A stretch of DNA of 64,000 nt from Dioscorea cayenensis subsp. rotundata. Taxonomy: Eukaryota; Streptophyta; Magnoliopsida; Dioscoreales; Dioscoreaceae. The DNA is taken from contig NC_052494.1 of assembly GCF_009730915.1 (NCBI RefSeq), positions 434,001-498,000 of the forward strand, read 5' to 3'. Below the pieces are notes generated by a model, which saw only the letters and a list, made by a program, of their open reading frames with translations, searched no databases and was not told the DNA's origin. A program made the translations under genes and the position numbers. This document shows, in pieces, positions 1 to 64,000 of the stretch. Every line of letters begins with the position of its first letter. The stretch's first letter is position 1.

Positions 1-325
1 CTCCACTGCAATGTTATACTGACACAGTGACACCAATACACATGAATGCATGGCCACCTTCGTACTAAACTCCACTGCAATGTTATACTGACACCAATAC
101 GTACGTACCCAATGCTTGCATGGCCACCTTCATGCTAAACCCTACTGCAATGGTTTAGTAATGACACCCATTACCCATACACATGCATGCATGGACGTGC
201 ATGGCCATGCACCTTCATGCCAAACTCTATACTAGCTGCAATGTTGTATACACAGGCATGGATGCATGCATGACTATGCATTGTCACCTTCGCGCTAAAC
301 GTAGTTGCAATGTAATATACCAGAA
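1..325. repeat. degenerate 70-85 bp tandem repeat
   Basis: About four and a half copies of a degenerate unit lie head to tail. Each unit holds a CTGCAATG-T-TA core, then a GACACC-type stretch, a GCATGCATGGCCA-type stretch and a CACCTTC-TGCTAAAC end. Core copies start near 7, 75, 145, 237 and 305. A more diverged copy lies near 491-545. The array runs off the left edge of the window. No coding potential is credible here. Confidence 0.75.
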
Positions 326-564
326 GTCATCTCGTCTGATTTCAGAACTAAGTTATTCTTTGGATTTCTACTATCACAATTTAACATGTGTCTCCCAACC
401 ATAACATAGAAAAATAACAATATATGTGTCAGAATGTGATTGAAGATCGAAGATCAAAGATACTCTGTTTCTGGAATCAAGCAAGATGAACACGTATACT
501 GACACCCATAACATTGCATGGGCATGAATGGACCTCATGCAAACTATAAACAAGAACCATGAGC

Positions 565-644
<80 letters not shown>

Positions 645-2030
645 CAAGGCACCATAAATATTATTGATCATTTGATATTTGATAATTTATTCTTTAAATT
701 ATTTTTGTATCAGGTGACTCCCTTCCTTTTTTTCCCAGAAGGGAGTCGCCTAAAAATTAATACACGTATATTGATGATATAAGTTATTTATTATATATGA
801 CAATTTATCGTAGAATAGGGGTAGGTCTTTTTAAAAAAAAAATCAGAATTTTTATTAGTAGTTGTTAGATTTCAAATTTAGAAACATTAGGAAGTAACTA
901 CACTCATTATATATAATTAAAACATCATAATAAATTCTATATTTTACATTAATATAATTAAATGTCATAATAAATTCTATCTTTTACATTAAAAAATATA
1001 ATAATTTGGATAGGCGTAAAAACTTGATTTACAATTAAAAATATAAAGCTTTCATAATATAGTTGGATGTGTGATTCTTTTTAATTATGAAAATAAACAG
1101 ATAATTATATGAGAGTTTTGCGAGGCTGTTAAAGTCTTATATTGTAAATATTTCCATAAATTTAATAATAAAAATTATTTTTAAAAACATTTGGTAGAGA
1201 AAACAAAATAGTGAAATCTTTTGACTCTCAATGAACATATTACATGTAACTAAGATAAGGAATGAGGTTATATGTGACAAAAAAAAAAAAGCCTGGCTAA
1301 CTTTATAAAATGCCATAATAATAAATAAATAAATAAATAATGCAGTGGGGGCAGAGTGGGGAAAAGGCACCTGAAAAAGGAACCTGTGATTGGGACCAGA
1401 GAGAAGAGCCCGGTTCTCGAGGAGAACATCTCTGTGGGCCTCCAGTAAACACTTTTTTGACTAAGATCCAGTACACTAAAATGGGCCTGGCCCGTGGGCC
1501 CTTCCTCCTCTTCTCTCAGTCCCAATGCAATGGTACTTCACCATCATGCCCAAAAAGAACATAAAAAATACTTCAAATTTATAGATAAAGAAATAAATAT
1601 ATAATATAGGAATATATATATATAGTTTAGAAAAAAATAATAGTAAAAATAATTCATTTTAAAATTCAAAATTTAATTTCAATATATAAAACACTATATA
1701 CATCAATGCTCTGTGTACAGACTAAAAATTAATCATTCAACTTACGCACTCTTAAAACAGAGACGAGGTATTTGAGTTATGAGCCACATCTATAATCACT
1801 GATTCATTATTATTATTGTTTCCAATGAGTCTTAAATTCAATATCTTTCGAATGTCTCACACTTATTTTTCATAATAAAATTAAATAGCGTCTAATTTTG
1901 TGAGCTTCTTTCCCAAAAAAAACATATGGAAATTATTTTAATTTGTAGAAAATCAAATTATTATATATATATATATATAATAATATCTAGATTGATGCAT
2001 GGATGTGCATGGATTGGACATCGTTATCAA
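326..2030. other. AT-rich intergenic DNA with (AT)n at 566-641
   Basis: No gene is recognised. A perfect (AT)n run of about 76 bp lies at 566-641. A more GC-rich patch at 1335-1555 has short open frames on both strands but no recognisable domain. The rest is AT-rich DNA with short homopolymers. Confidence 0.7.
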
Positions 2031-2033
2031 AAA

Positions 2034-2183
2034 TGGGGCCCACGAGATGGCGTGAGTTGCGGTTGTCCTGTCGGCCTGAAATTTTTGCTGACGTGGCATC
2101 CTTCCGGACGGCACGCGCGCTCAGAGACAGGGATCTAGCTCTTCCTCGAGTTCAGTGCAAATTAGAGTAACTCGACACGTGTC
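2034..2183. promoter_or_regulatory. GC-rich island with TCP-like, TGACGTGG and G-box/ABRE motifs
   Basis: In an otherwise AT-rich upstream region this island carries TGGGGCCCAC at 2034-2043 (TCP-site like), TGACGTGGCA at 2089-2098 (bZIP ACGT core) and the perfect palindrome GACACGTGTC at 2174-2183 (G-box/ABRE like). It lies 760-910 bp upstream of the Dof start codon. Binding is inferred from motif match only. Confidence 0.4.
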
Positions 2184-2430
2184 AATCTCCCATTCACATT
2201 ATCAGTCCATGACTCTATCATCAATCTTTTCAATTTTTCAAATTTTAAAATTTTTAAAAATATATGATTAATATTTTATATTTTTTTTGCCTTTTATCCC
2301 AATATTTATATATTTATCAAACTAATTAAAAATTTAAGTAGATAACCCTCTTTAAAAAATATATATATAATAGCTTAGCGCATTATTCTTCATCATTTAT
2401 AAAAAAAAACATTATATTTTTATTAAATTA

Positions 2431-2465
<35 letters not shown>

Positions 2466-2469
<4 letters not shown>

Positions 2470-2605
2470 GAGATGTGGATAAACAGCATGTACAATTATC
2501 TCTAATATATCTATATCCTTATCATGCTAAGATTTGAATTCCGCATCTTCAACAAAATACACTTTATGTGCAAGACATAGTGCTAATAGATCAAGACACT
2601 AAACA
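2466..2605 (-). repeat. SINE-like sequence, reverse orientation
   Basis: Read on the minus strand this contains TCTATTAGCACT (pol III A-box like, near 2575-2586) and then GGAATTCAAATCTT (B-box like, near 2530-2543). The A-box segment matches the + strand copy near 60930. The elements resemble a tRNA-derived SINE family; the boundaries are uncertain. Confidence 0.4.
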
Positions 2606-2790
2606 AGATGTTGTTAGTGTTATATATATATATATATATATATATATTTCATGTTATTATTATATATAACTTCATATATTAACATATTATCAAGTATATA
2701 TATATATATACAATGTACAAAACATAGTATTAACATATCATTTCACTAAACAAAACGTTGTTACTGTTATATATATATATATATATATAA
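2595..2790. repeat. duplicated block ending in (TA)n, upstream of Dof
   Basis: Two related segments at 2595-2647 and 2741-2790 share CACTAAACAA, then GTTGTTA-TGTTAT, and then run into a (TA)n tract. A third (TA)n tract at 2697-2710 lies between them. The block falls 150-350 bp upstream of the Dof start codon. Confidence 0.55.
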
Positions 2791-2946
2791 TATCATATAT
2801 TACCATAAAATTTAAAAAAAAAATCATATATTTTATTTATTTTTCTTTCTTTTCATCCCTATATTAAGACATGCACTCTTCTCTCATGTCCACCTTCATA
2901 CATTTCCTCACCATCTTCTCTTCAAAAAAACCATACCACCTTCAAA

Positions 2947-3612
2947 ATGATACATGGCAACGAAGCTCTAGAGTCCAACATGACCAACAACAATAACAAC
3001 AACAAGCTCTCATCTCCGGCGACTACTCCGGCGACCAATGATCACCGGGAAAACCTCCGGTGTCCTCGGTGTGATTCATCAAACACAAAGTTCTGCTACT
3101 ACAACAACTACAACCTAACTCAACCTCGCCATTTCTGCAAGACTTGCCGGAGATATTGGACCAAAGGTGGCGCTCTCCGTAACGTCCCCATCGGCGGTGG
3201 CTGCCGGAAAACCAAACCATCCATGTCCACCACCAAGTCCATCTCCACTAAGTCCAAACCACTCCATTCTGAATCCATGATCAACTTCTCTAGCTCTTCA
3301 CTGTTTCATCCCACTCACAGTTCACAACTCTTCACTTTACTTGCACCTTCACCCTTCCAAAACCCTAACCCTAACCCAAACCCTAATTATTGTAATATTA
3401 TTGGCTCATATGGTGGTCAGAGTTTTGGGTTGGATCAGTTTAACCCACTTGTTGTTGATCATTTTCCAAGCATTCAAGAACTGTACCAGAAACTCAGGTC
3501 ATCATCAAGCAGCTTTCATTACATCAATGGTGATGAACTTCAAGGAATTATAAGCAATCAATCATTTCCGACCGGCGATGAGTTTAGCTACTGGAATGGT
3601 TCATTGTTCTAA
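2947..3612 (+). CDS. Dof-type zinc-finger transcription factor
   Basis: Single-exon gene for a 221-residue Dof protein, a plant-specific nuclear transcription factor expected to bind AAAG-containing promoter sites. The Dof domain spans about residues 36-88 and has the C-x2-C-x21-C-x2-C zinc ligands at Cys39, Cys42, Cys64 and Cys67, followed by the conserved RRYWTKGG and GGGCRK segments. The N-terminus has an Asn run (residues 14-19) and Ser/Thr/Pro-rich sequence. The C-terminal half is low-complexity, with an Asn-Pro repeat around residues 139-147 encoded by CCCTAA-like DNA at 3359-3387. A TATA-like CTATATTAAG lies at 2860-2869. The ATG at 2947 was used; Met12 is a possible alternative. The protein is short for the family, which varies widely outside the Dof domain. 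The family is certain; the subgroup is not assigned. Confidence 0.95.
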
Positions 3613-3930
3613 GCTTTTTCATGTTCAAATTATATTATATCCATGGAATGTGATTCCCTGTCATTAATGTTGTTTTCTTGTTCTTGTTCAACTAGCATTA
3701 TATATATATATAAAGCTGCTCCTCCCTTGTCATCTTGAAACTTTACTTTTTTTCTTTTTAAAGAATTTTTTTAAAAAAAAGAAAACTATGTCCTTATCCA
3801 AAAATTCTCAACAAACATTCAAAAATGAAGATCATAATCACAACCAAATCGTTATAAAATTATCCCTTCATACTTCCTATAAATATGTAAAACTCTAACC
3901 TTAATCTATAACCCTTAAGTAATTACCAAG
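3613..3930 (+). promoter_or_regulatory. short Dof-xylosidase spacer with TATA box at 3878-3885
   Basis: Only 318 bp separate the Dof stop codon from the xylosidase start codon on the same strand, so this holds the Dof 3' UTR and the xylosidase promoter. TATAAATA at 3878-3885 is about 50 bp upstream of the ATG and is the likely TATA box, which would give a very short 5' UTR. Confidence 0.55.
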
Positions 3931-6900
3931 ATGGCAAACTACAATCTCTTCATCCTGTTCCTCTCTCTGACCTTTTTCATCACCACCACAACTTCATCAA
4001 GATTACTAACTCCATCACCTTCATCTCAAATCCAAAGGCTGCCATACACCCCAGGACCTATTCATACAAATGGACAGAACTTCACAAAGGTGTGTGATCC
4101 TGCAAGGTTCACCATTATTGGACTTAGAATGGAGGACTTTGCATACTGCAATGGATCTCTGCCTTACAGTGTCCGTGTTAAGGACTTGATTGGCAGGATG
4201 ACAATTAGTGAGAAATTTAAGAACCTTAATGATCTTGCTCCTGGTGCACCAAGGATTGGCTTGCCACACTATAACTGGTGGTCAGAAGCTTTGCATGGAG
4301 TTGCAAGCAGTCAGAATGGGACTTTTTTTGGTGATATTGTTAAGGGAGCCACTGTTTTTCCTACACCTATTCTCACTGCTGCTTCCTTTAATGCACCTTT
4401 ATGGAATACCATTGGCAAGGTACACATATGCATCATCATATCTCTGATCTTCTCCTTCTTTTAATTTTCTTTCTCTCTGATATTTATAAGTTTTGTGTAC
4501 TGTGGCATCATCATCAATTAATGAACTTCTGATCATCATCATCTACTTATATATATGTGTGAATATCATGCATTAATGCGTAGTGTGTACTTTCTATATC
4601 TTTTTTGTTTTTTTAATAAGATATATAAGATGGTACACATTGGCTATCAGAAATTAAAGAAATTAACTAGTGCATGTTATTCATCACTGTGTAGTGTGTA
4701 CTATGTTATTATCTATGATATGAATTAATTTCTCTCTTGCTTATGATTTATATTAGGACTTGTTGTCTATATATATAAATATTATTTCACAATGTGGATA
4801 TATATATATATATATATAAGCTCTCTCAATATATATATATATATATATATCAATCTTGCATTGTTTTCTCTCTTATATCAAGTGCAATGTTGCTGAACTT
4901 GTGTAGTAGTATCATCCAAACCCTAAACATCTCTCCCTTGAACTTATATATGTAGCATCATCTAAACCCTAAACCCTAAACTTCAATCTATATATATTGA
5001 ACTTGTTAAAGTATATATCATCTATACCTTAATATGTAAATATATATAGAGATTAATTTTTTTGTATTTAAATAGTTATTATATTAACTAGTAGTAATGT
5101 CTGCAGGTTGTATCCACAGAAGCCAGGGCAATGTACAACCTAGGTCATGCAGGACTAACATTCTGGAGCCCTAACATCAATGTAGCTCGTGATCCAAGAT
5201 GGGGAAGAACCCTAGAAACTCCTGGAGAAGATCCATATGTTACAGGCCTCTATGCTGTTAACTATGTCAGAGGTTTGCAAGATGTAGAGGGTTCAGTAAC
5301 TGTACAAGATCCTAACACAAGATCTCTTAAGGTTGCAGCTTGTTGCAAGCACTACACTGCTTATGATCTTGATAGTTGGATGAAGGGCATGATCGTTCGC
5401 CAAGAATACGACGCAAGAGTACGTATAAATAATACTGATCTCGATCGATGAATTAGCATGTACTTACATATATACAACTCTATAAGGTTAATAATGTTTT
5501 TTTTTTGTGTTAATTTGTGAATATATATATGAAGGTGACTGAACAAGACATGGTGGAAACTTTCAATAGACCATTTGAGACTTGTGTTAGAGAAGGTGAC
5601 TCAAGCAGCATTATGTGCTCTTTCAACAAAGTTAATGGCGTCCCTGTTTGTGCTGATGCCAGATTAATGTCTCAAACTTTCAGAAAAGAATGGAATCTCC
5701 ATGGGTGAGAATAAATATTTACATTATATAGCATGATAGAGTTAAAAAGAAGTGAAATTTAAGTCAGACATAGTTCAAGATTAATCAAGACAACTGAGTT
5801 AATTATCTACAAGTGTAGCATAATTATAGAGATAAAAACAAATGAAATTTAATTTTGTGCATATATGTACATATATTAGCATAGCATGTTAGAGTTAAAG
5901 TAAGTGAAATTTAATAATTTAGACATTTTTTAAGGTGCATTTATAAGTAAAGATTGTGTTATATCATCTATGCTTCATCACTGTTGCATTATATATAATT
6001 ATTGTTATCACTCAAATGATGTTTTCAGGTATATAGTTGCTGATTGTGATTCAGTTGAGGTTATAGCTGAGAGGCAGAGATGGCTCCATGATAGTCCTGA
6101 GGCAGCTATTGCTGAGACACTCAAAGCTGGTGAATTCTCACTGAATAAAATTTACAAAAACTTCATCTTCTTTTTGTTTATTTTAATTATGAAAAATAAA
6201 TTATAAACACTTTATTCAGGTTTGGATTTGGATTGTGGATGGGGGCCATTTCACTTCTACCAGGACTATGGAGAATCAGCAATTAGACAAGGGAGGATTA
6301 GAGAAACAGATGTGGACAATGCTTTGACCAACTTGTACACAGTTCTGATGAGACTTGGTTTCTTTGATGGCAATGAAAAGTTTCAAAACCTTGGACTCCC
6401 TGACATTTGTTCCAAAAAACACACTGATTTATCTGCAGAAGCTGCAAGACAAGGCACTGTTCTTCTCAAGAACATCAACAACAAAATTCTCCCTTTTGAC
6501 TCTAACAAGTTCAAAAACATTGCCTTGATTGGTCCTCATGCTAATGCCACTGAAGCCATGAGAGGAAACTATGCAGGAGATCCATGCAACTATATTACAC
6601 CACTTGAAGCTTTTCAGGCTGAAGTACAAGTGGATGTTCAGAAAGGGTGCTCAACAGTTGCATGCACTGATGTTGATCTGAATCCAGTGATTGATGCAGT
6701 GAAGAATGCTGATGCTTCTGTGCTTTTCTTTGGATTGGACTTATCAGAGGAGAGAGAAGAGTTTGATAAGAATGGACTTCAACTACCTGCAGGACAAGTT
6801 GAGATTATAAAAAAAGCTGCAGAGGCTTCTAAGGGTCCTGTTGTTCTTGTTATCATGTCTGGAACTTGTGTTGATCTTTCTTTTGCAGAGAAGAATCCTA

Positions 6901-8140
6901 AGATTGGAGCAATACTCTGGGTTGGTTATCCTGGTGAGCAAGGTGGTCGTGCCATCGCCGATGTTGTTTTCGGTCGTTATAATCCAGGTATAGCTTTTAA
7001 TTCTGAGCTTCCTATATACTATTATCATTCATATAAAACATAAACCAATTAAAGTTTTAGTTTAAGTATTAGCATTCTATATATATATATATATATATAT
7101 TTGAAAGCATGCATTTCAAACTTGTGTACACCTTCAAGTTTTGTTTCATATGGATATAGGACAATTCTAGTAGTATATATATATATATATATATATGAAT
7201 ATAATTAATACAATGGATTTAGGGTTCTACATATATATATATATATATATATATACAAATATTGAAACAAGCTCTAGTGCTTTATGTATGTGAATGTTTA
7301 ATGAATTGATTATATATATCTGTTGATATGCATATGAAATCATTCATTTTTAAGCTTTACAGCTTCAAACCAATTAAGTTCTACATAAAACTATATATTC
7401 AGAGTTCTATATAAGAATATATATATACATACATTAATATATATTCATGCTTTAGGTGCTCATGCCACATAGAAAAAATTAATATTTATATATATATACT
7501 AATTAATTACATTTTGCATGCAGCTGGGAGGTTACCATTAACTTGGTACAACTCAGACTACGTGGACCAACTCCCCATGACATCCATGCAATTACGTCCA
7601 AATGACCAACTTGGCTACCCTGGAAGAACCTACAAGTTCTACAATGGTCCTCTTCAATACCCATTTGGTCATGGCCTCAGCTACACCACCTTCAACTACA
7701 CTCTCAAATCCTCCACCACCTCCATCTCCACCACCCTTTCCCCACTCCAAAGTTGCAAACAACTCACCTTGAAGCCGAAAGTCACACCGCCGCCTTGCCC
7801 GGCCATCAACATCGACGAAAGCCTTTGTACCGATAATATAAACTTCACCGTCATCGTCACAAACACCGGAAAACTTGATGGTGATCATGTTCTTCTTGTT
7901 TACTCTAAACCTCCATTAATGGTTGATGATGCTCCTATCAAACAACTTGTTGGCTTTCAAAGGGTGTTTGTCAAGGCAGGACAAAGTTTGGAAGTTAAGT
8001 TCTCTTTGAATGCTTGCAAGGCTTTGGGTTTAGTTGAGAAGACTGCTTACAAAGTTTTGCCTTCTGGTGAGCATACCATTGTGGTTGGAGATGGTCATTC
8101 AGCTGCTTCATTTCCTGTCACTGTTAATTTCAAGCATTAG
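3931..8140 (+). CDS. GH3 beta-D-xylosidase / alpha-L-arabinofuranosidase
   Basis: Six exons: 3931-4419, 5107-5418, 5535-5704, 6029-6129, 6220-6987 and 7524-8140, giving 818 residues. All introns are GT-AG and phases match throughout. The product is a secreted glycoside hydrolase family 3 enzyme of the plant BXL/ARA type, which removes xylose or arabinose from wall polysaccharides such as xylan and arabinan. A hydrophobic signal peptide covers about residues 1-23. The N-terminal GH3 domain holds the [10 protein letters not shown] and PRWGR...ETPGEDP blocks. The YIVADCDSV segment carries the likely nucleophile Asp329. The C-terminal GH3 domain holds [12 protein letters not shown], with the probable acid/base Glu, and [13 protein letters not shown] fibronectin III-like domain follows [11 protein letters not shown]. 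Length is normal for the family, and nothing looks broken. The substrate preference between xylose and arabinose cannot be read from sequence. The final 40 codons are duplicated at 10200-10322. Confidence 0.93.
4893..5032 (+). repeat. 50-60 bp tandem repeat with telomere-like CCCTAAA motifs (intron 1)
   Basis: Three degenerate units beginning TGAACTTG/TGAACTTA (4893, 4939 and 4999) lie in intron 1 of the xylosidase gene. The first two contain AAACCCTAAAC, and the second holds two in a row at 4963-4981, matching the plant telomere repeat and the telo-box. (TA)n tracts lie just upstream at 4797-4818 and 4830-4850. Confidence 0.6.
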
Positions 8141-10199
8141 ATGGGCTTTTTCGCAAACTTTATTTCTAATTTTCTTTTTCTTTCTTTTTTTTTCTTTTTT
8201 ATTTTTTCTCAACTAGTTCATTCAACGCATAGATGAATGCTCTATAGCCTCTATTTTATTTCAAACATTATTTGTCTTTTAATTAGAAATATTATTTTTA
8301 TGAAATTGCTCTTTTTGAGTTTATTTCATGCTTGTTTGAATAATATTTTTATTTAGGGAATAAGAATTATTTATTTATTAATTTTATGATGGTGTTTTTG
8401 CGATATTCTCTCCAATAAAGTGGAATGTTTTTAAAACTGGACCGGATAGTGAACTGGTGTCATATTTGGGTCACGGGTCAGTCGATTCAACGGATGACCC
8501 ATTCCGGTCGGACCGGACGTCATAAATAAATAAATAAATAAATATATAAAATAACAAACTTTGTCATATTTTTTATTATAATTATCTTAAATATTTATTT
8601 TAGTATCATCATGATTTTATCAAAATCATTAAAGATTCAAATAATTAATCTAGGAGAAGCAACAAATATAACCACATAAGTTAAACCATCAATTAAAATA
8701 AAAATATAGAATAAAATAATTCCTAAATGATCTATACCTCTTAAACAATCTACAAGTTTCTTCTTCATTCTCATTTTCTTGCCAAACTTCAAAGTTCCAA
8801 GAATCCAAACAACAATTTTAACAAATCAAAACTCAAAGAATATCATAAAACCAAGACAAAAGGAGCCAATTCCCTAAGTCCATTCTTAAAAAATAAAAAT
8901 AAAAAATAAAAAAAAATTGAAAATCAGGTTCTATCCAGTTTTGGTCCGACCAACCGGTTCGCCGGGTTTGGCCCGGTTTGACCGGTTTACATATTGGCCA
9001 ACAATTATACTAAACTGGACTGAGCTATGGGCCAGTTCCCGGTTTTTCCTGTCCGACCGGTCAGTCCGGTTTTAAAAACTAAAGTGTGGAATAAAGCAAA
9101 ATCCTTTTTTAAAGTGAATTAAATTAACTATCAGTCCCTTGTAGAAGATTTTCCCAGATATTCCTCCATCTAAAGAGAATAACAAGTATAATAAAGGGCT
9201 TGCATGTACTTCTGAGTTTTAAAAATGAATTATAAAATTGTTTAAGGACTCAAAGTGCCTAACTAAAAATATTTTCCACCCTTAAAACCCTTTATGATTG
9301 TTTTTGCGGTATTCTCTCGAATAAAGTGAAAAAAGTGAGAAATAAAGCAATTTTTTTTTTAAATGGATTAAATTAACTATCAATCCTTCACAAAAGATTT
9401 TTTTCAGCTATTTTTACTGTGAAAGAGAATAACAAGTATAATAAAAAGGTATTCGAAAGAAAAAAAAAAGTGGAATAAAGCAAAATTTCTTTTTAAGTGG
9501 ATTAAATTAACTATCAGTCTCTCGTAGAAGATTTTCTCAAATATTCCTCCAGTGAAAGAGAATAACAAGTATTATAAAGGGCTTGCATGTAATTAATGAG
9601 GATTAAAAATAAATTATAAAATTGTTCAGGGACTCAAGTATTAACTAAAATCCCTTTTCCACTCTTAAAACCCAAGGGTAGTGTTTGATAGAATAAGGAT
9701 GAGAATAAGAATGAAAAGTGAAAAGCTTCAGGAATGTGATAAGAATAAAAACTTTATTTAGTTGTAGGAGAAATTCATTGAGATTGGGAAAAAAAAAATA
9801 ATGAAAAGATATGTGATAAAATTACTTTATATTTATTTATTTATTTATAAAATATTTTAAATATCAACATTCATTTTAATAAGTAAAATAAATTATTTTC
9901 ATTTAATTTAATATGTAAACATGTTATTTCACTTAAATTATCATTATCAAATATCTAATTTAATTTATATTAACAATTAATTAATATAATTTAATATTCA
10001 TGATATTTGATTCAAAATAAATATTTATTTAATATATAATTATTATTTTTATATAATTATTATACTTGATATTAATATCTTTATTTATAATACTAATATA
10101 TATTAAACCAATGGCCTTGAATCAATTGGTATCGAGTCACTTGTGTACGGCATTCGTTTTCGGAGAGAACTCTGAATCGAACCTCATGTTCTATGCAAG
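8141..10199. repeat. xylosidase 3' flank with three copies of the serpin-upstream repeat (R)
   Basis: Three copies of a roughly 220-260 bp repeat (R) lie here: R1 at 8391-9290 (interrupted by the inverted-repeat element at 8427-9079), R2 at about 9292-9446 (truncated) and R3 at about 9447-9672. Shared landmarks are ATTCTCTCGAATAAAGTG, GATTAAATTAACTATCAGTC, GAAAGAGAATAACAAGTATA and AGGGCTTGCATGTA. The same repeat sits directly upstream of all three serpins. 9676-10100 is AT-rich DNA starting with a GGGTAGTGTTTGATAGAA stretch that could begin another small transposon. 10105-10199 is SINE-like, with a TCGAACC B-box-like core. No gene is seen. Confidence 0.7.
8427..9079. mobile_element. non-autonomous DNA transposon with terminal inverted repeats (MITE-like)
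   Basis: A 653-bp element bounded by GTTTTTAAAACTGGACCGG and the inverse complement of CCGGTTTTAAAAAC. The subterminal regions are rich in CCGGTC/GACCGG in both orientations, and the interior is AT-rich with no open frame. The flanks TAAAGTGGAAT (8416-8426) and TAAAGTGTGGAAT (9080-9092) look like a target-site duplication with a 2-bp indel. Because other copies of the host repeat R lack it, the empty site is visible in the same window. The superfamily (hAT or Mutator) is not resolved. Confidence 0.72.
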
Positions 10200-10322
10200 A
10201 TGGCTTTGGGTTTAGTTGAGAAGACTGCTTACAAAGTTTTGCCTTCTGGTGAGCATACCATTGTGGTTGGAGATGGTCATTTAGCTGCTTCATTCCCTGT
10301 CACTGCTAATTTCAAGCATTAG
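10200..10322 (+). pseudogene. duplicated terminal fragment of the xylosidase gene
   Basis: The last 40 codons and stop of the xylosidase gene (from about 8020) are repeated here with only three substitutions seen by eye, and the similarity continues into the 3' flank to about 10560 (matching 8141-8400). An ATG created at the breakpoint gives a 40-codon open frame, but it has no catalytic part and no visible promoter. It is best read as a debris fragment of a recent segmental duplication that ends in repeat R and serpin 1. Confidence 0.85.
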
Positions 10323-10547
10323 ATGGACTTTATTGCAAATTTTATTTTTATTTTTATTTTTATTTTTTTGATCTAGTTCATTCAACGTGTTGTTGAATGC
10401 TCTATTTTATTTTATTTCAAACATTATTTTTCTATTGATTTGAAATATTATTTTTATGATATTGTTCTTTTTAGTTTATTTCATGCTTGTTTGAATATAT
10501 TTTTTTATTTACTTTAAGGAATAAAGATTGTTAATTAATTTATTTAA

Positions 10548-10812
10548 TTTATGAGGGTGTTTTTGCAATATTCTCTCGAATAAAACGAAAAAAAGTGAGG
10601 AATGAAGCAATTTTTTTTTAAAGTGGATTAAATTAACAATCAGTCCCTCGTAGAAGATTATCTCATATATTTCTCCACTGAAAGAGAATAACTGAATAAC
10701 AAGCATAGTAAAGGACTTGCATATAATTTATGAGGATTAAAAATGAATTATAAAATTGTTCAGGGACTAAAGTGGCTAACTAAAACCCCTTTTCCACCCT
10801 TTAAACCCTTCA
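10548..10812 (+). promoter_or_regulatory. repeat R copy forming the serpin 1 upstream region
   Basis: The fourth copy of repeat R ends about 45 bp before the serpin 1 start codon. Copies also lie before serpin 2 (about 15466-15672) and serpin 3 (19142-19215 plus 20196-20292). The proximal promoters of the three serpins are therefore one repeat family, shared with the xylosidase 3' flank. The promoter role is inferred from position. Confidence 0.6.
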
Positions 10813-10858
10813 CTTTCGATCAAACTTCCCCAAAAAAAGGGAATCGAAAACCCTAACA

Positions 10859-12974
10859 ATGGACCTTCGAAAATCGATCGCGAAGCAGACCGGGTTCGCG
10901 CTCCGGCTGGCAAACCACGTTGGCACGGCCATCGCCGGGGGCTCCAACCTCGCCTTCTCGCCGCTCTCTCTCCATGTCGTCCTCGGCCTCATCGCCGCTG
11001 GATCAAATGGTCCTACTCGTGACCAGATCCTCTCGCTCGTCGGCTCGGCCAGCTCCGATGAACTCAGTTCCCTTGCGTCCCAGATCGTTTCCGTTGTTCT
11101 CTCCGATGCCTCGGCCAGTGGCGGTCCCCGGGTCGTCTTCTCCAACGGTGTCTGGGTCGATGGTTCGGTTTCTTTAAAGCCTTCTTTCAAACAGATCGTG
11201 TCTGGGACGTATAAGGCCGAGGCCAAGGCCGTTGATTTTCAGTCAAAGGTGAGAATTTTTCTATAAATTTTCGCCCTTTCCCCATTCTTTTAGTGTATTG
11301 ATACTAAAGATGTTTTTGCCTGAAGTTATTGTTGCATCCGTAGTTTGAACCTTTAATTGTATCAAATTTAGCATGTCTGTATCATATAATCCTTCTGTTA
11401 AATTGAACCTTGCCTTATTGTTGTTTTCATGGTATCATTGTAGTGATAGTCCATGCTGTCATATATATGCACTGTTCAGTGTTTTTGGTATAAAGACAAC
11501 CAAATCTATTGATTCATTAGAGTGTTTCAACTTTTACCTATCAATTACCATGAGCTTATACCATAACAATTTTCTTTGAACTGCTCTTTAGCTCAAGGAC
11601 TTCTATTGCTTGTTACATACTTTTATGGGTACTCCTGGACTGATGGCCAGATTTATTGGATAGATTTATTCAGTGAAAATGGTTTCTTCTGCGAGCTGAT
11701 AATTGTGGTACTTTCTTCTTGGTATATCATTTAGTGATAGATTGCTGGTGTGGTGTTGACACATATTTTTCCTTGTTTTCATCTGGAGTTTAGAGAAGAT
11801 ACAAACATATATTGAGAGATGTGGACCAAGAGGTGGGAACATCTGTTTCCTTGGGAAAAATATTCTCTAAGAACCAAAGTGGAAATCTTTGAAAATAATG
11901 TGCCTTTTATGCTTAGAAATGATGAAGGACTTCAGCACATAACATAGATTACATTGTATTTAGACTCAGAGTGTTGATAATTTTGAAAATTCCCTGCCTT
12001 TGCTGTTTTGCATGGTTGTGTATTGCAAGAAAATGTTACCAGGTATGTAAAAAAATAAATTAAAAAAAAGTGTTTGATTTGTGATCAGAACTATATAGTT
12101 TTATTTATTCTCAAGAGGGTTGCCTGTAGTTTGTTCATCTTTCAAAATATTTCTTGATGGTGATCTTTAAAATGAAGTTGGGTTCATATTGTTTCTGTAG
12201 GCTGATCAAGTTGCAAAAGAAGTTAACGCTTGGGTTGAGAATGTGACATCTGGACTCATCAAAGAGCTTCTTCCTTCTGGGTCTGTTGATCACAGTACAA
12301 GATTGGTCTTTGGAAATGCACTTTATTTTAAAGGGTTGTGGGATAAGAAATTTGATGCAACTGAAACCACCGACTCTGAATTCCATCTGCTTGATGGTAG
12401 CTCTGTACAAGTACCTTTTATGACCTCTGAAGATAAACAACTTCTCTCTGCCCACAATGGTTTTAAAGTCCTCGGGCTTCCTTACAAAAAAGGTGTTGAT
12501 GGGAGGCAATTTTCTATGTATTTATTTCTTCCTGATGCACAAGATGGTTTATGGAGTTTATTAGAGAAATTAAAAGATCTCGGGTCATTGGATCGTTATC
12601 TTCCAGCTCGAAAGGTTGCTGTAGGTGAATTTAAGATTCCAAAATTCAAGGTCTCCTTTGGATTTGAAGCATCTGAAGTTTTAAAAGCTTTGGGCCTGGA
12701 GTTGCTTTTCTCAGAAAACTGTGATCTGAGTGAGATGGTGGATTCACCCACTGGCCGAAAACTATATGTTTCATCAGTTTTCCACAAATCTTTTATTGAA
12801 GTGAATGAGGAAGGAACTGAGGCAGCTGCAGCATCGGCTGCTGTAGCTCTGAGGTATTTGTCCTTGCCTCTGCTGGATTTTGTAGCTGATCACCCCTTCA
12901 CGTTTTTAATAAGAGAAGACATGACAGGAGTTGTCATTTTCGTTGGGCATGTTATAAATCCTCAATTGGTCTGA
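10859..12974 (+). CDS. serpin 1 (plant serine protease inhibitor family)
   Basis: Two exons, 10859-11248 and 12201-12974, joined at a phase-0 GT-AG intron of 952 bp, give 387 residues, normal for a plant serpin. Serpins trap proteases by cleavage of an exposed reactive-centre loop followed by its insertion into a beta sheet. The [15 protein letters not shown] and C-terminal FVADHPF...FVGHVINP blocks are present. The hinge [10 protein letters not shown] begins at Glu333. Counting 17 residues from it puts P1 at Tyr349, with Arg348 next to it; the loop is two residues shorter than in copies 2 and 3, so P1 could be either residue. Most plant serpins of this class are thought to be intracellular and no signal peptide is seen. 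Exon 1 is GC-rich and exon 2 AT-rich. The reading frame is intact. Confidence 0.93.
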
Positions 12975-14600
12975 TAAATATATCCCATGAACAATTTTAC
13001 GACTGTGGAGCTATGTTTCTGGGGAATGTAGTAGTAATACTGTAAACATGTTTACGACTGCACCAGTGTGATGAGTAAATAAATGGTTGTTTGTATAAAT
13101 GGTTGGTTTGTCATAAGTGCATACCGTGACATGCTTTTTCTAACCCACTGTCAGGATTATCTCATCTTGATCACCTTCCAGAACAGTAAGAGAGACTTTA
13201 GAAGTGTCAATGTCGGCATTTTTCCTCGTCGGAATAAATGAAATCAAGTGTGAAAGCTGTCACGTCTCTGATGCAAGTTTCACTCATTCATGGTTGTCAA
13301 TCTCATTGCTTTCCTTCCAGTGTGAAGAACGAATGGTTGGTTTGCTGTAATTGTATTTCATGCTGTGCTTTTTCTAACCCATGGTAAGCAGGATTTTCTC
13401 ATCTTGGTTGCCTTCCAGCAGAGGGAGATGGCAGAAATAAAGATGACACATTTCTTCTTCAGAATTAATGAAATGAAGTGTGAAAGTCTGAAAGCTTGTT
13501 ATGTCTCTCATGTAAGTTTCACTTATACGTGGTTCTCAATGTCAATGCTTTTGCTGTTGAATTGCCATTCTTTTGTATTGTCTACCTTGATAAAACCTAT
13601 CATTTTCATTGCTTAGGGTCATCTTATATCTTGGTTTAAGGGACACCTTTTGTCATTAAATGGAGCCTGTTATTTAGTGAGAGGAATAAGACATTTAGTT
13701 CGGAAAAATATTTGACTTTTGTTTTTGCATATTGGGACCAGTAATTCTGAAAGGTTTTCAGCATCATTAATCATGCATGAAATTTGTCCATTGGTGTATA
13801 GTGACAAGTCCCAATAGTCTGAACACAATTTCCTGAATGATTTTATTTTTTTTACCTTTTTAGCAACTTCAATTGAATATATAGCAACTTTAAATATATT
13901 TACCTGAAGATTTTCAGTTTTGTCAATCACACTTGAAATTCGTTACAGTAAATTCGAAGACAAGCTTAATATGAAATAAAAAACTAGGGATAGTGTGAAG
14001 AATTTGTCAATTGACCAACAGTGACAGGTCCTAGCACATTGATCATGTCTTTGCAAGTCTGAGTAATGTGAATGCTTGAATTTCTTCTGCTCTTGAATAG
14101 GAAACACAATGTTTTAGCTTGTTATTGACTGAAATTCAATCTGTTTACTTGAAAGTTTCTAGTTTCATCAATCTCAAATTTTATTGCAGTAAAAATTTGA
14201 AGGGAGAAATTTATTTATTGATTAACAGTGGCAAGTCCTTGTATGTTGTGGGGATGCTTAATCTTTGTTCTTGAATATTAAATACTCTGTTTTAGCTTGT
14301 TAACAACTGTAACTCATTCTATTGACCTGAAGGCTTTCAGTTTTGTTAATTCACACTTCAAATTCATTGCAGTAAATCTAAATATGATTGCTGTATGTGG
14401 AATCAGAATTAGAGATATTGACAGTGATTTATTCAATTACCAACACTCTGAAGTATTAGCATATTGATTAGTGTCTTTGTGAGTATATGAATGCTTTACT
14501 TCTTCAGTTCTTGAAGATGGAACTCTGGGCAATTTGAGTTATTCTCTTATTAATCATATTTCAAATTTATTACATTAAACGGAAAGCAGTGCGCTCTTTG
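12975..14600. repeat. serpin 1 3' flank: two nested tandem-repeat blocks
   Basis: No gene is seen. Block one is an imperfect two-copy repeat of about 240 bp (13091-13332 and 13333-13560), each starting at TGGTTGGTTTG and carrying TTTTTCTAACCCA and ATGAAAT-AAGTGTGAAAG. Block two (about 13735-14600) is a degenerate repeat of about 200 bp in roughly four copies, each with AACAGTG-CAAGTCCT, TTTTAGCTTGTT and CAAATTCATTGCAGTAAA-like segments. Both recur after serpin 3 (31620-33300), and block two also after serpin 2. Confidence 0.65.
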
Positions 14601-15465
14601 CCATTCCTTAAAATAAGGATTATATATGTTCATTTATTAAAAAAACAAAAGGTTATTCAGATTCTAAAAACGGCAGCTAGAGACCATAAAAGGTCACTCA
14701 TGCTCATTTTGGAGTTTTTTTTTTTACTTGTCAATTTAGAAAATATATGAAATATGAAATATTATTTTTTAAAATTTAGGACTCGTTTGGTGGACATGAT
14801 AGGATATGAGAACTATGTTTATAAGCCATTAGATAGGATTTTGTTATTTATCTTACGTTTAAAGTGGACTAGATATGAATGATATATAAATAAACAACAT
14901 TATCTTTCATAATATAGTTATATATTTATTTTTAAAAAAAGACTTTTTTTTAAATCTTCAATGATTTACGTATCGTAGATTTAATATATTATATTATATT
15001 TTTAAAAAATAAATAACCTATAGATAATGTCCATAAATATATTGATTTCAATATCACATATTTCAAAAATTACAAATCATGGAAAGTAAAAGATCATAAG
15101 AAAAGAAAAGATACAATCAAACCCTAAATGACGGAGAAAAATCTAATTATAAGGTAAAAAAATAAATTTAATATTTTTTATCAAATCATGCCTGTTTTTA
15201 CCATTATTATTAATTATCATGTGGTCAGTAGGATAAAGATATAATGCCATGTTTATCATGTTTATTAAATGGCCTTTAATGTATTTCTATAATTTTTTAT
15301 AAATATATACAACTACACATTTTATTAAATTATATTTTAAATAAAGATAATTTTAGAAAGTATATAAACTTTAGATTTTTAATTAATTTAATTAATTTTT
15401 AAATTTATATGAATTTGTTAAAATGGATAAATAAAAAAGAAATAGTATTTTTTAATAATTTTTTT
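14601..15465. other. AT-rich spacer between serpins 1 and 2
   Basis: AT-rich DNA between the serpin 1 3' flank and the repeat R copy of serpin 2. A segment starting near 14780 (GGACTCGTTTGGTGGACATG) resembles the start of small plant transposons, but no matching end was found. No gene is seen. Confidence 0.6.
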
Positions 15466-15728
15466 CCAGCGAGAAAAACGTGAGGAATAAAATAAAGCAA
15501 ATTTCTTTTTAAAGCCGAGTAAATTAACCATCAGCCCCTCTTGGAAGATTTCATCTGATGTTCTTCCACTGAAAGAGGACGAATCTGTAAAACAAACATA
15601 ATAAAGGGCTTGCATGTAATTTAAAAGTATTAAAAATAAATAACTAAAAACTCTTTTATTTTTCCTTAAACCCATAACTTCGATCAAACTCCCCAAAAAA
15701 AACCACAACCGAATCGAAAACCCTAACA

Positions 15729-17772
15729 ATGTTCCTTCGAAAATCGATCGCGAAGCAGACGGGGTTCGCGCTCCGGCTGGCAAACCACGTTGGTGCGGCC
15801 GCGGCCATCGACGGGCGGAACCTCGTCTTCTCGCCGCTCTCTCTCCACTCCATGCTCAGCCTCATTGCCGCTGGCTCGAAGGGTCCTACCCGTGACGAGA
15901 TCCTCCCGGTCCTCGGCTCTGCGAACCTCGGTGAACTCAGCTCCCTCGCGTCCCGGATCGTTTCCGTTGTTCTCTCCGACGCCTCGGCCAGTGGCGGGCC
16001 CCGGATCGTCTTCTCCAATGGTGTCTGGGTCGATCGTTCGGTTTCTTTGAAGCCTTCTTTCAAACAGATCGCGTCTGAGACGTATAAGGCCGAGGCCAAG
16101 ACCGTCGATTTTCAATCAAATGTGAGAATTTAATTTTTCGATCTTTCTTCATTCGTTAGTATTGTGATACCAAAGATGGTGGTTCTTTTTTTTTTATTTT
16201 TTATTTTTATTTTAAATTAAGTTGTTGTTGTATCTAGAGTTTGAACTTTTAATTTTAGCAATTTCAGCATGTTATACCCTAATATTCCTTGTCATAATGA
16301 AGTTGTTGTTGTATCTAGAGTTTGAACTTTTAATTCTAGCAATGTCAGCATATTATACCCTAATTTTCCTAGTCATAATGAAGTTGTTGTATCTAGAGTT
16401 TGAACCTTTAATTCTAGCAATTTCAGCATGGTATACCCTACTTTTCCTAGTCATAATGAAGTTGTTGTTGTATCTAGAGTTTGAACTTTTAACTCTAGCA
16501 ATTTCAGCATGTTATACCCTAATTTTCCTAGTCATGGATCTGGACATGTTGTGAGGACCTATCATTAATGTGTGAATTTAGCTAGGCAGCCCATTGAAAT
16601 TCTTGAATTTGAATTTGAGTTATATGAGTGATGGAAGATATTCTGAAAGAACCAAAGTGGAAATCTTTGAAAATAATGTGCTTTTTGTGCTTAGAAATGA
16701 TTAAGTGTTTCAGCGCATAACATATTAACATCTATTACATTATATTGTATATTCGGAATGTTGATGATTGTGAAAATTTCCTGCTTTTGCTGTTTTACTT
16801 GGTTGTGCATTTCAAGAAAATGATACCTGGCATGTGAAAAAGTAAAAAAAGAAAAGAAAAGAAGTTTTGCTTGTGATCAGAAATATTTAGTTCTATTTAT
16901 TCCCAAGAGGGTTGCCTGTAGTTTGTTAATCTTCCTAAATGTTTCTTGATAGTGGTCTTTAAAATGAAGTTGGGTTCATATTGTTTCTCTAGGCTGATCA
17001 AGTTGCAAAAGAAGTTAACGCTTGGGTTGAGAATTTGACATCTGGACTCATCAAAGGCCTTCTTCCTTCTGGGTCTGTTGATCACGAGACAAGATTGGTC
17101 TTTGGCAATGCCCTTTATTTTAAAGGGTTGTGGGATAAGAAATTTGATGCAACGGGAACCACCAACTCTGAATTCCATCTGCTCGATGGTAGTTCTGTAC
17201 AGGTACCTTTTATGACCTCTGAAGATAAACAACTTCTCTCTGCCCATGATGGTTTTAAAGTCCTCGGGCTTCCTTACAAAAAAGGTGTTGATGGGAGGCA
17301 ATTTTCTATGTATTTATTTCTTCCTGATGCACAAGATGGTTTATGGAGTTTATTAGAGAAATTAAAAGATCTCGGGTCATTGGATCGTTATCTTCCAGCT
17401 CGAAAGGTTGCTGTAGGTGAATTTAAGATTCCAAAATTCAAGGTCTCCTTTGGATTTGAAGCATCTGAAGTTTTAAAAGCTTTGGGCCTGGAGTTGCTTT
17501 TCTCAGAAAACTGTGATCTGTCTGAGATGGTGGACTCACCCACTGGCCAAAATCTATATGTTCCATCAGTTATCCACAAATCCTTTATTGAAGTAAATGA
17601 GGAAGGAACTGAAGCAGCTGCTGCATCTGTTGTTGTAGTGTTAGGGTCAGCGCGCGTGTATCAACCTCCGCTGGATTTCGTTGCTGATCACTCCTTCCTG
17701 TTTTTAATCAGAGAAGACAGGACAGGAGTTATCCTGTTCGTTGGGCATGTTATAAATCCTCTGTTGGTTTGA
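15729..17772 (+). CDS. serpin 2 (plant serine protease inhibitor family)
   Basis: Two exons, 15729-16121 and 16993-17772, with a phase-0 intron of 871 bp, give 390 residues. The body is nearly identical to serpins 1 and 3, and exon 2 is close to identical to serpin 1 exon 2 up to the loop. The hinge [10 protein letters not shown] is intact, but the following loop [15 protein letters not shown] is unlike both other copies. By length P1 is Ser350 with Ala at P1', and an Arg follows two residues later. The conserved Pro after VADH is Ser here (VADHSF), a change at an otherwise invariant site in these copies. The intron contains a four-copy minisatellite. The upstream region is a copy of repeat R. 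The frame is fully open. The target protease is unknown. Confidence 0.93.
16218..16535 (+). repeat. 80-bp minisatellite, four copies, in the serpin 2 intron
   Basis: Four head-to-tail units of about 77-82 bp start at 16218, 16300, 16381 and 16458, each with GTTGTATCTAGAGTTTGAAC, TCTAGCAATTTCAGCAT and ATACCCTAATTTTCCTAGTC-like segments. A single diverged monomer lies at the matching place in the serpin 1 intron (about 11320-11395). The open frame across the array is a by-product of the repeat. Confidence 0.85.
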
Positions 17773-19140
17773 TAAATGTCTCCGGTAAACAATTTAGGTA
17801 TTACCTTTTTAGCATTTTTAATTGAATATATTTACCTGAAGATTTTCAGCTTTGTCAATCATGCTTGAAATTCGTTGCAGTAAATCTGAAGGCAAGCTTT
17901 ATATGAAATCAAAAATAGAGATAGTGAGATAATTTAGTAATTGACCAATAGTGACAGGTCCTATCACATTGATTATGTCTGCGCAAGTCTGAGTAATCAG
18001 AAATGTGAATGTTTGGACATCTTATGCTCTTGAATAGGAAACACAATGTTTTAGCTTATTATTGACTGCAATTCACTCTGTTACTTGAAGGTTTTAGTTT
18101 CATCATTCTTCAAATTCATTGCATGAAAAATTCAGAGGGAGAAATTTATCCATTGATTAACAGTGACAAGTCCTTGTTTATTGTGGGGGATGCTTAACCT
18201 TTGTTCTTGAATATCAGATACTCAGCTTGTTAGCAACTGTAACTCATTTTATTGACCTGAAGGCTTTCAGTTTTGTTATTCATTCATTGCAGTAAATCTA
18301 AATATGATTGCTGTATGTGGAATCAGAGATAGAGATATACACACAGATTTATTCAATTAGTGACACTGTTAAGTCCTAGCATATTGATTAAGTGTTTTTC
18401 TTCTTCAGTTCTTGAGTATTGAACTCTCGGCAATTTGAGTTTTTTTTCTTTATTAATCACACTTCAAATGTATTACATCAAATGCAAAGCAGAGCATTCT
18501 TGGCCATTTGAGTATTCTGATTGCTTAACCTTCATAGTCATGAATATCAAACAGTGTTTTTAGCTTGTTTGCAGCTGTAATTCAATCCTATTTACCTTAA
18601 GTTCTTCAGTTTTCATGATGTATTTTATTTTATTTTATTTATTTAAAATATTATTTTTATGATATTATTCTTTTTGGAGCTCATTTCATGTTTGTTTGAA
18701 TGGTGTTTTTATTTTATTTTGAGGAATAAGGATTTAGTAGTCAAGGTGTACACACATGGGTAATGAAAACCGCACAAATTAAATTTCACACACAATGGGA
18801 TTAGGACCATTTTGCCAAAAGCTTTTCATAATTAAAATTATTTTCTCTGGTTTTTTTACTTGTCTATTTTATCTAAATCGTACGAATTAAAAAAATTAGT
18901 TAAAATTTGTTGTAATCTAAAATTTATAAAAATTATATTAATGTTTCAGATTACTTTTATTTTAAATATGTTTTAAGAAGTAGAAAAAAATTGGCAAAAA
19001 AATCATTAAATATTTTATAAATTTTTTAAATGGACAAGTAAAAATTACCAAAGAAAACCTTTAAAATGTGACAAGTAAAAAAAAAAAAAATCCTGAAATA
19101 GTTTTTTTTTAATTCAATGATGGATGTTTTTTAGATTGAA
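17773..19140. repeat. serpin 2 3' flank, partly deleted, plus a xylosidase-3'-flank remnant
   Basis: The degenerate 200-bp repeat block found after serpin 1 recurs from about 17815 to 18600, but the two-copy 240-bp block is missing, so the stop codon is followed almost at once by block two. 18612-18735 matches the xylosidase 3' flank (8252-8370 and 10404-10530), for example ATATTATTTTTATGATATT and CATTTCATG-TTGTTTGAAT. 18740-19140 is AT-rich spacer. No gene is seen. Confidence 0.6.
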
Positions 19141-19141
19141 A

Positions 19142-20292
19142 AAAAAAAGAGAGGAAATAAAGCAAATTTCTTTTTAAAGTGGATTAAATTAACCATCATC
19201 CCTTTTTAGATTTTATAGGATCTATAACATCTATTGTAAGATCGGATCATAAAATAATAAGATTTTATTAACTACTAAAAATTGATATTAATATATACAA
19301 AAGTATTTATGAACTAATTAATATTATTTACTAATATAACAATTTCAAGATTATGATTGCATTAAGTGAGAAGAAGATCGAGATAAGATAAGATGTGAGA
19401 TGATATCGTGAGTCTTGATCCATGGTGAGAAATTGAGAAAGATCAGATAAAATGAGAAAGATTAGATAAAAATTAAGATTAGATAAAAATATAAAAATAT
19501 AAAATCTTCCCTTCATATGATTTTGATGATCATAACTATCCAAATGCCTCAAATTAATATATTTTATTTAATAAAGCTATATATATATTTTTTAAAAAAT
19601 AGTTATTTTAATAGTTTTAAAAATAGGTCAAATTGATCTGATTTTACAGATTTTACCCGGTTAACACCCTGATTTTAGTTATTTGTGATTTTTATATAAT
19701 TTTAGATGATTTTATGTTTTAAAATCATAGAATCATACGATTTTATGGTTAAAATCGTTGAATTGTTAACACGCCTGATTTTTAGTTATTTTATACAATT
19801 TTACCTTATTTTATTTTATAATTTAAAATCATAAAATCGGATAATTTTTATAGTTAAAATCGTTGAATAATTATCACGCCTGATTTTAGTTATTTACTAT
19901 TTTAGTTATTTATTATTTTTATACAATTTTATCTTATTTTATTTTATAATTTAAAATCATAAAATCGGATAATTTTTATAGTTAAAATCGTTGAATAATT
20001 ATCACGCCTGATTTTAGTTATTTACTATTTTAGTTATTTATTATTTTTACACAATTTTATCTTATTTTATTTTATAATTTAAACTCATAAAATCGGATAA
20101 TTTTTATAGTTAAAATTATTGAATAATTATCATGCCTGATTTTTACAATTTTATCTGATTTTATTTTATGATTAAAATCAAGATTTTAACAACTTTGCCA
20201 ATCTGTAAAAGTAAAACAGATAAAGGACTTGCATGTAATTTACTACTATAAAAAATGAATAACTAAAAACTCTTTTATTTTTTTCTTAAACC
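19142..20292. repeat. repeat R of serpin 3, split by an insertion with a 128-bp tandem repeat
   Basis: The R repeat is recognisable at 19142-19215 and 20196-20292. Compared with serpin 2, about 980 bp have been inserted between them. The inserted part includes 19748-20193, about 3.5 copies of a 106-128 bp unit: AAATCGTTGAATAATTATCA, then GCCTGATTTTAGTTATTTA, then a stretch ending CATAAAATCGGATAATTTTT. The two middle copies (19854-19981 and 19982-20109) are almost identical. No open frame or clear terminal repeat was found. Confidence 0.65.
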
Positions 20293-20368
20293 CTTAACTT
20301 CGATCAAACCCCCCAAAAAAATCACAATCGAATCGAAAACCCTAATAATCTTCTTTCGAGAATCATTC

Positions 20369-23300
20369 ATGATCGCGAACCAGACTAGGTTTGCGCTCCG
20401 GCTGGCAAACCACGTTGGCGCGGCAGCGGCCTTCGACGGGAGGAACCTCGTCTTCTCGCCGCTCTCTCTCCACGTCATGCTCAGCCTCATTGTCGCTGGA
20501 TTGAAGGGTCCTACTTGTGACCAGATTCTCCCGGTCCTCGGCTCGGCGAGCCACGGTGAACTTAGCTCCCTCGCGTCCCAGATCGTTTCCGTTGTTCTCT
20601 CCGACGCCTCGGCCAGTGGCGGTCCCCGGATCGTCTTCTCCAATGGTGTCTGGGTCGATCGTTCGGTTTCTTTGAAGCCTTCTTTCAAACAGATCGCGTC
20701 TGAGACGTATAAGGCCGAGGTCAAGTCCGTCGATTTTCAATCAAATGTGAGATAAATTTTCGCTCTTTCCTCATTCGTTAGTATTGTGATAGCAAAGATG
20801 GTGGTTCTTTTTTTATAAATAAAATGAAGTTGTTGTTGTATCTAGAGTTTGAAGTTTAAATTCTAGCAATTTCAGCATGTTATACCCTAATTTTCCTAGT
20901 CATAATGAAGTTGTTGTTGTATCTAGGGTTTGAACTTTTAATTCTAGCAATTTCAACATGTTATACCCTAATTTTCCTAGTCATAATGAGGTTGTTGTTG
21001 TTGTATCTAGAGTTTGAACTTTTAATTCTAGCAATTTCAGCATTTTATACCCTAATTTTTGTTAAACAAAGTGAACATGCTTGTGAATATCCTCCCTGAA
21101 GACTCGTTCTACTGTCATGTTCTTTCAGTTAACAAGTTAGTGGCTAAAATTAAGGATATGTAAAACCTCCATGAAGAGTTCTCACTTGTAACCGTCAATA
21201 TTAGACTTATATAAAGAACTATAGGACTGTATGGCTGAATGTGTGGAAAACATTAATTTTTTCATGGTATCAAGAGCCTTTATCTCTTAATTCTTCATCA
21301 TGGCATCCTCCACGAACACAGTAGTTTCCGCATCCACACAAAATTCCACTGTTGGCCTTCTTCCAACACCATCTTTTAGTCATGCCATCAGTGTTAAGTT
21401 AAACCGAGAGAATTATCTTATGTGGAAGGCACAGATGATGCCTTATCTCAAAGGGCAATCCCTACTTCAGTTTGTTGATGGTTCATATCCGTGTCCAAAG
21501 GATACCATTATTTCCTTGAGTGAAGAAGGGGCATCACAAGAGCCTAATCCAGAGTATCATGCATGGTGCCAGCGTGATCAACAGGTGCTGAGTGCCATTC
21601 TATCCTCTCTGTCTGAAGAAAATCTGGCACATGTACTTTTTCTTTCGACTTCAGCCGAAGTATGGAACGCATTGGACAAGATGTTTTCTTCAAGATCAAG
21701 AGCAAGAATCATGCAGATTCGTCTCAAACTAACTAATCTGCAGAAGAAGGAAACAACAGCGTCTGATTATTTTCGCCGGGTCAAGAATCTGGTGGACACT
21801 CTCTCAGCTATCAGACAACCTCTCCAGGATGAAGAGGTAATTTCATATATGTTGGCAGGTCTAGGATCTGAATTTGATCCTCTGGTTACTTCGATCTCTA
21901 CCAGAAGTGAGCCAATTACTTTAAATGACCTGTATGCTCATCTGCTAAGCTTTGAAATGAGACTTGAGCATCATAGCTCAGTTCTTCAGATGAATTCCTC
22001 TGCAAATATTGTCTCTAGAAATCAAGGTGGAAATTCAAGAGGGAGAGGCCGTGGTAGAGGTGGCAGAGGACCACCTCAAAGTGGCAACAACAATTTCTAC
22101 AACTCCTCTAGCAACCGTGGAGGAAGAGGCAATTATCAAGGGTCAAGACCCAAATGCCAAGTTTTTGGCAAAGATGGACACTCAGCTCTCAAGTTATCAT
22201 CGTTTTGACCATTCTTATCAAGATGAGGACACAAATTTTGCTGGTGTAGCTACTACAACATCATACCAAGTTGATCCAAACTGGTACATGGACTCAGGAG
22301 CAACAGATCATATCACAAGTGATCTTGATCGACTCACAATCAAGGACAAATATGGAGGAGGAGACCAGGTTCAAGTCGGCAATGGTTTAGGTTTGCATAT
22401 TTCTCATGTTGGTCATTCTAGTATTCACACTCCTAAAACTACTCTTTTGTTAAACAATGTGCTTCATGTTCCTAAGATTTCCAAACATCTTGTGTCTATC
22501 CATAAATTTACTAAAGATAACAATGTTTTCTTGGAACTTCACCCTTACCATTTTGTTGTGAAGGAACAAGCAACGAGGAGAAAACTTTATCAAGGCAAAT
22601 GTGAAATGTGAAGGAGGGTTGTATCCACTCAAGTTTAGTTACAATGCCCAAAAGACTGCCTTCTTAGGAAATAGAAACTCTCAAGATCTTTGTTAATGCA
22701 TGCTTCAGTTACTGTAAGACTTTAGCTTTACCAATAAGTCAATGTTCTTCCTTGTTTCCAGTTGTTTTCTGTTCAGTTTTTTTGAGAGTTGTGTAGTGGC
22801 TTGTTTTGTGGCTGGTTTTTAGGATATAGTTGTGTCAAATCATGTCCATGTATTTCTTTCTATCAGTCAGTGGTTTTTGTTGTATTTAAGCTGAAGTTAG
22901 ATTAATGAATTACCATCTTTTCCCAGCAAACTATCCTTGTTCTGTTTTTCTCCTTTAATCCTCCAAGTCTTAAGCTCAAACTTCCAACAAATTGGTACCA
23001 GAGCTGTCTTCTTGAGGGACCTGTGAGTAAGAGAAACCCATCTAAACACCTTTCTTTTTCCATGGATTCTGAAACACCCTTCTCATCATTGGCACCACCT
23101 GTCTTTAATGGTGAAAATTACCATGTTTGGGCTGCTAGAATGGAAGCTTATTTGGAAGCAAATGATCTCTGGGAAGCTGTTGAGGAGGAGTATGATGTTC
23201 CTGAATTGCCAGCAAACCCAACACTGGCACAGATCAAGAATCATAAGGAGAAGAAGGCAAGGAAGTCGAAGGCTAGAGCTATACTGTTTTCTGCTGTGTC

Positions 23301-26300
23301 ACCAGAAATCTTTGTCAGGATCATGACCAAGAAATCTGCATTCAAAGTCTGGAATTTCCTCAAAAGTGAATATGAAGGAGATGAAAGAATCAAAGGGATG
23401 CAAGTTCTCAATCTGATCAGGGAATTTGAATTGGTGAAGATGAAGGATTCAGAGACTATCAAAGAGTATTCCAACAGATTACTCAGCATTGCCAACAAAG
23501 TAAGATTACTTGGCACTGAATTTCGATTCTAGATTGGTTCGGGAAGGTTCTTGTAACTATTCCCCGAAAGATTTGAAGCCACAATCTCCTCTTTAGAGAA
23601 TACTAAAGACTTGTCGAAAGTCGATCGGCAGAGTTGTTGATTGCCTTTACGTGCGCAGGAATATAGAAGACTCATGAGGAATGAAGGATCAATAGAAGGG
23701 GCATTACTGCAGAAGAGTCCAATCAAGCCAAGTTGGAAAAGGAAAGAAGATCCGAAAAGCAAGAAAGAATGTGCAAGTTCGATTCTCCAAACACTAATGG
23801 AGAATCAGAATATGATTTTCCTCCTTGTAGGCATTGTGGAAAGAAGGGTCATGCACCCTTCGAGATCTCGGAGAAGGCCGACGCGTGCAAAGTGTGAAAA
23901 AAATGTCAAAAGATGGGGCACCACCGTAAGATTTGTAAGAGCAATATGCAGCAGAGAAATGTGACTCAAGTCAACCTTCAACAGAGAAATGTGGCTCAAG
24001 TTGCGGATCGGGAAGAGGAAGAGCAACTTTTTTGTGGCAACTTGTTTTTGCAAACAAATAGTTCTAATGAAAGTGGGAAATGGCTTGTGGATAGTGGTCG
24101 CACTCAACCACATGACCTTTGATAGAGATCTCTTCAGGAGTTTGGACACATCATATATCTCCAAGGTGAAAAATTGGCAATGGAGAGTACCTTCTCGTCA
24201 AAGGAAAAAGGAATTGTGGCGAGTTGAGAGTTTCTTAGGTACAAAATTAATCAAAGATGTGTTATTTGTACCTGATATCAATCAGAATTTACTGAGTGTT
24301 GGTCAACTACTTGAAAGAGGTTTCAAAGTGATCTTTGAGGGCAAGCAGTGCTTAATCAAAGATTCAGATGGTAACGATGTATTCAAAGTAAATATGAAAG
24401 GGAAGAGCTTTGAGTTAGATCCTTTGGAGGAGGAGCAAGCAGCATTTTTTACAAAAAAGATGCAGGCTGAAATCTGGCACAAACGGCTTGGCCATTTCCA
24501 TCATGTTGCAGTGCTGAATATGCAAAAGAAGAAATTGGTTCAAGGGCTACCTCACTTAGAAGCTGAGTTACCAGACTGCAAGGCTTGTCAGTTTGGGAAG
24601 CAAGCAAGACTTCCTTTCAAGCAAGCAACCTGGAGAGCTACTGAAAGGTTGAGATTAATCCACACAGACTTGGCTGGACCTCACAGAACTCCTTCACTCA
24701 ATGGGAGTAAGTATTATATAGTCTTCATTGACGACTATACTCGAATGTGTTGGATTTATTTTTCTCGGGGTTCAAATCGAGTTGCCGGTGTATTCGGAGG
24801 TTCAGCAGTGGATAGAAACTCAAAGTGGATGCAAAAATTCGGGCCTTAAGGTCGGGATAATGGCAAGGAGTACAACTCGATAAGTTCAACTGCTTTTTGT
24901 GAGAAAAGCGGGAATTGAACATCAATTCACAGCTCCATATACTCCTCAACAAAATGGAGTTAGTGAGAGAAAGAATCGAACAATTATGGAGATGGCCGAT
25001 GCATGCTTCAGTGAGAAAGACTTGCCAAAGGAATATTGAGGTGAGGTCTGCAAACATCTGCTTTTTGCTCAATAGGCTACCAACCAAGGCAGTGGAAGAA
25101 AAGACACCCTTTGAGGCTTGGTATGGTTACAAACCTTCTTTAAAAAACCTCAAAGTATTTGGGTGTTTGTGTTTTGCTTATGTGCCACAGATTAAGAGAG
25201 ATAAGCTTGATAAGAAGGCGGAAGCTGCAATCTTTGTGGGATATAGCACAGTCACTAAGGCTTACAAAATTTTCCAGCCTCATACTAGGAAAATTCTGAT
25301 AAGTAGAGATGTGCATTTCATGGAGAATGACAAATGGAATTGGGCAAAAGCAGAACCAACTACATCTCCTCAGTTGAACGAAGAAGAGTTGGTGGATGAT
25401 GAACCTGTAAGAGGCACAAGATTGCTCTCTGACATTTATCAGAGTTGCAATGTTGCAATCCTTGAACCTGCAGATTTATGGGAAGCTAAAAAGGATCCAA
25501 AATGGAGAGCTGCAATGAAGGAGGAGCTTACCATGATTGAAAGAAATCGAGACACGGAAGCTTGTGAAGAGGCCAAAGGAAAAGAAAAAGTAATAGGAAT
25601 GAAGTGGGTGTTCGTAACTAAAACCGAATGCGGATGGCTCCATTAACAAGCACAAAGCAAGGCTTGTTGTCAAAGGGTATGCTCGGATCTTTGGTGTCGA
25701 TTTTTGATACATTTGCTCCCGTAGCTAGATTGGATACCATAAGATTGCTACTTGCTATCTACGCACAAAAGGGTGGAAAGTGTACCAACTAGATGTCAAA
25801 TCTGCATTTTGAATGGTATTCTCGGGGAGGAGATTTATGTCGAGCGACTGAAGGATTTGTTGTTAAAGGGCATGAAAATGAAGTCTATTTACTCAAGAAG
25901 GCCTTATATGGCTGAAGCAAGCTCCAAGGGCCCCAGTGCAGACAAAAATTGATGAGCATTTGATGGAGTTGGGTTTCAAAAAGTCTAAGTGAAACAACTC
26001 TTTATATCAAAGGTGATGAAATTAATTTTGTTGTGATATCTCTATATGTTGATGATCTCGCGATTACGAGGAAGCAATGTTGAGCTTGTTGAGGAATTTA
26101 AAACGGATGTGCAAAGTTCCTTTGAGATGACAAATTTGGGTGAAATGACTTATTTCCTTGGATTGGAGATCAAGCAAAAAAAGAATGAGATCTTCATATG
26201 TCAAAAGAAGTACGCATGAAAGGAGATCTTAAAGAAGTTCGGAATGGAGGAATGCAAGAGCATGGCTACTCCTATGTGTCGGAAGGAAAAAGTCGAGCAA

Positions 26301-29300
26301 GCTTGATGAAAAGTGAAAAGAATTGATGCGAGTCCTCTACAAAAAGCTTGGTTGGTTGTCTCATGTACTTGCGAGCAACTAGGCCCGGATATTTTTGCAT
26401 CTCTGTAAGTCTATTGTCTAGATTTACAAATTGTGCAACCGAAAACGCATCTTAGAGTCGCAAAAAGGATCATGAGATATGTTAAGGGAACACTAAATTT
26501 TTGGCATAAAGTATAATGCAAGCCCGGAGTGTTATTTGCATGGGTATTCGATCGGTGATTGAGCTGGATCTGCGATGATATGAAGAGCACTTGATTACTT
26601 GTTTTAATCTTGGATCGGTGTGTTTTTCTCGGTGTTGTAAAAAGCAAGAAATAGTTGCACAATCCAGCAGAGTTGAGTTTATTGCAGCTACATAAATGCG
26701 CAAATCAAGCTTTATGGCTAAGGAAAGTCGTGATTGATCTGAATTTGAAGCAAGAAGGATGCATCGAGGTGTTTGTGGACAATCGGGGCTGCAATTTCTA
26801 TCTCCAACAATCCCTGCTTTTTCATGGGAAAAACCAAGCATTTTAACATCAAGATGTTCTTTTCTTAGAGAAGTGCAAAAAGAAGGGTCTGCATTAGTCT
26901 AAAGTATTGCGAGCGATCTTCGCTAGCGATTTGTTCACCAAACCTCTACCAAGAAGCAAGTTTGAGTTCTTAAGGGATAAGCTTGGCATTTGCAGCAACT
27001 AAAGCAAGGAGGAGTGTTAATGTATGCTTCAGTTACTGTAAGACTTTAGCTTTACCAATAAGTCAATGTTCTTCCTTGTTTCCAGCTTGTTTTTCTGCTC
27101 AGCTTTTTGAGAGTTGTGTAGTGGCTTGTTTTTGTGGCTGGTTTTTTAGGATATAGTTGTGTCAAATCATGTCCATGTATTTCTTTTCTATCAGTCAGTG
27201 GTTTTTGTTGTATTTAAGCTGAAGTTAGATTAATGAATTACCATCTTTTCCCAGCAAACTATCCTTGTTCTGTTTTTCTCCTTTAATCCTCCAAGTCTTA
27301 AGCTCAAACTTCCAACAATCTTTGGCACCAAAGACTTGGTCATCCCTCAAAATCAGTTGTTCAGCTTGTTCTTCAGCAAAACAATCTTCCTTTTCTTAAG
27401 AATGATGATGAAAATGTTTGTAATGCTTGTCAATTAGCTAAAAGTCATCAACCTCCCTACTCCAAGTCTACACATGTTTCTGAAATTCCTCTCCAACTCA
27501 TCTTTTCAGATGTTTGGGGACCAGCTTTTCAATCCTCTAGTGTTTCAAAGTACTATGTAAGCTTCATTGATGATTATAGCAAATTCACCTGGATCTATCT
27601 CTTAAACAACAAATCTGATGTTTAAACCACATTTTTTCAATTCAAAAATCATGTTGAAAGACTTCTAGGCAAGGAAATTAAAAGTGTTCAAATTGACTGG
27701 GTGGGGGAGGGGGGGCCAATATCAGAAACTTCATAAGTTCTTTAATCAAATTGGCATTCAACATAAAATCTCTTGTCCTCACACACATCCACAAAATGGT
27801 TCAGCGGAAAGAAAACATAGACACATTGTAGAAGTTGGATTAGCACTTTTAGCTCAAGCTTCTCTACCAATTAAATTCTGGGGTGAAGCCTTCCTGACAT
27901 CTTGCTATCTTATAAATAGAATACCCAGTCGTGTGATCAATAACAAAACTCCTCTAGAACAACTGCTTAGTAAGAAACCTAATTACTCTCTACTTAAAGT
28001 TTTTGGTTGTGCTTGTTGGCCAAATCTGAGACCCTACAATGCCCACAAACTTTCATTTAGATCAAAACAATGTGTCTTTATTGGTTACAGTTCTCATCAT
28101 AAAGGATACAAATGCCTTCACATTGAAAGTGGTAGAGTTTATATTTCCAGAGATGTAATTTTTGATGAAAATGTGTTTCCCTTCACTTCAAAACAACCCA
28201 CTACTAAACAACAATCTGATTCCTCAACTCTTTTACCCTCTTTTATTAATACTAGCACTATTTCAGAAACTCAACTGCACCCAAACACTGTTCCTTATAA
28301 TCTCTCTAACTCATCTATTAGCAGTGACCAACTAGAGAATTATGAACAAAACCTTGTCCAGTCTGACTTTTCTCCTGCAGATACTTTAGAATTTTCAACT
28401 CCTGGTATATAGCTTCTGAGACAGATTTGGAGCAACAAACAAAATTTCAAACTGAACAAGCACCAAGACACTTAATGAAAACCAGACTAAAAGATAACAT
28501 TAGAAAACCCAAGATTTTCAGTGATGGCACTGTTTATTCCAGGCACGCACTCATGGCATCTTCTGAACCTTCCACTCATACTAAAGCTCTTCAAGTACCT
28601 TGCTGGAGACAAGCCATGGACATTGAGTTTGAAGCTCTTACACAGAATCAAACATGGGATCTGGTTCCCCAGAAGAAGGGTCTTAATCTTATTGATTGCG
28701 AGATGGATTTTTCAAACTCAAAAAAAGAGCGTGATGGTTCTATTGATAGATATAAAAGCTAGATTAGTGGCAAAAGGGTTCAAACAAAGGCATGGAGTGG
28801 ATTATGATGACACATTTAGTCCTGTTGTCAAGTTTTCAACAGCCGGACTAATTCTGTCTCTAGCGATGATCAAGGAACCCGGATAATGAAAATGCATTGA
28901 TATCCAAAAATGCCTTTTTACATGGGTTTCTGGAAGAAGAAGTATATATGAGGTAGCCTCCAGGGTTTGAAAGTAAAACACAGCCTCATCATGTGTGTAA
29001 ACTGAAGAAAGCTCTCTACGGACTCAAACAAGCACCCAGAGCTTGGTTTTCACGGTTGAGGACTAAACTGCAAGAATTAGGCTTCGCTCCCTCAAAAACA
29101 GACACTTCTCTCTTCATATACAATTAGAATGAAATCATTGTGTATATACTGGTGTATGTAGATGACATCATTATAGTCAGCTCATCAGATGATATGATCA
29201 AAACCTTGATTGACAAGTTAAAATTATCATTTCTTGTCAACGATCTTGGTGAACTAAGCTATTTTCTGGGCATCAGTGTCAACAAAACACAAAGGGGAAT

Positions 29301-31535
29301 AGTTTTAAATCAAAGAAAATATATTTCTGAACTACTTCATAAGGCACATATGTCTAATTGCAAGCCCTGTCTTACACCCATGTCGGTTTCTGAGAAGATA
29401 TCTAGAACCACTGGTACTCCTTTACCAGATGCAGAGATTACTAAAGTGCTGAAGCATTGTTGGTGCCCTTCGATTATCAACCTTAACTAGAACCCAGACA
29501 TCTCTTTTTTCGTGAACAAAAGTATGTCGAGTACATGCACACGTCCTACGAGAGACTCACTCGGTGTGCGATAAAAAGGATTTTTAAGATATTTTGCATA
29601 CACTCTCAACTATGGGATAGCAATCAACAAATCTTCCTCAACTTTGATCAGTGCTTTTACTAATTCTGATTGGGCCGGATGTGCAGATGACAGAAGATCT
29701 ACAGGAGGCTATGCAGTTTTCTTCGGAGAAAATCTTGTATCTTGGAGCTCTAAGAAACAACCCTCACTGATATCAGGTCAAGCACTGAAGCTGAATACAA
29801 GGCTCTGGCAAATGCAGCTGCTGAAATAATCTTGTTCCAGTCATTGTTAAAGGAATTGAATATATTTCAGTCAAGATCCCCTGTCCTTTGGTGTGATAAT
29901 ATTGGAGCAACATATCTTTCTGCCAAACCCGTTTTTCATGCCAGAACAAAACACATTGAAGTAGATTTTCATTTTGTAAGAGAAAGAGTTGCTCGAAAAC
30001 TTCTGGATGTTCGATTCATATCCTCTCAAGATCAACTGGCAGACATTCTGACCAAGCCTCTTTCAGTCCAAGTTTTTCATTCACTTTGCAACAATCTCAA
30101 TCTGGTATCTACACCATTGAGATTGAAGGGGACTGTTAAACAAAGTGAACATGCTTGTGAATATCCTCCCTGAAGACTCGTTCTACTGTCATGGTCTTTC
30201 AGTTAACAAGTTAGTGGCTAAAATTAAGGATATGTAAAACCTCCATGAAGAGTTCTCACTTGTAACCGTCAATATTAGACTTATATAAAGAACTATAGGC
30301 CTATATGGCTGAATGTGTGGAAAACATTAATTTTTTCAATTTTCCTAGTCATAATGAAGTTGTTGTTGTATCTAGAGTTTGAAGTTTAAATTCTAGCAAT
30401 TTCAGCATTTTATACCCTAATTTTCCTAGTCATGGATCTGGACATGTTGTGAGGAACTATGATTAATGTGTGAATTTAGCTAGGCAGCCAATTGAAATTC
30501 TTGAATTTGAGTTATATGAGTGATATAAGATATTCTCTAAGAACCAAAGTGGAAATCTTTGAAAATAATGTGCTTTTTGTGCTTAGAAATGATTAAGGGT
30601 TTCAGCGCATAACATTTATTACATTATATTGTATACTCAGAATGTTGATGATTGTGAAAATTTCCTGTGTTTGCTGTTTTACATGGCTGTTAATCTTCCA
30701 AAATGTTTCTTGATAGTGGTCTTAAAATGAAGTTGGGTTCATATTGTTTCTGTAGGCTGATCAAGTTGCAAAAGAAGTTAACTCTTGGGTTAAGAATTTG
30801 ACATCTGGACTCATCAAAGAGCTTCTTCCTTCTGGGTCTGTTGATCACAATACAAGATTGATCTTTGGCAATGCACTTTATTTTAAAGGGTTGTGGGATA
30901 AGAAATTTGATGCAACTGAAACCACCGACTCTGAATTCCATCTGCTCGATGGTAGCTCTGTACAAGTACCTTTTATGACCTCTGAAGGTAAACAACTTCT
31001 CTCCGCCCACGTTGGTTTTAAAGTCCTCGGGCTTCCTTACAAAGAAGGTGTTGATGGGAGGCAATTTTCTATGTATTTATTTCTTCCTGATGCACAAGAT
31101 GGTTTATGGAGTTTATTAGAGAAATTAAAAGATCTTGGGTCATTGGATCATTATCTTCCAGCTCGAAAGGTTGCTGTAGGTGATTTTAAGATTCCAAGGT
31201 TCAAGGTCTCATTTGGATTTGAAGCATCCAAAGTTTTAAAAGCTTTGGGCCTGGAGTTGCTTTTCTCAAAAAACTGTGATCTGTCTGAGATGGTGGACTC
31301 ACCCACTGGCCAAAATCTATATGTTCCATCAGTTATCCACAAATCCTTTATTGAAGTAAATGAGGAAGGAACTGAAGCTGCTGCTGCAACTGCTTTAATG
31401 TGTGGGTCATCATCGCCCATGTATCTGCGTCCGCTGGATTTTGTTGCTGATCATCCCTTCCTATTTTTAATCAGAGAAGACATGACAGGAGTTGTCCTGT
31501 TCGTTGGGCATGTTATAAATCCTCTATTGGTTTGA
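20369..31535 (+). CDS. serpin 3, with a 10-kb intron holding nested retrotransposons
   Basis: Two exons, 20369-20746 and 30756-31535, flank an intron of 10,009 bp (20747-30755) with standard GT and AG ends, giving 385 residues. Both exons are open and all serpin blocks are present. At the position of the start codon used by copies 1 and 2 this copy has ATC. A 6-bp insertion seven codons downstream creates the in-frame ATG at 20369, so the protein would lack about six N-terminal residues. The loop after EEGTEAAAA is [15 protein letters not shown], with Ser345 at P1 by length. Expression depends on splicing across two LTR elements and on an interrupted promoter repeat. It may be functional or a recent pseudogene; the intact exons favour recent or continuing function. 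Confidence 0.82.
20824..21059 (+). repeat. 80-bp minisatellite in the serpin 3 intron (insertion target)
   Basis: About three units of the serpin 2 minisatellite precede the outer retrotransposon, and the array continues after it at 30339-30440. The element inserted inside one unit at ATTTT (21055-21059), which is repeated at 30339-30343 as the target-site duplication. Confidence 0.85.
21060..21264 (+). repeat. 5' LTR of outer element
   Basis: 205 bp, begins TGTTAAACAAAGTG and ends TTTTTTCA. It is the same length as the 3' LTR, with three mismatches seen by eye. Confidence 0.95.
21265..21277 (+). other. primer-binding site of outer element
   Basis: TGGTATCAAGAGC immediately follows the 5' LTR. 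It matches the plant Copia initiator-methionine tRNA site apart from one extra base. Confidence 0.75.
21300..22208 (+). pseudogene. outer Copia gag (capsid/nucleocapsid), frameshifted
   Basis: A 302-residue open frame from the first ATG after the primer-binding site. It holds a UBN2/retrotransposon gag-type capsid region ([13 protein letters not shown] near the start, [18 protein letters not shown] in the middle) and an Arg/Gly-rich nucleocapsid tail. The single zinc knuckle is damaged: its second Cys is replaced by Phe, and a small deletion near 22190 shifts the frame before the last Cys, so gag ends early instead of continuing into pol. Confidence 0.88.
22190..22611 (+). pseudogene. outer Copia protease segment
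   Basis: After the frameshift the reading continues in the next frame with the retropepsin active-site motif D-S-G-A (in [12 protein letters not shown], about 22280-22318). The frame stops at 22609-22611. About 80 bp later the inner element interrupts the pre-integrase region. Confidence 0.85.
22691..22989 (+). repeat. 5' LTR of inner element
   Basis: 299 bp; differs from the 3' LTR by about three substitutions and six single-base indels, mostly in T runs. Confidence 0.93.
23062..23532 (+). pseudogene. inner Copia gag, truncated by a stop
   Basis: The ATG at 23062 opens a gag of the UBN2 type with [39 protein letters not shown] and [17 protein letters not shown] segments, and stops at 23532. 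Gag-like sequence continues in other frames to about 23945, where two CCHC zinc-knuckle remnants (CRHCGKKGH and [12 protein letters not shown]) can be seen. Confidence 0.85.
23946..26997 (+). pseudogene. inner Copia pol, multiply frameshifted
   Basis: A degraded protease region (LVDSG near 24085) is followed by the integrase HHCC domain ([11 protein letters not shown] to CKACQFGKQ, about 24470-24600), the integrase core (IHTDLAGP and FIDDYTRM, to about 25340), reverse transcriptase with YVDD at 26044-26055, and RNase H (to about 26860). Frames change many times and stops are frequent, so no full polyprotein can be made from this copy. Confidence 0.85.
27015..27317 (+). repeat. 3' LTR of inner element
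   Basis: 303 bp, preceded by a purine-rich tract (27001-27014) and followed by the ATCTT target duplication and the resumed outer pol sequence. Confidence 0.93.
27323..28412 (+). pseudogene. outer Copia integrase, resumed after the inner element
   Basis: The first part (27323-27625) carries the end of the pre-integrase zinc domain (VCNACQLAK) and the core motifs FSDVWGPA and [13 protein letters not shown], and ends at a stop near 27622. After a G-rich damaged stretch (27695-27716) the core continues in an open frame to 28412, with [17 protein letters not shown] and the FGCACWP and [11 protein letters not shown] segments. Confidence 0.88.
28427..30133 (+). pseudogene. outer Copia reverse transcriptase and RNase H, frameshifted
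   Basis: Reverse transcriptase runs over several frames (about 28515-29470), including [20 protein letters not shown] and the catalytic YVDD at 29155-29166. RNase H follows (29644-30130) with [16 protein letters not shown] and [10 protein letters not shown]. The internal stops and frame changes rule out a full product. A purine-rich tract ends at 30133. Confidence 0.88.
30134..30338 (+). repeat. 3' LTR of outer element
   Basis: 205 bp, followed by the ATTTT target duplication and the continuation of the serpin 3 intron minisatellite. Confidence 0.95.
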
Positions 31536-33300
31536 TAAATGTCTCTGGTGAACAATTTTGCAGTTGTAGAGCTATGGTTTAGGGGAATGTTATCTTAATA
31601 CTGTAAACATGTTTGCAAGTTGCAACTACTCATTGTGACAAGTAAATGTTTGGTTAGTTTATATTGGCCCATGCTTTTTCTAACTGATGGACAGGTTTAT
31701 TTCATCTTGATCACCTTCCCGAACGGTATGACAGACTTTAGAAACGTCCATATCTTCATTTTCCTTATCAGAATGAATGAAATGAAGTGTAAACGCTTGT
31801 CTTGTGTCAGATGTAAGTTTCACTCATTCATGGTTCTCAATCTTGTTGCTTTCCTTCCAGCGTGAAGAATAAATGGTTGGTTTGCTGTAATTGTATACCA
31901 TGCTGTGTGCTTTTTCAGTTTTTCTAACCCATGGACAGGATTAAGGGAGATGTCAACATTTCTCTCAGAGCAAATGAAATGAAGTGTGAAAGCTTGTCAT
32001 GTCTCACATGTAAGTTTTCGCTCCTACATTATTCTCAATATCAATGTTGTTGCTCTTGAATTGCCGTTCTTATGTATCAACTACTCAATATAGCCTATCA
32101 TTTTCATTGTTTAATTAGGCCCATCTTATCACTTGGTTTATGTGACACCTTTGGTCATGAAATGGAGTCTATTATTAAATGAGATTTTAAGACATGTAGT
32201 ACGTAAAACCATACACCTTTTATTTTTGCATATTGGGAATAGTAATTCTGGAAGGTTTTCAGTGTCATCAATCATGTGTGAAATTTATCCATTGACCTAC
32301 AGTGACAAGTCCTAACAGATTGAACACAATTTCCTCAAGGAATTTGGGTTTCACCTTTTTAGCAACTTTAAATTGAATATATATAGCAACTTTAATTGAA
32401 TATATTTTCTTGAAGATTTTCAGCTTTGTCAATCACCCTTGAAATTCGTTGCAGTAAATCTGAAGACAAGCTTTATACGAAATAAAAAAATAGAGATAGT
32501 GTGAGAGAGTAATTAATTGACCAACAGTGACAGGTCCTATTACATTAATATTGCCTTTGCAAGTCATGAGTAATGTGAATGCTTGGACTTTTTATGCTTT
32601 TGAATAGGAAACACAATGTTTTAGCTTGTTATTGACTGCAATTCAATCTGTTTACTTGATATTTTCTAGTTTCATCACTTTTCAAATTCATTGCATGAAA
32701 AATTCACACAGAGAAATTTATCCATTGATTAACAGTGACAAGTCCTTGTATATTGTGCTGATGCTTAACATTTATTCTTGAATATCAAATACTCTGGTTT
32801 AGCTTGTTAGCAATTGTAACTCAATCTATTGACCTGAAAGTTTTCAGTTTTGTTAATTTACACTTCAAATTCATTGCAGTAAGTCCAAATATGATCACTA
32901 CATATGGAATTAGAGGTAGACATACACACAGAAATTTCTTCAATGACCAACACTGATAAGTCCTAGCATATTAAGAAGTGTCTTTGCTTGTTGACTAATA
33001 TGAATGATTTACTTCTTCAGTCTTGAATATCAGACACCCTTCCATTTGAGTTATTCTCTTATGAGACATACTTCAAACTCATTACAGCAAATGCAAAGCT
33101 GAGCACTCTTTGTTATTATCTCTTTAGCAGCAGTTATTCAATCTATTTATCTGAAGTTCTTCAGTTTCATGAATCAAACTTCAAATTCATTAGTTAAACA
33201 TAAAGAGTAGCAGTAAATAGTGATCTGTGAATTCATGAGTATCAAACACTGTATTATTATCTTGTTACTGTCAGTAATTTTATCTACTGTTTCATGAATC
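31536..33300. repeat. serpin 3 3' flank, duplicated with the gene
   Basis: It matches the serpin 1 3' flank along its length: the two-copy 240-bp block (about 31640-31871 and 31872-32060) and then the degenerate 200-bp repeats (about 32230-33220). This defines the duplicated unit as promoter repeat, gene and about 1.7 kb of 3' flank. No gene is seen. Confidence 0.7.
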
Positions 33301-35861
33301 AAACTTCAACGTCTTCCAGATGAACTTGGACTTTGACTGTTGAAGAAGATGGGCCAAGGCTGCTGTTAGTGTGACCACAAAATGCAAAAATCAATTCTAA
33401 GATAAATTGTGAGATGATTTATATGATTGTGATGTGTACCCAACCAAGAAGACTTTTAGGTAATGTTTCTCTTTCATTGTTATGAATCATATGGTTTCTT
33501 GTTTGTCATGTGGTCCTGGTTTTCAAATGGAATATGCTTCTTGTTAGCATTTGTAAAAATCATATGATCTTTATCAATCTTATCATTTTTGTAAGTGTGT
33601 TATCTTTTTCTTTGCTATTAAATTTTATGCTTGATTCAATGTTACATAGGGTTGCAACATTCTTGTTGTTCATAATGACTTCTTTTTGTTTGTTTGTTTC
33701 TTTCTTTTTTTTTTGGTCAAAATTATTTTCATGCTTTGGTTGAAAGTGTTGACCTGCTCACTTAAATTTGGGGCAATTTTTTCTTGTTGTTATTGTTATT
33801 TAAATTAATTAATTTAGTTTTTGGTGAATATTTATTTGGGTTGATCTGTAAAATTCTATAGTGAGAATTCACTAAATATAGATAATTAATTAAACCATAA
33901 AAAAAAATTTAAAAAAAGATTTTTTTAAGATATTAAACTTTAAAAAAAAAAAAAACTAGTAATGTTTTTATTACCAAAAGGCCACTGATAAAACCACACT
34001 TTCACTGTTTATTTTATGTATAACAATAAAGCATTATTTTTCCTTATTATTTTTTTTTTAACTTTAATCTGTTATTTTCTTGGACATTGTTAGGGTGATT
34101 TTATGATATTAGTGTATTAATTTACTAATAAATTTTGATTCTACTTTTATATATCTTTGTGATAATTTCATAATTTAAAAGCAATTCCAGGTATACACAT
34201 CTAAAAATTTATTAAAAAAAAATCATAAAAATACTTGTGCATTTATAAAGAAAATATTTCCATATATACACATCCAAATACGTATAAAAAATCATTTATG
34301 TATTTATAAATTATCCATCCAAATACCAAACCACTTAAAAAATTATTAATTATTTATTTATTTATTTATTTATTTATCAAAAAGGGAATAATATTATGAC
34401 AATTGATCATGTGTGAATAGTGAATATATTCTCTCCGTTCTTTTTTATTTGTCACAAATTTATGTTTTTTTTATCAGTCATTTTTTAACATAAAAAAATA
34501 TTTATTATTATTATTATTCAAAATTATCTAAATATGAAAAAAAAAATGTGAAGATATAAATTAGGGATAATTTTGAAAAGATAACTAATTTTTATAAAAT
34601 TTTATGAAATAATAAAAAATTTTGTATGAGATTCGATTAATCACGATAAATAAAAAGAAGCAGAGGAGTATCACCGAAACCACCCAATTCAAGTAGTTAA
34701 AAGTTCAAATTTAGTGCGTGAGAGAGAGTTTGAACTCATGTAAAAATATTAACTCTGGATTCTTAGATTGGCCTAATAACTCAAGGCAGTGATACCTGAA
34801 ACATTGACTCAAAACCAGTGAAACATTAACTCAAAACACGCCCATTAAATTACAAAAGGATTTATTCCCTTTTGTAAAAGTAAAAGAATAAAAATAAATA
34901 AGTCTTTGTCTCCTTCATGCAGGGCATAGATAGGCCCTTGTCAACAAACTTAATGGTGAATCAAATGTACATCCATGATCTATACCTTCCAAAACAATTG
35001 AGACTTGCTTGCAATTCCCTTTTTTGACTTCTTATTTAGACGTGGTAGACTTGAATACGCCTATAATAATAATAATAATAATAATGCCATTTCCTTTTTT
35101 TTTCTCTCTCTCTTATTTTATTCATTTTTTTTTATCTTCAATTCATCATTTTTTAGTAGTGAGGTGACGGAGGATTTTGATTTATTTTCTATATACAAAA
35201 ATTTGAACTCGAAAAAGCATTTATTTAAGTGACTCAAACATCTCTTAGTTAAATTAATTATATTTATTTAATAAAATAAGGTTTTGAAAAAATGAAAAAA
35301 ATTATTTATATTCGCCTGACAAATATAATATTTATTTATATATCTAATAAATTATTTGTATTTGTTTATATATATTTTTTACTAAAAAAAATTAACTTAA
35401 AAAATTATATTAAAGAAAGTGAACTCTTATTTATCATTTTTTTTAATACTCAAAAAAATGAAAAAAAAATCAAACAATGACCCTATAATAAAATACTTGG
35501 TATTGCATTTGTCCTTATATTTAAAAAGTCAAGAGTTTGAATTCTACTCGTGGTTTGTACACATTTTTTTATTAAAAATAAAATAAAAAATAAATAGATC
35601 AAACAAGGATTAATCTATATTTTTCTGATTTTATAAATTAATATTTAATTATAAAAAATATATAAGGAAATAAATTGTCCTTATGGGAATATCCAATTTT
35701 ATAGAGGTATGCAAGCAATTTTCTTCATCTACTTATAATAATAATAATAATAATAATAATAATTGTCTTTATCATTCATTATTCATATATATTCTATAAT
35801 ATTAATGGCATCACCACCTCTTTATTCCTCTTTCAATTTTAAACATGTGAAAGTAATTCTG

Positions 35862-35946
<85 letters not shown>

Positions 35947-38200
35947 TGATGACTTTATAAAATTGTATGAAAATAAATTAAAACATTGAATTAAACCCAA
36001 TAAATAAGTACCGCATGCGTGCCCCAAAACAATCAAATTTATTTATACTAGTATGCATGCCATCACTAATGTTGCGGGCTTTAAAAAAATTTTGTATTTT
36101 ATATTTATTTTAATAAAAAAAAGTCTAGATATATGTATGAGTACGGATCATAAATTTAAAATTTATAAACATTCGTATGATCAGCTATTGGATTAATTTA
36201 GTACCGTTTAACTAAAAATAAAATCCAGTAGAACATATCAACCCGTGGGAGATGGTACCATTCTCCTGGTATCATTTATTCAATTGTTCATCCAATCTTT
36301 CTTCCTATCGCTCTCATTCTCACTCTCTCACTAGCTTTTAAAAATATAAGAAGTCTCCATCACTATATATATATAGCAATAATTTTATTGCATATTAATC
36401 AGTTGGTTTTTTTTTTATTACAACTCATTTATTACAATATATACATTATGTAGTATACTATAATATTATATTATACTAATATAGCATACATATAGTTATT
36501 ACTCTTATGTAATTTATTAATTATCTATAAATACTATTAAAGTAGATGTATAATCTACTCCAAGAGCGTTTTAAAGAATAATTTTAATTTTTTTTTAATA
36601 ATATTTAAATTTTTATTTATATTACTTATAATATTAATAATTGAAAAACATTATTGAAATCCAAAGTATAAAATAGTTTCTATAGTAGGAGTTGTTTAAT
36701 TATATTATTTAATATATGATATTGCTTCAAAACTCCTCACAAAATTTTAAAATCTCCGATGCGAAGTAGGGGAAAATGCCTAGTATATTTAATTGTAAGT
36801 GTATGTCTAATATACTAAATTTATGGTATATATATATTAGTATTACTATGTAGTATATATTAGTTTAATTAACTATTTATTCTATTAATATTTATATGTG
36901 TTTAATAAACCAATTTTAAAAGAAATTGATGTACCAATGTATGTAAATAATCAGATTTGCTAGGGGTATATATGTTAAAAAAATTTAAAGAAAAAAAAAA
37001 CTCAACAATTGGCGAACCAATAGGAGATGGGCAATTGTCCATCTGAGAAAAGAGTTTAGAAATTGAGATTTTTAGGGGGATAAGATTAACATATAGAGTA
37101 TATATATATATATATATATACATGCATATTATTTACAATATAAAAAACTCTATTTGTTACTTAATGGTCCAAAATCAATGGATTTTCTCAAAAAGATGTT
37201 GTTTTACATCAACTACTTTTATATTTAATTAAATAATAAAAATTATAAAAATAAATAATAATAATAATAATAATTTTAAATTCATATTTTACATTAAAAT
37301 ATTTAAATTTATTTTTTTTTATAAACCATAAAACACTCTATGCAAAAGACCTAATATTAGTATACTAACCCGCCATTAGTACTTTCATAATGCTATTTTT
37401 TAATATTATATTTTTAAATAAAAAAAATAAAATCAATATTTTTATATAATATATATAATTAAAAAAATTCAATTAATTTTCAACCACCTTCACAAGGATA
37501 ATATATATAGGGTGAGCCTAGATAAGAAATCTAAGGACGATTGTAGAACAACTATTGTATTCAAATCCAACAGCTACACATTACTCACACACACCTATCA
37601 TATACAATATATCATCTATATATCATCTACACTATCCTATGTGATTAACAATATACAACCCACCTAACCCATTAACCACAAATACAAGGGGTATTGTTTA
37701 TTTTTATTTTTATTTTGTCTATCTCTTTCTTCTTTATTTTCTTTATTTTTTTTTTCTTTTTTCAAATGTTCTACAAAACTCCTAAGTTAATATTTTATAT
37801 ATAATTATATATATATATATATATATATATAAGAAAAGGTATTCTGCAGACTCCGTAGTTGGTAACAAATTTTTTTTTTAATTTCTGTTAAATATTAGTA
37901 GAAATAGAGTTCAACAATTATGATTTATTTAGTTACTATACAACTAATAGATTATTTAATGGCTTAAATAAAAATACTGTATATTATTTATAAATACAAT
38001 ATTTTAAACATTGTTCATCTCACTTTTAACTGTACAGTAATACAATAAGTCTAAATCAACGCACATAGATTCATTCACACAGGATTGATCCTGTATATAT
38101 TTATATATATATACAATTATGTATTTCCTGAGGCTATTTAAAAAAAATCAAAAAAAAAAAAAAACGTTTCCTTAATTGGAAACGGGTTCCCTTAAGTATT
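33301..38200. other. AT-rich intergenic region, no gene recognised
   Basis: About 4.9 kb of AT-rich DNA between serpin 3 and the NLR gene. It holds (AAT)n at 35059-35084 and 35736-35763, a long (AT)n at 35864-35943, and shorter (AT)n tracts near 37098-37122 and 37806-37830. B-box-like fragments (GAGTTTGAACTC near 34727; GAGTTTGAATTC near 35531) suggest decayed SINEs. Open frames here are low-complexity. Confidence 0.7.
35864..35943. repeat. (AT)n microsatellite, 80 bp
   Basis: An uninterrupted dinucleotide run. Its length is likely to vary between individuals or to be imprecise in assembly. Confidence 0.95.
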
Positions 38201-38256
38201 TTGAAAAGACTAAAATACCCTTCAAGGCTCTCTATTTCATCTCCATTCGCGCGTCG

Positions 38257-38496
38257 ATGAAGATGACGACGAAGAAGCACAAAGAACGCAGCAATGGACA
38301 ACTTCTTCGCCGGCGAGATCGCGACGGAGCTCGTCAAGGAGCTCATCAAGGTCATCCGGCATGCTTATCTCTGCCGTCCCTCTGCCGAGCAGCTCAAGCG
38401 CTCCGTCGATGCCCTCCTTCCCATCGTCAACGAGATACGATACTCCGGCGTGGAGCTCCCCCAAGCACGCCAGAACCAGCTTTCAGACCTCGCTGA
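38257..38496 (+). other. possible upstream ORF overlapping the NLR start codon
   Basis: An ATG 37 bp before the NLR start opens a 79-codon frame in a different phase that overlaps the NLR coding start and ends at 38496. If the mRNA begins upstream of 38257, ribosomes starting here would miss the NLR ATG, which could lower its translation. There is no evidence that the peptide itself has a function. Confidence 0.3.
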
Positions 38497-41400
38497 GAAA
38501 CTCCGCCTTGGCCTGGAGCTTGCACGCAAGGCCGCCGACTCACCGCGCTGGAACGTCTACCGCTCTATCCAGCTCTCTCGCCGCATGGAGCGTGTTGATC
38601 GGTGGATCTCGAAGTGGGTTGATCGGCAGATGCCGGCTCATGTGCTTGCTGATGTGCATCATCTTCGTGTGGACTCGTTGGCGAGGTTGGATCGGATTGA
38701 GAGGAAGATTGATGAAGGGAGTGCGATGGGGAGGAGGATGGTGGTGGAGATGATGGAGGGATTGGAGTTGGGTGGAGGGGAGGAGGTGGTGGGCGTGGGG
38801 ATTAAGGTTGGGAGGGAGAGAGTGAAGGAGATGCTGATCAATGGCGACGATGCGCGCGTGGTTGTTGGGATTTGCGGGATGGCGGGCAGTGGAAAGACTA
38901 CTTTGGCGAAGGAGCTCTGCAAGGATCCTCAGATTCGAAGTAAGCTCTGATTCCTTTCAGATTTTTTAGGATTTGGGTTTAAATTAATCATCTTTTTTCG
39001 GAAAATTTCTCATAAAAAGAGCTCTTTTTTTTTTATAGAGCTTTTGCAAATTGATTGGGGGTTTGTATCCATGCCCTCAAATTTCTTGATGAAATTTTTC
39101 AGGGAACACATGAACAATTCTTCAGATGGATTTTTGTTGAGAATTATATATCTTATTTGATTTGATTATTTGAAATCAAAGCCTTCAGTTGTTGTTGAAT
39201 ACTTGACTTTATTGTCCAGTTATTTTCCACTTTCGCTGTCAAAATACTTTAGCAAGCAATTATTGTTTGAGTTCTGTTTGTTTCTTTTCTTTAAATTCTT
39301 TATTGATGTTTGCAGCATTTGAATTCTTAGTATCACAATATAGAATTCACAAATGGAAATGTTTGACCAATCAGTATTCATGGATTACCTCTGCAATGTG
39401 TTACATATGTTTGAAAAGTCTTTTTTTTTTTCTTCTTCTGATCTTTTAATATTTATTTTTTTAGATCACTTTAGTGGTGGAATTTTGTTCGAGACGGTAT
39501 CTCAATCTCCGAATTTAGAGAACTTGAAATTCAAGCTGTGGGAAAAGATCACTGGGAATATTGTTCGTGGGGCTTATGATGAGATTCCTCAATGGCAGAT
39601 AGTGTTGCAGCCAAGACTGAAAGCTCCGGTTCTCGTTGTATTGGACGATGTATGGACTCCATCTGAGCTTGAAGAGCTTATTTTTAAAGTGCCTGGATGC
39701 AAGACACTTGTTGTATCAAGGTTCAAATTCCCTACAATATTCACTGACACTTATGAAATGGAATTGCTAGGAGAAGAAGAGGCCTTATCCCTTTTCTGTT
39801 CTTCAGCTTTCGACCAGCAGTCAATTCCGCCAACTGCTGATAAAAAGTTGGTGAAACAGGTATTGTCACTTGATCTACATTGATAAATGGTTTCATTTAG
39901 TCTCTTGCTAGAGCTTGAACAGATGAAGATTATATAATTCACAATAAGGGAAGTTATGGAAAAATATTCCTGATGTATTTGCAGTTTCGAAGCTCATTTC
40001 ATATGATTTATTTAGTCATGAAGGCCACTTCATACACTAGTCTACTTTGGCAACTTTCTTGATTCTGCTCAGTTTGGTAAATAACAACAACATTGGATCT
40101 TTATTTAAATAATTAAACTTTCATAGTTTTCAAGGTTCGGGTCATTTTTTTATTTTAATATTCGTGTCCATTGCATCAGATAAAGTCCTTGTTTGAATTC
40201 TGATCTTTATTTATACAACAGGTTGTTGAAGAATGTAAAGGCCTTCCTCTAGCTTTAAAAGTGATTGGAGCTTCACTCCGTGGGCAGCCCCCAAAGATTT
40301 GGGCAAGTGCAAAGAATAGACTATCTCGAGGAGAAGCCATATCCGACTCCCACGAGAATAAATTACTTGAAAGGATGGAGTTAAGCATTCAGTGTCTTTC
40401 ACACAAGGTCAAGGAGTGTTTTCTTGATCTGGGTTCCTTTCCAGAAGACAAGAAGATTCCTCTTGATGTACTAATTAACATATGGATGGAGATCCATGAT
40501 CTTGAAGAAGTAGATGCCTATGCTATCTTAGTCGAACTCTCCAATAAAAACCTACTTACCCTGGTGAAAGATGCACAGTATGTTGTCTGAATCAGTCTGA
40601 TGAACAACCTTGCTAATAAAAGTTCAATGTTCATCACAACACAAAGTAATTCTTTGTTTTTATCTTTTGTGATCTATTCAGGAGCAGAGCTGGAGACATC
40701 TATAGCAGTTACAATGAGCTTTCTGTCACTCAGCATGATGTTTTGAGGGACCTGGTTCTTCACATTAGCAGTCGGGAGTCTTTGAACAGTCGAAAAAGAT
40801 TGAACATGCCAAGGAAAGAAGACAGACTTCCAAAGGATTGGGAAAGGAACAATGATCAACAGTTTGATGCACAGATTGTTTCAATTCATACAGGTATGCT
40901 TATCCCGTGCTATTATGTCTCATATACATTTCTGTTTAACATTCGTTTCCAATACTTCTTATGTGGTTTTAGTTAGTTTTTTACTCCTTTATGTATCACT
41001 CTCTGCTAATTGAAAGTCATTGATGAAGCTTGAAAGTTGACAATTTCTGATTTATAGACAAATTACCATTGGTTCTAATAACATCCATTGCTCCCCTTTG
41101 ATGCTGTCAGATGTGTGTAGCAAATATATGGCAACTTTAGACTGAGCTTGTTTTTATTTCAGGTGAAATGAAAGAATGTGATTGGTTCAACATGCACTTT
41201 CCAAAGGCTGAAGTTCTTATTCTAAACTTCTCCTCATCCGAATATTTCCTGCCTCCGTTTATCAAGACAATGCCAAAGCTGAAAGTTCTAGTGTTGATCA
41301 ACTATGGACTCTCGAGCACAAAGCTTCACAATCTTACCGTATTTGAATCCATAAATAACTTGACAAGCGTTTGGTTCGAGAAGATAACCATCCCTCCTCT

Positions 41401-41995
41401 GCCAAGAACCACAATTCCCTTGCAAAACTTAATGAAAGTCTCTCTAGTCCTATGTGAGCTCAAGAACAGCCTCCAAGGTTCGACTGTCCTTCTGCCACTG
41501 ACATTTCCGTGCATCTCCAACCTCACAATCGATCACTGCATTGATTTAACCGATCTTCCATCCAGCATTTGCGAACTCAATTCTCTTAAGAGCCTCAGCA
41601 TATCAAACTGCCATGATTTAGAAGAGTTGCCTCATGAGCTCGGAAAACTAAATTCACTTCATATTCTTCGTATATACGCATGCCCGGGTTTGAAGAAGCT
41701 CCCGCAATCACTCTGCAAGCTGAAAAGCTTGCAGTATCTTGATATCTCTCAGTGTTTTAACCTCGAAGGCCTCCCCGAAGAATTCGGTTACTTGACAAAC
41801 TTGGAAAAGATTGATATGAGGGAATGCCCACAAGTGAGCAGTGTACCGAAATCATCGATGTTGTTGAAGTCTCTGGGGAATGTAATATGTGATGAAGAGA
41901 TATCATTGTTATGGAAAGAAGCAGAGAGGGAGATTCCAGAGCTGCGTGTTCAAGTTGTAGAAGAATGTTTCAATTTAGATTGGCTTGTAGAGTGA
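38294..41995 (+). CDS. RPW8-type helper NLR immune receptor, ADR1-like
   Basis: Five exons, 38294-38939, 39465-39859, 40222-40577, 40682-40893 and 41163-41995, all GT-AG and in phase, encode 813 residues. ADR1-class RNLs are helper receptors that act with EDS1-family complexes downstream of sensor NLRs and drive cell death and salicylic-acid defence. The N-terminus (about 1-150) is an RPW8-like coiled-coil domain. The NB-ARC domain has P-loop GMAGSGKTT (195-203), kinase 2 LVVLDDVW (272-279), RNBS-B-like TLVVSRFKF, GLPLA (354-358) and QHD at 483-485 in place of MHD, the form usual in ADR1 proteins. The C-terminal leucine-rich repeats (from about 537) include CHDLEELPHELGKLNSL-type repeats. Length and intron number fit the family, and no truncation is seen. 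Exon 1 is GC-rich. It is convergent with the SnRK2 gene. Confidence 0.93.
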
Positions 41996-43529
41996 AGTGA
42001 AATAAGAGATTTCTCATTGAAATGCTTGTTCACTTGTATGTTTGGAATAACTACTGTGAATATGTTTTTAATGCTAGTTCTAATGGGCCAAATTAGAACT
42101 TTAGGTTTTCACACCTTCCTTTCCTTTTCTTTATTTATTTATTTAATTAATTTTCTTTTGGGTTAAAGGCCTGTTTTTTATTTTGTTTTAAGTTAACTTT
42201 ACCCAGAAAAAAAAATCATTGGTGATTGAAAATGATTAAACAGAAAGAGAGAAAAAAAAATAGTTTGGGGGTTTTTTTTTTTTAAGCATTTTCGGAGACA
42301 CTTCTCTAACGTTAAACAATTTAACACTTGAGAACCTCTGGCGGTCCAGTGATTTTTCATTAAAATAGTGAATGAACAGTCAAATAATCGAAACTCTTTG
42401 AACTTAATAATATGCAAACAGTGTATAATACTATAAAAATATTGTATAATATTGTTCATTTATTGTTTATTAGATTTTTTGTAGAAGGAATCATATTTTT
42501 CACCCATTAAAAGTTAAATGGTCAAGAGATTTATCATGATAAAGTTACGGTCCGTGATATATTATTTTGGGCATCTGTAATAGGCCATTATTAACTCACA
42601 TGATAAATTCTTTGGAAATCATTAAACAATCATAACTAATGCACATTAAACTATCATAACTAATGCACCTTTTTTACAGGGAAAAAAAAAGTAACACATT
42701 GAGATGAGTGTTTTTTAAACCAAAATGCTCTAAAAAATTGTATAATCTCTTCTGTTTCTTTGCATCCTTTTTCACTGTAATAATAGAATTTATCATAATT
42801 TTATATGAATAAAATGTGGGATCTAGATTTTTTTTAAATCGAAGCCCATATACTATAATTTTATATAAGAAATTTGGAAATAAAATAAATACAACTAATA
42901 GCATAATTTAATAAAATTAGAAAAACCAAAATTCAACTAAACATTCAATTGTTTATTTTATTAATAAAAGTGTTTGGGATAGAAATACTTCTAATAGAAT
43001 GTAAGCATTTAATTTAAAAGTGAATCCAAACAACCCTTGCTTTGGCAAGCCAAATTCTCAATTAAACAGTGTATGGATGAATAAATAATTAAATATTTCT
43101 ACATAATTAAGATTAGGTCATTCAAAACCCTAATTTTCCTCAAACCTGAACAGAGCCAGAAATTTAAAAATAATAATAATAATAATAATAAACAGAAGGA
43201 AAGAAAGACTACATTATAACAGATAATTAACAACAACAACAACAGCAGCAGCAGCAAGAACAACAACAAACCAAGATAGTACAATCACCAGTTTCAAGAT
43301 ACAGAGGCATGCCAATGCAAACAAGTTGTGTGCCTACATACATTACACAGACAATCAACAGAAGGATGTAAACTTAGGGTTTGATTCTTCCAGTTGATGC
43401 TCGGAGTATACCTTAGCGTCCAAACAGCTGAATCTTCAATCTTCGCAATTTATCTTAAGTTTGGAATAGCGTCCATTGACAACCACCTTTCCCGATTGTT
43501 TTTGATACACCAGCGGAAAACCACAATAG
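41996..43529. other. NLR-SnRK2 convergent 3' spacer
   Basis: 1.5 kb between two convergent genes, holding both 3' UTRs. It contains AT-rich DNA, (AAT)n near 43167-43191 and a CAA/CAG-type run near 43228-43270 that probably lies in the SnRK2 3' UTR. No gene is recognised. Confidence 0.65.
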
Positions 43530-46500
43530 TTACATTGCATATACTATTTCTCCACTGCTATCCACGTCAAGATCAGGGTCAGAATCCAGATCCTCCATGT
43601 CGTCATCAAGGTCAAGGTTATCGGTCAAATATGGGTTCAGTGCACGAGTACCAGCTGCAGGTATGGTGGCCTCTGCAATGATCTGCATTATCTCATCGAT
43701 GCTTTGCATCGGTTGATCAGGCTCCTCATACTGGTTACTCATCATGTTCTCATCCATCAAACCTGCTGGTAGATTCTTCAAAAACCATTCGTGGTTGCGT
43801 ATGTCAGGAATTGTTATCCTCTGGAAGTTCATGACACATTAAAATGATGTACAAACAAATGTTAGAAGCTAAACAAAGGCATTCGCAAACCTATTTGGTT
43901 GATTTCACAAAAATCACACAGAATTAACACGACTTCCAGGACTTTGCATGCTATCTTCCACAGAATCTATTGTTAGTGAGCTGAAGAATTCACAGGATAT
44001 TATACTCATTAAAATTACCAAAAGAACAAGTGATGATAATTCTTTTCCTAGGATTGAGGGTATGTACGAAAACAAGTGTTAGGACCTTCTGTTTTCTTGT
44101 TTTTCTTCTGGAGGGAAACTATTGTCTAGCTTGAATCAAAATAATAAAATAAAAGATGCATGAGAACACAAGTTCTTACCATTAAAGGATTGGCAACAAA
44201 AATCTTTGAGATTAGCTGTTGGCACTCAGGAGATATGTGTACATAGTCTGGAATTGAATATTGAACACCCAGGATTCTCTGTTGGAGATGTGCAAGTGGT
44301 TAGTTACTTAATATTCCGGGTGCTGTGACGGTAAAAGAAGGGAATGACTTCACCTGTATAGTCTTCCGGAAATTTTTGGGCTCTTCCGGATCCTCGAAAG
44401 GGTATGCACCAACTAGCATGACATATAAGGTCACTCCACATGACCATACATCAGCAATCTGCATGCAGTGTAAAAGGTTGACAATATAAGAGAAAAACAA
44501 TTTACCAAGTAAAAGCCAGGTTGTTAATGCAAGTGAGACGAGCATTTCTCATCTTTATATAAGACAAACCAGTTTTGCAAAACAGAAAAATTACAATGCA
44601 ATAAACTTAATTTAATGGATAACAATATACTGGCCTTAAGAATGTCAGTTTTTGTAACTCAGATATTACACCAAAGCTCATCTTATAGACTGTTCTTGGT
44701 TTTAACATCAATCCCTTTACAAGTAAAAGGTGCTGTTCTTATATCTACAACATGTTTGTGAACGCATGTCCTTCCATCAAATACACAAAGATCATACCAA
44801 AATGCTAATGATCCTTGACACTATTCTCAACTTTAAAGTCAAACAAATTAAAAAAAAAAAAAGGAAAACAAAAAAGAGAAGCAACAAACCTGAAATATGC
44901 AATTATTAATAACAGCTAACTGCCTTTAAGCAGAAATGTGATATTAATCAATGAACAAAGCTCCAGTGCATAATAAATAAATCAAATATCACATACAAAG
45001 AGACATACAAAGAGCAAATAAGATCAAAGAAGACACAGGATTAAATGTACGTTGTAAATTAGCTACCTTGCCATCATATTCCTTCTTGAGTAACACTTCA
45101 GGCGCAATGTATGCAGGAGTTCCAACAGTTGACTTTGGTTGAGAATGCAGAACAGATGACTGAAAAATACAAGTCAGGTGTCACAACATAAAAAGAAATA
45201 GCTACAGACAAACAAACAAGAAGGTGAACTGAAGTTAATTTATCGAGCATTTAAAATATTTCAGAAGAAAAACATCAAATGATAACAGTACATAATTACT
45301 TAAGGTGCCACAAAAATCAGCATAACTTATGCACATAATGAATTTGCCGCTATGTTCATAGGCCACATCAAGCCCAAACCCTGATTGCGTAAAGGTCAAA
45401 ATGCCTTTCCAGGGATTCTACCAAATTCACCCATTTCAAATTGTGGAGAACTGCGAGTTCAATCACTCACATGGTGGAACCAGTGTGTTTTCTGACTTCA
45501 CTCAGCAAAACGAAACATAAATTCATGTCTGAATTGTAGAGATACTATGCAAGTTCAATCACTCACATGGCGGAACTAATGTGTTTTTTTGGCTTCAGTC
45601 ATAATAAAAGAGACAAAAATTCGTGTCTGAATTGTAGAGATACTATTAACAGAAGCGCCAATTGTTACCTTAGAATAGCCAAAATCACATATCTTCAGAC
45701 GAGGCGCCGCGCTTCCATCCAGTAAAGTGTTCTCCAGCTTTAAGTCACGATGGCATACTTGCTGGACAACAAAAACAACACCAGCCAATTCAACCATTGA
45801 AACCTAAAAGTAACAACTGCAAAAGGGTCTCAATCACCCACCATTGAATGACAGTAGCTGACACCCGATATAAGTTGTTGAAAAAAGAAACGTGCCTGCA
45901 GGAAAAAACAAGTGGAAATGACTCCAACAACAAGTAATATTTTAGAGATAAGCAACAAAAATTTGATCAAAGGATCAAGTAAGTGACCTCATCCTCACTG
46001 AAGCGGCCAGCATTGCAAATGCGCTCAAAAAGTTCACCCCCAGAAGCATACTCCATAACAATTGCCAGATGGGTAGGAGTTAATATAACCTATAAATATA
46101 ATTAGAGCACATTATTTATTAGACACCAGAAGTATCATACTTTATCAGATTAGAATCATTGAAGCTCACCTCTTTGAACCTAATAATATTAGGGTGCCTC
46201 AACGATCTGTGGTTGATAATTTCTCGTTGGACGTTTTCATCAATCTGTCATCCACATGACAGATATTATTTTTCAGTAATCAAACACAAATAACAGCAGA
46301 ATCTACTATGAACACAAAATATTCTAGCAATCTTTTCCTAAAGTTTCCAGTGACCCACCACACTATTCAGTTCATTCTAATTTCATCAGAAATCCAATGT
46401 CAAACCTATTCCAAGCATTAAGCATCCATCACCATGCACTGCCATATCAGCCGGAACAGTTTGTAGATAGTGTACTCCAATACAATATCAAAACCAAGAA

Positions 46501-46972
46501 GAAAAATACACACGTACATCGTCCATGGCACTACAACTTACAAATAGAATCAATTCCTTTTTTTTCCATAAAAGTGTAAAAATTTCTACTAGGCCAACTA
46601 AGAAAAATTTCAAATTGAATCAACTTCCAAAAAAAAAATTGCATTTTTAAAAAATCATAGAAATGAAAGACACACTTCATGAAAGAAAGAAAGAAAGAAG
46701 CTTCCTTTCTCCATCCAAAGCAAGTCAAAAGTCATCTCTTTCTAATGATATCCAAGAATTCAATACTAAAACTTCATCAAAAATAGATAACAAACCTTCT
46801 CGCCCCTCTCAATATACTTCACAGCAACGAGATCACCCGACTGCTTGTCCCGCATCAACCTGGCGATCCCGAAGTTCCCAGACCCAATATCCTTCACCAG
46901 CTCATACCGATCACTGTCGTGCATTATCGGCATATCCATTCCCGGCCCAACAGTCAGCGCCGACCGATCCAT
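43530..46972 (-). CDS. SnRK2 protein kinase, ABA-activated subclass III (OST1/SAPK8-10-like)
   Basis: Nine minus-strand exons, 46796-46972, 46170-46244, 45988-46089, 45842-45895, 45669-45761, 45067-45159, 44354-44458, 44180-44278 and 43530-43820, each ending on a codon boundary, encode 362 residues. It is a Ser/Thr kinase of the ABA and osmotic-stress pathway, held off by PP2C phosphatases and active on channels and ABF-type transcription factors. Visible are the Gly-loop IGSGNFG (29-35), the ATP-binding Lys52, HRDLKLEN (140-147), DFG (162-164), and the activation loop with Ser177/Thr178 before [10 protein letters not shown]. The C-terminus has the SnRK2 box (GLMDEN...[10 protein letters not shown]) and an Asp-rich ABA box ending [11 protein letters not shown], which marks subclass III. 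The ATG at 46972 matches the family start MDR-ALTVGPG. The nine-exon structure is the family norm. Confidence 0.95.
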
Positions 46973-47279
46973 GCTCCCCAATGGTTCGCTTCTTTACATC
47001 AAACCCCTAAAACCAAGACCAAATACTCAGCTCCGGCCGTGGCCGCGACGTGGCGCGACGCTGCCCGTGAAGTTTTGGATCGGCGGGAAGCCCGTGAGGA
47101 GAGGGATCTCAGCGATGGAGGTTGGATTGAGGTCGAGATCTGTCCATTCGTGAGCTTTATCTAGGGTTAGGGTTTTGGGGATTCGAGGATGAGGAGTTGA
47201 AGAAGATGGGGACGAGCTCTTGCTCGTGACCTGCTTCTTTTTTTTCTCTTGCTTTTTTTTTTTAAATTAAAAAATTAAA

Positions 47280-47490
47280 AAAACGTTATTTATGAAGAAA
47301 AGGAACCTGTTTTTTTTTGCATATAAACCCCTGCAGTCTTTATAATTTCATAAAAACTCTTATATTTATAAAAAAAATAATATTTCATTTTTTTAAAGCA
47401 AAAAAAATCGTTATTATATATTTATATGAAGAAAAAAAAGAAGGGACCTCTCGTGTATAAACCTTTGTAGTTTTTATGATTTTAGGTACA
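47280..47490. repeat. imperfect direct repeat of about 100 bp near the SnRK2 promoter
   Basis: Two copies (about 47280-47350 and 47400-47483) share ACGTTAT/TCGTTAT, TATGAAGAAAA, GGAACCT/GGGACCT, TATAAACC, and TTTATAATTT/TTTATGATTT in the same order. Confidence 0.5.
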
Positions 47491-48429
47491 CACGTCAATA
47501 TTATAAGAGATATTTTCATATTAATATTTAAATGTATAAAATATAATCAACTGTCTTTTTATTTATTGGCATTGAGTCATTTTACGTAAAGGGTTACTGG
47601 AGAAAGATATAAAATTTAGTCTCAAAACTAATGCAAAACACACGTATGCATGTCCCTAATTGTTTTTTTAATGAAAGTTCTCTTATATTTGTAAAAATAT
47701 ATATAATATAATTTTTTTAATGTTATTGTTTGACATGAGGAGGAAAGAAAAAATGGGTGTAATTAGTATGATGTAAAAAATGGAAATTAGGAAATTACAA
47801 ATATAATTACATAGTTTATAGGGGGATATATGTAAATTGCCATTTAAGTTCTAGAAGGTATATAAATATTGAATATTATAGGGAGGTGTTTGCAAAATAA
47901 ACAACAAAACAACCCAAAAGGAAAAATCCCGGGAAAAAAGCGGATAGATGAAGAATATCAATAAGTCATGACTTAAAAATATCTCGGATAAGATAATGAA
48001 TTGTTGGTGTAAAATGACTAAATTGCCCCTGAATTTTAAGGGACTTTTCCGGGATTAATCTCATTGTTGGACGGTGGAGATGAATCCACTCACCGCCGTT
48101 AGGTCAAATAATACTTTTTTTTAATATTATTATTATATTATAAAGTGAACAAGGTTCAAGGATGAAATAATGAAAAATAAAAAAATAAGGGATTAAAAAT
48201 TGTGATTTTTTTGTAATTTCTAATGGTTTAATTTTTATTTTTTTAATGACATTCATGAAATTTTATTCCCCTGAGAAAAAAAATTTTAAATCAAAACTTT
48301 TATTCTAAATCCTAAAGTTATTACTGTCAGTTTTCCCAAAAGATATGTCATGTACAAATATATAGAAAGTTAGTCATGAACTGTTAAAAATCAATCACAG
48401 ATTTTTCGAAATAATGTGTCTTTATTTAT

Positions 48430-48680
48430 ATATACACATATATATAGAGAGCATCACTTATTTAAAGAAGTTCCTAAATTTGAAATCTATGGACATTCAC
48501 AATACCTGTTGGATTCCAATCCAATGACTACAATCCATTCATAAACAATATCAAACAGTATTAAATAATATTATATAAATATTTCACATTATTATATACA
48601 GTAAAAAAAACATAATATTTTAATAAATAATAGCTATTGAATTATCATTATAAACATTTTAAGTGAACAGTCATGTGTTT
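48430..48680. repeat. dispersed repeat related to 62220-62430
   Basis: Both copies hold AACAATAT-AAACAGTAT-AAATA-TATTA, then TTTTATA or AATATTTTAATA, and then ATAGCTATTGAATTATCATT or ATAGTTATTGGATAATAATT. The shared order indicates a dispersed repeat of unknown class, perhaps a small transposon. Similar fragments occur near 37990-38050 and 42410-42470. Confidence 0.5.
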
Positions 48681-49570
48681 ACACACATTGAAGACTTAAT
48701 GGGTATATATGTAGGAGTTGGTAAAGGAGTGAGGAAACGCTCTTAACGTCACCAGGGTGAGTGGAGATCTAGGTTGGCGGTTTTTGGCATTTAGCTTGGA
48801 GAAGGGTATAATGGTCATTGAAAAGGGCTATGGTGAGTGGAAACCTAGAAAAAGGGTTAATGACGGGATCTGTTAAGGCTTAGTGGGGACACACTAACTT
48901 TCTCAAATTTCCCATTTTACCCTCATCTCTTCTTTTAATTCCCATAATCGCCACTAAACAGATTCAACGGACCAAAAATTCATATTTAATTAATTAATTA
49001 ATAATTATGAAATTCAAAATATATACACCCTTAGACATTACTGTATTTACACATATGCCACCAGAATTTCTTTTGGTTGTTAAAGTACAAAATTGGTCTT
49101 AAATTATATTGAAATATTTATTTTTATAAAAATATTAATTCTTTTATAAATAATATTTATTTATCAAATAAACATACTTATTATTTTTGATATATTACAC
49201 TGGGTCTCTACGTAAGATATTCATATTATTACTAATTAGATGGTTTAACTCACATACGTGAAGATATATATGTATTAAAATATTAAACTATATTTGTCCC
49301 TAACATGTATTTTATCTATATTTTGACAAATATATATACACACGCATACAAATTTATTTTTTTTAAAGATAGGATATATGTAGATATGCAAATTTATCGA
49401 GGTCAAATGTGCAAAATTTCCCAAAATGGATAAATATGATTGAATTAAATTTTTATTTTTATGTTTTTAAAATAATAATAATTATTATTTAATTTTGGTG
49501 GTTAGTGTACAAAAGAGTTGGTGGATGGGGTGCACCAAGCCATGTGGTTGGGCTAACTAACCTCACCCCC

Positions 49571-49598
49571 TCACGTGACCTTCCTGAAGTTCACGTGA
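49571..49598. promoter_or_regulatory. paired TCACGTGA G-box palindromes
   Basis: Two identical 8-bp palindromes, 49571-49578 and 49591-49598, have centres 20 bp apart, about two helical turns. They are 2.6 kb upstream of the SnRK2 start and 3.9 kb upstream of the SWIB gene. They match binding sites of bHLH, bZIP or BZR-type factors; function is inferred. Confidence 0.4.
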
Positions 49599-49779
49599 TT
49601 TACACCTTAGACGACAACATCCTCACCAAAAAAGCACTCCATTTTCAACAATATTGCACTATAATATAAAAATTCTTTTTTTTTATTTCAGTAAAATATT
49701 ATTTTAAAATTTATATTAGATTATATAATTGATAATTTTTTTATAAAATAAAAAAGAACAACTACCTCTTAATTTATTG

Positions 49780-50505
49780 AAACTGAACTCTTTACTTAAG
49801 TGTTTATAAATAGTTAAAAATACGAATTTCAAATCTCAGTTCATATAGGACGAGGGCACGGGTGTGTTGTGAGTATTAATTTCACAACTATACAAATTTT
49901 TAATCCATTGTTTATCCATATTTTATTAAAAAAAAATAATAATAAATAGGTATTTTTTTACATTAATATATAATTTTTTTATTGCTATTTGTGTGATGTA
50001 TGTTTAGCCACGCAGTCATTATTTTTTTATTGTTTTAAATTATGCTTATTTTTTATTTATTTTTTAAAATTTGTCCATGTCCTGTTAAATTGATGTATTT
50101 ACAAATTAAGTATGATATTAATTTTTAATTTAGTCGTTCATTATTGACATTGAACTCTTTACTTATGTGTTTATGTATAGTTAAAAATACGAATTCAAAT
50201 CTTAGTTCATATAAAGATGAAAGCACAGAGTATTATCTTCACAACTGTACACATCTCTAACCCATGGCTTATTCATATTTTATTAAAATAAATAAATAAA
50301 AAAGTATTTTTTATATTAATATATAGTAATTTTTTATTGCTATTTGTGTGATGTAATAAATAAAGCCATATAATCATTGTTTTTTTTATATTTTTATATA
50401 TTTTTTTTTGTTCATTTTTGTAAATTTTGTCAATGTCCTAAAAATTGATGTTTTTGTAAATTAAATATAATTTAAATTTCTATTGTAGTCCTTCATTATT
50501 ATTAT
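49780..50505 (+). repeat. tandem duplication of about 360 bp with SINE-like content
   Basis: Units 49780-50145 and 50146-50505 share GAACTCTTTACTTA-GTGTTTAT, AGTTAAAAATACGAATT, TTCATAT, TCACAACT-TACA, TATTTTATTAAA and TTTTTTATTGCTATTTGTGTGATGTA in order. The AAATCTCAGTTCATAT part resembles the B-box region of the SINE-like copy near 60967. Confidence 0.7.
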
Positions 50506-51560
50506 TATAATTATTTTTGTCGTGAAAAATAAAAAATAAAAATACTTGCATGGTTCATGAAAAATCCTCAACTATTGTTCTTACAAACAAACATGAGAAA
50601 AAAAAATTAAATTATATATTTAAAAAACTAATACATTATATGAAAACAAGAACAATCCAAAATAATTTTGAAAGAATAAAGGGTAGTATTTTGAAAAGAG
50701 AGCTCCATTTTTTTTTTTTTAATTCATAACAATGTCTCCCAAACAATAAACATTTATAGCTGGACTTTATTATAAAACTCAATAAATATGGTACGTATGA
50801 GATAATAATATATTATTATAAGTTTGCATTGATTTTGAGAGCTTATCAACAACTAATTTGTGTTTGATAAGGCGTGAACGTTATCCCAAAGAATAAATAA
50901 ATAAATAAAATAAAATAATAAGTTTACAATCACACCCTCATCAATTTTCATGATTTCATATTTCCCACCTACAAATATGCTATTTTCTAAGGGTATGTAT
51001 GAAAAAAAGTAAAAATGGATAATTACTAACATATCCTAATAAAAATCATATTTGCTTATTACTTTTATAGACTATTTTTATTTATAATTTATGTAAATAT
51101 ATTGTTTATTTTAGAAAATGAATAAAAAGAAGACGGTAAAAAATAATTTATATTTTTATAAAATTCAATCTCAAAGGGTATACAAGTAAATATAATTTTT
51201 ATTTAGCCATGTAAGTAATTTTATTTTTTGAAGAAAAAAGAAGATAGAATTAGAGAGTGCACTTTGTCAAACAAGTTTACTCTTCTTCTTGTTTTGGGTT
51301 TGACTAAATCATCAAAAGTCAACATCATTCGGATTTATTTACAAAAATGTTAACATTATGTTCATATTAAAATATTAAAAATGTTAATATTTTCACCAAC
51401 AAATTTTTCTATTTTTTAATCAATTAAATATCCATCCATTCATTTTCAATTTCTCTTGAATCAATAAAAATATTTTTTATTTTTTTAATAAATAAGCGAC
51501 AAGTCTACTCCGAACACAAACCACGTGAGAATCGGTGAGTTATATCCTGTTCTCATAACC

Positions 51561-51581
51561 ATGATATTATTATTATTTTTA

Positions 51582-51611
<30 letters not shown>
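51561..51611. repeat. (ATT)n/(AAT)n inverted pair
   Basis: (ATT)n is followed directly by (AAT)n through TTTTTAAA, so the strand can fold into a perfect AT hairpin of roughly 15-20 bp. Several other (AAT)n runs in the window are not paired this way. Confidence 0.6.
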
Positions 51612-51612
<1 letters not shown>

Positions 51613-53353
51613 GTTGATGATAAGAATGGTACTTGCCATAAAAGGAAGGAGTTGAAAAGTCAACGAGGAAGCACCGGCCAAAGAACCGGTCATGACTCAC
51701 GAGTGAGAAAACAAATGCATGGTGATGGGGGTGGTAGCTAAGGAGTTGGTTTTGGCTTCCTTTCAATAGTCAAAGCTTTGACCAACTTGACTTTTAATTT
51801 ATTTGATTTTATTTTATGGCATGTTTAATTTATGTTCATCTAATTGATATTGATAATCAAAATTATCCTAACAAACTGATCTCTCCATGTATGGGCAGTA
51901 GGTTCTTTACAAATGTGTATTTATTTTTATTTTTTTTTGTCAAAATAAGCAGCAAGCCCGTTAAAAATATGTCTTCACCCAAAAATTTAAATTTTTACTA
52001 TTTGTGAAAAATTTTACTGGAGATTCAGCTACCAATAGACCATTTAGTTGTTGGTATTTATAAATATATATTAATTATTAGTACAGTTTACATACATGAT
52101 TAACATAATTTGATCACTCTATTAAAAAAATAAATAAAACTACATATGGTAGAGATGATCGGTTAAAGTGGCAGAAATATATAAATATTTATGTGTATTT
52201 TTCTATTTACAAATGTGTATTTTCTATTTTTCTACTTTTAAATTTAATTTATTTAATATTGTAATTCATCTAATTTACATTCACGGTCTAGCACAATGAG
52301 AATAAAAATCAATATTTAAATATTTATGTGGAATATTTCTGCTTTGGTTTATTTCAATGGTTAATTATTTTATTTATTTATTTTTAAATGAACAGGTCAC
52401 CGTGAGCCAAATGTGCACCGGTGTGTTGAGTGCACCATTGATACTCACTTTATGTGCACAGGGATCCATTCGCACGCTACATTGGACTCTATTCAACATG
52501 CTTTATATAAAATTTTAACGCATGTTATCCGTATGGAAAAAAATGTGCCTTACCACAAAACTATACTATTGTTAGTGTTTTAATATTTTTTTTTAAACTC
52601 AACATATTTTATTTCATAATAATTATTTTCTTTAGATTACATTGATTAATTATTTCACCTCAACAAAACACCATGTGTGTGTATATACACACATATATGT
52701 ATATATAATTCTTTATAATAGAGTTCATGCTTTAATTACCTAACCATTTTTTCTCTTTCAAATAATAATAATAATAAAAATAAAATATTGAATAACTTTT
52801 ATTTCTCCATTTTATTTTTAAAAAATTATTTAAAAATGAAACAGTGCTTAACTTAAAGCCCAAGTGGAATTCAAGCCATAGGTCCATCCAAGCCCAAGCC
52901 CACTTATGAGGATTTTTCACATCTCACCCCTGAAAATCTAGTTATTTTATGTTGATCCTTAGAATTTCTCTTTACATACATACCTTTAAATAAAAATTAA
53001 ATTAATAATTAAATAAACATTTTTGCACAATTTGTGTGCATAAGAAATGGCGAGCATCTTTCAACCGTACAAAAATTATCAAGTTTTTATTCAAATAAAA
53101 AATAACCAAAAAATGAGATCTTTGATTGAATTCAATCATCGTATATTCTTTATACATACAGATAAAAAAAGTATCATAATAAATTTGATTTCATTAAAGA
53201 AACCACTTCAATTTCTCTTTAAAAAAATATTTATTTTCAAAATTTTGTTTAAAAAATTAAAAAAGAAAAATCACTGAAAAGAAGAGGAGAGGATTGGAAT
53301 ATAAATACAAATCCTCTCAGGGACCTTTATGAAATTTACCAAAAAGTTATCAA

Positions 53354-53364
53354 GTGGGGCCCAC
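53354..53364. promoter_or_regulatory. TCP-type site upstream of the SWIB gene
   Basis: GTGGGGCCCAC, a near-perfect palindrome of the GTGGNCCC class, lies 168 bp before the start codon, with CACATGTGG and CACACGTTG close by. TCP sites are common in promoters of growth and housekeeping genes; the role is inferred. Confidence 0.5.
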
Positions 53365-53531
53365 CAAAAAGCACATGTGGCACGAGGCACACGTTGAAAT
53401 CCACCTTATCTTAATCCAACGGTCACGATCAACTAGACCCGTTAACCCGAAACCCGCAACGGGTCGTCTATAAAGAGGTCTCCATTGTATCCAAACCCGA
53501 AACCCGAATCCGAGAAGAGAGCGCGGTGGAG

Positions 53532-56500
53532 ATGGTATCGGATGCGGATCTCGTCGGCCGGCTGCGGGAGTTCCTGCGAACCTCCGACCTCTCGACGACG
53601 ACGAATGCGATCGTCCGGCGACGCCTGGAGGAGGACTTCGGCATCGATCTCTCATCCAAGAAGGCCTTCATCCGTGAACAGGTGGATCTTTTTCTCCAGT
53701 CGGAGCTCAACCCTGATGCCAAGAACGAGGCTGAAGAGCCGGTGAAGGGGGAGGATGAAGGGGATGCTGATGGAGAAGTAGATGAAGAGGAGGAGGAGGA
53801 GGAGGAGGAGGAGGAAGAGGAGGAGAGCAGTCATGGGAGGAGTGGCCGGAAGAGAAAGTGCGTTTTCTTTCATTTCTTGTTTTGGTTTCTTGTTATTTGA
53901 ATGATTCTGTTGGGTTTGGTGGTAGGGTTTTGATGATTAAGGTTGGTTGATGTGATTTGTTTGAGGGTTAATTAGGGTTCTTTATTATGATCATTTTTTT
54001 ATTTTGCATTTTGTGAATTTGGTGAAAGAAACGGAAAAAAGAAAGATTCTTTGTCTTGCTTTTCCTCTTTTGGCTGGCCTTTTTTTTAATAAAAAGAAAA
54101 ATTCTCACGGTTTTCGTCCTTTTACTTTGTTCTCTCTGGTTCTTTGTATCAATGATCCAATTTATTTTCAATTTGGGTTCTTTTTTCACTTAATTTCATA
54201 ATGATTGGTGTTCATGTTATTGTATGTAATGGATTTTGTCGGTAATTATCAGCTAGAAGTTTTTGTTGGAAAAGCTATCACTTGGTACTTCTTGGAAACT
54301 TTTGTTGTTTTGGGTTTTGTCGTTCTTTGTCAAGGGTTTCGGCTTTTGCGTTTTGACCAGTATCTTTGAAGTTTTTGTAAGATCGAACTTGTATGAGAAA
54401 TGTTATGTTGTTGCTGGGAAGTGTTCAATTATGAAGTTTCATGGTTTAACTCACAGAAAAGTAAGAAAATTTACATATTTTTTTTATTACTTGCAGGGCT
54501 TAGAAATAAATGTGCCACTAATGATAATTTCTTTAAAGCCCTTTGGTATTTCTAACTGTAACATGGCAGCATACATGAAATGGAATTCTATATATTGTTC
54601 TGTGATTCCCATGCTTTGGTTCTGATTTTCATTCATGTTGCCTGTGATTTGAATTATGATTTAGTAAAATCTGGCATTACTGAGATAACACTCAGTTGTT
54701 GCCTTAAGGATTCAATCAAAAATAATATTCCTCTGAGATATGCACTAACTTCATTTGTGAGTTAACCTTGCTTCATTTGTGAGTATCCTTAGAAAACAAG
54801 ATGCCGCAAATAGAGAAAGGCCATTGTAAGGCCTGGGTCAAGTCTTCCAATGGTGTACTTCTTTCCCTGCCATTTTTTTGCCAGGATTTCTCAAAAATGA
54901 GTTCTCTTTCACTCTGTATGATACAATATATATTTTTTCATAAAGGGCAACTAGGACAGATGGTCAAAATAGAGTTTAGGTGTGGTTGCAATTTTTCTTA
55001 CCTGTGCTCTGAAAGTGTATCTTCTTTCTGGTTAACTTTGAGGTGCAGTGAGGCCAGAAATTCTTCTTGTCTGTTGGCAGGAGTTGTCTTGAAATTCTTA
55101 ATTTTCATTCTTGGTTAACCTATTCAGATAGAAGCCACATCAGGGAAGCAAGCCTTGAGAAAGAGTAAACTATTCAGCTTAATGGCAACCCACCTATATG
55201 TAGATGAGATTCTTCTTATAATGAAGGATGTTTCTCTTTTAATGGTGGTCTCTTTGAAGACCACATAAAAAATGGAAATTTGACTTTTTCTGTTTGAGTA
55301 ATAATCTAACTTGCTTTATGCTTGGTTTTTAAATTATTTAATGTAGAGAGGTTTTCCAATTATGTGCATACTTATTTGGGAAGCTACTTAGTCCTATTGT
55401 TGTCTATTACTGCAATGTGTTTGCTTGTTGGGAAAGATTTCATATAGTAGTGCAGGCCTTCGAGGTGTTAGGGGATGGAGGGCTTACTTTGTTGAACCAT
55501 TTTTTTTTATATCGCATTTTTATGATATGAGGTTATATGTATCTTGATTTGCCTCTATCATTTACCCACTTTTTAATCAACTCAACTAGATAGGCTTCTT
55601 CCTTTTGTTTCCTTGTGTAAGATCAAATGATTAACTGGATAAATGCGTGCGTGTGGGCACATGCATGTGTGTGCCTCAGTATTTTCCACAATCTTTTCTC
55701 CGAGGGATATTTTATGCTAGAATTCTCAAATTTGAGTGCTTGAACTGTTTCTGCTTGTGCTTTCCTATTCTTCAGAACTAATTTATTGGTTCAGCATAAT
55801 GTGCCATTTCTAATGCATGATATCTGTGCCCATCATCATACTATGTAGATCTAACAAACTCGGTAAGGAAACTAAGAAGAGGGGCGGTGGTTTTACAAAA
55901 GTCTGTAGGCTCTCCCCACAACTTGAAATGTTTATTGGAGTCTCTGAATTAGCCAGAACAGAGGTAAAGACTTGAATATCTTGTGAGTTTGTTGTTTCTT
56001 TTAGACTTAGTTATTTCAAGGGAATATTTCCAAATCATCATCATCATCATCATTATCATCATCATCATCTTATTCTTCTTCTTTTTATTTCAATTTTCTG
56101 ATTACAGGTTGTTAAGAGACTCTGGGCTTATATTCGGGAAAACAATTTGCAAGATCCATCCAACAGGAGAAGGATATTATGTGATGAGAAATTGCAAAAC
56201 CTTTTCAATGTTAATGCAATTGACATGTTTCAAATGAACAAAGCATTAGCAAAGCATATTTGGCCCTTGGATTCAGAAGATGGTACAGTTTTTAAATTGT
56301 TCCTTATACTATTTATTTGATGATTCTAACATGAATGTTTGGGTTGAAAATTCACGTGGGCCGATTTTCATTAATCTGTGGGAAAATGCACATAGAAAAT
56401 CATCTCATGGAGTATATCTTTGCTGATATCTAGATCATGAAATCTTCAAGTCACTTAGAGGGCACTTATTGTCTTTAGTTATCTTGCCTTCGGATGATTA

Positions 56501-59500
56501 AATAACTGTAGAAATATCTTGATTCATAAATTGAAATTTAGTTGTGTTCTGTTGTTGTTATGGTGAATTTTTGCAAATTTAATTTAAATTTAATGGTAGT
56601 GTTTCTCCTTTGTAAGGGTACATTGGCTTCAGCTCATTTTGAACAATATGTAAAGATCTGTCCATTTATGTTAAGCTCACCAATGCTCATGAATATACTT
56701 TTAATTGATAGCTTGCTGTTCTGATCTTCTTTACATTATAATGTTTGGCCCACTAAAAGGTTGTTAATTGTAGGAGAGCTTTTTCTTGCAACAAAATGAA
56801 CTTCTCAAGGCATGGGAGTCTGGCATAATGGGGATGAATGGTTAGATTGGTTGAGTTTGTCTGTTATTGGTATTGAGTTCTGATTTGGTTCATTTTATTG
56901 ATAAATTGCTGGATTATGATAGCAAGCTTTTTGGTGGTCGCATCTGTCCTGTAACATTCTTGTTTGGCAGGTCTTAGTTTTTGTTTGTGAATGTCATCTA
57001 TGCCAATTATGTGGAAAGTGATAGCTGTATTGGACCGAGTATTACTTCATATAAATGAGCATATTCAGGAACAGCTTTCCATCCGAATTTCATTGACTTT
57101 GTTTACTATTTTCTTATGCAAACTGATATAGCCCATACAATCTATTGCCTGTTATATTGATAGATTTCTGATATAAGTTGTTTATGCCTCCCGTTCGATT
57201 ACCAATTTGAGAACTTCTACTGGATCTATGAAAAATGATTTATTGTCAAGGATGTTCGTAGGATCTTTTCCTTTGTTATGTTTGTGATGTCTATATAGAG
57301 CTTTCTTATGAGTGAGAGATCAGTTTCCCTAATGATTTATGTTTTATTATTTTGCAGGTCCAGCCAATTCAACTCCTAAAGAAAAACAGCAAAAGAAACA
57401 GAAAGATGAAGGTTTGACATGCACAACACATTATAAATTAATTACATTTCTGAATGCATTTTGCATGTTTTGTCTTACTTTGCCATCAGATTCACGTGAA
57501 TTACTGGAAAAGGCAATTTCCTGTTTAGGATTCTTGTATAAGACTAAAGATTTATTCCTTTCTTTTGGTTGTTTATGAATGAGAAATCAGTTTTGTAAGT
57601 GATTTATGTTTCAATGTTCAAAAAAAATATCTGATATCCAATCTGATATTTTTTTTAGCAGGTCCAGCTGAGTCATCTCAGAAGGAAAAGCATCATAAGA
57701 AGCAGAAAGAGGAAGGTTAGGAAATGCATTGTATGCTATTAATCAGTTTTCTTTCACCAATGTAATTTTGCAAATCACATCCTGCTTGGATATCAGATTC
57801 TGATGAATCACCACCAAAAGCAAAAGGTCGAAAAGGAGGTGGTTTCCTCGCTCCACTCCAACTTTCAGATGCTCTAATTAAGTTCATTGGTACTGGAGAA
57901 AGTGCTCTATCAAGGTCTGATGTTGTGAAGAGAGTATGGAACTACATAAAAGAAAACAAGTTGCAGGTATAATCGGTTTTAGTTTTGATCTGAGCTTTAG
58001 CTACTGCTTAATTATGGGCCTCATGGAGGAGTTTGATTTTATACTTGACGTTTGCATCTTGTCTGAAAGCACTACAATCATATAATTGATGGTTCAGTTG
58101 CCTTTAGTTGTGTGCATCATGGGTACTGGCTTTACACTTGATGTTTGCATCTTGTCTGAGAGCACTGCTCTGATATAATTGTTTGTTCAATTTTCCTCTA
58201 GTGGTCAACAAAGGCATGGGTTTTCTCTAATTAACAACCATTGTGGCCATCTTGCAATCCCTACTTCCATGTGCTACACAAACAGAAGAAAAGAAAACGC
58301 AAACATTCTCTTTTAATTTTTTAGGGGATGTATCAGAGGCATTCCATTGGATAGATACACACTTTGAGACATATCCTTTTGGATGTTCTAGGAAGTATAG
58401 AAATTACCTCAAGTAAATTTTCTTTGATTCTATATCCCCTCAATAGCTTAAGAGTCATACTATTAGCAATGAAATTTAGGATGTGGCCTTTTAGACTTTT
58501 AGAGAAGATCTTTACAATTCAAAATTAATAATCTGCTCTTGCCAGAAATTCTAATTTCCTGTTTCATTCTTTTTCTACGGAATTGTCGGGCCTTTGTTCA
58601 GGATTTGATGTTGGTGTCACTTTTTTCTCCTTTTCTTTTTATTTTATGTTATTTATTTATATTTTGAGAAATGTGTATAAGCCACTACGTCATATACAAG
58701 ACACAAGCCCTCGACCTCCAATTGGGGATGAGATTGTTATACCAACTCGTCATTTTGGAGATGATATGTTGGCGTGACTAAGAACCCTTGAGTTTGAAGA
58801 CATTGAATATTCTAATAATTCTTGGAGGGATAATCGACTAATGCAAGCTATATGCATTTAACTTGAATTGAGCATAAATCCCACTGTTTAGGAATTTGGA
58901 CTTAATATGAAGGTCCAATTGAGTTAGTCTTGCAAATATTCTATGATTGACTTTGTTGAAGAGGCCTAATTTGAAAAACTAATCATTGAGCAACTTTGTC
59001 AAGAGTGCCCTGAGGCTAGCAAACTGTGCTACAGGACATTTATCTCTTTTGTCTTTTTCTATCAGCCCGACAGTGTGACGCATTGTACCTGAATTTTACC
59101 AAGTGTTTTTCAGTGACTTGTAACATTTAGGGAATCCACCCTGGCCATGTAGAATCCACACCTCATGTTGACCAGGGAAAGCCACAGGAAGGTGCAGAAT
59201 CTGCTCTAAATGCTAAAGATCTAGATTCAATGTATGTGAATGTGGAAATCCTGCTAGATCACTGCCTAGCTGTACAAAGTTGGTGAAAATGGCAGTTTTA
59301 TTCAAATCAAAACATGTAATCTTGCATCGATGGCATGTGTCTGGTAAACAGTTTCTGTTCCAATTATTTCTTTGTCCTGCAATCCTACCTTAGAAAAGGT
59401 TAACTAGTATCATCGAGAGCCTGCAGTTTAGTAGTCCCTTGCTAAATGTGGGGACTTCATGACTTAGATGGAAACAGCTATTTTACAATGAACTTTGATA

Positions 59501-59837
59501 TGATTTGATTTATCTTCATGTTACTATTCCATTTGATTTTTAGCTTTTTCTAGGCCTGCTTTGACATTAATATAGTAAAATCTAACACTCATTGCATTAC
59601 CTGCATGCATGCATTTTATCAGCAAGGATATTTCTGAATTTTAAGAAACAAAGATTATGAGGATTTTTTGTTGTTGAATTAAGGATTGATATTGCGTTTT
59701 TCTCTTGGAAGGATCCTGCTGACAGGAGGAACATCATATCTGACGAGAAGCTTAAAGAACTGTTTAACGTCGACTCGTTCCATGGTTTTACCGTTTCTAA
59801 GTTACTGACAGCACATTTTGTAAAAGCCGAAGACTGA
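53532..59837 (+). CDS. DEK_C and double SWIB/MDM2 domain protein
   Basis: Seven exons, 53532-53857, 55849-55963, 56108-56282, 57358-57411, 57662-57715, 57797-57966 and 59712-59837, with GT-AG sites and consistent phases, give 339 residues. The protein is probably nuclear and chromatin-associated, of the plant UAF30/SWIB-domain type. A DEK_C domain spans residues 1-62. A run of about 17 Glu, encoded by a GAG microsatellite at 53785-53825, precedes a basic GRSGRKRK patch. SWIB domain 1 covers about 119-204 (RLSPQLEMFIG to FQMNKALAKHIWP) and SWIB domain 2 about 252-337 (APLQLSDALIKFIG to FTVSKLLTAHF), each split by introns at matching places after the ...E/Q position. The linker is made of two similar Lys/Gln-rich micro-exons (54 bp each). 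Start ATG is in GAGATGG. The precise complex is unknown. Confidence 0.9.
57300..57840 (+). repeat. intragenic duplication of a micro-exon cassette (SWIB gene)
   Basis: Two units, about 57300-57560 and 57569-57840, share ATGA-TGAGA-ATCAGTTT and TGATTTATGTTT, a 54-bp exon beginning GTCCAGC and ending GA-GAAG, and a CATCAGATTC or TATCAGATTC acceptor. Both 54-bp exons are predicted used. The acceptor-like site in unit 1 (57489) has no matching donor and looks like a dead copy of the exon 6 start. Confidence 0.7.
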
Positions 59838-60600
59838 TGCAGAAAAACTGGTAAATTGGTAACACGCAAGGGCAGTTCCGGGCAATTTTGTTTTGAGAAT
59901 GTGTTTTGCAAGCTTTCATAATTAACTGTTTTATTTAACTGTCTTGTCTTTCTAGCTCGATCGCCTTCGGAGAATATCAAGAAGATGAAAATGAAATTTT
60001 TTTGTTCATTTCTTTTATCTAATGCATTCGCGTAATATATTATTGCTTCTTCTTTTGTTTTTCTTTCGCTTATCATTTTCGTGAATGAGATAAGGGATGT
60101 TTTAATCAGAGCCATTACATCAGGGAAACAAGAGATCAGTAGAATATTTTCTTATGTTTGCCACTTTGCATTTGATTCTTTGTTATTGCTATCTTGATTT
60201 CTGATTGTCTCTACATTACAGTTAGAGATATTAAAAAAATTAAAAAGTCGAAGATGGCGATGGCTCCGGCGACGGTGGCCGCTCGTATGATAAAAGGTAC
60301 AAAGAGCTGACTCTTGTTACTGCACTATTGAACTTTTTTTATACAAATCTTATCCGGAATCCATTTCTAGATCAGAATATATATTGTCTTGCAACTTAGA
60401 AATTCTGCATGTGAACTACTGAAACTGGTTCTGTTTGATCCTCTAGAGTTTTGATAGACAAAAAGTATACATGTCCCATGTGAAGTGGGGTCATGAGAAG
60501 ATAGCACAGAACATGCCCCTTTTTTTTTTCTATTCAAATTTATAAATCTGAATTTACATTGATGTAGGGATTAATAAAAATTAATAAATGCTAAAAGATT
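59838..60600 (+). other. SWIB gene 3' region with a possible extra exon
   Basis: Holds the 3' UTR. At 60223-60298 a TTACAG acceptor precedes an open, locally GC-rich stretch (GGCGATGGCTCCGGCGACGG in its middle) that ends at AAAAG|GTAC, a good donor. It could be an alternative 3' exon, an intron-flanked UTR piece, or the start of an unrecognised gene; no downstream partner exon was found. Confidence 0.3.
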
Positions 60601-60626
60601 CACAGCACAAAGAATTTGGCCCCGTT

Positions 60627-60742
60627 GTTAATTTGGTGGTGTTGGACTTTTAAATGTCCCGAGTTTAAGTCTGAATATAGTACTGTTAATTTGGTGGTGT
60701 TGGACTTTTAAATGTCCCGAGTTTAAGTCTGAATATAGTACT
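60627..60742 (+). repeat. exact 58-bp tandem duplication
   Basis: Units 60627-60684 and 60685-60742 are identical. Each holds CCCGAGTTTAAGTCTG, a pol III B-box-like motif, so the duplicated piece is probably part of a SINE. Confidence 0.85.
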
Positions 60743-60924
60743 GGTAATGAGTTCGGTGTGAGTTTAGGTTTACTACCTGAGTCTTGTATAGCTAGGTGAG
60801 GGCGCGCATGTTAGATGATAAATTTTTGATTTATGTGCATGTCTCTGACCGCCAGTGTTTGTCGTATTTATTAAATAAAAATAAATAAAATAAATAATAA
60901 AATTATGTTTATTGCCAATGATCT

Positions 60925-61055
60925 GTTAGTCTATTAGCACTTGGTCATGTTCTTAATAAGGAGGATGAGTTTAAACTTTAGCTCATGTACGAACGGGTTG
61001 AGGTATTAATTTATTTGTGCGTGCCCTGAATTCGTAAAATAAAAAATAAAACTGT
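60925..61055 (+). repeat. SINE-like element
   Basis: TAGCACTTGG (60935-60944, A-box like) is followed 23 bp later by GAGTTTAAACTT (60967-60978, B-box like), and it ends in an A-rich AAAATAAAAAATAAAA tail near 61037-61051. This arrangement fits a tRNA-derived SINE. Related sequence lies at 2466-2605 on the minus strand. Confidence 0.5.
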
Positions 61056-63161
61056 GTTTATTTTTGGTGTTTGTTTTGGGAAATTGGATTGTATTTGGAT
61101 TGATTAATTTAACAATGGACCGAATATGAAAGACTGAAAATTTTGATCATCAGATCATCTGATAAACTATAAATAGAATTACAAAGATTTATATGCGCAT
61201 TAAAGAATATATATAGAGAGAGGTTGCATAGTCATTTGTAGATTTAAAATCGATGACCATAAATAGTGATATTGTGCTTATTAATAATAATACAGTAAAA
61301 TATTTTGATTTGAACCGTTAAATCATTTTCAGTACAGTAACTCAGTAAATTATAACCGTTTAACCTTATTTCTATTTGTAGTTATAGTATTAAATATAAA
61401 AATAAAAACACACCCAAGTATTAGGCTGTTATTAATTGTGAACATCCGAAAAAAAAAAATTCTGATGTAAATAATTTATATAAATAATTTATATATGATC
61501 AGTAAGCCTTTGTTAACCTAATCTAACCTAATTATACTTAGGGACACTATACTAATGTAATGCTATGAAGAAGGAAGTCAAAATAAACTTTTTTTAATCT
61601 TATCTTTATAATGTAATAATGTTGGGGTTAGTGTTTTGCATTGTTCTTTGAAAAGCTCAAACAGTATATGACTTTAATGTAAATAAATAAATAAAATAAA
61701 AATAGAAAGGACAAAGAGTACATTTCAAAAGTCAGAAAGCATGGGTGCAATTCAATGTTAACATTCATCCCCTTTAGACTTATAAGTCTTTTTGATCATG
61801 AGTTATAAAAATAATAAATAAATAAATAAATAAATATAAATAAAAAGGGTAAGCTCACCTTGTCCTTGTGTGGCCATGTTTATTTTTTTGACCTCTTTCT
61901 TCTTTGGATGGAATAATATAATTTTATTTGCATTATTACACTCATTGGTGGATATATATATAGGTAATTTCTAATGTATATTTTGAAACCCATATTTTAT
62001 TTATCTAGCTTTACTAATTAAATTACCCCTTTTCCTTTTATCTTTGAAAAAAAAAATCAAAATTAAATATTTATTTATAATTTTATTCTAATTTTAACCA
62101 TATATATGAGTGAAGTTGAATATATGGTGTGTGCAATGGCACTTTTGTTCTCATTGAAGTTATATATTGATGTAAAAAAATATATATTTAATAATAGTTA
62201 AGCATGATTTTATTATTATTATTATTATTATTAATAGGATTTATCCTTTAAGAATGTCTATATTAACTGTTGAATTATTATTGAACATTTTATTTATGAA
62301 CAATATTAAACAGTATCAAATAGTATTACATAATAATGCATAATAATAAAAAAAATAATTTTACATAATATTTTTATAGACAATAGTTATTGGATAATAA
62401 TTTAACGGCCGTAAATAAACATTCCTAAAGTAAGCAAATAATTTAAACCATATTATTATTATTATTAGGAAGAGGAGGTGGATAATTTTCTTGAGAATAT
62501 GTAGAATGAAAAGGATGGGTATGATTGGCTTTTAGACAATATGTTATTTTTTATGAAAAAAAAAAAGAGAAGGGATGAGTCATGTAGATGAGGTTTGTTA
62601 GGTCATGGAAATGAACTGGCATGCAAAAGTTATTCTTGCTGACAAACTATCAAATAAATATTTTAATGATAAGAAAACCACTTCATTTATGACCATAATA
62701 ACAAAAGCAAGTTTTTTTTATTTTCTTAAAATAAAAAAAAAACAAATTTATTTTTTTAAAGGGAAAAGACTCCAACCAAGCATCCTTTTTTGCGTCATTT
62801 TCATTTTATTGCCCCTCATGTAAAATAAATTAAATATGATATTTTCCTTCATCATCATTATTATTTCATATGAACCCTATAAATTCTTATATTTGTATTT
62901 TGTATACCCAATTAAGTTATTAATTATTACAAATATAACAAAGAGTTTTAATAAATGTAATTATAAGGGGTTTTCCAATTGTATATTTGCCATTTAATTA
63001 GTATGTCAATTTCCTACTAGAATTAGTCAATAAGCAAAATAATTAAAGTTTATTCTACCTTATATAGATATAATTTTTGATCCTATGAAGGAATACTTTT
63101 AGGGCATGATTTTAAAGCACATGGAATCTTAGGTCAAGTGATGGCTCAGAGTCTCTCTTAC

Positions 63162-63192
<31 letters not shown>

Positions 63193-63548
63193 AAAGTACT
63201 TTAATTTGTCTGTTTGTTTAGAGAGAGAGGGAGATATTCCTTAATTCACATCACTAGGCTTGCAAGTGAGAACAAAACATCATACTAACTTTAGAATCCC
63301 TTGTTGTTTATTTAAAGTTCATTGGCTTCCAAATCCATTTGTTGATGTTTGCTTGGATTCCTTCCTTCTTTTTTTCTTACCATCCATCTCACTTCCCTTT
63401 CTTTTTTCTTCCATTTTGTTCTTATCTTCTATCCACAATTTATATTTATTATTTTATTATATATATATTATTAATAAATGTGGACAAACAATATAATAGA
63501 TCTCTCAACAATCATAATCATTAATGTATAATCTTATTTATAGAAGAA

Positions 63549-63585
<37 letters not shown>

Positions 63586-64000
63586 GTTTTGTATATTTTC
63601 TATTAATTGAATGGTTTGTGGTTTAATTAGTAGATTAAATTTAATTGTTGGAAATTTGAAGGCTTTTTTAATAATAATAATAATAATAATATAACTTTTT
63701 CAAAAAAGAAAAAAAAAAAGGTAGTATGACATGTTAATGAAATCTTAAAAAATCTTGTAATATTCTTTATATGAGGAGAGGAATAGAATGGAACCTTGTC
63801 TACATATGACCAACTATTTTCTTCATATTCTCTCTCTCTATTTATTTAGACTTGAAAACAGTTTTCCTTTTCATAATTATTATTATAAACAATATAAATT
63901 ATACAAAAGAGCTTATAACCAAATGGTATTTGATATTTAAAAAAAAAACATAAGTGAGAAATTCAAAATATCTCGAATTCAAGATTCTTTGGACGCAATA
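61056..64000. other. AT-rich intergenic DNA to the window end
   Basis: No gene is recognised. It includes the dispersed repeat copy at 62220-62430, (ATT)n at about 62213-62236 and 63164-63190, and (AAT)n at 63549-63583 and 63669-63691. A B-box-like TCGAATTCAAGATTC near 63974 suggests one more SINE fragment at the edge. Confidence 0.65.

Follow-up and report, generated by a model that had tools for sequence, protein, structure and literature searches.

Three tandem plant serpin genes with strongly diverged reactive-centre loops and a second exon probably homogenised by gene conversion

Three tandem two-exon serpin genes (S1, S2 and S3), all on the plus strand, lie within the 64-kb window, i.e. 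the whole stretch of 64,000 nucleotides that was analysed, and combine an identical hinge with reactive-centre loops that differ far more than the remainder of the second exon. Exon 2 was probably homogenised by gene conversion, with the detected runs of identity ending before the loop. A reasonably probable explanation, of a kind known from animal serpins, is that conversion keeps the protein bodies alike and that the loops diverge through selection and indels.

The gene models were rebuilt by splicing at a common GTGAGA donor and TAG acceptor, resulting in three open reading frames with no internal stop and with GT..AG introns located between codons. S1 (10859-11248 + 12201-12974, + strand) encodes 387 aa, S2 (15729-16121 + 16993-17772, + strand) 390 aa and S3 (20369-20746 + 30756-31535, + strand) 385 aa. 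Exon 1 of S1 (10859..11248) is an open frame followed by a GT donor at 11249, with a Pfam Serpin match at E 6.9e-18, and its exon 2 (12201..12974) is preceded by an AG acceptor and matches at E 5.4e-73; exon 1 (15729..16121) and exon 2 (16993..17772) of S2 and exon 2 of S3 (30756..31535) are each supported by the splicing model and by Pfam, and exon 1 of S3 (20369..20746) opens at a replacement start codon at 20369. Pfam Serpin (PF00079) was matched by six of six exons at 65-250 bits, relative to a curated cut-off of 27 (E 6.9e-18 to 4.6e-74), and with exon 2 of S3 as the sole query the nearest solved structure was AtSerpin1 (Arabidopsis Serpin-ZX, 3le2; E 2.2e-89). A tblastn search of the window with the three proteins revealed no further serpin copies, the only matches besides the six exons having E > 2.

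The surroundings of the array were annotated with Pfam. The region is flanked by a Dof zinc-finger frame (2809-3609) and a DEK C-terminal domain frame (53415-53897), and near the array are frames with RPW8, NB-ARC and LRR domains at 38267-41992, which together resemble one RPW8-type resistance gene. A GH3-type gene has Pfam support at 6207-7043 and 7514-8137, with a start near 3919 judged by eye, and its 3' end (8020-8419) is repeated at 84% identity directly upstream of S1 (10202-10584). Two near-identical simple-sequence repeats of ~80 bp, at 567-645 and 35864-35943, also match their own reverse complement. Minisatellite units of ~81 bp occur in the introns of S2 (16215-16535) and S3 (20823-21059), and the S1 intron had no match in the self-comparison.

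The third copy is altered at its start and in its intron. At 20348-20350, S3 has ATC where S1 and S2 use ATG, and six extra nucleotides nearby provide the new in-frame ATG, of poor context by eye, with the loss of five residues near the N-terminus that in S1 and S2 lie upstream of the Pfam-matched part (from residue 9). The 10.0-kb S3 intron (20747-30755) carries a 9.28-kb retroelement insertion, a copia-type LTR element (21060..30338, + strand) with 205-bp LTRs that differ at 3 positions, a 5-bp target duplication (ATTTT) and a copia-type gag at 21300-22205 (Pfam). Nested within it is a second LTR element (22691..27318, + strand), putatively also copia-type, with LTRs of ~300 bp that are 97% identical and a retroviral polymerase SH3-like domain at 24915-25643 (Pfam). 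The divergence between the outer LTRs places the insertion long after the split of S2 and S3, so the open exons of S3 are no proof of its continued expression.

In inhibitory serpins, the hinge has a run of small residues before P8, and the corresponding motif, EEGTEAAAA, is common to S1, S2, S3 and AtSerpin1. The initial annotation, made from the DNA alone, had described this hinge as identical in the three copies, the following 13-15 residues as almost completely different and LDFVADH as returning after them, and the translated gene models confirm each of these points. From P8 to the residue before LDFVADH, the variable loop comprises 13 residues in S1 (12834..12872) and 15 each in S2 (17626..17670) and S3 (31389..31433), all on the plus strand. 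P1 was placed by counting 17 residues from the conserved Glu; the same count has been applied to rice serpins in sections of PMC3534287, in which P17 Glu is a hinge position and LR serpins are defined by Leu-Arg-small residue at P2-P1'. By this count P1 is Tyr in S1, with Arg beside it, and Ser in both S2 and S3, exactly as had been proposed from loop length, and the P2-P1' residues are RYL (S1), GSA (S2) and SSS (S3) versus LRG in AtSerpin1, in agreement with the earlier view that no copy keeps the LR-GLL-like loop usual in plant serpins. The further proposal that copy 1 retains an LR is correct insofar as Leu-Arg is present in S1, but the 17-residue count places it at P3-P2, so S1 is not an LR serpin in this register; in a 16-residue register P1 would be Arg, giving LR-Tyr, again without a small P1'. 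None of the three proteins has Leu-Arg-small at P2-P1' under the 17-residue count. A small P1 is common among plant serpins: in rice, 4 of the 11 putatively inhibitory members have one, and in Arabidopsis 4 of 8, according to the same sections of PMC3534287.

Divergence was counted along the aligned duplicated segment, with the retroelement left out and with only those columns that were ungapped in all three copies, i.e. 468 columns of the 602-nt 5' intron, 234 of the 350-nt 3' intron, 221 of a 259-nt upstream segment, 704 of the 1140-nt last segment of the 3' flank and 24 of the preceding 506-nt segment. For S1-S2, S1-S3 and S2-S3 respectively, differences amounted to 22.6, 37.1 and 26.2% in the upstream segment, 13.1, 13.8 and 6.9% in exon 1, 47.0, 47.6 and 6.0% in the 5' intron, where S1 is probably not alignable, and 14.5, 12.4 and 6.0% in the 3' intron. 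Within exon 2, they were 5.2, 3.9 and 5.9% at S1 12201-12507, 1.9, 5.3 and 3.4% at S1 12508-12770, 10.0, 11.7 and 1.7% over the 60 nt of pre-hinge and hinge, 43.6, 56.4 and 51.3% in the loop and 12.7, 9.8 and 6.9% in the tail. Downstream of the gene, values of 25.0, 20.8 and 12.5% were obtained for the 506-nt segment with its 24 columns, and 13.9, 16.9 and 15.1% for the last flank segment (13481-14620).

Over its first 570 nt, exon 2 has 21, 26 and 27 differences and is closer than the 3' flank, with 98, 119 and 106 differences in 704 columns, in all three pairs (one-sided p <= 5e-10 each), a contrast that carries the caveat of weaker constraint on the flank than on coding DNA. Coding constraint adds to the likeness of exon 2, yet synonymous divergence there is low too, with a dS before the hinge of 0.08 in each pair versus 0.12-0.23 in exon 1. 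In S1-S2 (p = 7e-8) and S1-S3 (p = 4e-7), this 570-nt part of exon 2 also shows less divergence than exon 1, with no significant excess of exon 1 over the exon-2 body in S2-S3 (p = 0.097), and the exon-2 contrast hence derives from the pairs with S1 and from the flank. The near-identical body reported initially is thus a property of exon 2 and not of exon 1, in which S1 differs from S2 and S3 at 13-14% of nucleotides. The accompanying description of the genes as very recent tandem copies is not supported as it stands, as the 3' flanks differ by 14-17% and gene conversion better explains the likeness of exon 2; judged by its flanks, the array is moderately old. The introns of S2 and S3 are also closer (42 differences in 702 columns) than their 3' flank (106 in 704; p = 1.6e-8), as if a larger part of that pair had been converted.

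Polymorphic sites show a mosaic of patterns along the genes. In exon 1, the 3' intron and the pre-hinge, the prevailing pattern is agreement of S2 with S3 (37 of 64, 23 of 37 and 6 of 7 polymorphic columns, respectively), and within exon 2 this pattern yields to mixed patterns and then to 11 consecutive sites at which S1 agrees with S2. These sites (S1 12457-12714) fall within a 272-nt run of S1-S2 identity at S1 12457..12728, equal to S2 17249-17520 (+ strand; codon-alignment columns 649-920, converted by hand), which ends ~80 nt before the hinge. In permutation tests conducted without the 5' intron and the loop, none of 5000 within-gene permutations reached such agreement and 5 of 5000 did so when the 3' flank was included, and the run is likely a gene-conversion tract between S1 and S2. 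A 109-nt run of S2-S3 identity at S2 17507..17615, equal to S3 31270-31378 (+ strand; codon-alignment columns 907-1015, converted by hand), enters the hinge codons and ends 10 nt before the loop; its 10 agreeing sites were matched by 448 of 5000 within-gene permutations and by 149 of 5000 with the flank, and the run is weak when taken alone.

Loop dN/dS was estimated by the Nei-Gojobori method on a MAFFT residue alignment and, to be aware of indels, on codon alignments that minimise nucleotide differences. The initial annotation had named a loop dN/dS near or below 1 as evidence against its reading, and in the residue alignment the values for S1-S2 (0.24) and S1-S3 (0.97) are of this kind and the value for S2-S3 (1.73) is not; outside the loop dN/dS was 0.34-0.51 by exon. 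Loop dS was 1.84, 1.07 and 0.49 for S1-S2, S1-S3 and S2-S3, far above body dS, and in S2-S3 it is high mostly because indels misplace codons in the residue alignment. In the indel-aware alignment, the S2 and S3 loops are separated by two opposite one-codon indels, which leave them equal in length, with nonsynonymous differences at 11 of 30.5 sites and a synonymous difference at 1 of 11.5 (pN and pS of 0.36 and 0.09). These replacements exceed the rates at synonymous sites of the body (p = 0.0004), in the intron (p = 2.8e-6) and in the 3' flank (p = 0.005; all one-sided), and nonsynonymous versus synonymous change within the loop alone was not significant (p = 0.13). In S1-S2, pN and pS are 0.41 each, and both replacements (p = 0.0008) and synonymous sites (p = 0.019) are above the 3' flank rate, the synonymous excess not being predicted by selection on the protein alone. 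S1-S3 carries little weight because its alignment is unstable, the number of gap codons varying from 2 to 8 with the gap cost; its replacements are above the 3' flank at p = 0.009 or 6e-6, depending on the same choice. With indels taken into account, a clear nonsynonymous excess over synonymous change was accordingly seen in one of the three pairs only, S2-S3.

Compared with the body, the loop has more nonsynonymous change in all three pairs by two-sided Fisher tests (p = 7e-8 for S2-S3, 3e-7 for S1-S2 and 5e-5 or 4e-4 for S1-S3, by gap cost), and the amino-acid excess in the loop was found over the neutral yardstick as well as over the body. The serpin pattern of loop diversification, which had been recognised from the sequence, is thereby upheld. 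The suggestion that it reflects selection for different target proteases fares less uniformly, being favoured by the excess of S2-S3 replacements over flank and synonymous body sites, but not by the equality of pN and pS in S1-S2 or by the non-significant contrast within the S2-S3 loop. There appears to be fair evidence for positive selection on the loop, most of it from the single pair S2-S3, with all tests limited by the use of three sequences and by a loop of 13-15 codons whose alignment affects the result. Whole-gene dN/dS was rejected as a test, as conversion and indels make its result misleading, and a frameshift origin of the loops was considered by inspecting the loop DNA by eye, with whole-codon indels being sufficient for S2-S3.

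Other histories could potentially leave a diverged loop on a homogenised exon. The loops may be old cassettes that short ectopic conversion events copied in from other, more strongly diverged serpins outside the array, in which case synonymous and nonsynonymous loop sites should both exceed the flank, as in S1-S2, and the conversion tract supported within the array lends this idea some substance. Against it, the loops of S2 and S3 can be aligned from end to end with only two single-codon indels and one synonymous change per 11.5 sites, and so look descended from one loop altered in place, and the 64-kb window contains no other serpin copy from which a cassette could have come; import is considered unlikely. 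Nor does it seem probable that the loop merely escaped conversion, with its indels and mismatches halting tracts as a heterology barrier and preserving old divergence without target selection. The runs found do end before or at the loop, the loop does differ in length among copies and the array does look older by its 3' flank than by exon 2, but preserved neutral divergence would equal that of the flank, and loop replacements are above it in both S2-S3 and S1-S2.

Relaxed constraint would account for the loops in another way, with S2 and S3 now inhibiting nothing and their loops drifting. S3, having lost its original ATG, having an intron interrupted by the 9.28-kb insertion and having a replacement start of poor context (by eye and by a rule of thumb), is compatible with such decay. 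The three open frames, the identical hinge and the constraint outside the loop are not, and drift would not raise S2-S3 loop replacements above the intron and flank rates, making decay very improbable.

Under the favoured explanation of homogenised bodies and selected loops, each serpin would offer its loop as bait, and a protease cutting at P1 would be trapped as the Ala-rich hinge inserts itself into the body, a mode of action expected from the intact hinge and the family match. Gene conversion would have made the copies alike over the initial 570 nt of exon 2, as the mosaic site patterns support, and the loop, lying outside the detected tracts, would have changed by amino-acid replacement and whole-codon indels under selection for different targets, which is partly shown for S2 and S3 and presumed for S1. 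That these are working inhibitors is supported by the hinge together with the family match and the constraint on the body, with trapping, targets and expression being predictions. S1, with Arg-Tyr at P2-P1, may meet trypsin-like or chymotrypsin-like proteases, and S2 and S3, with Ser at P1, would be expected to meet proteases that accept a small P1. A more tentative and rather doubtful extension is that the array functions as a loop-diversifying device in a plant, in which conversion would keep the trapping machinery of exon 2 alike, tracts crossing the loop would be prevented or eliminated, and codon indels of opposite sign would shift residues through the P1 register at constant loop length, with new target specificities arising as a result. 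More generally, dN/dS estimates for such loops break down when the model ignores indels and conversion, and the likeness of exon 2 can yield false ages.

Among characterised plant serpins, AtSerpin1 and the Serpin-ZX LR serpins (3le2; part of PMC3534287) belong to the same family, with a 10-residue hinge common to S1 and S2 (S3 has T at P8) and, in AtSerpin1, DFVADH after the loop as in all three copies. Relative to AtSerpin1, the loops of the array are shorter by three residues (S1) or one (S2 and S3), have RYL, GSA or SSS in place of LRG and are carried by three tandem copies. In Brachypodium and barley, sections of PMC7692276 report expansion by tandem duplication, involving 19 of 27 Brachypodium and 9 of 25 barley genes, with whole-gene Ka/Ks mostly < 1. 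Close relatives among the wheat serpins can differ in the loop (excerpts of PMC6686943), and a physically close wheat pair with 80% protein identity has identical loops, its own nearest relatives having different ones, which is the reverse of the present array; the wheat paper makes no mention of hypervariability. A search of the open-licence literature for plant serpins together with gene conversion, in those words only, found no paper, and in the same collection the Brachypodium and barley study was the one paper to mention serpins along with Arabidopsis, the reactive center, positive selection and tandem genes.

Loop hypervariability after duplication is already established in animal serpins, for which its combination with gene conversion is also described, and was reportedly reported there by Hill and Hastie in 1987 and by Ohta in 1994. 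In the rodent SERPINA1/SERPINA3 tandem arrays (woodrats; portions of PMC12646145), the loop is enriched for positively selected sites and the copies have differing inhibition profiles in direct tests, although these are animal arrays of more copies, and the likeness implies no shared origin. Human SERPINB3 and SERPINB4 (portions of PMC4136820) are young duplicates, 92% identical, with selected loop sites and different protease classes as targets; they are two genes in great apes, the differences listed are replacements, and the paper does not mention gene conversion. At its scissile bond SERPINB3 carries Ser-Ser, a feature that S3 would share, and it targets cysteine proteases (PMC4136820, same portions), a parallel that may serve as a lead to the target of S3 and no further. 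Ohta explains the hypervariable reactive centres of inhibitors by conversion followed by selection, naming protease inhibitors generally and an insect serpin, with no plant array in the passages concerned, and notes that in antibody variable regions synonymous changes are raised as well under conversion, which fits the S1-S2 loop (passages of PMC3966226). A plant array with a converted body beside a diverged loop would allow endogenous and attacker proteases to be compared, in plants, as the driver of the diversification seen in animal serpins.
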